Assembly (NCBI GenBank): GCA_036874045.1
Contig: CM072340.1
Span: 6,463,001-6,527,000, forward strand
Reading direction: 5' to 3'
Length of the DNA: 64,000 nucleotides
Source of the DNA: Cymodocea nodosa
Taxonomy: Eukaryota > Streptophyta > Magnoliopsida > Alismatales > Cymodoceaceae
Shown piece after piece: positions 1 through 64,000 of this stretch. A program made the translations under genes and the position numbers. Each line of letters begins with the position of its first letter. Position 1 is the first letter of the stretch. The notes under the pieces are model-generated. The model did not search any database and was not told the origin of the DNA. It saw only the letters and a list, made by a program, of their open reading frames with translations.

Positions 1-1206
1 GTCATCGCCATATACTCAGCCTCTGTGGTGGATAAAGATATAGTAGGCTGTAGAGTAGATTTCCAACTAATAATGGAATCTACCAATGTGAAGACATATC
101 CTGTTAAGGATCTACGTTGATCAACATCACCTGCAAAATCTGAATCAGAATATCCAGCTACACTACAGTTATGTTTAACACCATAAATCAGTCCTACATC
201 AGACGTGCCATTCAAGTACCTAAAGATCCTTTTCACGGCCTGCCAATGACTCTTCCCTGGATTTGACATAAACCTGCTTACAACACTAAGAGGGTAAGCA
301 AGATCTAGACGAGTACAAACCATAGCATACATAAGATTGACAACTACCTGTGAATATGGAACTTTCTTCGTGTACTCTTTTTCAGATTGCGTTTGAGGTG
401 CCATAGCAACTGATAATCGCAGGTTCCTATCATAGGGCGTTCCGATGGCCTTGCTTAAAGCCATGCCAAACCTGCTTAAAATCATCAGAACATAACTGTG
501 CCGATGGAGAAATAATCTTCCAATGTTCTTGTCACGATAAATCTCCATCCCAAAGATTTTACCTATCGGTCCTAAATCCTTCATTGCAAATTCAGATTTC
601 AATGTGTCTTTCAAAACCTGTATTTCATTGACATCTTTGGCTGCAATCAAAATGTCATTCATATACAAGAGCAAGTAAACAAATTCTTCTTTAATTTGTT
701 TAATATAGACACATGAATCAAAAGTACTTCTAACAAAACCAACATCAGTGATAAAAGAATCAAATCTTTTATACCATTGCCTGAAAGATTGTTTCAGCCC
801 ATACAAAGATTTCTGCAGCTTACAAACGAGGTCTGATCTACCTTTTTCTGCAAAACCTGTTGGCTGTTCCATCCAGATGTCTTCATCTAAATCACCATGT
901 AAGAAAACTATTTTCACATCCAACTGTTCAAGTTCTAAATCTTTTACTGCAACAATTGCCAAAAGGACTCGAATGGAGGTGTGTCTAACTACTGGAATAA
1001 AGACTTCATTGAAGTCCACACCCTCCTTTTGTAAAAATCCTTTTGCTACCAATCTTGCCTTATATTGTATTCCAAGGTTGCCTTGTGTTCCTGATTTCTT
1101 TTTGAACACCCATTTGCAACCAACAATATTCCTATCCTTGGGACATTTTACCAACTCCCAAGTCCTATTCTTATGCAAAGATTGTAGTTCTTCTTGCATA
1201 GCTCCC
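1..1206 (-). pseudogene. copia-1 reverse transcriptase-RNase H (partial)
   Basis: Reverse-strand frame open from about 1206 to the window edge. It reads through the copia RT (AMQEEL start, KWVFKKK, ARLVAKG, MEQPTGF, YGLKQS) into RNase H (GYSDSDFAGD, ending at LSTTEAEYMA at the very start of the window). The RT active site at 654-665 reads YMND, whereas copia RTs need YVDD, so the second catalytic Asp is now Asn and the enzyme is probably dead. It follows the integrase fragment in the same frame after one TAG at 1209-1211. The rest of RNase H and the 3' LTR are off-window. Known for the family: this module copies element RNA into DNA in cytoplasmic particles. Confidence 0.88.
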
Positions 1207-1208
1207 AA

Positions 1209-2192
1209 CTAATGTACGGCTTTTGGTCCGCTAACGGCACCATCAAAACTAGGTGGGTCAGCATCCTCCACCTCACCAGCTACCTGTAGGGCAAAAGCGA
1301 CCATATTATTGTAGCCATACCTCTGTGGAGGGTGAACATCCCTCCTAGGACGATCTCTGGCAACACACCTTGAACGTGTGTCCTCAACAAATTCATCTCC
1401 TCGATCTTCTTCTAAAATCAAACGTTGATTTGTATAAACAAGAATAGACTGATCAGATATCAACGGTTGATTCAAATCAAGCTCCACCTGCTCAAGAGTA
1501 CTAGGTGGATTCAAAATAGTTGGGTTTTCTTTCTTATGCATCAAAGAAACCTCATCAAAGGTAACATCCCTGCTATGAATGACCTTTCTTGTTTCTTTAT
1601 CATATATCCTATATCCTTTTACTCCCATTCCATATCCCACAAAAATGCCTTCCTTAGCACGCGTCTCCAATTTACCATGATTAACATGGTAATACGTAGG
1701 ACATCCAAATACTTTCAATTTGGAATAGTTAGCCGCTTTATCCATCTATACTTCATAAGGGATCTAACTCACCAAATAGGAGGCTGTGTTAACAACTTCA
1801 GCCCAAAAACATTTTTCCAACCAAGCATGAGAGAGCATACACCTAGCTCTCTCCAACAACGTCCTATTAAGACGTTCTACAACTCCATTCTGTTGTGGAG
1901 TTCCCCTAACAGTATAATGCCTAGTTATGCCTGCATATATGCAAAAAATGTCAAATTCATTTGAGCAAAATTCTAAACCATTATCTGTTCTCAAGTATTT
2001 TACTTTCCTCCCTACTTGGTTTTCAACAATAACCTTCCATTGTTTAAAGTTCTTGAAGGCTTCACTCTTATGTTTAATAACGAAAACCCAAGTCATATGA
2101 CTAAAGTCATCAACAATGGAGAGAAAATACTTAGAACCTGCTAAAGAGGATTGTTGAGATGGTCCCCAACAATCTGCATGGACATAATCCAA
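1209..2192 (-). pseudogene. copia-1 integrase (broken)
   Basis: Integrase core and C-terminal region in one frame (1764-2192 and 1209-1745) interrupted by two stops near 1750. Recognisable blocks are DYVHADCWGP, SIVDDFSHMTWV, LRTDNGLEF, TPQQNGVVERLNRTL, then KLKVFGCPTYYH and GIFVGYGMGVKGYRIYD. These carry the D, D and E catalytic positions expected for copia integrase. About a dozen residues normally found between the NR and the KLKVFG region are missing at the stop cluster. A one-base frame change near 2190 separates it from the upstream protease/pre-integrase frame. Its role in an intact element would be insertion of cDNA into the genome. Confidence 0.88.
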
Positions 2193-2960
2193 CTTCCCTT
2201 GGTAGAATGTTCTACTCTTCCAAAGGAAACACGTTTCTGTTTCCCATAGATATAATGCTTACATAAATCAATATCTTTAAAGATATGACCATCTAACCAG
2301 CCAAGTGTACTGAGCTTCTGCATTCCCTTTAGGCCCAAATGTCCTAACCTGGAATGCCAAATAGCTAACATAGACTGATGATCACTTATTGTCGTAGCTA
2401 CCGATCCAATGATAGGTTTGCCTTGAAGAATGTATAAAGGTCCATCCTTGATTCCCTTCATTACTACTAGGGAACCTTTCAAAATGTGAAGTTTACCTCC
2501 TCCACCTGAAAAATTGAAACCTTTCTGATCAAGAGCCATTAGCGAAATAAGGCTCTTGCCCAACCTTGGCACATGCCAAACATTCTCCAAGACTTTGATC
2601 GTCCTATCATGCATCTTGAATCTGACAGATCCAACACTTGTTCTATCACAAACATCATTATCTGCTAAAGTGACCTGTCCACCATTTACCTCCTCATATG
2701 TATGGAAATATTCTTTGTTGGGAGTCATATGATGTGATGTACCAGAATCCATAATCCAACTCTGATTGGAGTAGACACTACAGCATACAGTAAGGGAGAA
2801 ATTACAGTCAAACCCTGAGTCTCCATTTTCAACGACTATTGCATTTCCCTTAATCTTCAATTTAGGGTAGTTTACCTTCCAATGCCCCTTTTCCTTGCAA
2901 TAATTGCAAGTGTCCTTGGAAATTCTACCTCTGAACTTACTTCTACCTCTACGCCTATTG
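2141..2960 (-). pseudogene. copia-1 zinc knuckle, protease and GAG-pre-integrase region
   Basis: Open for 239 codons downstream of an in-frame zinc knuckle. The knuckle (about 2872-2916) reads CNYCKEKGHWKVNY, a CCHC motif whose last Cys has become Tyr. Next is the aspartic protease start SWIMDSGTSHHMT (about 2725-2765, catalytic DSG intact) and the protease body (GSVRFKM, NVWHVPRLGKSLIS). The pre-integrase domain follows (WHSRLGHLGLKGMQKL, then CKHYIYGKQKR with the second Cys lost). The frame shifts into integrase near 2190. The protein would process the Gag-Pol polyprotein and bind RNA. Confidence 0.85.
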
Positions 2961-2974
2961 TCTCTTCTACTTTG

Positions 2975-3644
2975 TCATCCTCTAGACTCTGAATGATGCA
3001 TTGTCAAACCTGATCCGCTAGCATCATTGCTACCATGTGTAGCCAAATGTCTCAATTCTCGAGAATGAAGACTCGATCTTACCTCCTCCAAAGTAATAGA
3101 ATCTTTGCCAACCACAAAAGATTGCACAAAATTCTCAAAGGAGAGATACCAATAAGATGAGAGCAGCATCCTCATCTTCCATAGTAACACCAATGTTCCT
3201 CAACTCCATGAGAATGGTGTTGAGCTGATCCAAATGTTGCTTCAATGGTGTACCATCCTTCATTCTTAGAGAGAACAGCCTTTGCTTCAACAACAGCTTA
3301 TTCGTAAGAGACTTAGTCATATATAGAGATTCTAACTTATTCCAAAGACCCAAAGCTGTATTTTCATTTGCTACTTCAATGATTATCTCATCTGATAAAC
3401 ATAGCAGAATAGTTGAATGTGCCTTCTCCTCTTGCTGTTCAAATTCGGCAAACTTCTTATCAAGGGTTGTCTCCACATTTAAGGGAGTCCAAATACCCTG
3501 CTGTTTCAAAAGTGCTTTCATCTTAATCTGCCACAAACTAAAGTTGTTCTTGTCATTGAACTTTTCAACTTTCAAAGTTGAAGATGCGATGACAGTAGAA
3601 CAACACAAACACAGCAAGCAAATACCAAATAATTCGGACAACAA
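2975..3644 (-). pseudogene. copia-1 gag (capsid)
   Basis: Copia Gag of the Retrotran_gag_2/UBN2 type: VEKFNDKNNFSLWQIKMKALL, then TALGLWNKLESLY, LLLKQRLFSLRMKDG, HLDQLNTILMELRNIG. The expected initiator before ASSTLKVEKF reads Ile rather than Met, so the ATG is probably mutated; the longer frame to 3644 may be only an extension into the leader. A frameshift near 3150 moves coding to the 2975-3193 frame (SFENFVQSFVVGKDSITLEEVRSSL). The first 510 bases are otherwise open. Gag forms the virus-like particle shell. Confidence 0.82.
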
Positions 3645-4129
3645 ATAAGCACAAAATTTGTTATCCCAAAGCTGCGGATGAATCTTTCATTCAAAATATC
3701 CCAACTAACAAATGCAGCTACCAAATTCAAAAAATCACTTGCAAAGAATCCAAAATAAACAAAGATGAGCCAAGATCACACATATTGTCTCAAAATTCCC
3801 AAAGAACTGCTAAATAATTCCAAAGAACTGGCCACACTTGATCTACCCAAAAAGGCCGAAAAAGAATTCCGCAAAATCACAACAACAAACTTCAAAAGTA
3901 ATGATAGGAATTCTTACTACTCATTTCACCAATGTGGAAACGACAGATGACCAACTACACGTTGACAGCTTCAAGATCGCAGGCGTCGAACAAGAATTCC
4001 AACCACGGATGCTTTGTCATGAATACAAGTCGCGAGCAAAGATCGCGTGAGCAAATCGCAAGCGCTAGTGTCGAACAAAGAACGCAAGCATTGATACGTG
4101 AACGTTGGCATCCAATAGAACACGAGCAA

Positions 4130-4435
4130 TCACGCACGGGCGCTGGCGCAGATGAAGATGTGGGCGAATATGTGCGGGTGCTGGCGCAAGCAGAGACGCG
4201 GACGTTCGCATAGGCAAGAACACAGGCGAATGAGGGAGGGCACTGGCGCGGGCGAAGACGCAGACGATCACGCGAGCAAGAACGCGGGCGAATGCGCGTG
4301 GACGCTGGCTCGGGTAGAGACGCGGACAATCGTGCGGGCAAGAACGCAAGCGAATGCGCACAGACGTTGGGGCGGGCGGAGACGCGGACGATCGCGCGGG
4401 CAAGAATGTGGGCGAATGCGTGCGTTGGGTGCGAG
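4130..4435. repeat. GC-rich minisatellite, ~63-bp units, in copia-1 leader
   Basis: Four to five degenerate head-to-tail units of about 63 bp, each with the pattern GAGACGCGGACGATCG, GCGGGCAAGAACGCGGGC, GAATGCGCG and a GACGCTGGCGCGGGC tail. Units start near 4191, 4253, 4316 and 4378, with a weaker one before them. Base composition is strikingly unlike the surrounding AT-rich DNA, and CpG is abundant. Confidence 0.8.
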
Positions 4436-4525
4436 CGTCGAGCGTCGGGCACGGTCGTCAGGCGTTGGGTGTGGGTGTTGGGCGCGGCGTTGGGTGCGGG
4501 CGTTGGGCGCAGGCGTAGGCGTCGA
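4436..4525. repeat. short GC-rich direct repeats (GTTGGG-type)
   Basis: Continuing from the 63-bp array, the sequence changes to repeated short G-rich words around GCGTTGGGTGTGGG and GCGTTGGGCGCAGG, with five or more copies of GTTGGGYG. Visible directly; function unknown. Confidence 0.6.
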
Positions 4526-4593
4526 CTCGTGTGTTGGCCAAGATCTTTCTTTTCTTCTTTCAAGCCTAATCGACGACCAACTCCTCAAGCTTC

Positions 4594-4605
4594 GCTCTGA
4601 TACCA
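4594..4605 (-). promoter_or_regulatory. copia-1 primer binding site
   Basis: On the minus strand the bases read TGGTATCAGAGC, the standard copia PBS complementary to the 3' end of plant initiator tRNA-Met. It is two bases inside the LTR. Confidence 0.92.
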
Positions 4606-4607
4606 CT

Positions 4608-4912
4608 TGTTATGCGAAGAGAAGTGCGGAAAGGGAGAAGCTTGGACTCATGGAGAAGAAAGAAGAAGACAAAAGGGAAAAACGTGTGAAGCAAATGTAA
4701 AAATACCAAGGTTTAACGTGGTTCCCCAATTGGGTACGTCCACGGATGGAGCTCAACTAAATGATTCTCTAGGTGATCACAAAAGGAAACAAGATTCATC
4801 ATCATCTCTAAGCACACGTTGGGGGTCTATTTATAACATTTGTGTACCCCCAAGTGGCTAAGGACAAAACTACCCCTATGTGTAACAAACTAATTCAAGA
4901 CACATAATAACA
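4608..4912 (-). repeat. copia-1 5' LTR (305 bp)
   Basis: Bounded by TG at 4608 and CA at 4912. The left edge sits two bases from the PBS and the right edge abuts recognisable Athila integrase codons. It contains a TATA box on the minus strand. Its partner LTR lies left of the window. Confidence 0.87.
4827..4835 (-). promoter_or_regulatory. TATA box in copia-1 LTR
   Basis: Minus strand reads TATAAATAG, a near-perfect plant TATA box, in the middle of the LTR and pointing into the element. Confidence 0.7.
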
Positions 4913-4976
4913 AGATTAATAGATGCACTTTGGGCTTATAGAACTACTTATAAGACAAGCTTAGGTATGTCACCTT
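4913..4976 (+). pseudogene. Athila-1 integrase fragment between two insertions
   Basis: Sixty-four bases in frame encode [20 protein letters not shown], a signature of gypsy integrase. The same stretch in Athila-2 (minus strand near 44660) reads [19 protein letters not shown]. The fragment is trapped between copia-1 on the left and copia-2 on the right. Coding resumes at 12606 with FRLVYGKS. Confidence 0.9.
4972..4976. repeat. target-site duplication ACCTT, left copy (copia-2)
   Basis: ACCTT immediately before TGTTAGGACC; the same five bases follow the CA end of the right LTR at 12601-12605. Removing the element and one copy restores the integrase frame seen in Athila-2. Confidence 0.93.
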
Positions 4977-6037
4977 TGTTAGGACCTTAAGGCTTACCAG
5001 AGAGGGGTGAGTGGTAATAATTCGTTTCTTAACCTTTTAGAAGTAGTTTAATGTAAAGAGATAGCAAGCACACAATATAAGAAATCACACAGAGATTTTT
5101 AGGTGGTTCACCACTAACAGCTAGTCCACCCCCAAGGGATACTTGGGCTTCACTAAACTCTTGCAAACTTACAATTACTTGCTTTAAGGTTTAAGCAAGA
5201 ACCAACCAACCATTCACTTGAGCTTCCTTGTCGAAGCTTCAATCAATCCTTTTTCTGAAGTTTTGATCTGTGTACTTCAATAAACACTAGCTTGTGAGCA
5301 ACAAAGTTAAGTACGTGATGAGCTTCTCTCTGGAATTCTGCACGTGGGAAATTCAATGACTTAAGTTTTAGATAGTTAAACTGTAACTCACCGAAACTCT
5401 CTTGAATGTTCGGATAGTTATCTTTCTAACTCTCTGAAATCTTATATGAACTTCTGTTTGGAATTATGCACATCGGGAATTCAGTGACTTAAGTTTCAGA
5501 TAGTTAAACTGTAACTCACCGAAACTCTCTTCCAGATTTCGAATAGTTATCTAACTCTTCGATTTTTCCTTTTAAGCTTTTGACTGTCGGCTTCTTCATT
5601 CTGCACGTGCATAATAAGATGACTTAAGTTCTGGAAGGTTATACTATACCTGTAACTCTCCGAAAAACTCGAATAGTTATCTAACTCTCCGAAAAGAAAA
5701 CTCAAATAGTTATCTAACTTTCAGAAAAGTCCTTTAAGCTTCCGTTCTGTATTTCTACACGTGATTAATTGAATGACTTAACTTTCAGATAGTTATACCT
5801 GTAACTCTCTGGAAAGTCCTTTAAGCTTCCGGATAGTTAACTCCTTAACTTTACGATCATTCAATCCTTTCTTAACTGTCCGATTTTCTATAGTAGCATA
5901 TTTTAAGATTTACTGCAACCTGTTTGCTACTTCGATTTGTCTGCCTTTTGATCTTTTGCTGCACTGACTAAACCTGATAAATACAATTCAAAACCTTACA
6001 TTGATTTTTGCATTATCAAAATCTAGAGCTCCTTTCA
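4977..6037 (-). repeat. copia-2 3' LTR, shortened (1061 bp)
   Basis: Begins TGTTAGGACC and ends CTCCTTTCA. It aligns end to end with 11000-12600 but lacks about 581 bp. The missing block lies between two TGAGCTTCT words seen at 11343 and 11924 in the other LTR, leaving one word. The lost block contained the TATA region. It retains the repeated TTTCGGATAGTTA and TAACTCACCGAAA hairpin arms and CACGTG words. Confidence 0.93.
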
Positions 6038-6051
6038 ATCTCCCCCTTTTT
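6038..6051 (-). promoter_or_regulatory. copia-2 polypurine tract
   Basis: Minus strand reads AAAAAGGGGGAGAT directly before the 3' LTR, the start site for plus-strand cDNA synthesis. Confidence 0.9.
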
Positions 6052-6345
6052 GATAATGGCAAAAACCTTACATTGTATTACATGTATTTCTCTCCCTATA
6101 TATCTATACAAGAAAAACACACAAGGAATATAGAGATATTTCTCCCCCTACTTTACTACAGCTTTGCTTACCAAAATATGATATTTCTCCCCCTTTTTTG
6201 CCAATTTGTCAAAAAGAAGTGAGAAGTCAGATACTGAGTTGGTGGAGCAATTATAGCTGAGTATCAAAATGTCTAGGTTGCTGTAAAACAGAGATGTTAG
6301 TAGAACCAGCTCCTAGTTGTGAGCTTGGAGAGTAGAGATATGAAA
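6052..6345 (-). other. copia-2 3' untranslated region
   Basis: Non-coding stretch between RNase H and the PPT. It contains two further PPT-like runs on the minus strand (near 6140 and 6185), both AGGGGGAGAAA type. Family B has the same arrangement. No gene seen. Confidence 0.65.
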
Positions 6346-7838
6346 TTATAAATCATATAAAGAACAAATCCCTAAATTTTGTCTAACATGATTAAATGCA
6401 GCTTCAGATAATAGTTTGGTGAAGATATCTGCAAGTTGTTCTTTAGTAGAGACATATTCTAAGGAAATATGACCTTTTTCAACATGGTCTCTTAAAAAGT
6501 GGTGTCTAATCTTGATATGTTTTGCTCTAGAGTGTAGAACTGTATTTTTGGAGAGATTGATGGCACTGCTGCTATCACAGTAAATAATGGTATTCTGAAA
6601 ATTTAGCTTATAATCTGCTAGAGTTTGTTGCATCCATAATATCTGTGCACAACATAGGCCTGCTGCCATATATTCAGCTTCAGTGGTGGATAGAGCTATA
6701 GAGTTTTGTTTCCTGCTAAACCAAGAAACAAGTGAATGACCAAGCAACTGACATTTCTCATTGGTGCTTTTTCGATCTGATTTGCATCTTGCATAATCTG
6801 CATCACTATATCCTACTAATATCAATTGATTCTGTGACGAATAAAATAAGTCAAAGTCTTTGGTACCCTATAGATATTTAAATATACGTTTAACTGCTTT
6901 TAAGTGTGATGCTTTTGGAGAGGCTTGATATCTTGCACAAGCACCAACACTAAACATTATATTTGGTCTACTGGCAATTAGATACAGAAGTGATCCAATC
7001 ATGCCTCTGTATTTCTTTTGATCTACTGGAATGCCAGAAATGTCCTTATCAAGTTTTGCATTTGAGTTCATGGGAGTACCTGCAACTTTGGATTTATCCA
7101 TACCAAATTTTAAGAGAATCTCTTTGCAAAATTTTTCTTGATTCAGGAAAATGCCATGCTGAAGTTGATGAATTTGTAATCCTAGAAAGAATTTTAATTC
7201 TCCCATAAGATTCATCTCAAATTCATTCTTCATTAAGATTTAAAAATCATGACATAGTTTCTCATGTGTGGCACCAAAAATGATATCATCCACGTAGATT
7301 TGAATAATCAACATATGAGAACTTACAGATTTGATGAGTAAGGTGTTGTTTGTAGTTCCTATGTTAAACTGATTCTCAAGAAGGAAACTCTTCAGTTTAT
7401 CATACCATGCACACGTGGTGCTTGCTTCAAACCATAGAGAGCTTTATTCAGTTTGTATACATGGTTTGGTTTTTCTTCATCTTCAAAACCTAGTGGTTGT
7501 TCTACATATACTTCTTCTTGTAGAATGCCATTAAGAAATGCACTTTTAACATCCATCTGATAAAGCTTGATTTTCGTACTGCTTGCAAAGGCAAGTAACA
7601 TTCTAATTGCTTCAAGTTTTGCAACAGGTGCAAAAGTTTCTTCATAGTCGATTCCTTCCTGTTGGTTGTATCCCTGAGCAACAAGTCTAGCTTTATTTAT
7701 GATAATACTACCATTATTATCAAGTTTGTTCTTAAACACCCATTTAGTACCAATAATTGATTTTTCGATGGGCCTTTCAATCAAGTTCCAGACTTCATTT
7801 TTCTTGAACTGATTTAGTTCCTCTTGCATGGCCATGAT
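6346..7838 (-). pseudogene. copia-2 reverse transcriptase-RNase H
   Basis: RT begins near 7835 ([59 protein letters not shown]). A one-base shift near 7405 breaks the frame after KQAPR. The active site YVDD is intact at 7285-7296. RT resumes in 6868-7233 (MGELKFFLGLQIHQ, YRGMIGSLLYL). A stop near 6867 (KYL then stop) precedes RNase H at 6346-6825 (GYSDADYARCKSD, LSTTEAEYMAAGLCC, HIKIRHHFLRDHVEKG, QLADIFTK), which is open for 159 codons to its natural end. Confidence 0.9.
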
Positions 7839-9044
7839 CTAGTATTCATCATTGCAGGCATCTTCAACTGTTGAAGGTTCAAGTTTAGACACAAAAGCAC
7901 AATAATTACAAATATTTTGAATTTTGCTTCTTGTTTGAACACCTTGATTTATATTCCCAATAATTTGTCTAATGGGATGTTCAGACTTTGTCTTCCATGC
8001 TTTTTCTATCTCAATAGGTGTAGGCAGTGTTGAACTATCCTTTTTCTGAGGAACTTTCTGATTTATTAATTCACTTTCACTGTCTATTTTTAGCCTATTC
8101 AATTTTCCTACCATATCTTCATCAAAGAATACATTTATTGACTCTTCTACTCTTCTTTCATGTTCGAAATAGACCCTGTAGGCCTTGCTTCTTGAAGAGT
8201 ATCCAACAAGTAGAGCAGGATCAGACTTTGCATCAAATTTGTCCTTTTGATCCTTAGTGTTAAGCACAAAACATCTTGATCCAAAGACCTTAAAATATCC
8301 AACATTTGGTATTTTACCATACCATAGTTCAAAAGGTGTCTTATGTAGGATAGGTCTAGGGTGAGTTCTATTTATAGAATAACATGCAGTATTTACAGCT
8401 TCAGCCCATAGAGACTTTGGTAGATCAGATGCATTAAGAATTGTCCTTGCCATTTCTTGTACTGATCTATTCTTCCTCTCTACAACTCCATTCTGAGCAG
8501 GAGTTCTTGGACATGAGAATTCATGCAGTATGCCAAAAGAATTGCATAATTCTTCAAATTCTAAATTTCTAAATTCACCTCCATGATCACTTCTGATCTT
8601 CTTCATGGTTGATTCTTTTTCATTTTGAATTCTAATATAGAGATGTTTGAATTCATCATAGGCCTCATTCTTGTGTGTTAAGAAAGTAACCCAAGTGAAT
8701 CTTGTATAATCATCAACTACCACTAAGGTATATTTTCTTCCTCCTAAACTGATTGTCTATGTAGGACCAAACAGGTCCATATGTAATAGATCCAATGGTT
8801 GACTTGTGGCAATGTCTTCAATACTCTTGTGTGTTGATTTCTTTTGTTTTACAATTGTACAGTCACTACACAATTTATCTCTCTTGAATTTGAGCTTAGG
8901 CACACCTCTAACAAGATCATGTTTGGTCAATTTTCTTATAAGTCTCATGTTTGCATGATTTAATCTCTTATGCCATAACCATTCATCTTCATTAGAAGCA
9001 ACTAAACATGCATCACTAGATATAATATCACATGGAAATTCCAA
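7839..9044 (-). pseudogene. copia-2 integrase with GAG-pre-integrase domain
   Basis: The pre-integrase zinc domain (WHKRLNHANMRLIRKL, CSDCTIVKQKK; 8757-9044) is followed by the core LLHMDLFGP, VVVDDYTRFTWVTFL, IRSDHGGEFRN, CPRTPAQNGVVERKNRS, retaining D, D and E. Then come the C-terminal region (PNVGYFKVFGSRCFVLN, LLVGYSSRSKAYRVYF) and the linker to RT. One stop (8754-8756) separates the two halves; the second half is open for 294 codons (7839-8723), the longest intact piece of this element. Confidence 0.9.
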
Positions 9045-9392
9045 AGTATAAATTGAATTATTTCTATATCTAGTAAATTTGATTTTATGTGTATCCTATT
9101 GTAATATAAAACAATTTTTTGCAGTAAAAAATATATTGTAACTTTTGTCACATAATTGACCTACACTTAGCAGATTCTATTTTAAACCATTTACATGTAA
9201 GACATTTTCTATTTTTCCATTTTCAGATGCAACATTTCCTATGGTAGTAATTCTACATTTTTCATTGTTACCAAACTTAACAGATCCTGAATTTATTGAT
9301 TTAACAGATTCCAGAAGTCTTTTCTTACCTATCATATGCTTTGAGCAACCATTGTCAATGATCCACTTGGATGTTTGAGCTTTCTTGTCCAT
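9045..9392 (-). pseudogene. copia-2 protease region
   Basis: Aspartic protease start SKWIIDNGCSKHM, where family consensus is DSG, so the catalytic triad reads DNG. It continues with VKFGNNEKCRITTIGNV and VLHVNGLK, then after a stop LLSVGQLCDK. Homologous to the protease at 23371 and 30142. Probably inactive. Confidence 0.82.
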
Positions 9393-9846
9393 GCAGTCCT
9401 ATTTGTTATGTTGAAATTAAGATTTTTGGTACCCATATCTTCTTGGGTCCATCACTATTAGTCCTCTATATACTAAACCTGTTGCCTTTTGGTAGCCATA
9501 TCGACGTAGATCTCTTCTTAATGACAAACACAGTTGTGCCATCTTTGTAAGATCTAATTTTTCTACTATAGTAAGGGGTTTTCTATGGTACAGCATACCC
9601 TAGGCCAAATTTACTTCTTATTCTTTGAGATCCTATGGTTTTGTTTAAACTATTTTCACCCTTAGTAAATTTACATACAGTTTTCTTTAAATCAGTAACT
9701 TCAGATAACAGATTTTTATTTTCTTCTTTCAGATCAAAATTTTTACAACTATAGCTATCCATTTTAGTTTTTAATTCCCTATTATCAACTAGGGCTTTTT
9801 CTAGTTCAGCAAAAACATCTTCCAGATAGGAATTTAAACTCTTTAA

Positions 9847-10947
9847 TTATTTCTTGTACTTCTTACATTTTACATATAAGTTATCTACTGTATAGAGAAG
9901 ACTATCTATATCTACATCATCATTTTCTTTTTCTGAGCAATAGGGAGATGTAGAGCATACCTCTTGTGCAGTAAAGCACATGTTTGCAGATGCCTCCTCA
10001 TCTAAGTCTAATGAGCTGCTGGATGAACTGCTGTCATCCCAAGTGGCTTTCAAGGCCATTTTCTTCTTATTCTTCCTTTTCCATTTCTGTTTGTCCTCCT
10101 CCTATTGAAAATGACAGTAAAGTTGAATGTGTCGTAGTTTCTTGCACTTGTAGCATGTAGGGACTTTTGATTTTGAGAAGCTAGCTTTGCTTCCTTGTCT
10201 CATCATCCTTCTGAAGTTCCTGGCCAACAGTAATACTTCATCCTCATTTGAGCTTAGTTGATCTTCTATTGAGGGAAAAGCTAGTTCTTTCTTTTTCTCT
10301 GCTTTTCTTTTAGTGACTCCTTCTTTCCATTCCTTCATTTGGACTTCATGGGCTAGAAGGTTTCCCAACAGATCTTCAACTGAATAGTTATTCAGATCCT
10401 TTGAATCCTATATGGAAGTAGACTTCTGCTTCCATTCGACTATTAGGCTCCTTAGGATCTTTTGTACTTGTTCACGATTAGAAAAACTCCTCCCAAGGCC
10501 TCTTAGTTCATTCACAATTTCTGTGAATCTAGAAAACATTTTAGTGATACTTTCTTTTTCAAGCATTTTGAATAATTCATATTTTCTTAACAAAATGCTG
10601 ATTTTAATATCTTTAACTTGGCTGGTTACTTCATATGTAATTTGAAGGATCTTTCAAGTTTTATGGGAGAATTTACAAGTAGATATTTTATTATACTGTT
10701 CACCAGTCAATGCATAGTAAATGGAATTAAGCCCACGAGCATCCATCTAGATGATTCTTTCATCCTCCTTAGTCCAGTCACTTTCATGACTAATTGGATT
10801 TGATGTACCATGTGCAACCATTCTCCAAAGTTTCACATCTGTACTTCTGAGAAAGCACTCCATCCTATTTTTCCAGTATCTATAATTGCTGCCATCAAAG
10901 AGGGGAGGTCGATGGATATTCTAACCCTCTACAGTGTGGAAAGCCAT
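9847..10947 (-). pseudogene. copia-2 gag
   Basis: Begins at ATG 10947 (MAFHTVEG, stop, NIHRPPLFDGSNYRYWKNRMECFL), homologous to family B gag, which starts MAQFAEGQNIHRPP. Further pieces are LRKYELFKM, FSRFTEIVNELRGLG, NREQVQKILRSL (10408-10593), LLGNLLAHEVQMKEWKE (10102-10368), a zinc knuckle CYKCKKLRHIQLYC, and a Ser-rich acidic segment (9847-10059). At least four stops or shifts. The coil-like segment after 9847 continues in broken form to about 9600. Confidence 0.85.
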
Positions 10948-10985
10948 GATCTCAGATGGACAAATCTATTAACGAGATCAACCTT

Positions 10986-10997
10986 GCTCTGATACCA
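10986..10997 (-). promoter_or_regulatory. copia-2 primer binding site
   Basis: Minus strand reads TGGTATCAGAGC, complementary to initiator tRNA-Met, two bases inside the 5' LTR. Confidence 0.93.
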
Positions 10998-10999
10998 AT

Positions 11000-12600
11000 T
11001 GTTAGGACCTTAAGGCTTACCAGAGGAGGGGTGAATGGTAATAATTCATTTCTTAACCTTTTAGAAGTAGTTTAATGTAAAGAGATAGCAATCACACAAT
11101 ATAAGAAATCACACAGAGATTTTTAGGTGGTTCACCACTAACAGCTAGTCCACCCCCAAGGGATACTTGGGCTTCACTAAACTCTTGCAAACTTACAATC
11201 ACTTGCTTTAAGGTTTAAGTAAGAACCAACCAACCATTCACTTGAGCTTCCTTGTCGAAGCTTCAATCAATCCTTTTTCTGAAGTTTTGATCTGTGCACT
11301 TCAGTAAACACTAGCTTGTGAGTAACAAAGTTAAGTACGTGATGAGCTTCTGAAATTTAGTTTGTAAACGTTGAAGATGATTTGATCTCTAAAGCTTTTC
11401 TTCTGTTGAGCTTGGTGTAAGTATGTGTATGAGCAAAAGTTGTCTAAATCCGTTGTCTGTATCTTATATAAATACCAAATATGTGTAACGATCATATTTT
11501 CTTCCAACGGATGTATTCTACTGTACTTGATTAGACTTCAGTCCCAAATACGGTAAGTTACCATTCAGAAAGTTATTTCAAGATGTTCTTCCGATTTTCA
11601 TAACCTTTCGGATAGTTAGCTATGTAACTCTCCGAAGAATATCTGTAACTCATCGAAAGATCACTTAAACCTTTCTGCCATGTAGGATTCCAAAATATAT
11701 ACTGCAAGCTATCATTCAATCGGATACTTATAACTGTAACTTACCGAACAGTTATTTAACTATCAGATAGTTGGCTACAATAACCCTCCGTTTACTTTCC
11801 AATTGTTTTAATTTAGCACGTGCATAAAAGACTAACTTAAGTTTCGGATGGTTATCCTTGTAACTCACCGAAACACTTCAGGATTTCGAATAGTTATCTT
11901 TCTAACTCTCTAAAAACTTATTTTGAGCTTCTCTCTGGAATTCTGCACGTGGGAAATTTAATGACTTAAGTTTCGGATAGTTAAACTGTAACTCACCGAA
12001 ACTTTCTTGAATGTTCGGATAGTTATCTTTCTAACTCTCCGAAATCTTATATGAACTTCTGTCTGGAATTCTACACGTGGGGAATTTAGTGACTTAAGTT
12101 TTGGATAGTTAAACTGTAACTCACCGAAACTCTCTTCGAGATTTCGGATAGTTATCTAACGCTTCATTTTTCCTTTTAAGCTTTTGACTGCCGGCTTCTC
12201 CATTCTGCACGTGCATAATAAGATGACTTAAGTTTCGGAAGGTAATACCTCCGTAAATGAAACTTAGATAGTTATCTAACTTTCCGAAAAGTCCTTTAAG
12301 CTTCCGTTTTGTATTTCTGCATGTGATTAATTGAATGACTTAACTTTCAGATAGTTATACCTGTAACTCTCTGAAAAGTCCTTTAAGCTTTCAGATAGTT
12401 AACTCCTTAACTTTCCGATCATTCAATCCTTTCTTAACTATCTGATTTTCTGTAGCAGCATATTCTGAGATTTACTGCAATCTGTTTGCTACTTCAATTT
12501 GTTTGCCTTCTGATCTTTTTGCTGTATTGACTAAACCTGATAAATACAATTCAAAACCTTACATTGATTTTTGCATTATCAAAATCTAGAGGTCCTTTCA
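11000..12600 (-). repeat. copia-2 5' LTR (1601 bp)
   Basis: TG at 11000 to CA at 12600, next to the TSD copy ACCTT. It holds tandem blocks of about 130 bp, each with a hairpin pair (TTTCGGATAGTTA and TAACTCACCGAAA) and a G-box CACGTG (11817, 11946, 12074, 12208). It retains the segment with the TATA box that the 3' LTR has lost. Confidence 0.94.
11462..11470 (-). promoter_or_regulatory. TATA box of copia-2 5' LTR
   Basis: Minus strand reads TATATAAGA. It is downstream (in element orientation) of the G-box hairpin array and corresponds in position to the AAGTATATATTC of family B LTRs. Confidence 0.6.
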
Positions 12601-12605
12601 ACCTT
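12601..12605. repeat. target-site duplication ACCTT, right copy (copia-2)
   Basis: Exact copy of 4972-4976, directly after the terminal CA of the LTR. Confidence 0.93.
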
Positions 12606-13084
12606 TTAGGCTAGTATATGGAAAAAGTTGTCATTTACTAGTTGAAATTGAACATAAAGTTTATTGGGCATTAAAAACTTTGAACACTAATTTAAATCAA
12701 GCTACTGAAAATAGGAAAATGCAATTGATTGAATTAGAAGAATTTAGGAATGAAGCTTATTCGAAGACTGTAAGAGAAAAAGAGAAAATGAAGTTCTGGT
12801 ATGATAAGAAAATTATCCCAAAAACCTTTGAAATAGGAGAAGAAGTATATCTTTACATGACTAGACTCCATAACCATCCAGGGGGGAAATTAAGATCTAG
12901 ATGGGTAGGACCTTATATAGTTCGAAATATTTACTCCTATGGAGCTATTGAAATTGAAAATCCTAAAAATCAGAATATATTTAAGGTAAATGGACAAAGA
13001 CTTAGACCTATTTTGAAGATACCAAAAAGTTCTTTTGAAATTATAGAAGAAGTAAGAGTAGAGTACTACTCGAGCTTTACTTAG
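12606..13084 (+). pseudogene. Athila-1 integrase C-terminal part
   Basis: Continues the 4913-4976 frame: [21 protein letters not shown], then (12680-13084, open 134 codons) ELEEFRNEAYSKTVREKEKMKFWYDKKI, a GPY/F module (RSRWVGPYIVRNIYSY), FKVNGQRLRPIL and the natural stop. About 90 percent identical by eye to Athila-2 integrase (44139-44540). The first half of the gene (D,D,E core) is off-window. The C-terminal GPY/F module belongs to gypsy integrases and is thought to help target choice. Confidence 0.9.
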
Positions 13085-13814
13085 TAAGAAATTTTCTAAG
13101 TATATATAAAAAAAAAGAAAAAGAAATCTTATTTAAACATAGTCACGGTTCAACCGAAAGGAATTATCAGTTTTACCGAAACATATATTAAAAGAAAAAA
13201 ATAGTCATGGTTCAATCGAAAGGAATTATCGATCTAATCAAAACATAAAAACATAAAAAAAAACTATATATTATTAAGTGAAAATGTAGGTGTTACCGAA
13301 GCATAGTATTGGTTCTACCGGAAGAAAAAATATATATACAGAATTTAATTTCGATTCAATCGAGGAATATAATGGTTTGACCGAAATGCTAAAATGTTGA
13401 AAAAAATTAAGAGTTAGTTAGACAGGAAATTCTTCGGTCTAGACCGAAGTAAATTATTATTATAAGTATTTTTATTAGTTATAACTTTACGGAAAGTTCA
13501 TTGAGTTATGCTTAACTCAACGAACTTACTCCGTTGAGTCTAAGATTAGTCAACGAACTTACCTCGTTGAGATAACTATAACTCAACAGAGTACTGTAGT
13601 TAAGTCCACAGACTTAGTCCATGGAGTTAACTGTAATTCCACAAAGAGATAGATGAGAGAGCGAGAGTTTACACGGGAAAATGACCTGATTACCTGCCTA
13701 AACTTAGGGCTTATTTATGTTAAAACTTAGGATTTGGGGGCATTATCCACAGAATCATTTAGAACTTAGACCAGTAGAGATTAGAGCGATTCCGTTCCAT
13801 TTCGTAACTCCACG
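13085..13814 (+). promoter_or_regulatory. Athila-1 integrase-ORF3 spacer rich in short hairpins
   Basis: Non-coding. The first half repeats GGTTCAACCGAAA-like words and their partial inverses (13146, 13205, 13310, 13374 and others). The second half repeats ACTCAACGAA and CGTTGAGT arms (about 13500-13640). A TTATTTATGTTAA element occurs about 100 bases before the ORF3 start. The corresponding spacer in Athila-2 is 43473-44138, inverted. A promoter role for ORF3 is inference. Confidence 0.55.
13432..13449. repeat. perfect 18-bp palindrome
   Basis: CTTCGGTCTAGACCGAAG equals its own reverse complement. It is the most symmetrical member of the TTCAACCGAA hairpin group in this spacer. Confidence 0.9.
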
Positions 13815-15811
13815 ATGACACCAGAATTCTAGGAGGATGCAATTGACATGTCAGAATTTCTTAAAGAATCGAAAGAATGACACACAAGGCAGAAGATCAG
13901 AAATACGAGGGAAAAAGAGCTACAAAAGGTAGAATCTGACATTTTCTACTAGAGAAGAGTTTTAGTTGATTTAGGCATAAAAATACCTCAAATTATGGAA
14001 AAGAGAATCAAAGTAGCAACGAAAGTTGTTGTAAATAGAGAAAGACGAATTAGGCCAAATAATGAAGTTGCCCTAGAATTGATCCAACGTAAGTCCTGAC
14101 TCTAGTTCAAAAGACGCATAGGTAGACGGGTTCAGTGGGCAATCTTGGAGCAACAAAGGAAAGGAAATGAAGAACAAGCAACTGAAGAACAACATGAATC
14201 GACTGCTAAAAGACCTATCTCTGAGGAACAGCAGCTAGGACCATCCATTCCACTACCAAGGCCGTTAGAAAGAGCAGCATTTTTAGGGCCAATTACGCTA
14301 GAGGAATGGAAAGAATTTGCAGAGCTGGTGAAAGTTGCCAAGAGCCAAGGAAATTCTGAAGATATGGCTATGGCAAAATCTCATTTACTTTATGATGCAC
14401 TTTGTAGGAAAAGGGTCGAAGAAAAGTTGAAGGCCCAATACAAAATTAAAGTTGAACAACATTAAGAAGTAGCTTGAGCAAGTGCTGTAAGAGAAGCTAA
14501 AGCTGGTCCTTCAAGATCAGCAATTATAGAAAAAGTTAAATAGGAAGAGTTAGTACCAGTGACTCGAGGGCCTGCAGAACCTATTTTTGTAGATTTAATC
14601 TCAAAAGAAGAAGAGGAAGATCAAGCATAGTTAATTAGAAGAAGGAAAGGAAAAGAGATAGTGCCTGAACATCAAGACGAGATTAAATCTGAAATGCAAA
14701 TATCAGTAGGGCCTGTAGAGAAAATTTTTGTAAACCTGCTATCTGATTCTAAGGAGGAGCAGGAGCAGTAACAACAAGAGCAAAGAAGAGAAGGAAAATA
14801 GGCTGAAATTAATTTGCAGCTTGTACAAATAGAAGGAACAGAAATTAGAGCAGAAGCTAATTTGCCCATGACTCCATCCCAATCTGCCATAGGATCAGAA
14901 AGAATAGTGACAATGTAGATTAGTAGTCAGGAGGAAGAAGAAAGAGAAGAAGCTGAACAAGTACTCATTGAACAAGAAAGGAATGACTCGACAGATTCCA
15001 CTGAAGAGGGAGAAACTCTTTAGCAATTAATTGAAAGAATTCAAGATAGAGTGGAGAGTTCTACCGACTCTCCACCACAAACAGAAGCAGAAGCAAAAAT
15101 GCAGGAATCTCTAGAGCATTCCCAACCAATTCAAGTTCAGCACATGGAAGAGGAAATTCAAGAACAAACCCCTCTAGAGTAACAAATTCAAATTCCTGAC
15201 CTAACTAAAGCAACAATTTTAAATGAAGTACACTTTTGGAGTCAAGAAGCATATAATAAATATCAAGAGATTAGGGGTTATGATATCATAAACAATAGAC
15301 TAGTAAACTAGGATGATATGCAAGAAATTAAGGACTTATTTGAGTTCCAAGGTCTACTGCAATTTATTTCTCAATAGAAAGGGCATGCAGTATACGAAAA
15401 TCTAGTGCCCTACTTCTATGCCAATTTGAGAGACGAAGAACGTGGATTAATTTCCAACATGTAGCAAGCAGATGTACAGATAACACTAGAGCTATCAATT
15501 ATAGAAAGCACAACTACCATTGAGTGGACAGAACAAGAAATCAAGGACAATTTAGCTATCAATCCTAATGTGCTATTATTAAAAAGACTGAAGCACTTAA
15601 ATGGTAAAGCACACATGATAGCTAACATTTTGATTAAATATGTCTACCAATGATAAGGCCATGATATTGAATTAAGTCAGTTTGTCAAATGGGCCACATA
15701 TGCAGTTGTGAATAAGATTCAAGTTAATTGGTCTGCAGTTTTTATCTCCAAACTAAGAGTAGTAAAGAAGAAATTATGTTATGGAGATTTGATTCCACTG
15801 CTAATGGTGGA

Positions 15812-17567
15812 TGTTGAGTATTTTGTTTTGATGATGTGTACTGAATGAATATAATCATATTTGCTCAATTACTATTGCTTATGAAAAGAAATTAAAATCA
15901 TCAATTAATACAGAAAAAACTTATTGGCATAAATACTTGTCTGTATTGGATCTGAAGTTAATAACTAGTCGTTTCATTGCATTAATTTCTCATTTAACTA
16001 AACGTTAAGTTAACGTGTGTTTTTATTGAATAGCATGATATGTTTTAAAGTTATATCTTTTGTATCATGAACAGTGCACGTTTAGACAACTCATTAAGTT
16101 AGAGTTTTGTTTGTATAGAGGTCACGTGAGAACTCGTTAAGTTAGAGGCTTAAAGGTTAAAATAGGTCACGTGATAACTCGTTAAGTTAGTGAGTAAAAG
16201 AAGAGACGAACTCGTTAAGTTAGTGTTATACACGTGGTGAAATTATAAGTTACGAATGTTGTATTGTATCACGTGAGGTGCATATGTTTAACTCATTAAG
16301 TTAACATAACTAAACACGTTTAGTTGCTATATTGAACACTAAGGCAACGCGTTAGGTTAGCGTTATAAACTTAAGTTGTTATTTTTTGCACGTGGTAAAA
16401 TTCTTATTATAAAAACATTTGTTTATGACTGAATCAGTGAGTTAAAGTTTTTTTCGGAGACTTACAGTCGTAACTATCCGAAAGGTAACTTAAGTCATGT
16501 TTTCAGGTCTTGACACGTGTCTCACTAGTTTTATGATATAAAGAGCTTTTCGGTGACTTACAACCGTAACTATCCGAAACTTAAAGTATTTTCGGTGAGT
16601 TATCGTTTAACCTTCCGAAAGAAAGGTTAAGCTGGTTCGTTGAGTTAGCATAACACCACGGACTTAGTTCGTTGAGTTAGTTACAGTACTTGTCACATGA
16701 AATGGCACATGAGGAACTCGTTAAGTTAGAAACGTTAAGTTATATATATATACTTATGTTACTCGTTTAGTTAACATTAAAGTAACGACTTCGTATTACA
16801 CTTGATGGAAAATTCTTTAGACGAGAAAGTTTATTTTGCTGGAAATTTTTCAGAGATACAGGACTGATGATTAAAGAAAATTCGAAATATAAACATGGGT
16901 TAGAACGTGTGTGATTCGATGAAGGAAAAAGAAAAGACATAGAGAAGTGGAAAACTGGTAGTGGTTAAACATGAAGGATATGCATGAAATGAAGATACAA
17001 TATAAAAGGCATAGAATTCTCGTTGATTAAACCATCCTTGCACACAAAATGAAAAATCTTTTCAAGGATCAAACTATCCCTACACACCAAAAGAAAAATC
17101 TCTTTCAAGGATCAAAAACACCTTCTCAGGGAAAATCTTTCAAGTGGAAGAAAATTCAGTGAAGTAGAAAAAGGTATTATATATGTTGCGGAAGATTTGA
17201 AGTATCAGAAGAAAGCAAATTCGGTGAAGTAGAGAAAGACAAGATATTCGTCACTAAAGAATTGCTGAAGAAGAAAAAGAAGAAGAAGAAAGATCTCAAA
17301 CAGGGAGAAATGTTTTAAATTCCGCAAATTAGTTTTCTCTATTTTTAGTTATGAAATTGTTTAGATGATACATGGTATCGAGATATAATTGCATCTACAA
17401 TTTCTGTGGAGAATTGAATTGTATATTGTAATTGAAACCTTGAATAAATATGATTTTATGAAAGCAATGTCTCGACTTGTTTTTGAGTTTTAAAGTTTCA
17501 ATTATATGTTAGAAAATATTAAAAATACATAATTCACCCCCCTCTTGTGTAGCCATACGATCCTACA
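15812..17567 (+). repeat. solo LTR of copia family C (1756 bp)
   Basis: Starts TGTTGAGTATTTTG and ends CCATACGATCCTACA, matching the LTRs at 51604 and 61266. No internal sequence is left. It splits ORF3 between the codons for MVD and IDFSKW. The five bases on each side (GTGGA and AATAA) do not match. Inside are six CACGTG G-boxes (16123, 16168, 16231, 16270, 16389, 16514), many CGTTAAGTTA words, a TATA box (17001-17009) and AATAAA at 17443-17448. It lacks the 3' duplication found in the other two family C LTRs. Confidence 0.9.
17001..17009 (+). promoter_or_regulatory. TATA box of family C solo LTR
   Basis: TATAAAAGG, conserved at the equivalent place in the other family C LTRs (52660 and 62379). 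Confidence 0.7.
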
Positions 17568-17770
17568 AATAATATTGATTTCTCGAAATGGACATCCAAA
17601 AGGATAAGATTTAGAGCCATTTCAGTGAAAGAATACAGAAATTATGCTGCAGCTGCTGGAGTATCTGGACCTTTTAGAGGCATCATTGAGCTGTAGAGAG
17701 GATAAGTCAATTAGAGCAATAATTAGAAAAACTCCAGAAGGAAGTAGATGAACTTAGGAAGACAGATTAA

Positions 17771-18573
17771 ATTGTATTGTTCATCTACTTATACTTATAT
17801 TTGTATGGAAAATATCTGACTGAATGTAAATGTAAATTATTCATATAAATGAATGAATTTTTTTCAGATGTTTCTACATTCGTGTTTGAGAATGAATGAT
17901 GTAATGGATGAACTATATTGAATATTATATAACTGTTTAAACAATGTGCAAGGCTGTTTAAAAGATTTACAAATTTTTTGAATGACATGATTAAATGCAC
18001 GATGTTTGATTAATGCTAAATGTATCTACATGTTGAAAAGTAAAATGTAAATTCTACATAACAGGAAATGAACTGCAAGTTAAATATGCATATAATGTTC
18101 AAATTTAAATGAGTTTTATTTAGAACACTACAGTAATGACATGTATTTAACTTTATTTAAGTTGACAAAATGTAGGAGAGAAAATATAGAAGTTAATACA
18201 AGGAGTCAGTTTTAGAAAATTTGCTAAGTGTTAACTCAACGAAGTAAGTTCGTTGAGTTAACCTTAACTCTATGAGATCAATAATAAAATATAAGGTCAC
18301 TCCATTGAGTTAATTGTAACTCAATAAAGTTAGTTTGTGGAATTAGCAAATAGTAACCGAAGCTAGTCCATTGAGTTAACTGTAACTCAATGAGGTTAGT
18401 TCGTAGATTAAGTGGAATGGTTTTTTTTTATTTAGCCATGAACAAAACTTCGTAGGTTTAGCGGTTACTAAAATTTAAAATTAGAAGTGAAACACGTATC
18501 CATAAAAATAGGAACCACACTACATGTTACAAGACATGTTCTTGCAATGGGATTCATTTGCTTTATGGACGTG
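17771..18573 (+). promoter_or_regulatory. Athila-1 ORF3-gag spacer, left part
   Basis: Non-coding and homologous (inverted) to 40440-41229 of Athila-2. From 18230 it carries AACTCAACGAAG / CTTCGTTGAGTT hairpin arms several times. The spacer is cut at 18573 by Athila-2 and continues at 49253 with a TATA box. No ORF of interest. Confidence 0.65.
18569..18573. repeat. target-site duplication ACGTG, left copy (Athila-2)
   Basis: ACGTG precedes the LTR; ACATG follows the other end at 49253-49257. The uninterrupted site in Athila-2 (near 40440, minus strand) reads GGACGTGCATTATAAA, confirming the join. The single difference is a CpG transition. Confidence 0.85.
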
Positions 18574-20022
18574 TGATTGCCTTATTAACTTCTATTTGTA
18601 ACTTAGTTAATTTATCTTTATGCTTATCAGTAATTCCTTTTTAGAAGTCAACAAACCATCTTTCACACAAATTAGATATTAATTCCAATTTGTATTTTAC
18701 TGCAAGTGCACAGTGTATATTATATTTGTGTGCAAGTACAGGTCGATCCCACAGAGAATTGAGGAAGAATTGTATACTGTTTCATTTTTAATAATGAAAT
18801 TTATATATTCAGTAAGCACTCCATTGAGTTATAGCTAACTCAACGAACTAATCTCATGGAATTTAAGTAATTCAACGAAGCTATCTATCCAATTTAATAC
18901 TGCTATTTAAAAAGGAATTCGGCCAACCATTGGGCGGTTCCATAGATTGTAAATAACATCAATTAAGCTCTTTAATGCTAGTTAATATTAGATTTATCAT
19001 TCTGCAACACTAACATTCAGATATTTCAAACAGTAACCATTAAAATCTTTAAGTATCAGAAATGATTCAATTTCAGTAAACTGTAAAACTATTTTCTATT
19101 TCCTAAATTAAACAAACATGAAACATTCAAAACACTAACAATGATAACATTAATCACGATATAAAACAAACAATACAACACTCAAATACTAACTATAAAC
19201 ACAGATAAGTTGTTTTTGGTATTTTTGTTTTGATATGATCATGAAAATGGGCAAAAGGTGAAATGTAAAAGTAATCTCTATCGATAGTAAAAACTTCTGT
19301 CACTATATGCGATGCGATTACACCACTAAAAATTTAACCACTTACAATTCTGTCTCCTCTCCCTATAGAATCGCGAGTCCAGAATTGCAAGATGATCTCC
19401 TCTTCAACATACTGGCATCAACCCAAAACCAAGGCTAGAAGCTTTACGATCTCTTGAGATATGAGTCAGTGTTTGGTGAAAATAGCTTCCCTTCCTACGA
19501 CGTGATCACTCCTCACAGTGGTTGTCAGGCACCATGTTTGGCTCGGAATCGACCTGACATCATGAAAGTATCCTCACAAACCTTCGATGGTTGGTGATTA
19601 TGGTGGTGGTAGTGATGGTAGTATGGAACTTCCGTCGCTGCTTGTAGATAGCGCGGTCCTCCTCTACACACACATTGGCCACACACTTTTCTTTCCTTGT
19701 CTTTTATATTTCTTAGTAGTAATTGCTTCTGCTTCGATGATCGGTTGGATTTTCTTCATTCATATCAACGATGGAGATTTCTTCTTCCTTCCACGAGCGA
19801 TTTACTACGTGATACGTGCAATCGTGGTTTTGCTTCAAATGTCCTATTTCTATAACAGCTACAATGGCATATTAGAAAATAAATGGTTCGTGGAGTTACA
19901 GATAACTCAACGGACTTACTTCGTTGATTTAACTATAAAACACGTGCAATAAAGAAATAAGCCACTAACATAACGTGTTACCTTAGTGTGTATTCATGTA
20001 ACTCAACGCATACAGTTATGCT
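18574..20022 (-). repeat. Athila-2 3' LTR, distal part
   Basis: Begins TGATTGCC, matching 48458 onward for about 700 bases, then holds about 740 bases that the other LTR has lost. It includes the GGTCGATCCCACAGAGAATTG segment typical of Athila/Tat LTRs, CTCAACG hairpin arms near 18830 and 19900, and a G-box at 19941. The LTR is interrupted at 20022 by the family B array and resumes at 35298. A 121-codon open frame at 19587-19952 lies inside it and has no recognisable homology. Confidence 0.85.
20018..20022. repeat. target-site duplication ATGCT, left copy (family B array)
   Basis: ATGCT directly before TGTTAGTACT; the same five bases follow the last LTR at 35293-35297. Confidence 0.93.
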
Positions 20023-21767
20023 TGTTAGTACTCGAGTATTTTGATAATGCAAAACCTATGTGAGGAAACATATTGTATTTCCAGTTAAGTCTTACTGCAT
20101 TAGATTAGAAGGCTGTTAGAACTATTTCCAGATAGATGAAAAGATCAAGAAGGTTCCAGATGAACAGATCAAGAAGATTCAGCAAAATTGGACAGTTACA
20201 AGTCTAAGTATCCAAAGAGCCAGTTTAAAGTAGTAGCAATGCTATCGGACAGTTAAAAGAATAACTATTCGATTTTACAAAGCCTTTGGAGAGTTATTTA
20301 ATCAGACAGTTAAAGGGTTTGAATGATCGGATAGTTAAGGAGATAACTATCCGAAAGCTTAATGGACTTTTCGGAGAGTTACAGGTATAACTATCCGAAA
20401 GTTAAGTCATTCTATAAACCACGTGCAGAAATATAGAACGGAAGATTAAAAGACTTGTCAGAGAGTTAGATAACTATCCAAGTTTTCTTTTCGGAGAGTT
20501 AAATAACTATTCGAGTTTTTCGGTAAGTTATAGGCATAACTTTCCGGAACTTAAGTTTTTTTTACGCACGTGCAAAATAGAGGAAGCCGGTAGTTGAAAG
20601 CTTAAATGGGAAAATCGAAGAGTTAGGATAACTATCCGAAATTTAAAAGAGAGTTTCGGTAAGTTACAGTTTAACTATCTGAAACTTAAGTCAGTGAATT
20701 TCCCACGTGCAGAAATCCAGACAGATGCTCAAATAGGTTTTCGAAGAGTTAGAAGGATAACTATCCAAGATTTCAAAAGAGTTTCGATGAGTTCCAGTTT
20801 AACCATCCGAAACTTAAGTCATCGAATTTCCCACGTGTAGAATTTCAGGTAGTGGCTCAAATAAGTTTTCAGAGAGTTAGGAAAATAACTATCCGAAATC
20901 CTGAAGAATTTTGGTGAGTTATAGGATAACCTTCCGAAATTTGACAGAGTCAAGTACACAACTATTCGGTGAGTTACAGTTATAGTATTCGATTGGATGA
21001 CAACTCACATTTAAATATTCTGGAATCCTACCTGGCAGTAAATGATAAGTGATTTTTCGGTGAGTTATAGTTACTCTTCGAAGAGTTGCAGAGCAAACTA
21101 TCCGAAAGAACAGGAAAATCAGTAAGTTGACTTGAAATGTTTTTCTAAACGATCACTTGCCGTATTGGGACTTGATCCTAATTAAGTACAATAGAATACA
21201 TCTGTTGGAGGAAAATATGATCGTTGTACATATCAAGTATATATTCAAAATACAGACAACAGATATACGGCAAAGATATACAGTGAGCTACACTCGAATT
21301 CCATTTACACTCAAGTCTGCAAATAGTGAAGAATTTTCAGAAGATCAATTGCAGAAAAAGCTCTTGCACCAAAACTCTGATTGAAGGTTTAAAGCTGTTG
21401 GTTTGTGGCTTCAACCCGAAAGCTACATATAGTGTTGGTTTGAGTTTCGACCTGAAAACTCTAGAGGTTGGTTTACTGAAGTTTTTACCTAAAAACTTTT
21501 GTGTAGTTGGTTCTTGCTATGACTTGAAAGCAAGTGTGTAAGTGTTGATACACTTAGTGAAGCCCAAGTGAACCTTGGGGGTGGACTAGCCAATTTGGTG
21601 AACCACCTAAAAATTTGCTGTGTGTTTCTTATCTCTATTAATTTGCATTATATCAGTTTCATCTCATTTCATTTTTGTTGAATTATTCGATTCAACATTT
21701 AAAGAATTTTAAAAAAATTCACACTTTCACCATTCACCCCCCTCTAGTGAGCCTATCGATCCTAACA
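20023..21767 (+). repeat. family B LTR 1 (1745 bp)
   Basis: TGTTAGTACT to CGATCCTAACA. The U3-like part (20336-21110) is a series of ~130-147 bp blocks, each with a hairpin such as TTTCGGAGAGTTA ... TAACTATCCGAAA (20369-20400) and a G-box (20420, 20567, 20704, 20832). A TATATTCAAAATAC element lies near 21239. Confidence 0.95.
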
Positions 21768-21769
21768 AT

Positions 21770-21781
21770 TGGTATCAGAGC
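21770..21781 (+). promoter_or_regulatory. family B PBS, unit 1
   Basis: TGGTATCAGAGC, initiator tRNA-Met type, two bases after the LTR. Confidence 0.95.
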
Positions 21782-21818
21782 AAGGTTAATCCTTCATAAG
21801 ATTTAACCATCTGGATTT

Positions 21819-23213
21819 ATGGCTCAATTTGCTGAGGGACAAAACATCCACAGACCTCCTCTATTCCATGGTTCCAATTATAATTATTGGAAGAATAGAA
21901 TGGAGTGCTTCCTTAGTAGTTCAGATGTTAAACTCAGGAAGACTGTTGTTCTTGGAACTACACTTCCAACTAGTGATATTTCGAACTGGTTTGAGGAGGA
22001 TGAGAAAATCATCTAGCTGGATGCTAGAGGGTTGAATGCTATTTATTGTGCACTAACTGCTGATCAATATAATAAAGTATCTGCATGTAAATCTGCTCAT
22101 GAGGTGTGGAAAATCTTTCAAGTTACTCATGAAGGTACAAGCCAGGTTAAGGATACAAAAATCAGTATTCTTTTAAGAAAACTTGAACTATTTAAAATGA
22201 ATGATAATGAAAACATAATTGAAATGTTTTTTAGATTTACTGAAATCACTAACAGTCTGAAAGGCTTGGGAAAGGAGTTTTCTTCACGTGAACAGGTACA
22301 GAAGATCCTGAGGAGCTTAACTGTTAAGTGGAAACAGAAGTCCACATCTATTCAAGATTCCAAGGATCTTAACAACTATACAGTTGAAGAATTGTTGGGC
22401 AATCTTCTGGCCCATGAAGCTCAAATGAAGGATTGGAAAGAGCAAGAATGAACTGTTGAAAAGAAAGCTAAAAAGAAAAAGGAAATAGCATTTCCATCTA
22501 CAGAAGAAGTTCCTAGCTCAAATGATGATGAGATCATGTTAATGGCAAGAAATTTCAGAAAATTCATGAAGAAAAAGAATAAGCCCAGCTACTCTAAAAG
22601 AATTGTTCCTACATGTTTCAAATGTAAAAAGCAAGGAAACATATAGACCTTCTGTCCATTTCAGACAGAAGAGGATCAAGGAGATAAGAAGAAGAGATTG
22701 AAAGGCAAAAAGAAGATGGCTCTCAAAGCTACGTGGAATGACAGTAGCTCTTCAAGCTATTCATCAGAGTCTGAAGAAGAAGTTGCAGCAAATGTTTGTT
22801 TTGCAGCACAAGAGGTATGCTCTACTTCCTCTAGTTCAGAAAGTGAGCATGATGATCTACACATAAATAGTCTTTTATCTACTGTAGATAATTTATATGT
22901 GAAGTGTAGAGATTTTAAGACTGAAATTAAAAGATTAAATCAGTGCTTAGAAAATTCATTTGCTGAATTAGAATCAACTATAGTTGAAAATAGGAATCTA
23001 AAATCAAATTTAGATAAGTATAGGTGTGATAACTGTAAATTAAAAGATGAAAATAAAATTCTATCAACTACTATATCAGATTTGAAAAATACTGTATGTA
23101 AATTTACTCAAGGACAAAAAAGATTAAATAAAATAATAGGATCTCAACGATCAAATGGGAATAAATATGGCCTAGGGTATGCTACACCACAGGAAATACC
23201 TTATTGTGGTTGA
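21819..23213 (+). pseudogene. family B unit 1 gag
   Basis: ATG at 21819, 38 bases after the PBS: MAQFAEGQNIHRPPLFHGSN, YWKNRMECFL. A TAG after EDEKII is shared with unit 2. It continues ARGLNAIYCALTADQYNKVS, EVWKIFQVTHEGTSQVKDTK, LLGNLLAHEAQMKDWKE. A zinc knuckle (CFKCKKQGNI, His replaced by Asn) contains another stop here. A Ser/acid-rich stretch follows and then a long coiled-coil-like C-terminus (LYVKCRDFKTEIKRLNQCLE, LKDENKILSTTISDLKNTV). About three stops in all. Confidence 0.9.
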
Positions 23214-23370
23214 GTGATTCGATCTTATAGAGATGGCACCACTGTGTTTGCCATCAAACGAAGATCAGGTCATATGTGGCTACCAAGAGGTAATAGATTT
23301 AATGTTTTAAGGACTAACTCCTCTGGACCTAAGAAGATCTAGGTACCAAAAGCTTTAATTTTAGTATGAT

Positions 23371-23802
23371 TTGCAGGGTGACAAGGAGTTTCAAGCACGA
23401 TCAACTAAATGGATTGTGCATAGTAGATGCTCAAAGCACATGACAGGTAAGAAAAGCTTTCTTGACTCAGTTAAAAACTTAAGTTCAGGATCTGCTAAGT
23501 TTGGAAATAATGAAAAATGTAAAATAACTGTAATAGGGAATATTACATTTGAAAATGGTATAATTGAGAATGTCTTGCATGTAAATGGATTAAAACAAAA
23601 TTTGTTAAGTGTAGGACAATTATGTGATAAAGGCTATACTATTTCTTTTAATGATAAAAACTGCTACATTATTGATCCTACCACAAATGAAACAAAATTT
23701 ACTGGTATTAGAAATTGCTCAATATATACTTTAAACTTTCCATGTGAAAATTCTGCAAGCAATTCCTATTTGGTAGCAACTAGTGAAGACGATTGGGTGT
23801 AG
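23371..23802 (+). pseudogene. family B unit 1 protease and pre-integrase start
   Basis: Open for 143 codons. The protease active site reads WIVHSRCSKHM where unit 2 and family members have WIVDSG, so the catalytic Asp is lost. Then VKNLSSGSAKFGNNEKCKIT, VLHVNGLKQNLLSVGQLCDKGY. It ends at a TAG replacing the Trp of WHRRL in the pre-integrase motif. Confidence 0.87.
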
Positions 23803-24915
23803 CATAGAAGACTTGGTCACATCAGCATGAAGAATATCAGAAAGCTATCCACGGGTGATCTTGTTAGGGGTCTACCTAAACTCACGTTTAAGAAGGTTAG
23901 AGTATGCAGTGAGTGTATGATAGGGATGTGGAAGAGAACTGCTCATCACAGCAAAAGTGTTGTTTCCACCAAAAGGCCATTAGAACTGCTACATCTAGAT
24001 TTGTTTGGCACTTCTCAAGTATCAAGTCTAGGGGTTCGAAAATATACCTTTGTTATTGTTGATGACTTCTCTAGATTAACTTGGGTAATATTTTTAACAC
24101 ATAAAAATGAAACTTGCAATGAGTTCAGGAATTTCTGCATAAGAGTTCAGAATCAGAAGGAACTAACAGTGAAGAAAATTAGAAGTGATCATGGACGTGA
24201 ATTTGAAAACCTTTGCAATTCATTTGGAATTTTACATGAATTCTCTTGTCCTAGAACTCCTACTCAAATTGGAGTCGTGGAAAGAAAAAATAGGACATTA
24301 CAAGAAATGGCTAGAACTATGTTAAGTGCCACGAATCTACCTAAATTTCTCTAGGTAGAAGCTATAGGAACAGCTTGTCACATTTCCAACAGAACTCACA
24401 TTAGATCCATATTGAATAAGACACCCTTTGAAATTTGGTTCGATAAAACTCCAAATGTGGGCTATTTTAAGACATTTGGATGCAAATGTTATGTCTTAAA
24501 TACAGGAAATGCTAAAGACAAGTTTGATGCAAAGTCTGAATCTGCCATACTTGTTGGTTACTCCTCAAGAAGCAAAACTTACAGAGTATATTTTGCTGAA
24601 GATAGAAGAGTGGAGGAAAGTATAAATATTCAGTTTGATGAAGATCTGTTCTAGAATTTCAAAAAGCTGAAGATTAATGATGATAGTGAAAATGAAGACT
24701 TGGAAGATGATAAAAGCAAGCAGAATACCAATTCACAAGTGTTAGACCAGAATCTCAACCTTAGATATCAAAATCATAACAGTTGGAAGTTTAGATCTGA
24801 TCATCCCGAGGAACAAATTATTGGAAATATATCCAAAGGGGTACAAACCAGAAGCAAAGCACAAGATATCTGTAATTTTTGTGCATTTGTGTTAGAAATA
24901 GAGCCAAAATTATAA
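23803..24915 (+). pseudogene. family B unit 1 integrase
   Basis: RRLGHISMKNIRKL and CSECMIGMWKR (zinc domain), then LLHLDLFGT, VIVDDFSRLTWVIFL, IRSDHGREFEN, CPRTPTQIGVVERKNRTLQEMA, with the D, D and E positions present. Fifteen bases after EFEN are missing relative to unit 2 (deleted between TTTGAAAAC repeats). A TAG after LPKFL is shared with unit 2. The C-terminal part (24412-24654) has KTPFEIWFDKTPNVGYFK and VGYSSRSKTYRVYF. The linker to RT follows to 24915. Confidence 0.88.
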
Positions 24916-26432
24916 GATGAAGCCTATAAGGATACCTATTGGACAATGGCCATGTAGGAAGAATTAAATCAGTTCCAGAAAAATAATGTATGGGAACTAA
25001 TAGAAAAACCTGCAGGAAAATCCATCATTGGAACTAAATGGATTTTCAAAAACAAATTAGATGAAGATGGTAACATTCTTAGAAATAAAGCTCAATTAGT
25101 TGCACAAGGCTACTATCAGCAGGAAGGTATTGACTATGAAGAAACTTTTGCTCCTGTAGCCAGGAATGAAGCTATTAGAATGTTGCTTGCCTTTGCAAGT
25201 AGTATGAAGATAAAATTGTTTCAAATGGATGTGAAAAGTGCCTTCTTAAATGAAGAAATTCAAGAAGAAGTGTTTGTTAAACAACCTCCTGGATTTGAAG
25301 ATGAACTCAAGCCGGATCATGTCTACAAACTGAGAAAGTCTCTATATGGTTTGAAACAGGCACCTAGAGCTTGGTATGAGAAATTGAAAAGATTTTTAAT
25401 TGAAAACAATTTTTCTATAGGCAAAGTGGACAACACTTTGTTTATCAAAACCTTTGATGTGCACATGTTGATTGTACAGATATATGTTGTTGATATAGTT
25501 GTTCGAGCCACTTCCGAAGATCTCTGTCATGAATTTCAGAATTTGAAGAAAAATAAATTTGAAATGAGCATGATGGGAGAATTGAAGTTTTTCTTGGGAT
25601 TACAGATTCATCAAATGCATAATGGTATCTTTGTCAACCAAGAAAAATACTGCAAAGAGATATTGAAGAAATTTGGCTATGAAAACATCAAATTCGCAAA
25701 TACTCCAATGAGCTCAAGCATTAAAATAGAAATGGATGATTCAAGTGTTGTAGTGGATCAAAGGCAATATAGAGGTATGATTGGATCCATGTTATACCTT
25801 TTAGCTAGCAAGCCAGATATTATGTTTAGTGTATGCTTGTGTGCTAGATTTCAAGCATCACCAAAGGAATCACATTTGAAATCAGTCAAAAGAATCTTCT
25901 GATATTTACAAGGAACAAAAGATTTCGGATTATTCTACTCAGCTGACAGTAGTTTAATTTTAACAGGCTATAGTGATGCAGATTATGCAGGGTGCAGATC
26001 TAATAGAAAAAGCACCAGTGGTACTTGTCAATTACTTGGATGTTCTTTAATCTCATGGTTCAATAGGAAACAAAATTGTATAGCTTGATCTACTACTGAA
26101 GCCGAGTATATTGCAATTGGATTGTGCTATGCACAAATCCTTTGGGTGCAGCAAACTCTAGCAGATTATAGACTGAAAATTCAGAATTCAATTATATTTT
26201 GTGATAACAGCAGTGCAATCTGTTATCTAAGAATACAGTACTTCATTCCAGAGCTAAGCATATCGAGATCAGACATCATTTTCTGAGAGATCATGTGGAG
26301 AAAGGGAACATTTCACTTAAGTTTGTGCCAACAGAAAATCAACTTGCAGATATTTTCACCAAACCTTTAAATGAATCAACTTTTAATCATATTAGACGAA
26401 ATCTAGGAATATGTTCTTTACAAGATCTTTAA
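24916..26432 (+). pseudogene. family B unit 1 reverse transcriptase-RNase H
   Basis: RT blocks: stop within [31 protein letters not shown], then the open frame 25180-25902. The active site at 25483-25494 reads YVVD instead of YVDD, removing a catalytic Asp. RNase H begins after a TGA in RIF-stop-YLQGTKDFG (shared with unit 2): GYSDADYAGCRSNRKSTSGTC, a stop in the LSTTEAEY motif, then a frameshift near 26220 inside DNSSAICYL. Natural end is about 26432. Confidence 0.9.
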
Positions 26433-26800
26433 ATATTTTTTTCATCAAGCTCACAACAAGGGAACTTGTTTTTCTGCTAACCTACTCGTGCAGGTTATAT
26501 CAGTTTTATAGTCCTCACCTTTTTATATAATGACAAAAAGGGGGAGAAGGATTTGGAAATTTGTCAAGTATATGGTCACTCACAGTATTTCTAGCAAGAA
26601 TTAAAAGAGAAAAACTCTGCACACAGATAGGGGGAGAAGTCTGCTCAAAGTCAGGGGGAGGAATCCCTCATTGTCAGTATAGTTGTGTTAATTTCTTGTT
26701 TTATGTTTCTCTGTATGACTAAATGTATAGAAATACACTAGGGAGTGAAATACATGTAAATAATTGTAAAGGTTTTTGTCATTATCAAAAAGGGGGAGAT
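26433..26800 (+). promoter_or_regulatory. family B unit 1 3' UTR and polypurine tracts
   Basis: The terminal PPT AAAAAGGGGGAGAT occupies 26787-26800, flush with LTR 2. Three more G-rich runs lie upstream (26535 AAAAAGGGGGAGA, 26629 AGGGGGAGA, 26653 AGGGGGAGG). No coding region. Confidence 0.85.
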
Positions 26801-28538
26801 TGTTAGTATCCGAGTATTTTGATAATGCAAAACCTATGTGAGGAAACATATTGTATTTCCAGTTAAGTCTTACTGCATTAGATCAGAAGGCTGTTAGAAC
26901 TATTTCCAGACAGATGAAAAGATCAAGAAGGTTCCAGATGAACAGATCAAGAAGATTCAGCAAAATCAGACAGTTACACGTCTAAGTATCCGAAGAGCCA
27001 GTTTAAAGTAGCAGCAATGCTATCGGATAGTTAAAAGAATAACTATCTGATTTTACAAAGCCTTCGGAGAGTTATTTAATCAGACAGTTAAAGGGTTTGA
27101 ATGATCGGATAGTTAAGGAGATAACTATCCGAAAGCTTAATAGAGTTTCCGGAGAGTTACAGGTATAACTATCCGAAAGTTAAGTCATTCTATAAACCAC
27201 GTGTAGAAATACAGAACGAATGATTAAAAGACTTGTCAGAGAGTTAGATAACTATCCGAGTTTTATTTTCGGAGAGTTAGATAACTATTCGAGTTTTTCG
27301 GTAAGTTATAGGCATAACTTTTCGGAACTTAAGTTTTTTTTTACGCACGTGCAGAATGGAGGAAGCCGACAGTTGAAAGCTTAAATGGGAAAATCGGAGA
27401 GTTAGGATAACTATCTGAAATTTAAAAAAGAGTTTCGGTAAGTTACAGTTTAACTATCCGAAACTTAAGTCAGTGAATTTCCCACGTGCAGAAATCCAGA
27501 CAGATGCTCAAATAGGTTTTCGGAGAGTTAGAAGGATAACTATCCGAAATTTCAAAAGAGTTTCGGTGAGTTAAAGTTTAACCATCCGAAACTTAAGTCA
27601 TCGAATTTCCCACGTGTAGAATTCCAGGCAGTGGCTCAAATAAGTTTTTAGAGAGTTAGGAAAATAACTATCTGAAATCCTGAAGAATTTCGGTGAGTTA
27701 CAAGATAACCTTCCAAAATTTGACAGAGTCAAGTATACAACTGTTCGGTGAGTTACATTTATAAGTATCCGATTGGATGACAGCTCACATTTAAATATTC
27801 TGGAATCCTACCTGGCAGTAAAGGATAAGTGAATTTTGGGTGAGTTACAGTTACTCCTCGGAGAGTTAGCTATCTGAAAGAACAGGAAAATCGGTAAGTT
27901 GACTTGAAAGTTTTTCTGAACGGTCACTTGCCGTATTGGGACTTGATTCTAATTAAGTACAGTAGAATACATCCGTTGGAGGAAAATATGATCGTTGTAC
28001 ATATCAAGTATATATTCAAAATACAGACAATAAATATACGGTAGAGATATATAGTGAGCTACACTCGAATTCCATTTACACTCAAGTCTGCAAATAGTGA
28101 AGAATTTTTAGAAGATCCATTGCAGAAAAAGCTCTTGCGCCAAAACCCTGATTGAAGGTTAAAAGCTGTTGGTTTGTGGCTTCAACCTGAAAGCTACATA
28201 CATTGTTGGTTTGAGTTTCGACCTGAAAACTCTAGAGGTTGGTTTACTGAAGTTTTTACCTAAAAACTTTTGTGTAGTTGGTTCTTGCTTTGACCTGAAA
28301 GCAAGTGTGTAAGTGTTGATACACTTAGTGAAGCCCAAGTGAACCTTGGGGGTGGACTAGCCAATTTGGTGAACCACCTAAAAATTTGCTGTGTGTTTCT
28401 TATCTCTATTAATTTGCATTATATCAGTTTCATCTCATTTCATTTTTGTTGAATTATTCAATTCAACATTTAAAGAATTTTAAAAAAATTCACACTTTCA
28501 CCATTCACCCCCCTCTACTGAGCCTATCGATCCTAACA
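26801..28538 (+). repeat. family B LTR 2 (1738 bp), shared middle LTR
   Basis: TGTTAGTATC to CGATCCTAACA. Preceded by the PPT of unit 1 and followed by the PBS of unit 2, so it serves both units. Same hairpin and G-box blocks as LTR 1, very similar in sequence. Confidence 0.95.
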
Positions 28539-28540
28539 AT

Positions 28541-28552
28541 TGGTATCAGAGC
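28541..28552 (+). promoter_or_regulatory. family B PBS, unit 2
   Basis: TGGTATCAGAGC, two bases after LTR 2. Confidence 0.95.
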
Positions 28553-28589
28553 AAGGTTAATCCTTCATAAGATTTAACCATCTGGATTT

Positions 28590-29963
28590 ATGGCTCAATT
28601 TGCTGAGGGACAAAACATCCACAGACCTTCTCTATTCCATGGTTCCAATTATAATTATTGGAAGAATAGAATGGAGTGCTTCCTTAGGAGTTCAAATGTT
28701 AAACTCTGGAAGACTGTTGTTCTTGGAACTACACTTCCAACTAGTGATATTTCGAACTGGTATGAGGAGGATGAGAAAATCATCTAGCTGGATGTTAGAG
28801 GGCTGAATGCTATTTATTGTGCACTAACTGCTGATCAATATAATAAAGTATCTACATGTAAATCTGCTCATGAGGCGTGAAAAATCCTTCAAGTTACTCA
28901 TGAAGGTACAAGCCAAGTTAAGGATACAAAAATCAATATTCTTTTAAGAAAACTTGAACTGTTTAAAATGAATGATAATGAAAACATAACTGAAATGTTT
29001 TCTAGATTTACTGAAATCACTAATAGTCTGAAAGGCTTGGGAAAGGAGTTTTCTTCACGTGAATAGGTACAGAAGATCCTGAGGAGCTTAATTGTTGAGT
29101 GGAAACAGAAGTCCACATCTATTCAAGATTCCAAGGATCTTAACAACTATACAGTTGAAGAATTGTTGGGCAATCTTCTGGCCCATGAAGCTCAAATGAA
29201 GGATTGGAAAGAGCAAGAAGGAACTGTTGAAAAGAAAGCTAAAAAGAAAAAGGAAATAGCATTTCCATCTACAGAAGAAGTTCCTAGCTCAAATGATGAT
29301 GAGATCATGTTAATGGCAAGAAATTTCAGAAAATTCATGAAGAAAAAGAATAAGCCCAGCTACTCTAAAAGAACTGTTCCTACATGTTTCAAATGTAAAA
29401 AGCAAGGAAACATACAGACCTTTTGTCCATTTCAGACAGAAGAGGATCAAGGAGATAAGAAGAAGAGATTGAAAGGCAAAAAGAAGATGGCTCTCAAAGC
29501 TACGTGGAATGACAGTAGCTCTTCAAGCTATTCATCAGAGTCTGAAGAAGAAGTTGCAGCAAATGTTTGTTTTGCAGCACAAGAGGTATGCTCTACTTCC
29601 TCTAGTTCAGAAAGTGAGCATGATGATCTACACATAAATAGTCTTTTATCTACTGTAGATAATTTATATGTGAAGTGTAGAGATTTTAAGACTGAAATTA
29701 AAAGATTAAATCAGTGCTTAGAAAATTCATTTGCTGAATTAGAATCAACTATAGTTGAAAATAGGAATCTAAAATCAAATTTAGATAAGTATAGGTGTGA
29801 TAACTGTAAATTAAAAGATGAAAATAAAATTCTATCAACTACTATATCAGATTTGAAAAATACTGTATGTAAATTTACTCAAGGACAAAAAGGATTAAAT
29901 AAAATAATAGGATCTCAACGATCAAATGAGAATAAATATGGCCTAGGCTATGCTACACCATAG
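28590..29963 (+). pseudogene. family B unit 2 gag
   Basis: Same start and layout as unit 1 gag. Shares the TAG after EDEKII and the His-to-Asn zinc knuckle (CFKCKKQGNIQTFC). Own stops replace the Trp in EVWK (28878) and the Gln of EQVQ (29065). From 29163 the frame is open for 266 codons through the zinc knuckle, the Ser/acid-rich part and the coiled-coil-like tail, where unit 1 is broken twice. Confidence 0.9.
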
Positions 29964-30141
29964 GAAATACCTTATTGTGGTGGACTGATTCGATCTTATA
30001 GAGATGGCACCACTGTGTTTGCCATCAAACGAAAATCAGGTCATATGTGGCTGCCAAGAGGCAATAGATTTAATGTTTTAAGGACTAACTCCTCTGGACC
30101 CAAGAAGATCTGGGTACCAAAAGCTTTATTTTCAGTATGAT

Positions 30142-30810
30142 TTGCAAGGCGACAAGGAGTTTCAAGCACGATCAACTAAATGGATTGTGGACAGTGGACG
30201 CTCAAAGCACATGACAGGTAAGAAAAGCTTTCTTGACTCAATTAAAAACTTAAGTTCAGGATCTGTTATGTTTGGAAATAATGAAAAATGTAAAATAACT
30301 GCAATAGGGAATATTACATCTGAAAATGGTATAATTGAGAATGTCTTGGATGTAAATGGATTAAAACAAAATTTGTTAAGTGTAGGACAATTATGTGATA
30401 AGGGCTATACTGTTTCTTTTAATGCTAAAAACTGCTACATTATTGATCCTACCATAAATGAAACAAAATTTACTGGTATAGGAAATTGCTCAATATATAC
30501 TTTAAACTTTCCATGTGAAAATTCTGCAAGCAATTCCGATTTGGTAGCAACTTGTGAAGACGATTGGGTGTGGCATAGAAGACTTAGTCACATCAGCATG
30601 AAGAATATCAGAAAGCTATCCACAGGTGATCTTGTTAAGGGTTTACCTAAACTCACGTTTAAGAAAGATAGAGTGTGCAGTGAGTGTATGCTAGGGAAGC
30701 AGAAGAGAACTGCTCATCATAGCAAAAGTATTGTTTCCACCAAAAGGCCATTAGAACTGCTACATCTAGATTTGTTTGGTCCTTCTCAAGTATCAAGTCT
30801 AGGGGGTTGA
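30142..30810 (+). pseudogene. family B unit 2 protease and pre-integrase domain
   Basis: Open for 222 codons. Protease start WIVDSGRSKHM keeps the catalytic DSG but has Arg for the usual Cys. The pre-integrase motif is intact: WHRRLSHISMKNIRKL and CSECMLGKQKR (HHCC-type). Leads into LELLHLDLFGPSQVSSLGG, where a TGA at 30808 ends the frame. Confidence 0.88.
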
Positions 30811-31710
30811 AAATATACCTTTGTTATTGTTGATGACTTCTCCATATTAACTTGGGTAATATTTTTAACACATAAAAATGAAACTTGCAATGAGTTCAGG
30901 AATTTCTGCATAAGAGTTCAGAATCAAAAGGAACTAACAGTGAAGAAAATTAGAAGTGATCATGGAGGTGAATTTGAAAACTATGAATTTGAAAACCTTT
31001 GCAATTCATTTAGAATTTTGCATGAATTCTCTTGTCCTAGAACTCCTGCTCAAAATAGAGTAGTGGAAAGAAAAAATAGGACATTACAAGAAATGACTAG
31101 AATTATGTTAAGTGCCACGAATCTACCTAAATTTCTCTAGGTAGAATATGTAGGAATAGCTTGTCACATTTCCAACAGAACTCACATTAGATCCATATTG
31201 AATAAGACACCCTTTGAAATTTGGTTCGATAAAACTCCAAATGTGGGCTATTTTAAGACATTTGGATGCAAATGTTATGTCTTAAATACAGGAAATGCTA
31301 AAGACAAGTTTGATGCTAAGTCTGAACCTGCCATACTTGTTGGTTACTCCTCGAGAAGCAAAGGTTACAGAGTATATTTTGCTGAAGATAGAAGAGTGGA
31401 GGAAAGTATAAATGTTCAGTTTGATGAAGATCTGTTCCAGAATTTCAAAAAGCTGAAGATTAATGATGATAGTGAAAATGAAAACTTTAAAGATGATAAA
31501 AGCAAGTAGAATACCAATTCACAAGTGTTAGACCAGAATCTCAACCTTAGATATCAGAATCATAACAGTTGGAAGTTTAGATCTGATCATCCCGAGGAAC
31601 AAATTATTGGAAATATATCCAAAGGGGTACAAACCAAAAGCAAAGCACAAGATATTTGTAATTTTTGTGCATTTGTATTAGAAATAGAGCCAAAATCAGT
31701 AGATGAAGCC
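30811..31710 (+). pseudogene. family B unit 2 integrase core and C-terminal region
   Basis: VIVDDFSILTWVIFL, IRSDHGGEFENYEFENLCNSF, CPRTPAQNRVVERKNRTL retain the D, D, E positions. The TAG after LPKFL (31138) is shared with unit 1. The C-terminal part 31198-31509 is open (KTPFEIWFDKTPNVGYFK, VGYSSRSKGYRVYF) and ends with a TAG at SKQ. Confidence 0.88.
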
Positions 31711-32688
31711 TGTAAAGATACCTATTGGACAATGGCTATGCAGGAAGAATTAAATCAATTCAAGAAAAACAATGTATGGGAACTAATAGAAAAACCTGCA
31801 AGAAAATCCATCATTGGAACTAAATGGATTTTCAAAAACAAATTAGATGAAGATGGTAACATTCTTAGAAATAAAGCTCAATTAGTTGCACAAGGCTACA
31901 ATCAGCAGGAAGGTATTGACTATGAAGAAACTTTTGCTCCTGTAGCCAGGATTGAAGCTATTAGAATGTTGCTTGCCTTTGCAAGTAGTATGAAGATAAA
32001 ATTGTTTCAAATGGATGTGAAAAGTGCCTTCTTAAATGGAGAAATTCAAGAAGAAGTATTTGTTAAACAACCTCCTAGATTTGAAGATGAACTCAAGCCA
32101 GATCATGTCTACAAATTGAGAAAGGCTCTATATGGTTTGAAACAGGCACCTAGAGCTTGGTATGAGAAATTGAAAAGATTTTTAATTGAAAATAATTTTT
32201 CTATAGGCAAAGGGGACAACACTTTGTTTATCAAAACCTTTGATGTGCACATGTTGATTGTACAGATATATGTTGATGATATAGTTTTTGGAGCCACTTC
32301 AGAAGATCTCTTTCATGAATTTCAGAATTTGATGAAAAGTAAATTCGAAATGAGCATGATGGGAGAATTGAAGTTTTTCTTGGGATTACAGATTCATCAA
32401 ATGCATAATGGTATCTTTGTCAACCAAGAAAAATACTGCAAAGAGATGTTGAAGAAATTTGGCTATGAAAACATCAAATCCGCAAATACTCCAATGAGCT
32501 CAAGCATTAAAATAGAAATGGATGATTCAAGTGTTGCAGTGGATCAAAGGCAATATAGAGGTATGATTGGATCCCTGTTATACCTTTCAGCTAGCAGGCC
32601 AGATATTATGTTTAGTGTATGCTTGTGTGCTAGATTTCAAGCATCACCAAAGGAATCACATTTGAAATCAGTCAAAAGAATCTTCTGA
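31711..32688 (+). CDS. family B unit 2 reverse transcriptase (open)
   Basis: The best-preserved catalytic domain in the window; the open frame runs 387 codons from 31525, including the linker. Motifs in order: [78 protein letters not shown] at 32269-32280, MMGELKFFLGLQIHQMHNG, YRGMIGSLLYLSASRPDIMF. It ends at the TGA shared with unit 1 in RIF-stop-YLQG. It could fold as an RT, but it has no intact upstream frame to be translated from. Confidence 0.88.
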   Translation, partial: CKDTYWTMAMQEELNQFKKNNVWELIEKPARKSIIGTKWIFKNKLDEDGNILRNKAQLVAQGYNQQEGIDYEETFAPVARIEAIRMLLAFASSMKIKLFQMDVKSAFLNGEIQEEVFVKQPPRFEDELKPDHVYKLRKALYGLKQAPRAWYEKLKRFLIENNFSIGKGDNTLFIKTFDVHMLIVQIYVDDIVFGATSEDLFHEFQNLMKSKFEMSMMGELKFFLGLQIHQMHNGIFVNQEKYCKEMLKKFGYENIKSANTPMSSSIKIEMDDSSVAVDQRQYRGMIGSLLYLSASRPDIMFSVCLCARFQASPKESHLKSVKRIF

Positions 32689-33219
32689 TATTTACAAGGA
32701 ACAAAAGATTTCGGATTATTCTACTCAGCTGAGAGTAGTTTAATTTTAACAGACTATAGTGATGCAGATTATGCAAGGAGCAGATCTGATAGAAAAAGCA
32801 CTAGTGGTACTTGTCAATTACTTGGATGTTCTTTAATCTCATGGTTCAATAGGAAACAAAATTGTATAGCTTTATCTACTACTGAAGCCGAGTATATTGC
32901 AGCTGGATTGTGCTGTGCACAAATCCTTTGGATGCAGCAAACTCTAGCAGATTATAGACTGAAAATTCAGAATTCAATCATATTTTGTAATAACAACAGT
33001 GCAAGTAGTCTATCTAAGAATATAGTACTTCATTCCAGAGCCAAGCATATCGAGATCAGACATCATTTTCTGAGAGATCATGTGGAGAAAGGGAACATTT
33101 CACTTAAGTTTGTGCCAACAGAAAATCAACTTGCAGATATTTTCACCAAACATTTAAATGAATCAACTTTTAATCATATTAGACGAAATCTAGGAATATG
33201 TTCTTTACAAGATCTTTAA
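32689..33219 (+). pseudogene. family B unit 2 RNase H
   Basis: After the shared TGA the frame is open to the natural stop: YLQGTKDFGLFYSAESS, YSDADYARSRSDRKSTSGTC, LSTTEAEYIAAGLCCAQILW, NNNSASSLSKNIVLHSRAKH, QLADIFTKHL. The usual DSSSAI reads NNNSAS, so one acidic catalytic residue is replaced. Confidence 0.87.
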
Positions 33220-33587
33220 ATATTTTTTTCATCAAGCTCACAACATGGGAGCTTGTTTTTCTACTAACCTACTCGTGCAGGTTATATCAGTTTTATAGTC
33301 CTCACCTTTTTATATAATGACAAAAAGGGGGAGAAGGATTTGGAAATTTGTCAAGTATATGGTCACTCATAGTATTTCTAGCAAGAATTAAAAGAGAAAA
33401 ACTCAATACACAGATAGGGGGAGAAGTCTGCTCAAAGTCAGGGGGAGGAATCCCTCATTGTCAGTATAGTTGTGTTAATTTCTTGTTTTATGTTTCTCTA
33501 TGTGACTAAATGTATAGAAATACACTAGGGAGTGAAATACATGTAAATAATTGTAAAGGTTTTTGTCATTATCAAAAAGGGGGAGAT
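33220..33587 (+). promoter_or_regulatory. family B unit 2 3' UTR and polypurine tracts
   Basis: Terminal PPT AAAAAGGGGGAGAT at 33574-33587, plus the same upstream G-rich runs as unit 1. No ORF. Confidence 0.85.
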
Positions 33588-35292
33588 TGTTAGTACTTGA
33601 GTATTTTGATAATGCAAAACCTATGTGAGGAAACATATTGTATTTCCAGTTAAGTCTTACTGCATTAGATCAGAAGGTTGTTAGAACTATTTCCAGACAG
33701 ATGAAAAGATCAAGAAGGTTCCAGATGAACAGATCAAGAAGATTCAGCAAAATCGGACAGTTACAGGTCTAAGTATCCGAAGAGCCAATTTAAAGCAGCA
33801 GTAATGCTATCGGATAGTTAAAAGAATAACTATCCGATTTTACAAAGCCTTCGGAGAGTTATTTAATCAGACAGTTAAAGGGTTTAAATGATCGGATAGT
33901 TAAGGAGATAACTATCCGAAAGCTTAATGGAGTTTTCGGAGAGTTACAGGTATAACTATCCGAAAGTTAAGTCATTCTATAAACCACGTGCAGAAATATA
34001 GAATAGAAGATTAAAAGACTTGTCGGAGAGTTAGATAACTGTCCAAGTTTTCTTTTCGGAGAGTTAGATAACTATTCGAGTTTTTCGGTAAGTTACAGGC
34101 ATAATTTTTCGGAACTTAAGTTTTTTTTTACGCACGTGCAGAATGAAGAAACCCGACAGTTGAAAGCTTAAATGGGAAAATCGGAGAGTTAGGATAACTA
34201 TCCGAAATTTAAAAGAGTGTTTCGGTAAGTTACAATTTAACTATCCGAAACTTAAGTTAATGAATTTCCCATGTGTAGAAATCCAAATAGATGCTCAAAT
34301 AGGTTTTTGGAGAGTTAGAAGGATAACTATCCGAAATTTCAAAACAGTTTTGGTGAGTTACAGTTTAACCATCTGAAACTTAAGTCATCGAATTTTCAGA
34401 GAGTTAGGAAAATAACTATCCGAAATCTTGTAGAATTTTGGTGAGTTACAAGATAACCTTCCAAAATTTGACAGAGTCAAGTATACAACTGTTCGGTGAG
34501 TTACAGTTATAAGTATCTGATTGGATGAGAACTCACATTTAAATATTCTGGAATCCTACCTGGCAGTAAAGGATAAGTGATTTTTCGGTGAGTTACAGTT
34601 ACTCTTCGGAGAGTTGCACTAACTATCCGAAAGAACCGAAAAATCGGTAAGTTGACTTGAAACGTTTTTCTGAATGGTCACTTGCCGTATTGGGACTAGA
34701 TCCTAATTAAGTACAGTAGAATACATCCGTTGGAGGAAAATATAATCGTTGTACATATCAAGTATATATTCAAAATACAGACAACAGATATACGGCAGAG
34801 ATATACAGTGAGCTACACTCGAATTCCATTTACACTCAAGTCTGTAAATAGTGAAGAATTTTTAGAAGATCCATTGTAGAAAAAGCTCTTGCACCAAAAC
34901 TCTGATTGAAGGTTTAAAGCTGTTGGTTCGTGGCTTCAAGCTGAAAGCTACATACAGTGTTGGTTTGAGTTTCGACTTGAAAACTCTAGAGGTTGGTTTA
35001 CTGAAGTTTTTACCTAAAAACTTCTGTGTAGTTGGTTCTTGCTTTGACCTGAAAGCAAGTGTGTAAGTGTTGATACACTTAGTGAAGCCCAAGTGAACCT
35101 TGGGGGTGGACTAGCCAATTTGGTGAACCACCTAAAAATTTGCTGTGTGTTTCTTATCTCTGTTAATTTGCATTATATCAGTTTTATCTCATTTCATTTT
35201 TGTTGAATTATTCGATTCAACATTTAAAGAATTTAAAAAAAATTCACACTTTCACCATTAACCCCCCTCTAGTGAGCCTGTCGATCCTAACA
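33588..35292 (+). repeat. family B LTR 3 (1705 bp)
   Basis: TGTTAGTACT to CGATCCTAACA, followed directly by the TSD ATGCT. It has lost one block holding the fourth G-box (near 34390) relative to LTRs 1 and 2. Confidence 0.94.
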
Positions 35293-35297
35293 ATGCT
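35293..35297. repeat. target-site duplication ATGCT, right copy (family B array)
   Basis: Exact copy of 20018-20022 after the outer LTR. Confidence 0.93.
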
Positions 35298-35798
35298 AAC
35301 TTAACAAGTTAAACATGTGCATCTCACGTGATATACTAAAACATTTAAATTCAACACGTGCATAATTATATCTTAACAAGTTCAAATATTTCGGACACTT
35401 ACGAACCTAACTATCCGATGCTTAGATGCATTTCGGATAGTTAACAGATAACTTACCGAAAATCCACTTAAGTCATGCATTGTAGTTTTAATACGTGTAA
35501 TCCAGGAAATAATAAAATATTTTTTAACCATTTAAAACATAACTGTCCGGTACATTAAACATAACTCTCCGAAATTACAGAAAATTTGAATACCTAAGAA
35601 TTTCACAACCTGCAATTTACCGACAGTTCAGAAATGTACTAAATTAACATTAATTCCCTGGAATTATGCAAATTCTTTTATTAAAGCATATAACAGTGCA
35701 ATTATAATATAATGACTTAATTCTCATATGATAAGCTAAATATTATGCAATTAACCATCATTTAACCGTTAATATTATACACTTTTTCATTCTAAAGA
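35298..35798 (-). repeat. Athila-2 3' LTR, PPT-proximal part
   Basis: Continues the LTR split at 20022. Its last ~100 bases match the end of the right LTR (49160-49252). The terminus reads CTAAAGA where the other LTR has CTAAACA, so its TG start (minus strand) is mutated to TC. It contains TTTCGGATAGTTA-type hairpins at 35388-35470. Confidence 0.85.
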
Positions 35799-35812
35799 CT
35801 TCCCCCATACTT
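35799..35812 (-). promoter_or_regulatory. Athila-2 polypurine tract
   Basis: Minus strand AAGTATGGGGGAAG immediately before the 3' LTR. A second GGTATAGGGGGGAGG run lies upstream at about 37064-37078, next to a CATTGAGGACAATG word, a pairing often seen near the 3' end of plant gypsy elements. Confidence 0.75.
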
Positions 35813-37541
35813 AAATTTTGCTAGTTCCTTAGCAAATTAAGATCTAACTAATTAGTCTTTCTAAAGTGCTAGATTTAATTCTTCATTTCGCTCTTCTTCA
35901 GAATCATAAATTAGATTACTATATAGATATTCTGTATGCTTTAGTAATCTGTTTTAACTTTGTTTCTTCCTCTTCAACCTGCAAATATATTTAGAATATA
36001 TGTAAATTACATACAAAATATATCAACATCACATAGGTGTTAATTATATTATCATTTTTTTCTTTTCAGCATCTGTCATCCAGAATTTTGCAATATGATT
36101 TCCAAAATAAATTTCAAGTACATATGAATCAAAGCACAATCCAATTCAATATGATTAAGACAAGTAGAATAAAGAATTGTATCTCAAATAAACAACTTCA
36201 AAAGTCTATTCTAGATTCATATTTCAGCAATTTTAGATAACAGAACATATACTCAATTCAGAAGATATTTGTATTTCACAAAACACTTATATCTTTTCAA
36301 AACAGTATATGCATATTTGTACTTTTAAAAGTTAATTTGACAAGCTTGAATCATACAAGAGCTTTCTAGTGTACCCATGTGTCGAGCTTTCAGTCAACAA
36401 TCCTAGATCTAATCATGATCTTAGGTTGCCAGATTTAAAGAGTCCTTTTTAGGTCAACAATCCTTACATACCTATTTGCTCAAGTACAAAAGGCTCGTGA
36501 TCAAACAAGTCAACAAACTCTCAAAATTTTTCTCTTTTTTTTTCCACAATATATGTACGTATTTCATTAATAAAGATGCAATAAAACACCAATCTCATAT
36601 AGTCCTGCTTCTATTATTTATTGAAAATATGAATCCATATCAATAAGTTCATACTTTTTTCTGTAGTTTAATAAGATCTACACATAAATCATTCTACAAG
36701 TTTAATCAATCAAATTAAATGTATCATTGATCATATGTATTTCCTTTAATCCAAAAAATCAACATTTTAGCTCTTTCAGGATTTCAGATAATTTACTGAG
36801 TTTCAGTTAAACATTCTGATTTCTTTTTTAAAATCATGAAACTGTTAAACTCATAAATTTTAGCAAAAACATAAGATACTATATCTAGATTTGTATGAGT
36901 AGTAAAATTTGTAGCATCTTATATAAGATTCTAAATATAACATTCAAGCAGTTACAATTCTTAAAAAAAAATTACATTCTCAATTATCAATTTCCACAAA
37001 ACTTTGTAGTACCATTCTAATTCCTTTAATTAACAAACTTACATGGCTATTACTTTAATTACCTCCCCCCTATACCTATTTTTTTTGCATTGTCCTCAAT
37101 GTAAAAGATTTGACAATAAATACAGTATTTGTAACAGGCATGAATATTGTTTCGTTGACATAGCATCTAACTCAACGAACTTAATTCGTTGAGTTAATGA
37201 ATAACTCCATGAATTGACTTTAAATCTAAATTCAGGATAAGTAATCAATTACATATCTTGTTTCATTTGTATCTCCTTCTATATATTCCGATTTTTGATT
37301 CTGAAAAACTTTTTATTCACAGATAAAAGCAGAATATATAACAAAATAACATTTAATAGATATTTATAAATCAATGTCTTGTGTGGAACCCAAGCTCCTA
37401 TGTCTTTGGTGGCTCACAAGCAAGCCAGTTGGTTTCCTAGAACAGATACCAACAAACTGGATTGATATTTTTGTTTTTTTTATTTTTTATTTTTAAAATA
37501 AATGCAGACTATACACAACATTTAAAACACAAAATCATACT
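35813..37541 (-). other. Athila-2 3' non-coding region, shared in part with copia family C
   Basis: About 1.7 kb after the F-box ORF. From about 36000 to 36790 it is clearly homologous to 57540-58375 of copia family C (same strand sense within each element); the blocks GTTTTATTGCATCT, CTTTTGTACTTGAGCA, TTTAAATCTGGCAACCTAAG and AAGCTCTTGTATGATTCAAGC match. That homology ends at a TTTGCAGG splice-acceptor-like site near 35975. A CTCAACGAA/TTCGTTGAG hairpin lies at 37170-37196. No ORF of interest is seen. Confidence 0.75.
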
Positions 37542-38681
37542 TTAAGAACATGACTGAAAAGTAGTAACAAATGGAATAAACGTGTCAGTCCAAGCAAACT
37601 TTTTTGGCATAATTCTTCTTGCTATCAATTCTATTTCAATGCAGTCTATTTTCCTTTTTAATTTGTAAACTTGTAGTATGTTATCAATACTAAATATAAG
37701 TATATTTCCATTAATGAAATGAAATGCAGAAAGAGATCCTCTTCTATTCCAAGATAGTGTGGTTGTTTCTATTTCTACATCTATTTCAATATATTCCTCT
37801 TCCCACTTCCATTCATTTAGGTCTTTTATAATTCATATTTGAAATTTCTTCAATTCATCCCACCATCTTATCAGACATAGAGTAGGATCATCATATTCAT
37901 TATACCACATTCCTAATTGAATTTTATCATATTCTGTATATGGTGGTTTAGCTATATCACTTGGTATAGGCAAAATTTCTATATAGTCATTATCATAATT
38001 ATCTATGCTTACTATGTATAAATCAGATCTAAATGCAACTGATATATCTGTGACTAAATATATATATCCATCAAGTATGACATGTATGCTGTTAATTAAT
38101 GATTTCTGTCCTAGATATATCATATTGTTTTCAGTCCAAGATCTATTCAGAAAATTATACACACTTAAGCATAAATTTTCATCCCAATTTCTAGTAGGTC
38201 TCCAATAATATAATTTTTTAGGAATGGTTGAATTTTTATCAAAAAATATTAAAGCTAACCCACAATTTTCAGTTGGTACTTCATGTCTATTAGGTCGTTC
38301 TATATTCCATTCTTCTCTTGTGAGAGGATTTCTAATCAAAATATCAGGTAACAGAATTGCATACTTTGGTTTGGTTCTGTATATAATTAATCCTTCATCC
38401 ATTCCCATAATATGATCTATTCCTTCTAATGCATTGGGTGGAATTCCAGTAGTTTCATCCATATTCAGATATTCATAGTTGATTGAACTACGATTAAATG
38501 ACTTTCATAAAAATCCATCTCTAATCTTAGTCATTTTTGTAGCTTGTAGTCCATGAAAATATTTTTTTCTAACATAGTCTTTAATATCCTTTGATACACA
38601 ACATAATCTGCATAGATCTTAAGCTGACAAGTTACTCAGTACTTCCCTTTGTGCGTCCAACGGTAATTTTAAGAATTCCAT
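37542..38681 (-). pseudogene. F-box protein gene carried by Athila-2
   Basis: One frame of about 380 codons from ATG 38681 with only three stops. The N-terminus is an F-box: LPLDAQREVLSNLSA, stop, DLCRLCCVSKDIKDYV, RKKYFHGLQA. The C-terminal part resembles plant F-box-associated domains (IDHIMGMDEGLIIYRTK, IRNPLTREEWNIERPN, WDENLCLSVYNF, IPSDIAKPPYTEYDKIQLG) and, after a TGA at 37833, ends FAWTDTFIPFVTTFQSCS. F-box proteins are substrate adaptors of SCF ubiquitin ligases. A homologous copy lies in Athila-1 (51009). It sits downstream of gag with a splice-acceptor-like site before its ATG. Probably a host gene captured by the Athila ancestor. I cannot name the parent gene. Confidence 0.72.
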
Positions 38682-38692
38682 CTATTGTGATT

Positions 38693-38715
38693 CTATATAA
38701 CATAAACAAAAATTT
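38693..38715 (-). promoter_or_regulatory. candidate splice acceptor before the F-box ORF
   Basis: Minus strand T-rich tract ending TATGTTATATAG 12 bases before the ATG. Athila-1 has the equivalent TATGTTATACAG ending at 50988. Conservation in both copies supports a spliced F-box transcript; the donor site is not identified. Confidence 0.4.
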
Positions 38716-38906
38716 AGTAGAGACAAAAATTAACATAACTACTTCACACCCTCATGGAGTTAGGTCATAACTCAACGGATTAAGTTTGTTGAGTTAAGTA
38801 ATAACTCTACGATACTATTAACTATAAGTAAACTTACATTTTTTTTTATTATATTTTATATTTTTCTACTTACTATATTATACATAGTTACTTCAGTTAT
38901 ACTACT

Positions 38907-40254
38907 TCATTTAGCTACCCTCCTAGAGGAGGTATCAATTTCATTAACAGTTTTGTTAATAGGGTTAGGAATTGCTTGCATTGGCAATCCTCTAGTAGGT
39001 CTAACTTCTATCGATTCTTTCTGTCTAAGGGGTATATTTCTATTTATATTTTGATTTTGAATTGTAGCATTTCCAAATACAAAATCTAGACGATTGTTTA
39101 ATTGTTGAATTATCTTTTCTAATTTCTCTATTCTAGATCCTTGTTCAATTAATGCTTCATAACTTATATTCTTGTCATTTATATTTTCTCCTCCATGGAA
39201 ATTGTTGTTTCTCCAAGATAAATTTGGGTGATTTCTCCAATTAGGGTTATATGAATTTCTAAAGTTATATTTCTGGTTTCTAGCATAAATAATATCTAGA
39301 TCATTAATGTTTGCATTCTTTTCTACTAGTTTTTGATTTAATGATAACTCTTCTATTTTCTTTGTTAGTTCAGTTAATTTCACTTCCAGCATAGTGCTTG
39401 AATCTATTTCATGCATTCCCCTTGGCAATATTCTTTTATCTGCAATAGCTTTAGCTAAGTTATCTCATTGTGCAGTTTCTTTTTGCAAAGTTTTCTAAGT
39501 ATGCCCATGCTTCTTCACTATACAATTTTAAAAATCCATTTTGACAAATAGATTCTAATAAAGATTTCGTTGAAACATCTATGCCTTCATAAATTATACC
39601 TATCAATTGTGCTTTACTCATTGCATGATGTAGGCATTGAGTTAGTAAATCTTTAAATCTTTCAAAATATTTCCAGAATGATTCTTCCTATTTTTGGCTA
39701 CACATTAAGATTTCCTTTTTCTTTTTAATCATTTGATGTGTTGGATAATATTTTTCCAGAAAAACAGAGCAAAATTCAGTCCATGTAGAAATTGAATCAG
39801 GTGATAGAGTATATAACCATCTCTTAGCTGTCTTTTAAAGCAAAAGGGATATATCTAAGTTTAATAGCATCTATACTCATATTCGGCATTTTCATCATTT
39901 GACAAACTTCGTTAAATTCTCTAAGGAAATAATAGGCATCTTTTCTTTCTAATCCATGAAAATGTGGCAATTGACTAATATAATTAGTTTCAATTCAAGC
40001 CTATCTTCCTCAAAGTTTGGCAGTCGAATACATGAAGGTTCATCAACTAATTCAGGATATAGAATTTCCCCTAATGGTTTTTCTACTAGAGCAGCCATAT
40101 CTTCATTCTCTTTTAAAGAAAGGTTTGCTACACCCATAAGGATTTCGTTAAAGTTCAATTCAGAAAATGTTTCAGTACACCTCTATGTTAAATACTCCTA
40201 GGTAGGTGTTCTTACTAATCGTTTAGTGCTAGGAGAACGAGTCCATGTGCTCAT
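38907..40254 (-). pseudogene. Athila-2 gag (capsid), located downstream of pol
   Basis: Starts near ATG 40254 (MSTWTRSPSTKRLVRTP), then FNEILMGVANLSLKENEDM, LVDEPSCIRLPNFEEDRLEL, a retrotransposon capsid domain (broken, 39450-39950), MLEVKLTELTKKIEEL, and the Athila signature NSYNPNWRNHPNLSWRNNN. It ends with a coiled coil (IEKLEKIIQQLNNRLDF) and VNEIDTSSRRVAK. The last 173 codons are open (38907-39428). No CCHC knuckle is seen here; one sits in the PBS-proximal ORF instead. Canonical Athila gag lies just after the PBS, so this position is abnormal. Confidence 0.83.
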
Positions 40255-41229
40255 AAACTCTTAACCTATAGTAAAATAGTGGAAGATTAATTACATACCA
40301 GTCCGAAGCTTTCTATTCAGTAAATAGTTGTTGACGGATGAAGTTGAATCAGCTGCTTCTCCTTCTAGTTCCCCAACGAATTTTCTTTTCTCTCAAAAGT
40401 GCTGGTAACTAGTAAATAACATTCTATTCTATATTTATAATGCACGTCCATAAAGTAAATAAATCTCGTTGCAAGAACGTGTATTGTGATGTGCAGTGTG
40501 GTTCCTATTTTTCTAGGTAAGTGTGCCACTTCTAATTTCAAATTTCAATAACTGTTAAACCCACAAAGTTTTGTTCGTGGCTAAAAGAATAACTATTTAG
40601 CTTAATCCACGAACTAACCTTGTTGAGTTACAGATAACTCAACGGAATAGCTTTGATTACTACTACTAACTCCACGGACTAACTTCGTTGAGTTACATAT
40701 AACTCAATGGAGTGACCTTATATTATATTATTGACCTCGTGGAGTTAAGGTTAACTCAACAGACTTACTTCGTTGAGTTAACACTTAGCAACCTCTAAGT
40801 TTACTCCTCGTAAATACTTTTCTACTCTCCTGCATTTTTCCAACTTAAATAAAGTTAAATACATGTCATTAATGTAGCATTCTAATTAAAACTCATTTAA
40901 ATCTAAACATTATATAAATATTTAACTTGCATTTCATTTCATGTTATGCAGAATTTATATTTTACCTTGCAGCATGTAGATATTTTCAAACATTAATCAA
41001 TTATCTTTCATTTAATCATGTCATTCAACAAATTGTAAATCTTTTAAACAATCTTGCATAATGTTCCACAAATTATATAATATTCAATATAGTTCATCCA
41101 TTTCATCATTCTCAAACACGAATGAAAAATATATCTGAAAAACATATATTCTTTAATATGAATAATTTACATTACAACTTAATCAAATATTTTTCATACA
41201 AATATATACAAGTAGACGAACAATACAAT
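40255..41229 (-). promoter_or_regulatory. Athila-2 ORF3-gag spacer with TATA box
   Basis: Non-coding 975 bases. Minus strand carries repeated CTCAACG/CGTTGAG hairpin arms (40610-40780), then a TATAAATA box at 40432-40439, about 180 bases before the gag ATG. The same sequence in Athila-1 is 17771-18573 plus 49258-49445, with TATAAAAAG at 49261. It looks like an internal promoter or a remnant LTR; no TG...CA LTR edge or PBS is found in it. Confidence 0.55.
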
Positions 41230-43472
41230 TTAGTCTTTTCTCCTAAGTTCATCTACTTCCTTCTAGAGCTTTTCTACTTGTTGCTTTAATTGGTTAATCC
41301 TTTCTACAGCTCCTGTAATTCCTCCAGAAGGTTCAGCAATCTCTACAGCTACATAATTTCTGAACTCTTTCACTAAAATGGTTCTTGATCTGATCCTTTT
41401 GGATGCCCATTTAGTGAAATCGATACAATCCACCATCAGCAATGGAATCAGATCTCCATAAAATAATTTCTTCTTCACTATTCTCAGCTTGGAGATAAAA
41501 ACTGTAGACCAATTTATTTGAATTCTATTTACAACTACATATGTGGCCCACTTGACAAATTGACTTAGTTCTATATCATGGCTTTGTCGTTGGTAGATAT
41601 TCTTAATTAGAATGTTTGCTATCATGTGTGATGTACCATTTAACTGTTTTAGTCTATTTAATAACGACACACCAAGATTGATAGCTAAACAATCCTTGAT
41701 TTCCTGTTCTGTCCACTCAATAGTAGTTGTACTTTCCAAAATTTCTTTCCCTTCATTTTTCAATCCTAAAATGTTATGGAGAAGCTCTAGTGTTATCTAC
41801 ACATCAGCTTCCTCCACGTTGGAAATTAATCCTCCTTCTCCTTCTCTTAAGTTTGCATAAATGCAGGGCACTAGATTCTCATATACTACATGCCCTCTTT
41901 CTTGAGAAATAAACTTCAGTAGACCTTGGAATTCAAATAATTCTTTGATTTCTTGCATTCCGTCCTAATTTACTAGTCTACTGTAAATGATATTATAACC
42001 CCTAATCTCTTGGTATTTGTCATAAGCTTCCTGACTTCGAAAATGTACTTCATTTAAAATTGTTGCTTCAGAAGGATCAGGAATATGCATTTGTTGCTCC
42101 TGAGAGGTTTGTTCTTGAACTTCCTCTTCCAAATGTTGAACTTGTACTTGCTGAAAATGCTCCACAGATTTTGGCATTTTTGCTTTTGCTTTTGTCTATG
42201 GTGGTGAGCCGGCAGAACTCTCCACTTTGTCTTGAATACTGTCCAAAATTTGCTGAAGAGTTCTTTGCTCTTTAGTGGAATCTGTTGAGTCCTCTCTTTC
42301 CATATATACTTGTTCAGCTTCTTGTTCATTTTTTTCTTCTTCTTCTTCCTCCTGACTACCAATCTGCATTGTCACTATTCTTTCTGATTCTGTGGCAGAT
42401 TGGGATGGAGTTCTAGGCAAATCAACTTCTGCCCTAATTTTTGTTTCTTCTATTTGTACAGGCTGCAGACTAGTTTCAGCCTGTTTTTCTTCTTCTCTTT
42501 GCTTTTGCTGTTGCTCCTACTCCTTAGAATCGGATAGCAGGTTTACAAAAATTGGCTCTACAAGCCCTATTGACATTTGTCTTTCAGATTTAATCTCTTC
42601 TTGATATTCAAACACTATCTCTTTTCCTTTCCTTTTTCTAATTAATTGTGTTTGGTCTTCCTCTTCCTTGTTTGAAATTAAATCCACAAAAATAGGCTCT
42701 ACATGCCTTTGAGACATAGGTACTAGCTCTTCTATTTAACTCTTTCAATAATTACTGGTCTCGAAGGACCAGCTTCATCTCCTTTTGCAGTAGGTCTAGC
42801 AGTAGCTTCTTAATGTTGTTCCACTTTGATTTTATATTGGTCTTTCAACTTTTCTACAGCCCTCTTTTTGTAAAGTGCATCAAATACTAGGTGTGCTTTA
42901 GCCACTACTAAATCTTTTGATTCTCCTTGGTTTTTCCCAACTCAAACCAGTTCTTCAAATTCTCTTAATTCTTCTTCGTTTGAAGGCCCCATAACTACCA
43001 CCCTTTTTAATGATTTAGGAGGTGGATTTGAAGGTCCTAGCTGTTGTTCCTCAGGAACAGGTCTTTCAGTAGTCGGCTCCTCTTGTTCTTCAGTTGCCTC
43101 TTCTTCATTTTCTTTCCTTTCTTGCTCCCAGATTGCCCATTAAGCTTGTCTACCTATTCGTCTTTTGAACCAGAGCTGGAACTTACGTTGGATTAATTCT
43201 AGGGCAACTTCGTTGTTTGGCCTGATTTTTCTCTCTTTACTTACAGCAATTTCCGCAGCAACCTTTATTCTTGTTTCCATTATTTGAGGTATTTGTATAC
43301 CCAAATCTACTAAAACTCTTCTCCAGTTGAAAAGTTCAAATTCTACCTTTTGTAGTTCTTTTTCTCTTGTCGTATTCCTAATTTTCTGCCTCGTGTGCCA
43401 TTCCTCCGAGTCTTTAAGAAATTCTAAAGTGTCTACTACCTTTTCCCAGAACTCAGGTGTCATCTTCCTCAT
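41230..43472 (-). pseudogene. Athila-2 ORF3, extra ORF downstream of pol
   Basis: About 747 codons from ATG 43472 (MRKMTPEFWEKVVDTLEFLK) to the stop at 41230. N-terminal charged region open 43140-43472 (LVDLGIQIPQIMETRIKVA, RKIRPNNEVALELIQRK); acidic, Gln-rich middle with two EPIFVDLIS/EPIFVNLLS repeats (about 42540-42700); C-terminal domain EVHFRSQEAYDKYQEI, ELFEFQGLLKF, ILGLKNEGKE, MIANILIKNIYQ, VVNRIQINWSTVF, KKLFYGDLIPLLM, FTKWASKRIR, then a Glu/Gln coil. Several stops. Same protein as in Athila-1 and homologous at its C-terminus to the family C copia ORF. Position is that of env-like ORFs, but no membrane segment is visible. Confidence 0.83.
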
Positions 43473-44138
43473 CGTAGAGTTATGCAATGGAATGGAGTCG
43501 CTCTGATCTCTACTGTTCTAAGTTCTAAATGATTCTACAGATAATGCCCCCAAACCCTAAGTTTAATATAAATAAGCCCTAAGTTTAGGCGGGTAATTGG
43601 ATCATTTCCCACACCAACTCTCGCTCTCTCATTCATGGAATTACGATTAACTCCACTAACTAAGTCATGGACTTAACTACAGTACTCCATTGAGTTATAG
43701 TTAACTCAATGGGGTAAGTTCATTAACTAATCCTAGACTCAACGGAGTAAGTTTGTTGAGTTAAGCCTAACTCAACGGACTTCCCGTAAAGTTATATCTA
43801 ATAAAAATACTTAAAAAAATAATTTTTCTTCAGTCAAGACCGAAGAATTTCCGGTCTAGCCACTCTTACTTTTTCCATATTTTAAAAATTCTTCGGTCAA
43901 ACCGTTATGTTCCTCAATTGAACCGAAATTAAATATTTTCTTTCTTTCTTCATTTTTTTTACTAGTTGAATCGATACTATGCTTCGGTAAAATTGATGTT
44001 TTTACTAAATAATATATAGAATTTTTTTTTTGTTTTTATGTTTCGGTCAGATCGATGGATCTTGTCGGTTGAACCATAACAATTTTTTAAATAAATTGTT
44101 TTTTTTTTTTTTCAAGTTATATACTTAGAACTTTCTTA
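43473..44138 (-). promoter_or_regulatory. Athila-2 integrase-ORF3 spacer with hairpin repeats
   Basis: Counterpart of 13085-13814. Minus strand has TTCGGTTGAACC- and CGGTCTAGACC-type words (43830-44070) followed by ACTCAACGGA / CCGTTGAGT arms (43640-43790) and a TTATTTATATTAA element near 43570. No ORF. Confidence 0.55.
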
Positions 44139-45075
44139 CTAAGTAAAGCTTGAGTAGTCCTCTACTCTTATTTCTACAATTCCAAAAGAACTTTTTGGTA
44201 TCTTCAAAATAGGTCTAAGTTTTTGTCTATTTACTTTAAATATATTCTGATTTTTAGGATTTTCAATCTCAATAACTCAATAGGGATAAATATTTCGAAC
44301 TATATAAGGTCCTGCCCATCTAGATCTTAATTTTCCTGGATAGTTATGGAGTCTAGTCATATAAAGATATACTTCTTGTCCTATTTTAAAGGTTTTTGGA
44401 ATAATTTTCTTATTATGCCAAAACTTCATTTTCTCTTTTTCTCTTACAGTTTTTGAATAAGCTTCATTCCTAAATTCTTCTAATTCAATCAATTGTAATT
44501 TCCTATTTTCAGCAGCTTGATTTAAATTAGTGTTTAGAGTTTTTCATGTCCAATAAGCTTTATGTTCAATTTCAGCTAGTAAATGACAACTTTTTCCATA
44601 TACTAGCCTAAAAGGTAACATACCTAAGCTTGTCTTATAAGCAGTTCTATAAGCCCAAAGTGCATCTATTAATCTATTAGCCCAATCTATTCTAGTAGGA
44701 TTTACTACTTTTTCAAAGATTAACTTAATTTGTTTGTTGGCACTTTCTACTTGTCCACTTGTTTGCGAATGATATGATGTTGCAATTTTGTGGTTCACTC
44801 CATATTTCTTCATTAAGGCTTCAAAAATTCTATTACAGAAATGAGTTCCTCTATCACTGATAATAGCTTTAGGTATTCCAAATCTAGCAATTATATTGGT
44901 TCTTATAAAATGTATTACCACTTTGTTGTCATTAGTTTTTGTAGGAATAGCTTCTATCCATTTAGATACATAATCCACCCCCAACAATATATAATTAAAT
45001 TGATTAGACATAGGAAATGGACCCATAAAATCTATTCCCCATACATCAAAAGATTTCAACCTCAACAATAGGATT
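44139..45075 (-). pseudogene. Athila-2 integrase, lacking the N-terminal zinc domain
   Basis: Open 44544-45068: [94 protein letters not shown], giving the D, D and E of a gypsy integrase. After one stop near 44540 it continues to the GPY/F module (RSRWAGPYIVRNIYPY) and the stop at 44139. The HHCC zinc domain normally present before ILEVEIFDVWG is gone: the RNase H tail (LEIKDKKGCENVVVDSSL) runs almost straight into [10 protein letters not shown] one-base shift in a T run near 45070 also breaks the frame. Confidence 0.88.
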
Positions 45076-46547
45076 CAATCTTTCTATCAAAGAGGAATCT
45101 ACTACTACATTCTCACAACCCTTTTTATCTTTAATTTCTAGATCAAATTCTTGTAATAATAATATCTATCGAATCAATCTAGGTTTAGTCTCTTTCTTAG
45201 CTATTAGGTGTTTTAAAGCTGAATGATCTGTGTATACTATTACTTTAGCTCTAATCAGATATGATCTAAACTTCTCTAAGGCAAACACAACAGCTAACAG
45301 CTCTTTTTCAGTAGTTGTGTAATTAACTTGAGCATCATTTAGGGTTTTGCTTGCATAATGAATCACTCTAGGAGATTTTTCTATCTTCTATCCCAACACT
45401 GCTCCTACATCAAAATCAGATGCATTGCACATTAATTCAAATGGATGGCTCCAATTAGGTGCTTGAATTATAGGAGTTGAAATTAAGCTAGTTTTAAGCT
45501 TGAAAAATGATTATTTGTAATTTTTATCAAAGTTGAATGGGACATCTTTTAATAGATTAGTTAAAGGTCTAGCTATTTTGCTAAAATCTTTAATAAATCT
45601 TCTATAAAATCCAGCATGTCTTAGAAATGATCTAATATCTTTTATTGATTTAGGTTCTGGTAGATTAGAAATTACTTCTATTTTAGCTTTATCTACTTCC
45701 AACCCCTTTTTTGAAACAACATGACCCAAGACGATTCCTTGATTAACCATGAAGTGACATTTTTCCCAATTTAGAACCAGATTTTTTTCCACGCAGTGTT
45801 TTAATACTTGGTCTAAATTGTTTAAACACACTTCATATGAGTTCCATAAATAGTAAAATCATCCATAAATATTTCTAAAAAATCTTCAGTCATTCTAGTG
45901 AATATGCCCTGCATACACCTTTGAAAGGTGGCTGGTGCATTACATAATCCGAATGACATTCTCTTAAAAGCATAAGTTCCATTAGGACAGATGAAAGTTG
46001 TTTTCTCTTGATTCTCTAATGCTATTGGAACTTGGTTATATCCTAAATACCCGTCTAGGAAACAAAAATATTCTTGCCCTACTAATTTCTCTAGTATTTG
46101 ATCTATAAAAGGTAAGGGAAAATGATCTTTCCTAGTTATAGCATTCAACTTTCTATAGTCTATACACACTCTCTAGCCTGACTGAATTCTAGTAGGTATC
46201 AAGTCCTGACTTTCATTCCTAATTACTATTAATCCTGATTTCTTGGGAACTACATGGATTGGACTAACCCATGAGCTATTGAAAATCGGATAAATTATGT
46301 CATTATCTAACCATTTCACTATTTCCTTCTTGATTACTTCTTTAAGGTTTGGATTTAATCTCCTCTCAAGAATTCTAACAGGTTTAGCATTCTCCTCTAA
46401 ATATATATGGTGACAGCATAAAGTTGGACTTAACCCTTTTATATCAGTCATAGTCCATCCTATTGCTTCTTTATAAGTTTTTACTACATCTTTTAATTTA
46501 GCTATTTGATCCTCTTTTAAATCTGAAGCAATAATGATTGGACATGT
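45076..46547 (-). pseudogene. Athila-2 reverse transcriptase-RNase H
   Basis: After protease a TGA (46548) is followed in frame by PIIIASDLKEDQIAKLKD, EAIGWTMTDIKGLSP, RILERRLNPNLKEVIKKE, IIYPIFNSSWVSPIHVVPKKSG. After a TAG come VCIDYRKLNAITRKDHFPLP, TFICPNGTYAFKRMSFGLCN, and the active site FMDDF. A frameshift near 45830 moves to VLKHCVEKNLVLNWEKCHF, ISNLPEPKSIKDIRSFL. RNase H has MCNASDFDVGAVLG and [33 protein letters not shown]. Standard gypsy RT-RH with catalytic Asp residues present but at least four frame breaks. Confidence 0.88.
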
Positions 46548-47438
46548 TCATTTTTCTTCTAGAAATATATAGGTTAATTCAGGAGGTAAAGGTTTTAATT
46601 CTAAATGTTGTCCATCAAAAGCAAGAGCTCCTAATTGAACATCCTCATTTTCTAAATTAATTTCTTCTTGATCTCCTTCTATATTTATGCTTTCACTTTC
46701 CTCTAAAGTTTCAAATTTGAGTTTCCTATTTAATTCTTCTTGAATAACATCATCTAGCATATCTCCTTCATCCTCTAAAAAGTCTATGGTATGTAAGGAC
46801 GTTTCTATGGCCTCAAACTTTTCTAGTTTGAAAATGTTTAATTGAGTATCCTCATTGCCATATGATAACTTCATTACTCCACTTGTACGATTTATAACCG
46901 CCCCTGATGTTGCTAAAAATGGTCTTCCCAAAATTAAAGATGTATCATTATTTTTATGCTTAATTTGTTGGGAATCCAAAATTACAATATCAATAAGATA
47001 TATAAAATTTTTGATTTTAATTAAGACATCCTCTATTTTTCCTCTAGGGTATCTTATACTTCTATCAACTAATTGAATAACCATACTAGTAGGAGTTAAG
47101 CCTTCTAATCCTAAGGATGCAAATATATCACTTGGCATAACATTTATACCAGCACCTAAGTCTATTAAGGTTCTTTCTAGAATGGTATTTCCTATGGTGC
47201 ATGATATAATAGGGATTCCAAGATCAGATAACTTTTTAGGAATTTGTGGCAGAAATAAGGAACTACTTTGCTCAGCTAAAAAGATTTTTCTTAAAACTTT
47301 TCGCTTTCTTTTCTTAATATACCAACCCTTAAGAAATTTAGTACAAGGTGTCATTGTCTGCAATAAGTCTAACAAAAGAATGTTAACTTCTACTTTTTCA
47401 AAAATTTCTTTAATTTTTTCTTGTTTTTCAGGTAATGT
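46548..47438 (-). pseudogene. Athila-2 aspartic protease and flank
   Basis: Open 275 codons (46548-47375) plus upstream FEKVEVNILLLDLLQTM. Typical Athila region: TMTPCTKFLKGWYIKKRKRK, IPIISCTIGNTILERTLIDL, then GAGINVMPSDIFASLGLEG, VIQLVDRSIRYPRGKIEDVL, LILGRPFLATSGAVI. The active site reads DLGA, the usual gypsy variant of DSGA. The downstream part is acidic (EEINLENEDVQLG). It would cut the Gag-Pol precursor. Same frame as the upstream linker ORF, separated by a TAG at 47439. Confidence 0.87.
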
Positions 47439-48350
47439 CTATTGTAATCTTTCAGGATAGGGTGCTAATGATTGTGATTTAAAAGATTCTTTTTCTTTCA
47501 TTTGATTTGTTTGATCATTCTTAGTCTCATTTTTTGATTCAGACTTTTCTTCATTGATTTCTATAATTTTAGATATTATATTTTCATTATCATTTTGATT
47601 TGTGTTCTTACCCATCTTTATATTACTTTCTTTTTGAATTCTTGGTGGTATATCAGTTCTAGATCTTAGTGTTATACATACATCTTCCAGATTTTCGTTA
47701 CTCTCATGATGTTCTTGTATATTATTTTCGTGATTATGATCTTCAATTGTTTTTAGTTTTAAAGTACATTCTTTAAATTCTATTGCATTGGTATTCTCTT
47801 TTGTCTGTATATCTTGCAAATTATGCAGATCTATAACATTATAATTTTCATTGTCCTATTGCATAACTTGTATTTTCATTGTAAACTCGTCCAATGCTTT
47901 TAGTTTTCTTTCCAGATCATCTAATCTCATTACATTCAATTTTTGATTGATTTTCATTATAGTTTTTTCAGTTTCGTATATAATATCAATTTTAGGTTCT
48001 GAATATGCTTCCTTATAATTTAATTGGTTGACTTCTTGTTGCTGACACATAAAGTGTTATAGTTTGTCCATGTTTTGCTCTATACTACACTCTAGTCTTT
48101 CATACCTATCCCAAACTTCCGTGTCTCTCAACATATTACACATTCTATACTGACCATCAATTGGGTAAACCATAGGATTCTCATTCTCGGCTCTATTATA
48201 TTGAAGATAATTCATTTATTGTTCATGTGATCTAACTATCTTCAAACGTCTTAGTTTCAAATAATTAGAAATATTGTGACCTTCAGAATTACAGAATTCA
48301 CATATGCTAACTACAGGTTTCAGAAATCTTTGAGCATAAGAATATGTCAT
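47439..48350 (-). pseudogene. Athila-2 PBS-proximal ORF: zinc knuckle, coil and ITLRS linker
   Basis: First coding region after the PBS, from ATG 48350. A CCHC-like knuckle near the N-terminus (ICEFCNSEGHNISNY), then MVYPIDGQYRMCNMLRD, a coiled-coil-like stretch (LDDLERKLKALDEFTMKIQV), an acidic linker with CITLRSRTDIPP and APYPERL, the sequence that normally joins Athila gag to protease. Three stops. The capsid domain that should precede this is absent here and present at 38907-40254. Confidence 0.75.
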
Positions 48351-48432
48351 ATTCTCAATTATAGAAAAAAACACACAATACCCCTCTTGCTATTAAAACG
48401 AAACAACACTCACAGTTGCTTAGCTACTCAAA

Positions 48433-48450
48433 TTCCCAGCAACGGCACCA
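48433..48450 (-). promoter_or_regulatory. Athila-2 primer binding site
   Basis: Minus strand TGGTGCCGTTGCTGGGAA, close to the TGGCGCCGTTGCCGGGGA used by Athila/Tat elements (tRNA-Asp). Seven bases separate it from the LTR. Confidence 0.85.
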
Positions 48451-48457
48451 GAAAACT

Positions 48458-49252
48458 TGATTGCCTTGTTAACTTCTATTGGTAACTTAGTTAATTTATC
48501 TTTATGCTCATCAGTAATTCCTTTTTAGAAGTCAATAAACCATCTTTCACACAAATTAGATATTAATTCCAATTTGTATTTTAACTACAAGTGCACAGTG
48601 TATATTGTATTTGTGTACAAGTACAGGTCGATCTCACAGAGAATTGAGGAATAATTGTGTACTGTTCCATTTTTAATAATGAAATTTATATATTCAGTAA
48701 GCACTCCGTTGAGTTATAGCTAACTCAACGAACTAACCTCGTGAAATTAAAGTAACTCAATGAAGCTATCTATCCAATTTAATATTGCTATTTACAAAAG
48801 AATTCGGTCAACCATTGAGCAGTTCCACAGATTGTAAATAACATCAATTAAGCTCTCTAATGCTAGTTAATATTAAATTTATCATTCTGCAATACTAACA
48901 TTCAGATATTTCAAACATTAACTATTAAAATCTTTAAGTATCAGGAACAATTCAATTTCAGTAAAATGTAAAACTATTTTCTATTTTCTAAATTAAACAA
49001 ACATGAAGCATTCCAAACACTAACAATGATAACATTAATCACGATACAAAACAAATAATACAACACTCAAATACTAACTATAAACACAGATAAGTTGTTT
49101 TTGGTATTTTTGTTTTTATATGATCATGAAAATGGGCGAAAGGTGAAATGTAAAAGTATAACATAATGGCTTAATTCTCATATGATAAGCTAAATATTAT
49201 GCAATTAACCATCATTTAACTATTAATACTATGCACTTTTTCATTCTAAACA
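48458..49252 (-). repeat. Athila-2 5' LTR with large internal deletion (795 bp)
   Basis: TGATTGCC at 48458 to CTAAACA at 49252. Matches the 3' LTR at both ends, but about 1.16 kb is missing at 49156 (the junction GAAATGTAAAAGTA / TAACATAATGGC). The lost part includes 19283-20022 and 35298-35700 of the other LTR, so the promoter region has probably gone. Confidence 0.87.
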
Positions 49253-49257
49253 ACATG
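49253..49257. repeat. target-site duplication ACATG, right copy (Athila-2)
   Basis: Matches ACGTG at 18569-18573 except for one CpG transition. Confidence 0.8.
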
Positions 49258-49260
49258 CAT

Positions 49261-49269
49261 TATAAAAAG
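49261..49269 (+). promoter_or_regulatory. TATA box before Athila-1 gag
   Basis: TATAAAAAG about 180 bases before the gag ATG; equivalent to TATAAATA at 40432-40439 in Athila-2. Confidence 0.5.
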
Positions 49270-49445
49270 AAAACAAAATGTTATTTACAAGTTACCAACA
49301 CTTATGGAGAGGAAAGAAAATTCGTTGGGGAACTAGAAGGAGAAGTAGCTGATTCAACTTCATCCATCAACAACTATTTACTGAATACAAAGCTTTAGAC
49401 TGGTATGTAATTAATCTTCTACTATTTTACTTTATGTAAGAGTTT

Positions 49446-50788
49446 ATGAGCACATGGATTCGTTCTCCTAGCACTAAATGATTAGTAAGAACACCTACAT
49501 AGGATTACTCAATATAGAGGCATACTGAAATATTTTTTGAATTGGACTTTAACGAAATCCTTAGGGGTGTAGCTAACCTTTCTTTAAAAGAGAACGAAGA
49601 TATGGTTGCTCCAATAGAAAAACCATTAGGGGAAATTGTGTATCTTGAATTAGTTGATGAATCTTCATCTATTTGATTGCCAAACTTTGAGAGAGATAGG
49701 TTTGAATTGAAATCTAATTATATTAGTCAATTGCCACATTTTCATGGATTAGAAAGAGAGGATGCCTATTATTTCCTTAAAGAATTTAATGAAGTTTGTC
49801 AAATGATGAAAATGCCGAACATGAGTATTGATGCTATTAAACTTAGATATATCCCTTTTGCTTTAAAAGACACAACTAAGAGATGATTATATACTCTATC
49901 GCCTGATTCAATTTCTACATGGACTGAATTTTGCTCTGTTTTTCTAGAAAAATATTATCCAACTCATCAAATGATTAAAAAGAAAAAGGAAATATGAATG
50001 TGTAGCCAAAAATAGGGAGAATCATTCTGGAAATATTTTCAAAGATTTAAAGATTTACTAACTCAATGTCCACATCATGCAATGAGTAAAACACAATTAA
50101 TAGGTATAATTTATGAAGGCATAGATGTTTCAACAAAATCTTTATTAGAATCTACTTATCAGAATAGATTTTTAAAAGTGAAGAAGCATGGGCATACTTA
50201 GAAAACTTTGCAAAAATAATTGCACAGTGGGAAAACTCAACTAAAGCTATTACAGAAAAAAGAGTATTATCAAGGGGAATGCATGAAATAGATTTAAGCA
50301 CTATGCTTGAAGTTAAATTAATTGAATTAACAAAGAAAATGGAAGAGTTATCATTAAATCAGAAACTAGTAGAAAAGAATGCAAACGTTAATGACTTAGA
50401 TATTATTTATGCTAGAAACCAGAAAGATAACTTTGGAAATTCTTATGACCCTAAATGGAGAAATCACATGAATTTATCTTGGAGAAACAACAATTTCCAG
50501 GGAGGAGAAAATATAAATGACAAAAATATAAGTTATGAAGAATTAATTGAACAAGGATCTAGAATAGAGAAATTAGAAAAGATAATTCAACAATTAAACA
50601 ATCGTCTAGATCTTGTATTTGGAAACACTACCATTCAAAATCAAAATATGAATATAAATATACCTCCTAGATAGAAGGAATCAATGGAAGTTAGACCTAC
50701 TAGAGGATTGCGAATGCAAGCAGTACCTAACCCTGTCAATGGAATTGTTAATGAAATTGATACCTCATATGAGAGGGAAGCTGAATGA
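49446..50788 (+). pseudogene. Athila-1 gag (capsid), downstream of ORF3
   Basis: MSTWIRSPSTK at 49446, then FNEILRGVANLSLKENEDM, LPNFERDRFELKSNYISQLP, HFHGLEREDAYYFLKEFNEV, LRYIPFALKDTTKR, TLSPDSISTWTEFCSVFLEK, SFWKYFQRFKDLLTQCPHHA, IGIIYEGIDVSTKSLLEST: a standard retrotransposon capsid (Retrotrans_gag type). The C-terminal part (50279-50674) has the NSYDPKWRNHMNLSWRNNN signature and coil IEKLEKIIQQLNNRLDL. About eight stops and two frame changes. Followed by the F-box ORF as in Athila-2. Confidence 0.84.
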
Positions 50789-50964
50789 AGGAGTATAACC
50801 AAAGTAACTATGTATAATATAGTAAATAGAAAAATATAATAAAAAAAGTGTGAGTTTAGTTATAGTTAGTAATATCGTAGAGTTATTACTTAACAAACTT
50901 AGTCCATTGAGTTATGACCTAACTCCACGAGGGTAAGTAAGTAGCTATGTTGATTTTGTCTCTA

Positions 50965-50988
50965 TTAATTTTTGTTTATGTTATACAG
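50965..50988 (+). promoter_or_regulatory. candidate splice acceptor before Athila-1 F-box ORF
   Basis: T-rich tract ending TTATACAG, 20 bases before the ATG at 51009; conserved in Athila-2. Confidence 0.4.
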
Positions 50989-51008
50989 AATCACAACAGA
51001 TAGAATTG

Positions 51009-51603
51009 ATGAAATTACCACTAGATGCACTGAGGGAAGTACTGAATAACCTATCAACTAAACATCTATGCAGATTGTGTTGTGTATTGAAGGAAATTAA
51101 AGACTATGTTAGAGAAAAATATTTTCATAGACTACAAGCTGCAAAAATGACTAAGATTAGAGATAGATTTTTATGGAAGTCATTTAATCATAGTTCAATC
51201 AGCTATGAATATTTGAATATGGAAGAAACTACTGGAATTCCACCCAATACATTAGAAGGAATAGATCATATTATGGGGATAGACGAAGGATTAATTATAT
51301 ACAGAACCAAACCAAGGTATGCAATTCTATTACCTGATATTTTGATTAGAAATCCTATCACTAGAGAAGAATGGAATATAGGAAGGCCTAATAGATATGA
51401 AGTACCAACTAAAAATTGTGGGTCAGCTTTAACATTTTCTAATAAAAAATTGACCATTCCTGAAAAATTGTATTACTAGAGACCAACTGGAAATTGGGAT
51501 GAAGATTTATGCTTAAGTGTGTATAATTTTTCTGAATAGACCTTGGATTGAAAATGCCTTGATATATCTAAGACAAAAAGCATTAATTAACAACATACAT
51601 ATC
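51009..51603 (+). pseudogene. F-box protein gene carried by Athila-1, truncated by family C insertion
   Basis: ATG 51009 and open for 157 codons: MKLPLDALREVLNNLSTKHL, CRLCCVLKEIKDYVREKYFH (F-box), FNHSSISYEYLNMEETTGIP, IDHIMGIDEGLIIYRTKPRY, ILIRNPITREEWNIGRPNRY. A TAG (51477) replaces the Trp of YYWRPT. A one-base shift near 51530 follows, and the copia family C LTR cuts the gene at 51604. The F-box region has no stop here, unlike the Athila-2 copy. Adjacent upstream gene is gag in the same orientation. Confidence 0.72.
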
Positions 51604-52234
51604 TATAGAGTATTTTGTTTTGATGATGTGTGCTGAATGAAAATAATCATATTTTCTCAATTACTATTGCTTGTGAAAAGAAATTAAAATCATCAATTAA
51701 TACAAAAAAAACATACTGATATAAATACTTGTTTGTATTGGATCAAAAATTATACTAAGTTAATAACTAGTCGTTTCATTGCATTAATTTCTCATTTAAC
51801 TAAATGTTAAGTAAACGTGTGTTTTTATTGAAAAGCATGATATGTTTTAAAGTTATATTTTCTATATCATGAATAGTGCACGTTTAGACAACTCATTAAG
51901 TTAGAGTGTTGTTCATATAGAGATCATGTGAGAACTCGTTAAGTTAGAGGCTTAAAGGTTAAAATAGGTTACGTGAGAACTCGTTGAGTTAGTGAGTAAA
52001 AGAAGAGACAAACTCGTTAAGTTAGTGTTGTACACGTGGTGAAATTATAAGTTACGAATGTTATATTGTATCACGTGAGGTGCACATGTTTAACTCGTTA
52101 AGTTAACATAACTAAGCGCATTGAGTTGCTATATTGAACACTGAGGCAACACGTTAGGTTAGTGTTAGAAAACGTAAGTTGTTATTTTTGCACATGGTAA
52201 AATTCTTATTATAAAAACATTTGTTTATTACTAG

Positions 52235-52350
52235 TTCGTTGAGTTAGCGTAACACAACAGAGATGGTTCATTGAGTTATTGTAACACAATGGAGATGGTT
52301 CATTGAGTTAGCGTAATACCACAGAGATAGTTCATTGAGTTAACTACAAT
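52235..52350 (+). repeat. 32-bp tandem repeats in family C LTR 1
   Basis: Three full units and a partial, starting 52235, 52267, 52299 and 52331, each TTCRTTGAGTTAGCGTAA followed by a CACAACAGAGATGG-like tail. The solo LTR has about two units and LTR 2 one. Confidence 0.8.
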
Positions 52351-53038
52351 ACTTGTCACGTGAGTTGGGACATGAGTAACACGTTAAGTTAGAAACGTTA
52401 AGTTATATATATACTTGTGTAACTCATTTAGTTAACATTAAAGTAACGACTTCTTATTATACTTGATGAAAAATTTTGGAAGAGAAAGTTTATTTTGTAG
52501 GAAATTTTTCAGAGATCTAAGATTGATAATTAAAGAAAATTTGAAATGTAAACATGGGTCAGAACGTGTGTATTTTGATGAAGGAAAAAGAAAAGACGTG
52601 AAGAAGTGGAAGACTGATAGTGATTAAACGTGGAGGATATGCATGAAATGAAGTTACAGTATAAAAGGCATAGAATTCTCATTGATCAATTATCCCTGCT
52701 GTAAAAAGACAAAATATTCGTCACTAAAGAATTGCTAAAGAAGAAAGAAGAAGAAGAAGAAGAAAGATCTCAAACAGGGAGAAATGTTTTAAATTCTGCA
52801 AATTAGTTTTCTCTATTTGTAGTTATGAAATTGTATAGATGAAACATGGTATTGATATATAATTGCATCTACAATTTCTGAGGAGAATTGAATTGTATAT
52901 TGTAATTAAAATCTTGAATAAAAATGATTTTATGAAAATAGTGTCTTGACTTGCTTTTGAGTTTTAAAGTTTCAATTATATTCAAAAATATTGAAAAACA
53001 CAATTCACCCCCCTCTTGTGTAGCCATACGATCCTACA

Positions 53039-53587
53039 CCTGCACACCAAAAGAAAAATCTTTTCAAGGATCAAAAACACCTCTTCAGGGAAAAGCTCTC
53101 AGGTGGAAGAAAATTCAGTGAAGTATAAAAAGGTAAGATATGTCATTGAAGATTTGAAGTATCAGATGGAAGAAAATTCAGTGAAGCAGAAAAGGTTAGA
53201 TTTATATAACTGAAGATTTAAAGTATCAGAAGAAAGCAAATTCGGTGAAGCATAGAAAGACAAGATATTCGTCACTGAAGAATTGCTGAAGAAGAAAGAG
53301 AAGAAGAAGAAGAAAGATCTCAAACAGGGAGAAATGTTCTAAATTCCACAAATTAGTTTTCTCTATTATTAGTTATGAAATTGTATAAATGAAACATGGT
53401 ATCGATATATAATTGCATCTACAATTTCTGAGGAGAATTGAATTGTATATTGTAATTGAAACCTTGAATAAAAATGATTTTATAAAAACAATGTCTCGAC
53501 TTGTTTTGAGTTTTAAAGTTTCAATTATATTCGAAAATGTTGAAAAACACAATTCACCCCCCTATTGTGTAGCCATACAATCCTACA
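53039..53587 (+). repeat. tandem duplication of LTR 3' part (second copy, LTR 1)
   Basis: Starts CCTGCACACCAAAAG directly after a complete LTR end (CGATCCTACA). Same junction in LTR 2 at 62945/62946; absent from the solo LTR at 15812. Confidence 0.88.
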
Positions 53588-53589
53588 AG

Positions 53590-53601
53590 TGGTATTATAG
53601 C
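53590..53601 (+). promoter_or_regulatory. family C PBS, unit 1
   Basis: TGGTATTATAGC, a two-mismatch form of the initiator tRNA-Met PBS, two bases after the LTR. Unit 2 has TGGTATTAGAGT at 63498. Confidence 0.8.
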
Positions 53602-53786
53602 TTTGTTAATAATATTTGATATAAAATCGATACCAACTTATTTAATATCATTGCTTATTCTACCTTCCTTATTTTTAAACATAAATTAATATTTGAGCAT
53701 ACATTTAACTTTTTTGATTTAAGGCTCAAGTTGTATTAAAGTTTTAGATTGTTTAAAATCAAATAGGTTGAAAAATCTAAGGTAAG

Positions 53787-54745
53787 ATGTCAACTGGAAA
53801 TGGTAATTTTTCTTTATATGAAGGCCAAAATCTTAATCGTCCTCCTTTATTTAATGGAATACATTTTGAATATTGAAAATATAGGATGACTGTTTTTCTT
53901 CAAAGTATAGATCATAAGTTGTGGTTTATGATTTCTAAACCATATACTTCGTTATCTACCCCTTATAATACTTGGACAATTATTTAAAAAGATAATGAAA
54001 CTCTAAATGTTGAGCTTAAATATTTTATTTTGTGCATTGAGTTATAAACAGTTCAGTAAAGTGTCGGTATATAAATCTGCTTATGAGGTGTGGCATGCAT
54101 TAGAAGTTTCACATGAAGGTACTTCTCAAGTTAAAGAGACTAAGATAAACATGTTAATTCATAAGTATGAACTCTTTAAGATGCATGAAGACGAAAATAT
54201 CTCTAAGATGTTTTCTAGATTTCTTGATATCATAAACTCTTTAAAATGCTTAGGAAAGAATTTTGAACAGAAGGATTTGGTGAGGAAAATTCTCTGATCC
54301 CTAAGTTCTAAATGGTCTTAGTAAGTAACATCAATTGAGGAATCATGAGATTTAAATGTTTATACCATGAATGAACTTATAGGAAACTTAACAGCTTATG
54401 AAGTTCAATTAAACGAATCACTGAGTCACAACAAACTAAAAATGCAGAAAGAAATAGCCTTTGAAATTAATTCAGATTCTGATATATCTACTAATTCTGA
54501 CGAGGATTTGATTTTGCTGACTAGGAAATTCAAAAAACATGGAAAGCTAGGAAATAACAAAGGAACAAGAATGATAAACCCTCAACGTCAAAATCACTAA
54601 ATGACAAGAATTCTTCTTCTAGAAAGTATGTATGTTACAACTACAAGAAACCTGGACATCTTTCTCCAGATTGTCCTATAAGAAAAAATGAAAAGCAAAG
54701 TAGGACAAATGAGAAGAAGACGACTCTGAAAACTTAGAAAAAGTT
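53787..54745 (+). pseudogene. family C unit 1 gag
   Basis: ATG 53787: MSTGNGNFSLYEGQNLNRPP, LFNGIHFEY, stop replacing Trp, KYRMTVFLQSIDHKLW. A one-base frame change near 54010, shared with unit 2, leads into LNILFCALSYKQFSKVS, EVWHALEVSHEGTSQVKETK, KYELFKMHEDENISKMFSRF, NELIGNLTAYEVQLNE. The zinc knuckle (about 54627-54680) reads CYNYKKPGHLSPDC, second Cys changed to Tyr, and lies in another frame. At least six breaks. Confidence 0.87.
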
Positions 54746-54761
54746 TTACAAGGAAAAGGCT

Positions 54762-55652
54762 TTGAAGGTCACTTGTGATGACACGTCTGAAGAGTCTGAA
54801 TCTAAGGAATCATCTTCAAAATCTTCACATTTAGAAGAAGAACAAGAGTTAGAAGACGTTCCTCATGTGTGCTTCATGGCAGATGAGTCTGAGGAGGAAA
54901 CAACATCAAAATGGATCTTGGACAGTGGAGCGTCAAGTCACATGATCGGACAGAAAAGTCTACTACAAAATTTTACAAATACCATGAATGGAAGTGTAAC
55001 ATTTGGAAACAAAAGCAAAGATAAAATCAGAGGTATGGATAATGTTCAAATAACTTCGACTTGTGTTATTTCGAATGTACTATATGTAGAAAACCTAGGA
55101 TTTAATTTGCTGAGTGTTATAAAACTAACTGAAAATGGATATTATGTGGTGTTTAAAGATAATGTATGCAAAATTATTGATAAAAATACAGATGAAATTA
55201 AGTTTATTGCTAAAAGAAAAGGTTCTGTATATATTTTATCTTTACCTTCTTATGAAATTATGTTTAATAGGGTTCCAAAAATTTCCTATATGAAACCATT
55301 TAGCTACAAGTATTTTATTCTTAATACTAAGGATAAAAGGGATAAATTTCAAGCCAAAGCAGATGAAGGAATTTTTGTAGGTTACTCTACTAGAAGTAAA
55401 GCCTATAGAGTATATAACAAGACTTCTAGAACTATTGAAGAAACCCTCCATGTAAGCTTCAATGAAAATTCTTTTAGAGAATCTCAATCTAAAGATGATA
55501 ATGATGATATGATCAATCTCCCAAAAGAGTTAGAGATCAATAGAGAGATTGAAGATTTATCTGAGAAAATCAAAAATATGAACTTAAATGATCAAACTAA
55601 TGATGAAAGTGATGGACCTTCAGATGTTGATGAGAATATTGAGGAAAATTAG
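54762..55652 (+). pseudogene. family C unit 1 protease fused to integrase C-terminal region (catalytic core deleted in frame)
   Basis: Open for 296 codons. Acidic start, then protease SKWILDSGASSHMIGQKSLL (DSG intact), VTFGNKSKDKIRGM, NVLYVENLGFNLLSVIKL, RKGSVYILSLP. It then jumps directly to YEIMFNRVPKISYMKPFSYK, ILNTKDKRDKFQAKADEGIF, VGYSTRSKAYRVYN, the C-terminal integrase region. The GAG-pre-integrase HHCC motif and the D,D,E core (about 240 codons in family B) are missing, yet the frame is kept. It ends at TAG in EEN-stop-RNW. Confidence 0.9.
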
Positions 55653-56728
55653 AGAAATTGGCATTATTCTTCATCACATCCCATTACTCAAGTCATTGGT
55701 AATATTAATGAGGGAGTTAAAACTAGAGCTTCAGTAAATTTAAATAGTATGTGTATGTTTGTTTCTATGGTGGAACCAAAGAATATAGAAGAAGCATTAT
55801 CTGATGAAAATTGGATAGTGGCAATGCAAGAAGAACTAAATCAATTCATCATAAATGATGTTTGGGAATTAGTCTCTCCACTAGAAAATCAATCCATAAT
55901 AGGTACAAAGTGGATCTTTAGAAACAAAACTAACGAAACTAGTCAAGTTATAAGGAACAAAGCTAGATTAGTTGCACAAGGGTATACACAGGAAGAAAGA
56001 CTAGATTATGATGAAACATTTGCTCTTTTGGCTAGGTTAGAAAGTATTAGAATATTATTGGCCTATGCTTGTTATATGGATTTTAAATTATTTCAAATGG
56101 ATGTAAAGAGTGCATTTCTAAATGGTTTAATTAATGAAGAAGTCTATGTAAAACAACCACCTGGATTTGAAGATATTAAAAATCCTAACTTTGTGTATAA
56201 ATTGAAGAAAGCCTTATATGGTTTGAAGCAAGCACCTAGATCATGGTATGAAAGATTATCTACTTTTTTAATAGAAAAAGGTTATATCATGGGAAAAGTG
56301 GATCATACTCTATTTATCAAGATAGATGGTAAAGATTAGATTGTTGTTCAAATATATGTGGATGATATAATCTTTGGAGCAACCTCTGATACGCTGATAA
56401 AAATGTTCTCTGAAGAAATGACTAATCAGTTTGAAATGAGTATGATAGGAGAACTTTCATATTTTCTAGGACTTCAAATTAAGCAAATGGATAAAGGTAT
56501 ATTTTTAAATCAGGAAAAATATGCAAATGAAATGCTTAAGAAATTTAATTTTAATGATACAAGGATTCGAGGAAGTCCTATGAGTACTTCTTTAAAGTTA
56601 GATATTGATGACATAGGAAAATCAATAGATCAAAGAAAATACAGAAGTATGATTGGTTCTTTACTTTATTTGACTACTAGTAGACTTGATATTATATTTG
56701 TTGTGTGTGTTTGTGCTGTGCTAGATTT
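55653..56728 (+). pseudogene. family C unit 1 reverse transcriptase
   Basis: HPITQVIGNINEGVKTRA linker, then open 55749-56339: [67 protein letters not shown]. One TAG (56337) then QIYVDDIIFGATSD with YVDD intact at 56355-56366, MSMIGELSYFLGLQIKQMDKG, YRSMIGSLLYLTTSRLD. A 5-base duplication of GTGCT near 56715 shifts the frame at CVCA(RF). Confidence 0.9.
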
Positions 56729-57331
56729 CAATCTAATCCTAAAGAATCACACTCAATTGCAGTTAAAAGAATATTTAGATATATACAAGGAACTAAAAAT
56801 TTCAGACTGTATTATTCTAAGGATAGTTCAATAGATCTTATAGGATATACTGATGCTGATTATGCAGGATCTAAATCTGATAGAAAGAGTACCAGTGGCA
56901 CATGTCAATTATTGGGAAATAATTTGGTGTCATGGTTTAGTAAAAAGAAAAACTATGTAGCACTTTCTACTACAGAAGCTGAATATGTTGCTGCTGCATT
57001 GTGTTGCACTCAGATTCTATGGATAAGGCAAACTTTAAAAGATTTTGGATTATCTTATGATACAACTAAGATTTATTATGACAGTAGTTCTGCAATAAAT
57101 CTTTTCAAAAATTCTATATTACATTCAAGAGCAAAGCATATAGAGGTTAGACATCATTTTCTAAGAGATAACGTAATTAAAGGAAAAATTAAATTAGAAT
57201 TTGTGTCTAGTAAAAATCAATTAGCTGATATATTTACAAAACCTTTAGACGAAAATACATTCTGCAACATTAGATTAAATTTAGGTATTTGTAGGCTATG
57301 TGATGTGCTTAAACTCCACATAAAAAGATAA
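56705..57331 (+). CDS. family C unit 1 RNase H (open)
   Basis: Open to a natural stop: RFQSNPKESHSIAVKRIFRY, GYTDADYAGSKSDRKSTSGT, LLGNNLVSWFSKKKNYVALS, TTEAEYVAAALCCTQILWIR, YYDSSSAINLFKNSILHSRA, KHIEVRHHFLRDNVIKG, NQLADIFTKPLDENTFCNI. All acidic positions expected for copia RNase H are visible. It lies after the 5-base duplication, so it is out of frame with RT. Confidence 0.88.
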   Translation: MCLCCARFQSNPKESHSIAVKRIFRYIQGTKNFRLYYSKDSSIDLIGYTDADYAGSKSDRKSTSGTCQLLGNNLVSWFSKKKNYVALSTTEAEYVAAALCCTQILWIRQTLKDFGLSYDTTKIYYDSSSAINLFKNSILHSRAKHIEVRHHFLRDNVIKGKIKLEFVSSKNQLADIFTKPLDENTFCNIRLNLGICRLCDVLKLHIKR

Positions 57332-57539
57332 ATAGTATTGATGATGTTGTTCACCTCATAGATATTATATACTTATCATAAATATCTAAAGTAATATCTA
57401 AACTGCTGCTAAAGATACTATGTATTTATTATAAAATCATAGTAGTATCTTATTGATTTTAAGTAGTTTATCAATTTTAATGGTTTTTACGATTTTAAGT
57501 GGAAGTGTAAATGAAAAACATTAAATACTTCTGACATTT
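57332..57539 (+). other. short spacer after RNase H
   Basis: AT-rich. It contains an imperfect inverted repeat AGATACTATG ... CATAGTAGTATCT (about 57412-57452). No ORF. Confidence 0.5.
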
Positions 57540-58375
57540 TGAAATTTTCATTTAGTGTTTTCTTTGAATCAAGGAAAGTGCATATGATCATGCATAAATT
57601 TGACTTAATTGATTAAACTTGTAGAATAAGTTATATGTAACTCTTCTTAAACTGTTAATCAAAAGTATAAGCTTATTGAAACTAATTCATATTCTTAGTA
57701 AAATCATAAAAGTAAAAATTGTATTAGATTTGTGTTTTATTGCATCTGTATTAATGGAATACATATATACTGTGCTTAAAATGAAAAGTGCTTACAAAGT
57801 GAAAATCTTTGAGAGTTTATTGATCAGTTTGATCACGAACCTTTTGTACTTGAGCAGATACGTATGTAAGGATTGTTGTCCTGAAAAAGGATTCTTTAAA
57901 TCTGGCAACCTAAGGTCCTGATCAGATCTGGGATTGTTGACTGAAAGCTCATTACACGGGTACATTAGAAAGCTCTTGTATGATTCAAGCTTTTCAAACT
58001 AACTTTTAAAGAAAATTATCAATATTTACTGTTTTGAAAAGAAAAAGTTGTTTCATTAATTACAGATATCTTTGAATCGCATATAGTTTCTACCAATATG
58101 ACTACTGATTTATTGAATCAACATTAGTACTTTTGAAAACATTTATTTGAGATACATTCTTTTATTCTCCTTAAATTAATCATATAGAGTTCAAAGTTGT
58201 GTTTTGATTCATATATAGTAGGAATTGATTTTGGAAATCATTTTTGATGAAGTTAGAATAACGGAAGTTTATGAAAAGAAAATTTAAAAGTATAGTTATA
58301 CTTAATATCTATTGCTATACAAGTATATTTTGTATGTTATTGAATACATAAGAAGTATATTTGTAGGGGGAGGAT
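57540..58375 (+). other. non-coding block homologous to the Athila-2 3' region
   Basis: Aligns by eye over ~800 bp with the reverse complement of 36000-36790. Matching words include TGTTTTATTGCATCT, CCTTTTGTACTTGAGCA, TATGTAAGGATTGTTG, TTTAAATCTGGCAACCTAAG, GATTGTTGACTGAAAGCTC, AAGCTCTTGTATGATTCAAG and TTTTGGAAATCAT. It ends at TATATTTGTAGG, the counterpart of a TATATTTGCAGG acceptor-like site in Athila-2. Its origin and direction of transfer are unknown. Confidence 0.8.
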
Positions 58376-59117
58376 TAACAATGTCCAAAAACAGATTAAT
58401 ATAATTCAGAATACAAATCTTGGTTAATCTGAATTAATGTCCTCTTAAAATCTTGATAAAATAATTTAAAAAGACAAACAAACTATTTTAGATTCAAAGG
58501 ACAGGAATGTTAGAATAATTTACAATGTTCTTAAGAAAATAATAAGGTATTGTGATGTGTTCAGAACGTTTTAGTTGGAAGCATTCGAAAATTATTTTAA
58601 GTGTACTAATTAGACGTTATGTTAGATAAGGTAACGTGTAAAAATGCCTCTAGACAGTGTTTTACTCATTAGGTTAGTTAACTCAATGAGTTATACTTGA
58701 ATATTTCGGGTACCTTGATTGAATAAACTTTATTCAATATTTATTTAATATCTAAACCCGACTTCTCTTCACGTTGAGTTATTCGCCTAAAACCTTATTT
58801 AAACACTTATTACACGGGCACTTAGGTTATTTTTAAACTTTGTCAAGAAACTATTTCCCGCTTGTTGCTGTTACAACCTGTGATGATGATCTCTAAGTTC
58901 TACAAAGGTCGTGGCAGAGGAAATATTATCAAATATTGCTTTTATCAAATATTGCTGTTGATAAAAGAAAAGTTGAAAGTCTTCGAAAGGCTATAGCAAT
59001 AGAAAGTGCCTTTGAAGAACTAAAGTAGAAAACTTTTATGGAGCAATTTGAAAAGAAAACAACAATACTTGAAGAGGAGAAACAGAAATGTTATAGTAGA
59101 AGGAAAGTTAGAAAATT
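58376..59117 (+). other. region upstream of the family C extra ORF
   Basis: Starts with a PPT-like TAGGGGGAGGA. It contains AACTCAATGAGTT (palindromic) near 58678 and a CGCCTAAAACCTTATTTAAA element near 58785, similar to the CGCCTAAACTTAGGGCTTATTTAT before Athila ORF3. From about 58970 a broken charged coding-like stretch is visible (VDKRKVESLRKAIAIESAFE, FEKKTTILEEEKQK), possibly the decayed N-terminus of the extra ORF. Confidence 0.5.
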
Positions 59118-60767
59118 ATGTCTAAGGAAACAAAGTCTATTAAAAAAGGAAAATCAGATGAAAATTTATTTCCAAAGGACAATGTATGTCTAGACATTGT
59201 ACCTTATTGTGCATTTGATAAACTCATCAGTTCCGAACATACTAAAACTGATGAAGATAATGAGACTTTATTTTCCCTTACTAGAAAGCTTGAGAAGAAA
59301 TACAAGTCAAATATGAGCTCAAGTTTTTCTATTAGTACAAGTCCTGATGATGTAGAAATTGAAAAATCAAAGCATCAGGCACTTGACATTGAACAAGTTG
59401 TTGCAGATATAATTGAAAATGTTGAGGCAGTAACTAGTTCACAGGCTGAATTGTCTGGAGTAGTAGATATTGAAAATGTTAAGACTCCAGAAGGGCTAAA
59501 AGTTAACCAGCCTTCTTCAGAATCTATAGAAGCAGAGTCAGAGAATTCATAGAATGTCTTAATGGAAATATCTGTTGAACAAAATGAACAATTTCAGACA
59601 GATACACCAGTTGTAGAACTTGTGGAAAAATTGAACTCTGAAGATTCTATAGAGACTGAACAGATGAATGTTGAGCATATTGAAAATGTTCCTTACACTA
59701 TTGAAGCTGAAGAATCAAGCTTACCTGAGCAACTTCAAGATAATATTTTGATAAAGGAACAAAATGACATTCATTTTGCATAAGAGATTCCTAAAGATGA
59801 AATAAATTCAGAATCACAGCTTCAGGTATCACCTTCTTTGTGTACAGTATTACAAATTCAAGGTAATTCAATTCATTTTAGATCTGAAGAAGCATTGCAG
59901 AAATACAATAATTTGATTACATGTCAAATTCTACATGCTCATCCAATAAAATTCAGAAATTTGATGGAAATAAGAGATCTATTTGAGTTTCAAGGCCTCA
60001 TTCAATTCTTGCCAATTGGAACGAAATGGAAGCAATACAAAGAGCTTATTGCAGCTTTTTATAGCAATCTGGTCAAGAATGACAACATACTGAAAACTCA
60101 AATAAATCAACAGGAGTTCACATTGTCTCCTAAGTTAATTTTTGAAGTTTTGGGATTAAAGAATGAAGGTGTTGTTGTTACAAACAGATTTGACATGATT
60201 AGACAACTAGAATGGAACATTCAGTCTTTATCAAAAATTCCAGATGTATATTCTAAAATGAGATTAATGGAAAATCTGAATGTAGAGGCAATGTTCATTG
60301 CAAATATATTGCATGCAAATTTATTTCAGAGAGTTGGACACAATTTGGAAGTCAGTAGAAGCTGTTTATATGCAACTTTTGGCCTGCTATATAGAATTCA
60401 AATCAATTGGTTTGATGTTTTCACTTCTCAACTACATCATATGAGTTCAAAGTTATTTTATGGTGATGTTGTATGTAGACTCATTGCAAGCCAATTGAAT
60501 TTATCCGACTGGCCCTCTAAAACTAAAGGCATAAAAGCATTTAGTGTATAAGATTTGCAACGATTCTAGCTCATGCATAAACCTCAACGACAACAACCTG
60601 ATTGTACAGACCATATACAACAACAACAAAGTTATTCAGTTCAAGTAGAACATCAAACCTAGCTACCTCTTGACTTAGATGCAGTGCTTAACGACATCAA
60701 AAATGATATTAGGCATCTAGGAGATTAAATATGTAATGCTATAAGTGATATACTTAGGAGGGGATGA
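59118..60767 (+). pseudogene. family C extra ORF downstream of pol, homologous to Athila ORF3
   Basis: One frame from ATG 59118 to TGA 60767 with six stops (59550, 59781, 60549 and three in the Gln-rich tail). The N-terminal half is acidic (EKSKHQALDIEQVVADIIEN, SVEQNEQFQTDTPVVELVEK). C-terminal domain (59838-60551, open 237 codons): SIHFRSEEALQKYNNL, IRDLFEFQGLIQFLP, FYSNLVKN, EVLGLKNEGVV, MFIANILHANLFQRVGHNLE, LYRIQINWFDVFTSQL, SKLFYGDVVCRLI, LSDWPSKTKG. The same blocks in the same order form Athila ORF3. SIRE-like elements often carry an env-like ORF here; no transmembrane or signal sequence is visible. Confidence 0.85.
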
Positions 60768-61265
60768 TAACTATTTTTGTTTGTTTCTGAATACAAAATG
60801 TAATGTTTGTATTCCTTATTTGATTAATTGAATAATATATTTGTTTCTATAAATGTATTATATTCTTATTATTGTTTACATAAAGAGTTGTAGTAAATAT
60901 ATCTCTTACTATTTATATATTCTCTGTAATTATCTTTTTGATTAATGACAAAAAGGGGGAGAAATATTATAAAAAGATGATTATGATTTTAAATGCATAT
61001 ATTATAAAGAGAGATGGTATTTAAATGGTTATTGTAATCTGATAGATGATAATTAGAAAACTGATACTTATATAATTATTGACATCTGAAAGTTTTAGTT
61101 CTAAGAGGTGAAATTTACACAAACAATAGAAATAAGCTTAAGTAAACTTAAGTCAAAAAACTTGTTTGTTGAATGAAAAGTTAACCCAACGAAGGTGCTT
61201 TGTTGAGTTAAACATATTTCATAATTGATTTAATATGGTTTTGTCATCATCAAAAAGGGGGATAT
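60768..61265 (+). promoter_or_regulatory. family C 3' UTR and polypurine tract
   Basis: PPT AAAAAGGGGGATAT at 61252-61265, flush with LTR 2. An earlier copy, ACAAAAAGGGGGAGAAA, is near 60949. The inverted pair AACCCAACGAAG / CTTTGTTGAGTT is at 61173-61209. No gene. Confidence 0.82.
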
Positions 61266-63495
61266 TGTTGAGTATTTTGTTTTGATGATGTGTGCTGAAT
61301 GAAAATAATCATATTTGCTCAATTACTATTGCTTGTGAAAAGAAATGAAAATCATCAATTAATACAAAAAAAGCTTACTGACATAAATACTTGTCTGTAT
61401 TGGATCTGAAATTATACTAAGTTAATAACTAGTCGTTTCATTGCATTAATTTCTCATTTAACTAAACGTTAAGTTAACGTGTGTTTTTGTTGAAAAGCAT
61501 GATATGTTTTAAAGTTATATCTTCTGTATCATGAACAGTGCACATCAAGACAACTCGTTAAGTTAGAGTGTTATTTGTATAGAGGTCACGTGAGAACTCA
61601 TTAAGTTAGTGAGTAAAAGAAGAGACGAACTCGTTAAGTTAGTGTTATACATGTGGTGAAATTATAAGTTACGAATGTTATATTGTATCACATGAGGTGC
61701 ACATGTTTAACTCGTTAAGTTAGCATAACTAAACGCGTTGAGTTGCTATATTGAACACTAAGGCAACGCGTTAGGTTAGCGTTATAAACTTAAGTTGTTA
61801 TTTTTGCACGTGGTAAAATTCTTATTATAAAAACATTTGTTTATTACTGAATCGGTGAGTTAATGTTTTTCGAAAACTTACAGTCGTAACTATCCGAAAG
61901 GTAACTTAAGTCATGGTTTCAGGTCACGACACGTGTCTCATTAGTTTTATGGTAAAAAGAGTTTTTTGGAGACTTACAATCGTAACTATCTGAAACTTAA
62001 ACTGTTTTTGGTGAGTTAGCATTTAACCTTCCGAAATAAAGGATAAGTTGTTTCGATGAGTTAGCTACATTACTTGTTACGTGAAATGGCACATGAGGAA
62101 CTCGTTAAGTTAGAAACATTAAGTTAATATCTACTTATGTTACTCATTTAGTTAACATTAAAGTAACAACTTCTTATTACACTGATGAAAATTTTTGGAT
62201 GAGAAAGTTTATTTTGCAGGAAATTTTTCAGAGATCCAAGACTAATGATTAAAGAAAATCCAAAATGTAAACATTGGTCAAAACGTGTGTGTTTCGATGA
62301 AGGAAAAAGAAAAGACGTGGAGAAGTGGAAAACTGGTAGTGATTAAACATGGAGGATATGCATGAAATGAAGATACAATATAAAAGGCATAGAGTTCTCG
62401 TTGATCAAACTATCCTTGCACACAAAACGAAAAATCTTTTCAAGGATCAAACTATCCCTGCACACCAAAAGAAAAATCTTTTCAGGGATCAAAAACACCT
62501 CTTCGGGGAAAAATTCTCAAGTAGAAGAAAGTTCAGTGAAGCATAAAAAGGTAAGATTTTTGTCACTGAAGATTTGAAGTATCAAAAGAAAGCAAATTCA
62601 GTAAAGCATAAAAAGACAAGATATTCGTCACTGAAGAATTGCTAAAGAAGAAAGAAGAAGAAGAAGAAGAAAGATCTCAAACAGGGAGAAATGTTTTAAA
62701 TTCCGTAAATTAGTTTTCTCTGTTTGTAGTTATGAAATTGTATAGATGAAACATGATATCAATATATAATTACATCTACAATTTCTGAGGAGAATTGAAT
62801 TGTATATTGTAATTCAAACCTTGAATAAAAATGATTTTATGAAAATAGTGTCTTGACTTATTTTTGAGTTTTAAAGTTTCAATTATATTCTAAAATATTG
62901 AAAAACACAATTCACCCCCCTCTTGTGTAGCCATACGATCCTACACCTGCACACCAAAAGAAAATTTTTTTCAAGGATCAAAAACACCTCTTCAGGGAAA
63001 AGCTCTTAGGTGGAAGAAAATTCAGTGAAACATAAAAAGGTAAGATATGTCACTGAAGATTTGAAGTATCAGATGGAAGAAAATTTAGTGAAGCAGGAAA
63101 GGTCAGATTTATGTCACTGAAGATTTAAAGTATGAGAAGAAAGCAAATTCGGTGAAGCAGAGAAAGACAAGATATTCGTCACTAAAGAATTGCTGAAGAA
63201 GAAAGAGAAGAAGAAAAAGAAAGATCTCAAACATGGAGAAATGTTTTAAATTTCGTAAATTAGTTTTCTCTATTTGTAGTTATGAAATTGTATAGATGAA
63301 ACATGGTATCGATATATAATTGCATCTACAATTTCTGAGGAGAATTGAATTGTATATTGTAATTGAAACCTTGAATAAAAATGATTTTATAAAAACAATG
63401 TCTCGACTTGTTTTTGAGTTTTAAAGTTTCAATTATATTCGAAATTGTTGAAAAACACAATTCACCCCCCTCTTGTGTAGCCATACAATCCTACA
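61266..63495 (+). repeat. family C LTR 2 (2230 bp), shared by two units
   Basis: TGTTGAGTATTTTG to CCATACAATCCTACA, between a PPT and a PBS. TATAAAAGG at 62379. The 3' duplication is present (62946-63495 repeats the segment ending 62945). It keeps the GTAACTATCCGAAA hairpins lost from LTR 1. Confidence 0.93.
62946..63495 (+). repeat. tandem duplication of LTR 3' part (second copy, LTR 2)
   Basis: Begins CCTGCACACCAAAAG after CGATCCTACA; same breakpoint as in LTR 1. Confidence 0.88.
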
Positions 63496-63497
63496 AG

Positions 63498-63509
63498 TGG
63501 TATTAGAGT
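63498..63509 (+). promoter_or_regulatory. family C PBS, unit 2
   Basis: TGGTATTAGAGT, two bases after LTR 2; a near match to the initiator tRNA-Met PBS. Confidence 0.82.
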
Positions 63510-63694
63510 TTTGTTAATAATATTTGATATAAAATCGATACCAACTTATTTAATATCATTGCTTATTCTGCCTTCCTTGTTTTTAAACAGAAATTAATAT
63601 CTGAGCATACATTTAACTTTCTTGATTTAAGGCTCAAGTTGTTTTAAAGTTTTAGACTGTTTAAAATCAAATAAGTTGAAAAATCTAAGGTAAG

Positions 63695-64000
63695 ATGGCT
63701 ACTGGAAATGGTAATTTTTCTTTATATGAAGGCCAAAATCTTAATCGTCCTCCTTTATTTGATGGAATACATTTTGAATATTGGAAATATAGGATGACAA
63801 TTTTTCTTCAAAGTATAGATCATAAGTTATGGTTTATGATTTCTAAACCATATACTTCTTTATCTACCCCTTATAATACTTGGACAATTATTGAAAAAGA
63901 AAATGAAACTCTGAATGTTAGGCTTAAATATTTTATTTTGTGCATTGAGTTATGAATAGTTCAGTAAAGTGTCGGTATATAAATCTGCTTATGAGATGTG
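63695..64000 (+). pseudogene. family C unit 2 gag, 5' part
   Basis: ATG 63695: MATGNGNFSLYEGQNLNRPP, LFDGIHFEYWKYRM (Trp kept, unlike unit 1), TIFLQSIDHKLWFMISKPYT. It ends at the same frame break (LKYFILCIEL, stop) found in unit 1 near 54045, with KVSVYKSAYE continuing in the next frame to the window end. Confidence 0.88.

What the first reader, a model, noticed from the sequence alone, without database searches (positions are those of the whole stretch)
38907..48350. Athila-like elements with gag moved downstream of pol and ORF3
In Athila-2 the PBS is followed by a zinc-knuckle/linker ORF and then PR-RT-RH-IN, with no capsid. The capsid, with its usual NPNWRNHPNLSW signature, lies after ORF3. 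Athila-1 shows the same IN-ORF3-spacer-gag-F-box order once insertions are removed by their TSDs. Two independent insertions with the same order point to a propagated rearranged lineage rather than a local accident.
Basis: partly seen in the sequence, partly recalled or inferred. Interest (0 to 1): 0.88.

Follow-up and report, generated by a model that had tools for sequence, protein, structure and literature searches.

The report
Plant retrotransposons with gag behind pol
In this plant genome a group of retrovirus-like mobile elements carries its capsid gene at the far end, behind the enzyme genes, the reverse of the usual order, and one family also carries a host-type F-box gene, so a basic rule of how such elements are built does not hold here.

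Summary
Athila-2 runs, between its own LTRs, PBS - zinc-knuckle ORF - PR - RT - RH - IN - ORF3 - spacer - gag - F-box - PPT. It sits in Athila-1 with a 5-bp target duplication; Athila-1 shares the stretch from IN to F-box. In the host genome the same gag has 5261 first-look candidates, and all 150 scored match. Of 20 sampled copies, 17 have ORF3 and spacer upstream, 19 an F-box downstream, none a same-strand LTR or PBS just in front. All 8 examined 5' ends of this family start with the knuckle ORF, without capsid. Four further gag families, 34-42% identical, also lie 0.3-0.7 kb behind integrase (6 of 6 loci). A plant-type contaminant has the usual gag-first single ORF. Downstream gag and F-box show in-frame purifying selection (0 of 1000 reshuffles). 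This is a propagated, probably clade-wide pol-first/gag-last arrangement. How gag is expressed is unknown: a leader splice-donor motif is present in 2 of 8 copies. Eight literature searches showed no such element.

The parts
48458..49252 (-). 5' LTR of Athila-2 (795 bp), target duplication ACATG at 49253-49257
   Evidence: K to the 3' LTR 0.062 (0.041-0.083) over 700 columns, 0.083 (0.034-0.151) over 91
48433..48450 (-). primer binding site TGGTGCCGTTGCTGGGAA
   Evidence: a related exact pattern, which this site misses by one base, has 725 sites in the genome, reversed control 0
47442..48350 (-). 5' ORF: zinc knuckle CEFCNSEGH (last Cys lost here) and TLRS linker, in frame with PR, broken by stops; no capsid
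   Evidence: zf-CCHC_2 only E 0.063; same arrangement in 7 other 5' ends
46551..47438 (-). protease region
   Evidence: aligns to aa 732-1044 of the gag-first ORF in L003, 0/300 shuffles; Asp_protease_2 E 0.0017
45169..46547 (-). reverse transcriptase and RNase H
   Evidence: RVT_1 E 1e-18, RT_RNaseH E 1e-23
44142..45074 (-). integrase
   Evidence: rve E 2e-15; 6028 protein matches, the named ones among the 120 listed from plants
41266..43517 (-). ORF3 (broken), homologous to an ORF in a copia-type element at 59784-60548
   Evidence: tblastn 33% over 244 aa, E 1.5e-39; purifying selection on its C-terminal piece
40255..41265 (-). spacer and conserved pre-gag block; no LTR or PBS
38907..40254 (-). 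displaced gag: capsid, NPNWRNHPNLSW, coil; lacks the knuckle; several frame breaks
37545..38690 (-). F-box gene (broken here; 379-aa open frame in copy L020)
   Evidence: F-box PF00646 E 1e-9 in L020, E 3e-6 in Athila-1
35928..36761 (-). region X, 75% identical to part of a copia-type element (57556-58413)
35799..35812 (-). polypurine tract next to 3' LTR
35700..35798 (-). 3' LTR of Athila-2, first part
18574..19273 (-). 3' LTR of Athila-2, remainder, after a nested copia pile (19274-35699)
12601..15811 (+). Athila-1: end of integrase and ORF3, up to an inserted LTR-like piece (15812-17572)
17573..18573 (+). Athila-1: end of ORF3 and spacer, up to the Athila-2 insertion
49253..51603 (+). Athila-1: pre-gag block, gag and F-box after the Athila-2 insertion

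Best explanation
These are Athila-like Ty3/gypsy LTR retrotransposons in which the gag gene was moved, in an ancestor of several families of this plant, from between PBS and protease to behind integrase. Shown: the order, its presence in many copies and in five gag families, the lack of capsid at the examined 5' ends, and coding constraint on the moved gag and on an F-box gene that one family carries behind it. Inferred: the 5' ORF gives a Pol polyprotein with its own knuckle (NC-like) domain; Gag is made separately from the downstream ORF, through an internal promoter or a spliced or otherwise subgenomic RNA; Gag assembles particles, and Pol with genomic RNA is brought in through the knuckle or through Gag contacts. 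Most likely origin, inferred: template switching during reverse transcription (or recombination) between a pol-bearing element and a gag-only relative, then loss of the redundant 5' capsid. In the window's family ORF3 lies between IN and gag, the downstream Gag has lost its knuckle, and an F-box gene was captured, possibly to steer an SCF ubiquitin ligase.
For: LTR-PBS-...-PPT-LTR with both LTRs and a target duplication around the whole order. 17 of 20 sampled genomic gag copies have ORF3+spacer upstream, 13 of 20 also IN, 9 of 20 all of IN, ORF3, capsid, F-box, PPT and 3' LTR in range. 8 of 8 examined 5' ends of the family have a knuckle ORF 30-45 nt behind the last PBS-like site and no capsid. 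For five copies both such a 5' end and the downstream gag were seen (L018/L038 adjacent; L021/L040, L025/L041, L026/L042, L028/L043 with 1.5 kb unread between). Other families: 6 of 6 loci with gag ORFs of 451-482 aa, knuckle intact, 304-692 nt behind the integrase C-terminus. Selection: synonymous excess among variants shared by at least two copies, 0/1000 reshuffles for gag and F-box in frame; other frames and the spacer 55/1000 or more. Gag-first control in L003/L004.
Against: No copy was shown to be fully intact, transcribed or mobile. The 20 copies come from the 150 scored of 5261 candidates and so favour the window's family; L019, L022 and L037 do not show the order, and L019 has an inverted LTR right before the capsid. 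The six other-family loci were picked from the longer match types; the LTRs of those families are unknown, so only the missing PBS and the short gap speak against an LTR between IN and gag. Gag-first copies elsewhere are not excluded: 725 exact PBS sites exist and few were read. The leader splice-donor motif of Athila-2 recurs in 1 of 7 other family 5' ends, and the acceptor-like AG before gag is not conserved. The other-family 5' end (L050) was seen in one copy, truncated behind integrase.
Confidence: 0.85

Rival explanations
1. Gag-last elements are a non-autonomous swarm: the downstream gag is a passenger or a gag-only unit, and particles come from gag-first helper elements in the same genome.
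For: Non-autonomous gag-only Athila copies are described in Arabidopsis (PMC2410132, passages); most sampled copies have broken frames.
Against: No gag-first copy was met in 20+6 loci, 8 family 5' ends or 32 gag matches compared with PBS positions. Downstream gag is under coding constraint like IN and ORF3. The gag-first query finds nothing above 36% identity among 119 scored matches.
Confidence: 0.2
2. Chance neighbourhood: the gag/F-box piece is the 5' part of another old element that landed beside ORF3.
For: The window is densely nested.
Against: Same junction in Athila-1 and 17 of 20 other copies, inside LTR-PBS/PPT-LTR borders where these were in range; no same-strand PBS or LTR just before gag.
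Confidence: 0.02
3. Gag is present at both ends in the working element and only the sampled 5' ends lost it by deletion.
For: The downstream gag of the window family lacks the knuckle, as if it were a second, reduced copy.
Against: 8 of 8 5' ends lack capsid with 30-45 nt between the last PBS-like site and the knuckle ORF; other families carry a knuckle-bearing gag downstream, and one other-family 5' end also lacks a detectable capsid.
Confidence: 0.07
4. The downstream gag and F-box are a host gene pair derived from a transposon, caught passively by the element.
For: Both are under purifying selection.
Against: They recur in at least 17 examined copies at the same place in the element, and knuckle-bearing gag ORFs sit behind integrase in other families.
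Confidence: 0.02

Closest known systems
Athila / Calypso / Diaspora (Ty3/gypsy, OTA, Athila lineage)
   Same: PR-RT-RH-IN order, IN 61-69% identical to plant proteins in an alignment, PBS of the type given as tRNA-Asp for Calypso and Diaspora (PMC1142308, passages; the match is recalled, not tested), extra ORF behind pol, Athila-type Gag motif (recalled).
   Different: Athila, Calypso and Diaspora consensus elements have one gag-pol ORF (PMC1142308); here gag is a separate ORF behind IN and Pol carries a knuckle of its own.
Gag-only and recombinant Athila elements of Arabidopsis
   Same: Gag and pol travel on different elements and recombine (PMC2410132, passages).
   Different: The recombinants are described as elements with gag, pol and env; no gag behind pol in the passages seen.
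Ty3/gypsy elements with copia-like pol-domain order (Goodwin and Poulter 2002)
   Same: A Ty3/gypsy group with a changed domain order (title seen in a reference list; paper not seen).
   Different: By its title the change is within pol, not the place of gag.
BARE-2 (gag-less copia element)
   Same: Life without own gag (titles in reference lists; paper not seen).
   Different: Here gag is kept on the 3' side under selection.
Plant LTR elements with extra ORFs between pol and 3' LTR
   Same: Additional sense ORFs behind pol, host gene capture (PMC7264820, passages).
   Different: The ORF behind pol is gag itself; the word F-box does not occur there.
Foamy viruses
   Same: Gag and Pol made separately; recalled, not read.
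   Different: Foamy viruses keep gag before pol; recalled.

Membership tests
Athila lineage (Ty3/gypsy) | domain order PR-RT-RH-IN | tested here: met
Athila lineage (Ty3/gypsy) | gag in front of PR in one ORF (PMC1142308) | tested here: not met
Athila lineage (Ty3/gypsy) | PBS complementary to tRNA-Asp | tested here: inconclusive
   PBS located; its identity as tRNA-Asp complement is recalled, no plant tRNA was compared
Athila lineage (Ty3/gypsy) | RT/IN position in a tree with named Athila elements | tested here: inconclusive
   IN 61-69% identical to plant proteins, an RT piece 72% to L003; no named Athila reference or tree
Athila lineage (Ty3/gypsy) | no additional RNase H (Tat) and no chromodomain | tested here: inconclusive
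   none among Pfam matches of the pieces scanned; gaps between pieces not scanned
LTR retrotransposon | LTR pair, PBS, PPT, target duplication | tested here: met
   (duplication differs by one base)
F-box protein genes | F-box domain | tested here: met
   PF00646 38.3 bits, cut-off 20.5, in the open frame of L020
Autonomous, mobile element | intact copy, expression, transposition | not testable with these tools
   -

The most novel reading that the evidence does not exclude
Pol-first/gag-last is the standing gene order of the whole Athila clade of this plant lineage: Pol carries its own nucleocapsid-like knuckle, Gag is expressed on its own from the 3' half, and at least five gag families diverged after the swap; one family then recruited an F-box protein, possibly to turn the host's SCF ligase against silencing or restriction.
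Probability: 0.5. Interest if true: 0.92.

Novelty: new variant of a known kind. Interest (0 to 1): 0.85.

Why it matters
Gag before pol is treated as fixed in LTR retrotransposons and retroviruses (general knowledge). A large plant survey removed every element with unexpected domain order as a likely mis-prediction and found no GAG in 159 of 8453 Ty3/gypsy elements (PMC6317226, section 6), so such a lineage could be filtered out by common pipelines. Gag-last elements with at least 150 gag matches (5261 first-look candidates) would give a natural test of how Gag:Pol ratio, packaging and reverse transcription cope with the reversed order. The F-box cargo offers a testable element-host conflict.

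Tried and rejected
Leader or PBS relic before the downstream gag: a similarity seen by eye was not significant (126 of 1000 shuffles, 184 of 946 windows as good; PBS alone 189 of 1000). Tandem-element origin through a lost central LTR: no LTR trace in the spacer beyond a short motif found all over the window. Retrovirus-type splice donor after the PBS: GTGAGT in Athila-2 and L038, not in six other family 5' ends (one search had missed L038 because a second PBS-like site lies between); the acceptor-like AG before gag is in Athila-2 only. Nei-Gojobori dN/dS alone (gag 0.39, F-box 0.40) was dropped as evidence because a shifted-frame control gave similar values; the reshuffling tests replace it. 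With the two window copies alone the test is weak (gag 45 of 2000, F-box 109 of 2000, IN 141 of 2000, ORF3 0 of 2000). Relatives outside this genome: the gag C-terminus and the F-box piece found none in the protein collection, although it holds plant integrases; viral contigs gave nothing useful. NCBIfam and PDB searches gave nothing on gag or F-box. Structure prediction was busy and not run.
Full report
What is in the window. Self-comparison of the 64 kb and reading of the borders show two Athila-type elements, one inside the other. Athila-2 lies on the minus strand between an LTR at 49252-48458 and an LTR that starts at 35798, breaks at 35700 where a pile of copia elements (19274-35699) is inserted, and goes on at 19273-18574. 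A PBS follows the 5' LTR (48450-48433) and a purine tract with GGGGGAAG precedes the 3' LTR. The two LTR copies differ by K = 0.062 (0.041-0.083, 700 columns) and 0.083 (0.034-0.151, 91 columns). Athila-2 split Athila-1, leaving ACGTG and ACATG at its two ends (18569-18573, 49253-49257). Athila-1 runs on the plus strand through 12601-18573, with an LTR-like insertion at 15812-17572, and goes on at 49253-51603.

Domain order. Pfam on the open pieces gives RVT_1, RNase H and rve on 46172-44547 and Retrotrans_gag on 39834-39463, downstream of integrase and ORF3. An F-box domain lies behind gag in Athila-1 (50937-51476, E 3e-6) and, in the open copy L020, at E 1e-9. The 5' ORF begins about 80 nt after the PBS (ATG at 48350) with a knuckle-like CEFCNSEGH, runs in one frame (broken by stops) into PR and RT, and has no capsid. 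The window has no second PBS with fewer than 6 mismatches, and the stretch before the downstream gag shows no PBS or leader relic beyond chance.

A gag-first control. A scan of prokaryote assemblies with an integrase alignment returned 8 loci, of which three (L002-L004) are plant-type contaminants by identity (66-67%). L003 and L004 hold one ORF of 2004 and 1998 aa; in L003 it reads gag, knuckle (aa 363), NPGW motif (aa 408), TTLRSG (aa 567), PR, RT, RH, IN. The two give matches at nearly the same places and I count them as one case. Of ten downstream gag pieces of the two window copies, nine align to this Gag with 0 of 300 shuffles reaching the score; the tenth, the Athila-1 N-terminal piece, does not (59 of 300). 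In both copies the alignment skips about 30 residues that hold the knuckle. Of the four 5' ORF pieces in front of PR none aligns significantly to Gag; the knuckle piece is the nearest (29 of 300), while the PR piece aligns at once. The link between 5' ORF and Gag therefore rests on the knuckle and TLRS motifs seen by eye.

The host genome. The displaced gag C-terminus has 5261 first-look candidates; 150 were scored and all match, at 86-100% identity. I took 20 of these spread over the ranking, 6.2 kb upstream and 3.8 kb downstream each, and mapped the parts of Athila-2 on them: ORF3 and spacer or pre-gag block upstream on the same strand in 17 of 20, with integrase as well in 13 of 20; F-box downstream in 19 of 20; PPT and 3' LTR within reach in 11 of 20; a same-strand LTR in the roughly 2 kb before gag in 0 of 20; no PBS (up to 3 mismatches, same strand) in the map of any. 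L019, L022 and L037 do not show the order: in L019 an inverted element part, with its LTR next to the capsid, lies between integrase and gag; in L022 no part of the family was found before the capsid; in L037 only a 35% ORF3 match. L024 and L027 have LTR-like pieces (75-76%) further upstream. None of the gag frames of 150 aa or more in the 20 loci has a full CX2CX4HX4C knuckle.

The 5' ends. Of 12 further stretches placed to reach the 5' ends, 5 did (L038, L040-L043). All five show LTR, leader and knuckle ORF without capsid; in four LINK and PR follow, in L038 the stretch ends first and LINK and PR are in L018. Two PBS sites taken from the PBS scan alone show the same (L058, L059). With Athila-2 that is 8 of 8, with 30-45 nt between the last PBS-like site and the knuckle query. 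L041 and L042 look alike and may be one duplicated copy. The other seven stretches hold other or nested elements.

Other families. The usual gag (L003) as query against the own genome gave 119 scored matches of 5765 candidates, none above 36% identity. Six loci of the longer match types were fetched. All six have gag ORFs of 451-482 aa with an intact knuckle, 304-692 nt behind the integrase C-terminus; in five the integrase core is present, in L053 only its C-terminus, with an inverted gag in front. These Gags form four families, 34-42% identical to each other and to the window family's, and 26-31% to L003. A further 5' end, met by accident upstream of L020, has PBS, about 0.9 kb without a detectable capsid, then a knuckle ORF with LRSG and PR (54% identical), but this copy is truncated behind integrase. 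By coordinates alone, of 32 gag matches on contigs C1 and C2 none has an exact PBS within 5 kb upstream on its strand; six have one within 30 kb, at 6.5, 7.2, 7.7, 8.7, 12.5 and 19.3 kb. This test has low power: the pattern misses degenerate sites, Athila-2's own among them. The C2 list of PBS sites ended at 16.25 Mb, so seven C2 gag matches beyond it were left out.

Selection. Variants shared by at least two of the 20 copies, which should mostly predate single insertions, are synonymous far more often than reshuffled changes of the same kind: gag 82 against 53.3 expected (20 copies), F-box 75 against 47.0 (17 copies), the C-terminal ORF3 piece 90 against 51.3 (16 copies), each 0 of 1000; IN 19 against 10.8 (14 copies), 3 of 1000. 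The two other frames of each and the three of the spacer give 55 to 990 of 1000. The moved gag and the F-box gene were thus coding while the lineage spread. Athila-1 against Athila-2 gives K 0.175 (0.144-0.206) in the spacer, about 0.10 around gag, and dS 0.44 in ORF3, so parts have probably been exchanged between copies; but the spacer-gag junction is shared, hence, by inference, older than the 0.175 split and than the Athila-2 insertion (0.062).

How it may work. The order, the separate gag ORF starting at a conserved ATG (exact 12-nt start in Athila-1, Athila-2 and 15 of the 20 copies; one change in L031; not found in L019, L022, L032, L037) and the constraint are shown. That Gag is made from its own RNA is inferred. 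I tested the simplest model, a leader splice donor: Athila-2 has GTGAGT 20 nt behind the PBS, the only one in its internal sense strand; L038 has it at the same place, six other family 5' ends do not. So the motif may be a real but lost or variable site; an internal promoter in the pre-gag block or another splice is at least as likely. Particle assembly, Pol packaging through the 5' knuckle and SCF use of the F-box protein are inferences without test.

What is known. The plant survey of Neumann et al. (PMC6317226; section 6 read, other passages) gives GAG-PROT-RT-RH-INT as the Ty3/gypsy order, could not find GAG in 159 of 8453 such elements, and says that elements with unexpected domain order were removed as likely mis-predictions. 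The Diaspora paper (PMC1142308, passages) describes one gag-pol ORF for Athila, Calypso and Diaspora. Marco and Marin (PMC2410132, passages) describe gag-only Athila elements and recombination. Vicient and Casacuberta (PMC7264820, passages) discuss extra ORFs, with no F-box. The Retand paper (PMC11963269, passages) lists clusters without gag. Passages of PMC9904347, PMC2669250 and PMC2774666 show no gag-last element; the last cites Ty3/gypsy elements with a changed order inside pol. Eight searches of the held papers listed no gag-last LTR element that I could recognise; subscription papers are mostly not held.

Verdict. The finding is real and wider than claimed. It is a new arrangement within a known kind of element. 

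Noticed in passing
59784-60548 (+) and 57556-58413 (+): A copia-type element (LTRs near 51604-53587 and 61266-63495) carries an ORF homologous to Athila ORF3 (33% over 244 aa, E 1.5e-39; [quoted passage not shown]
   Followed up: partly
20022-35294 and 51604-64000: Tandem copia arrays LTR-internal-LTR-internal-LTR (three LTRs, 92-95% alike, in the first; a second array running out of the window).
   Followed up: no
L002 1736-2347 (+): Behind an Athila-type integrase in a contig filed as a bacterium, an ORF matches Viral_NABP (33.9 bits, cut-off 23) and nearly Carla_C4: a carlavirus-type nucleic-acid-binding protein in the extra-ORF position, or a chimeric contig.
   Followed up: no
13499-13595, 18210-18400, 19886-19938, 40598-40780, 43681-43781, 48707-48730, 52232-52349: A short GTTGAGTTA...TAACTCAACG motif is scattered through LTR, spacer, ORF3 region and copia LTRs.
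   Followed up: no
L003 (NZ_QPKJ02000021.1), L004 (NZ_JABGCL010000066.1), L002: Plant-type retrotransposon contigs filed in public bacterial assemblies (contamination).
   Followed up: partly
12601-18573 against 44616-40443: ORF3 of the two window copies differs far more at silent sites (dS 0.44) than integrase, spacer, gag or F-box (0.10-0.21): mosaic elements.
   Followed up: partly
L038, L040, L043, L059 (5' ends): Four of the eight family 5' ends have a second PBS-like site about 64 nt before the last one.
   Followed up: no
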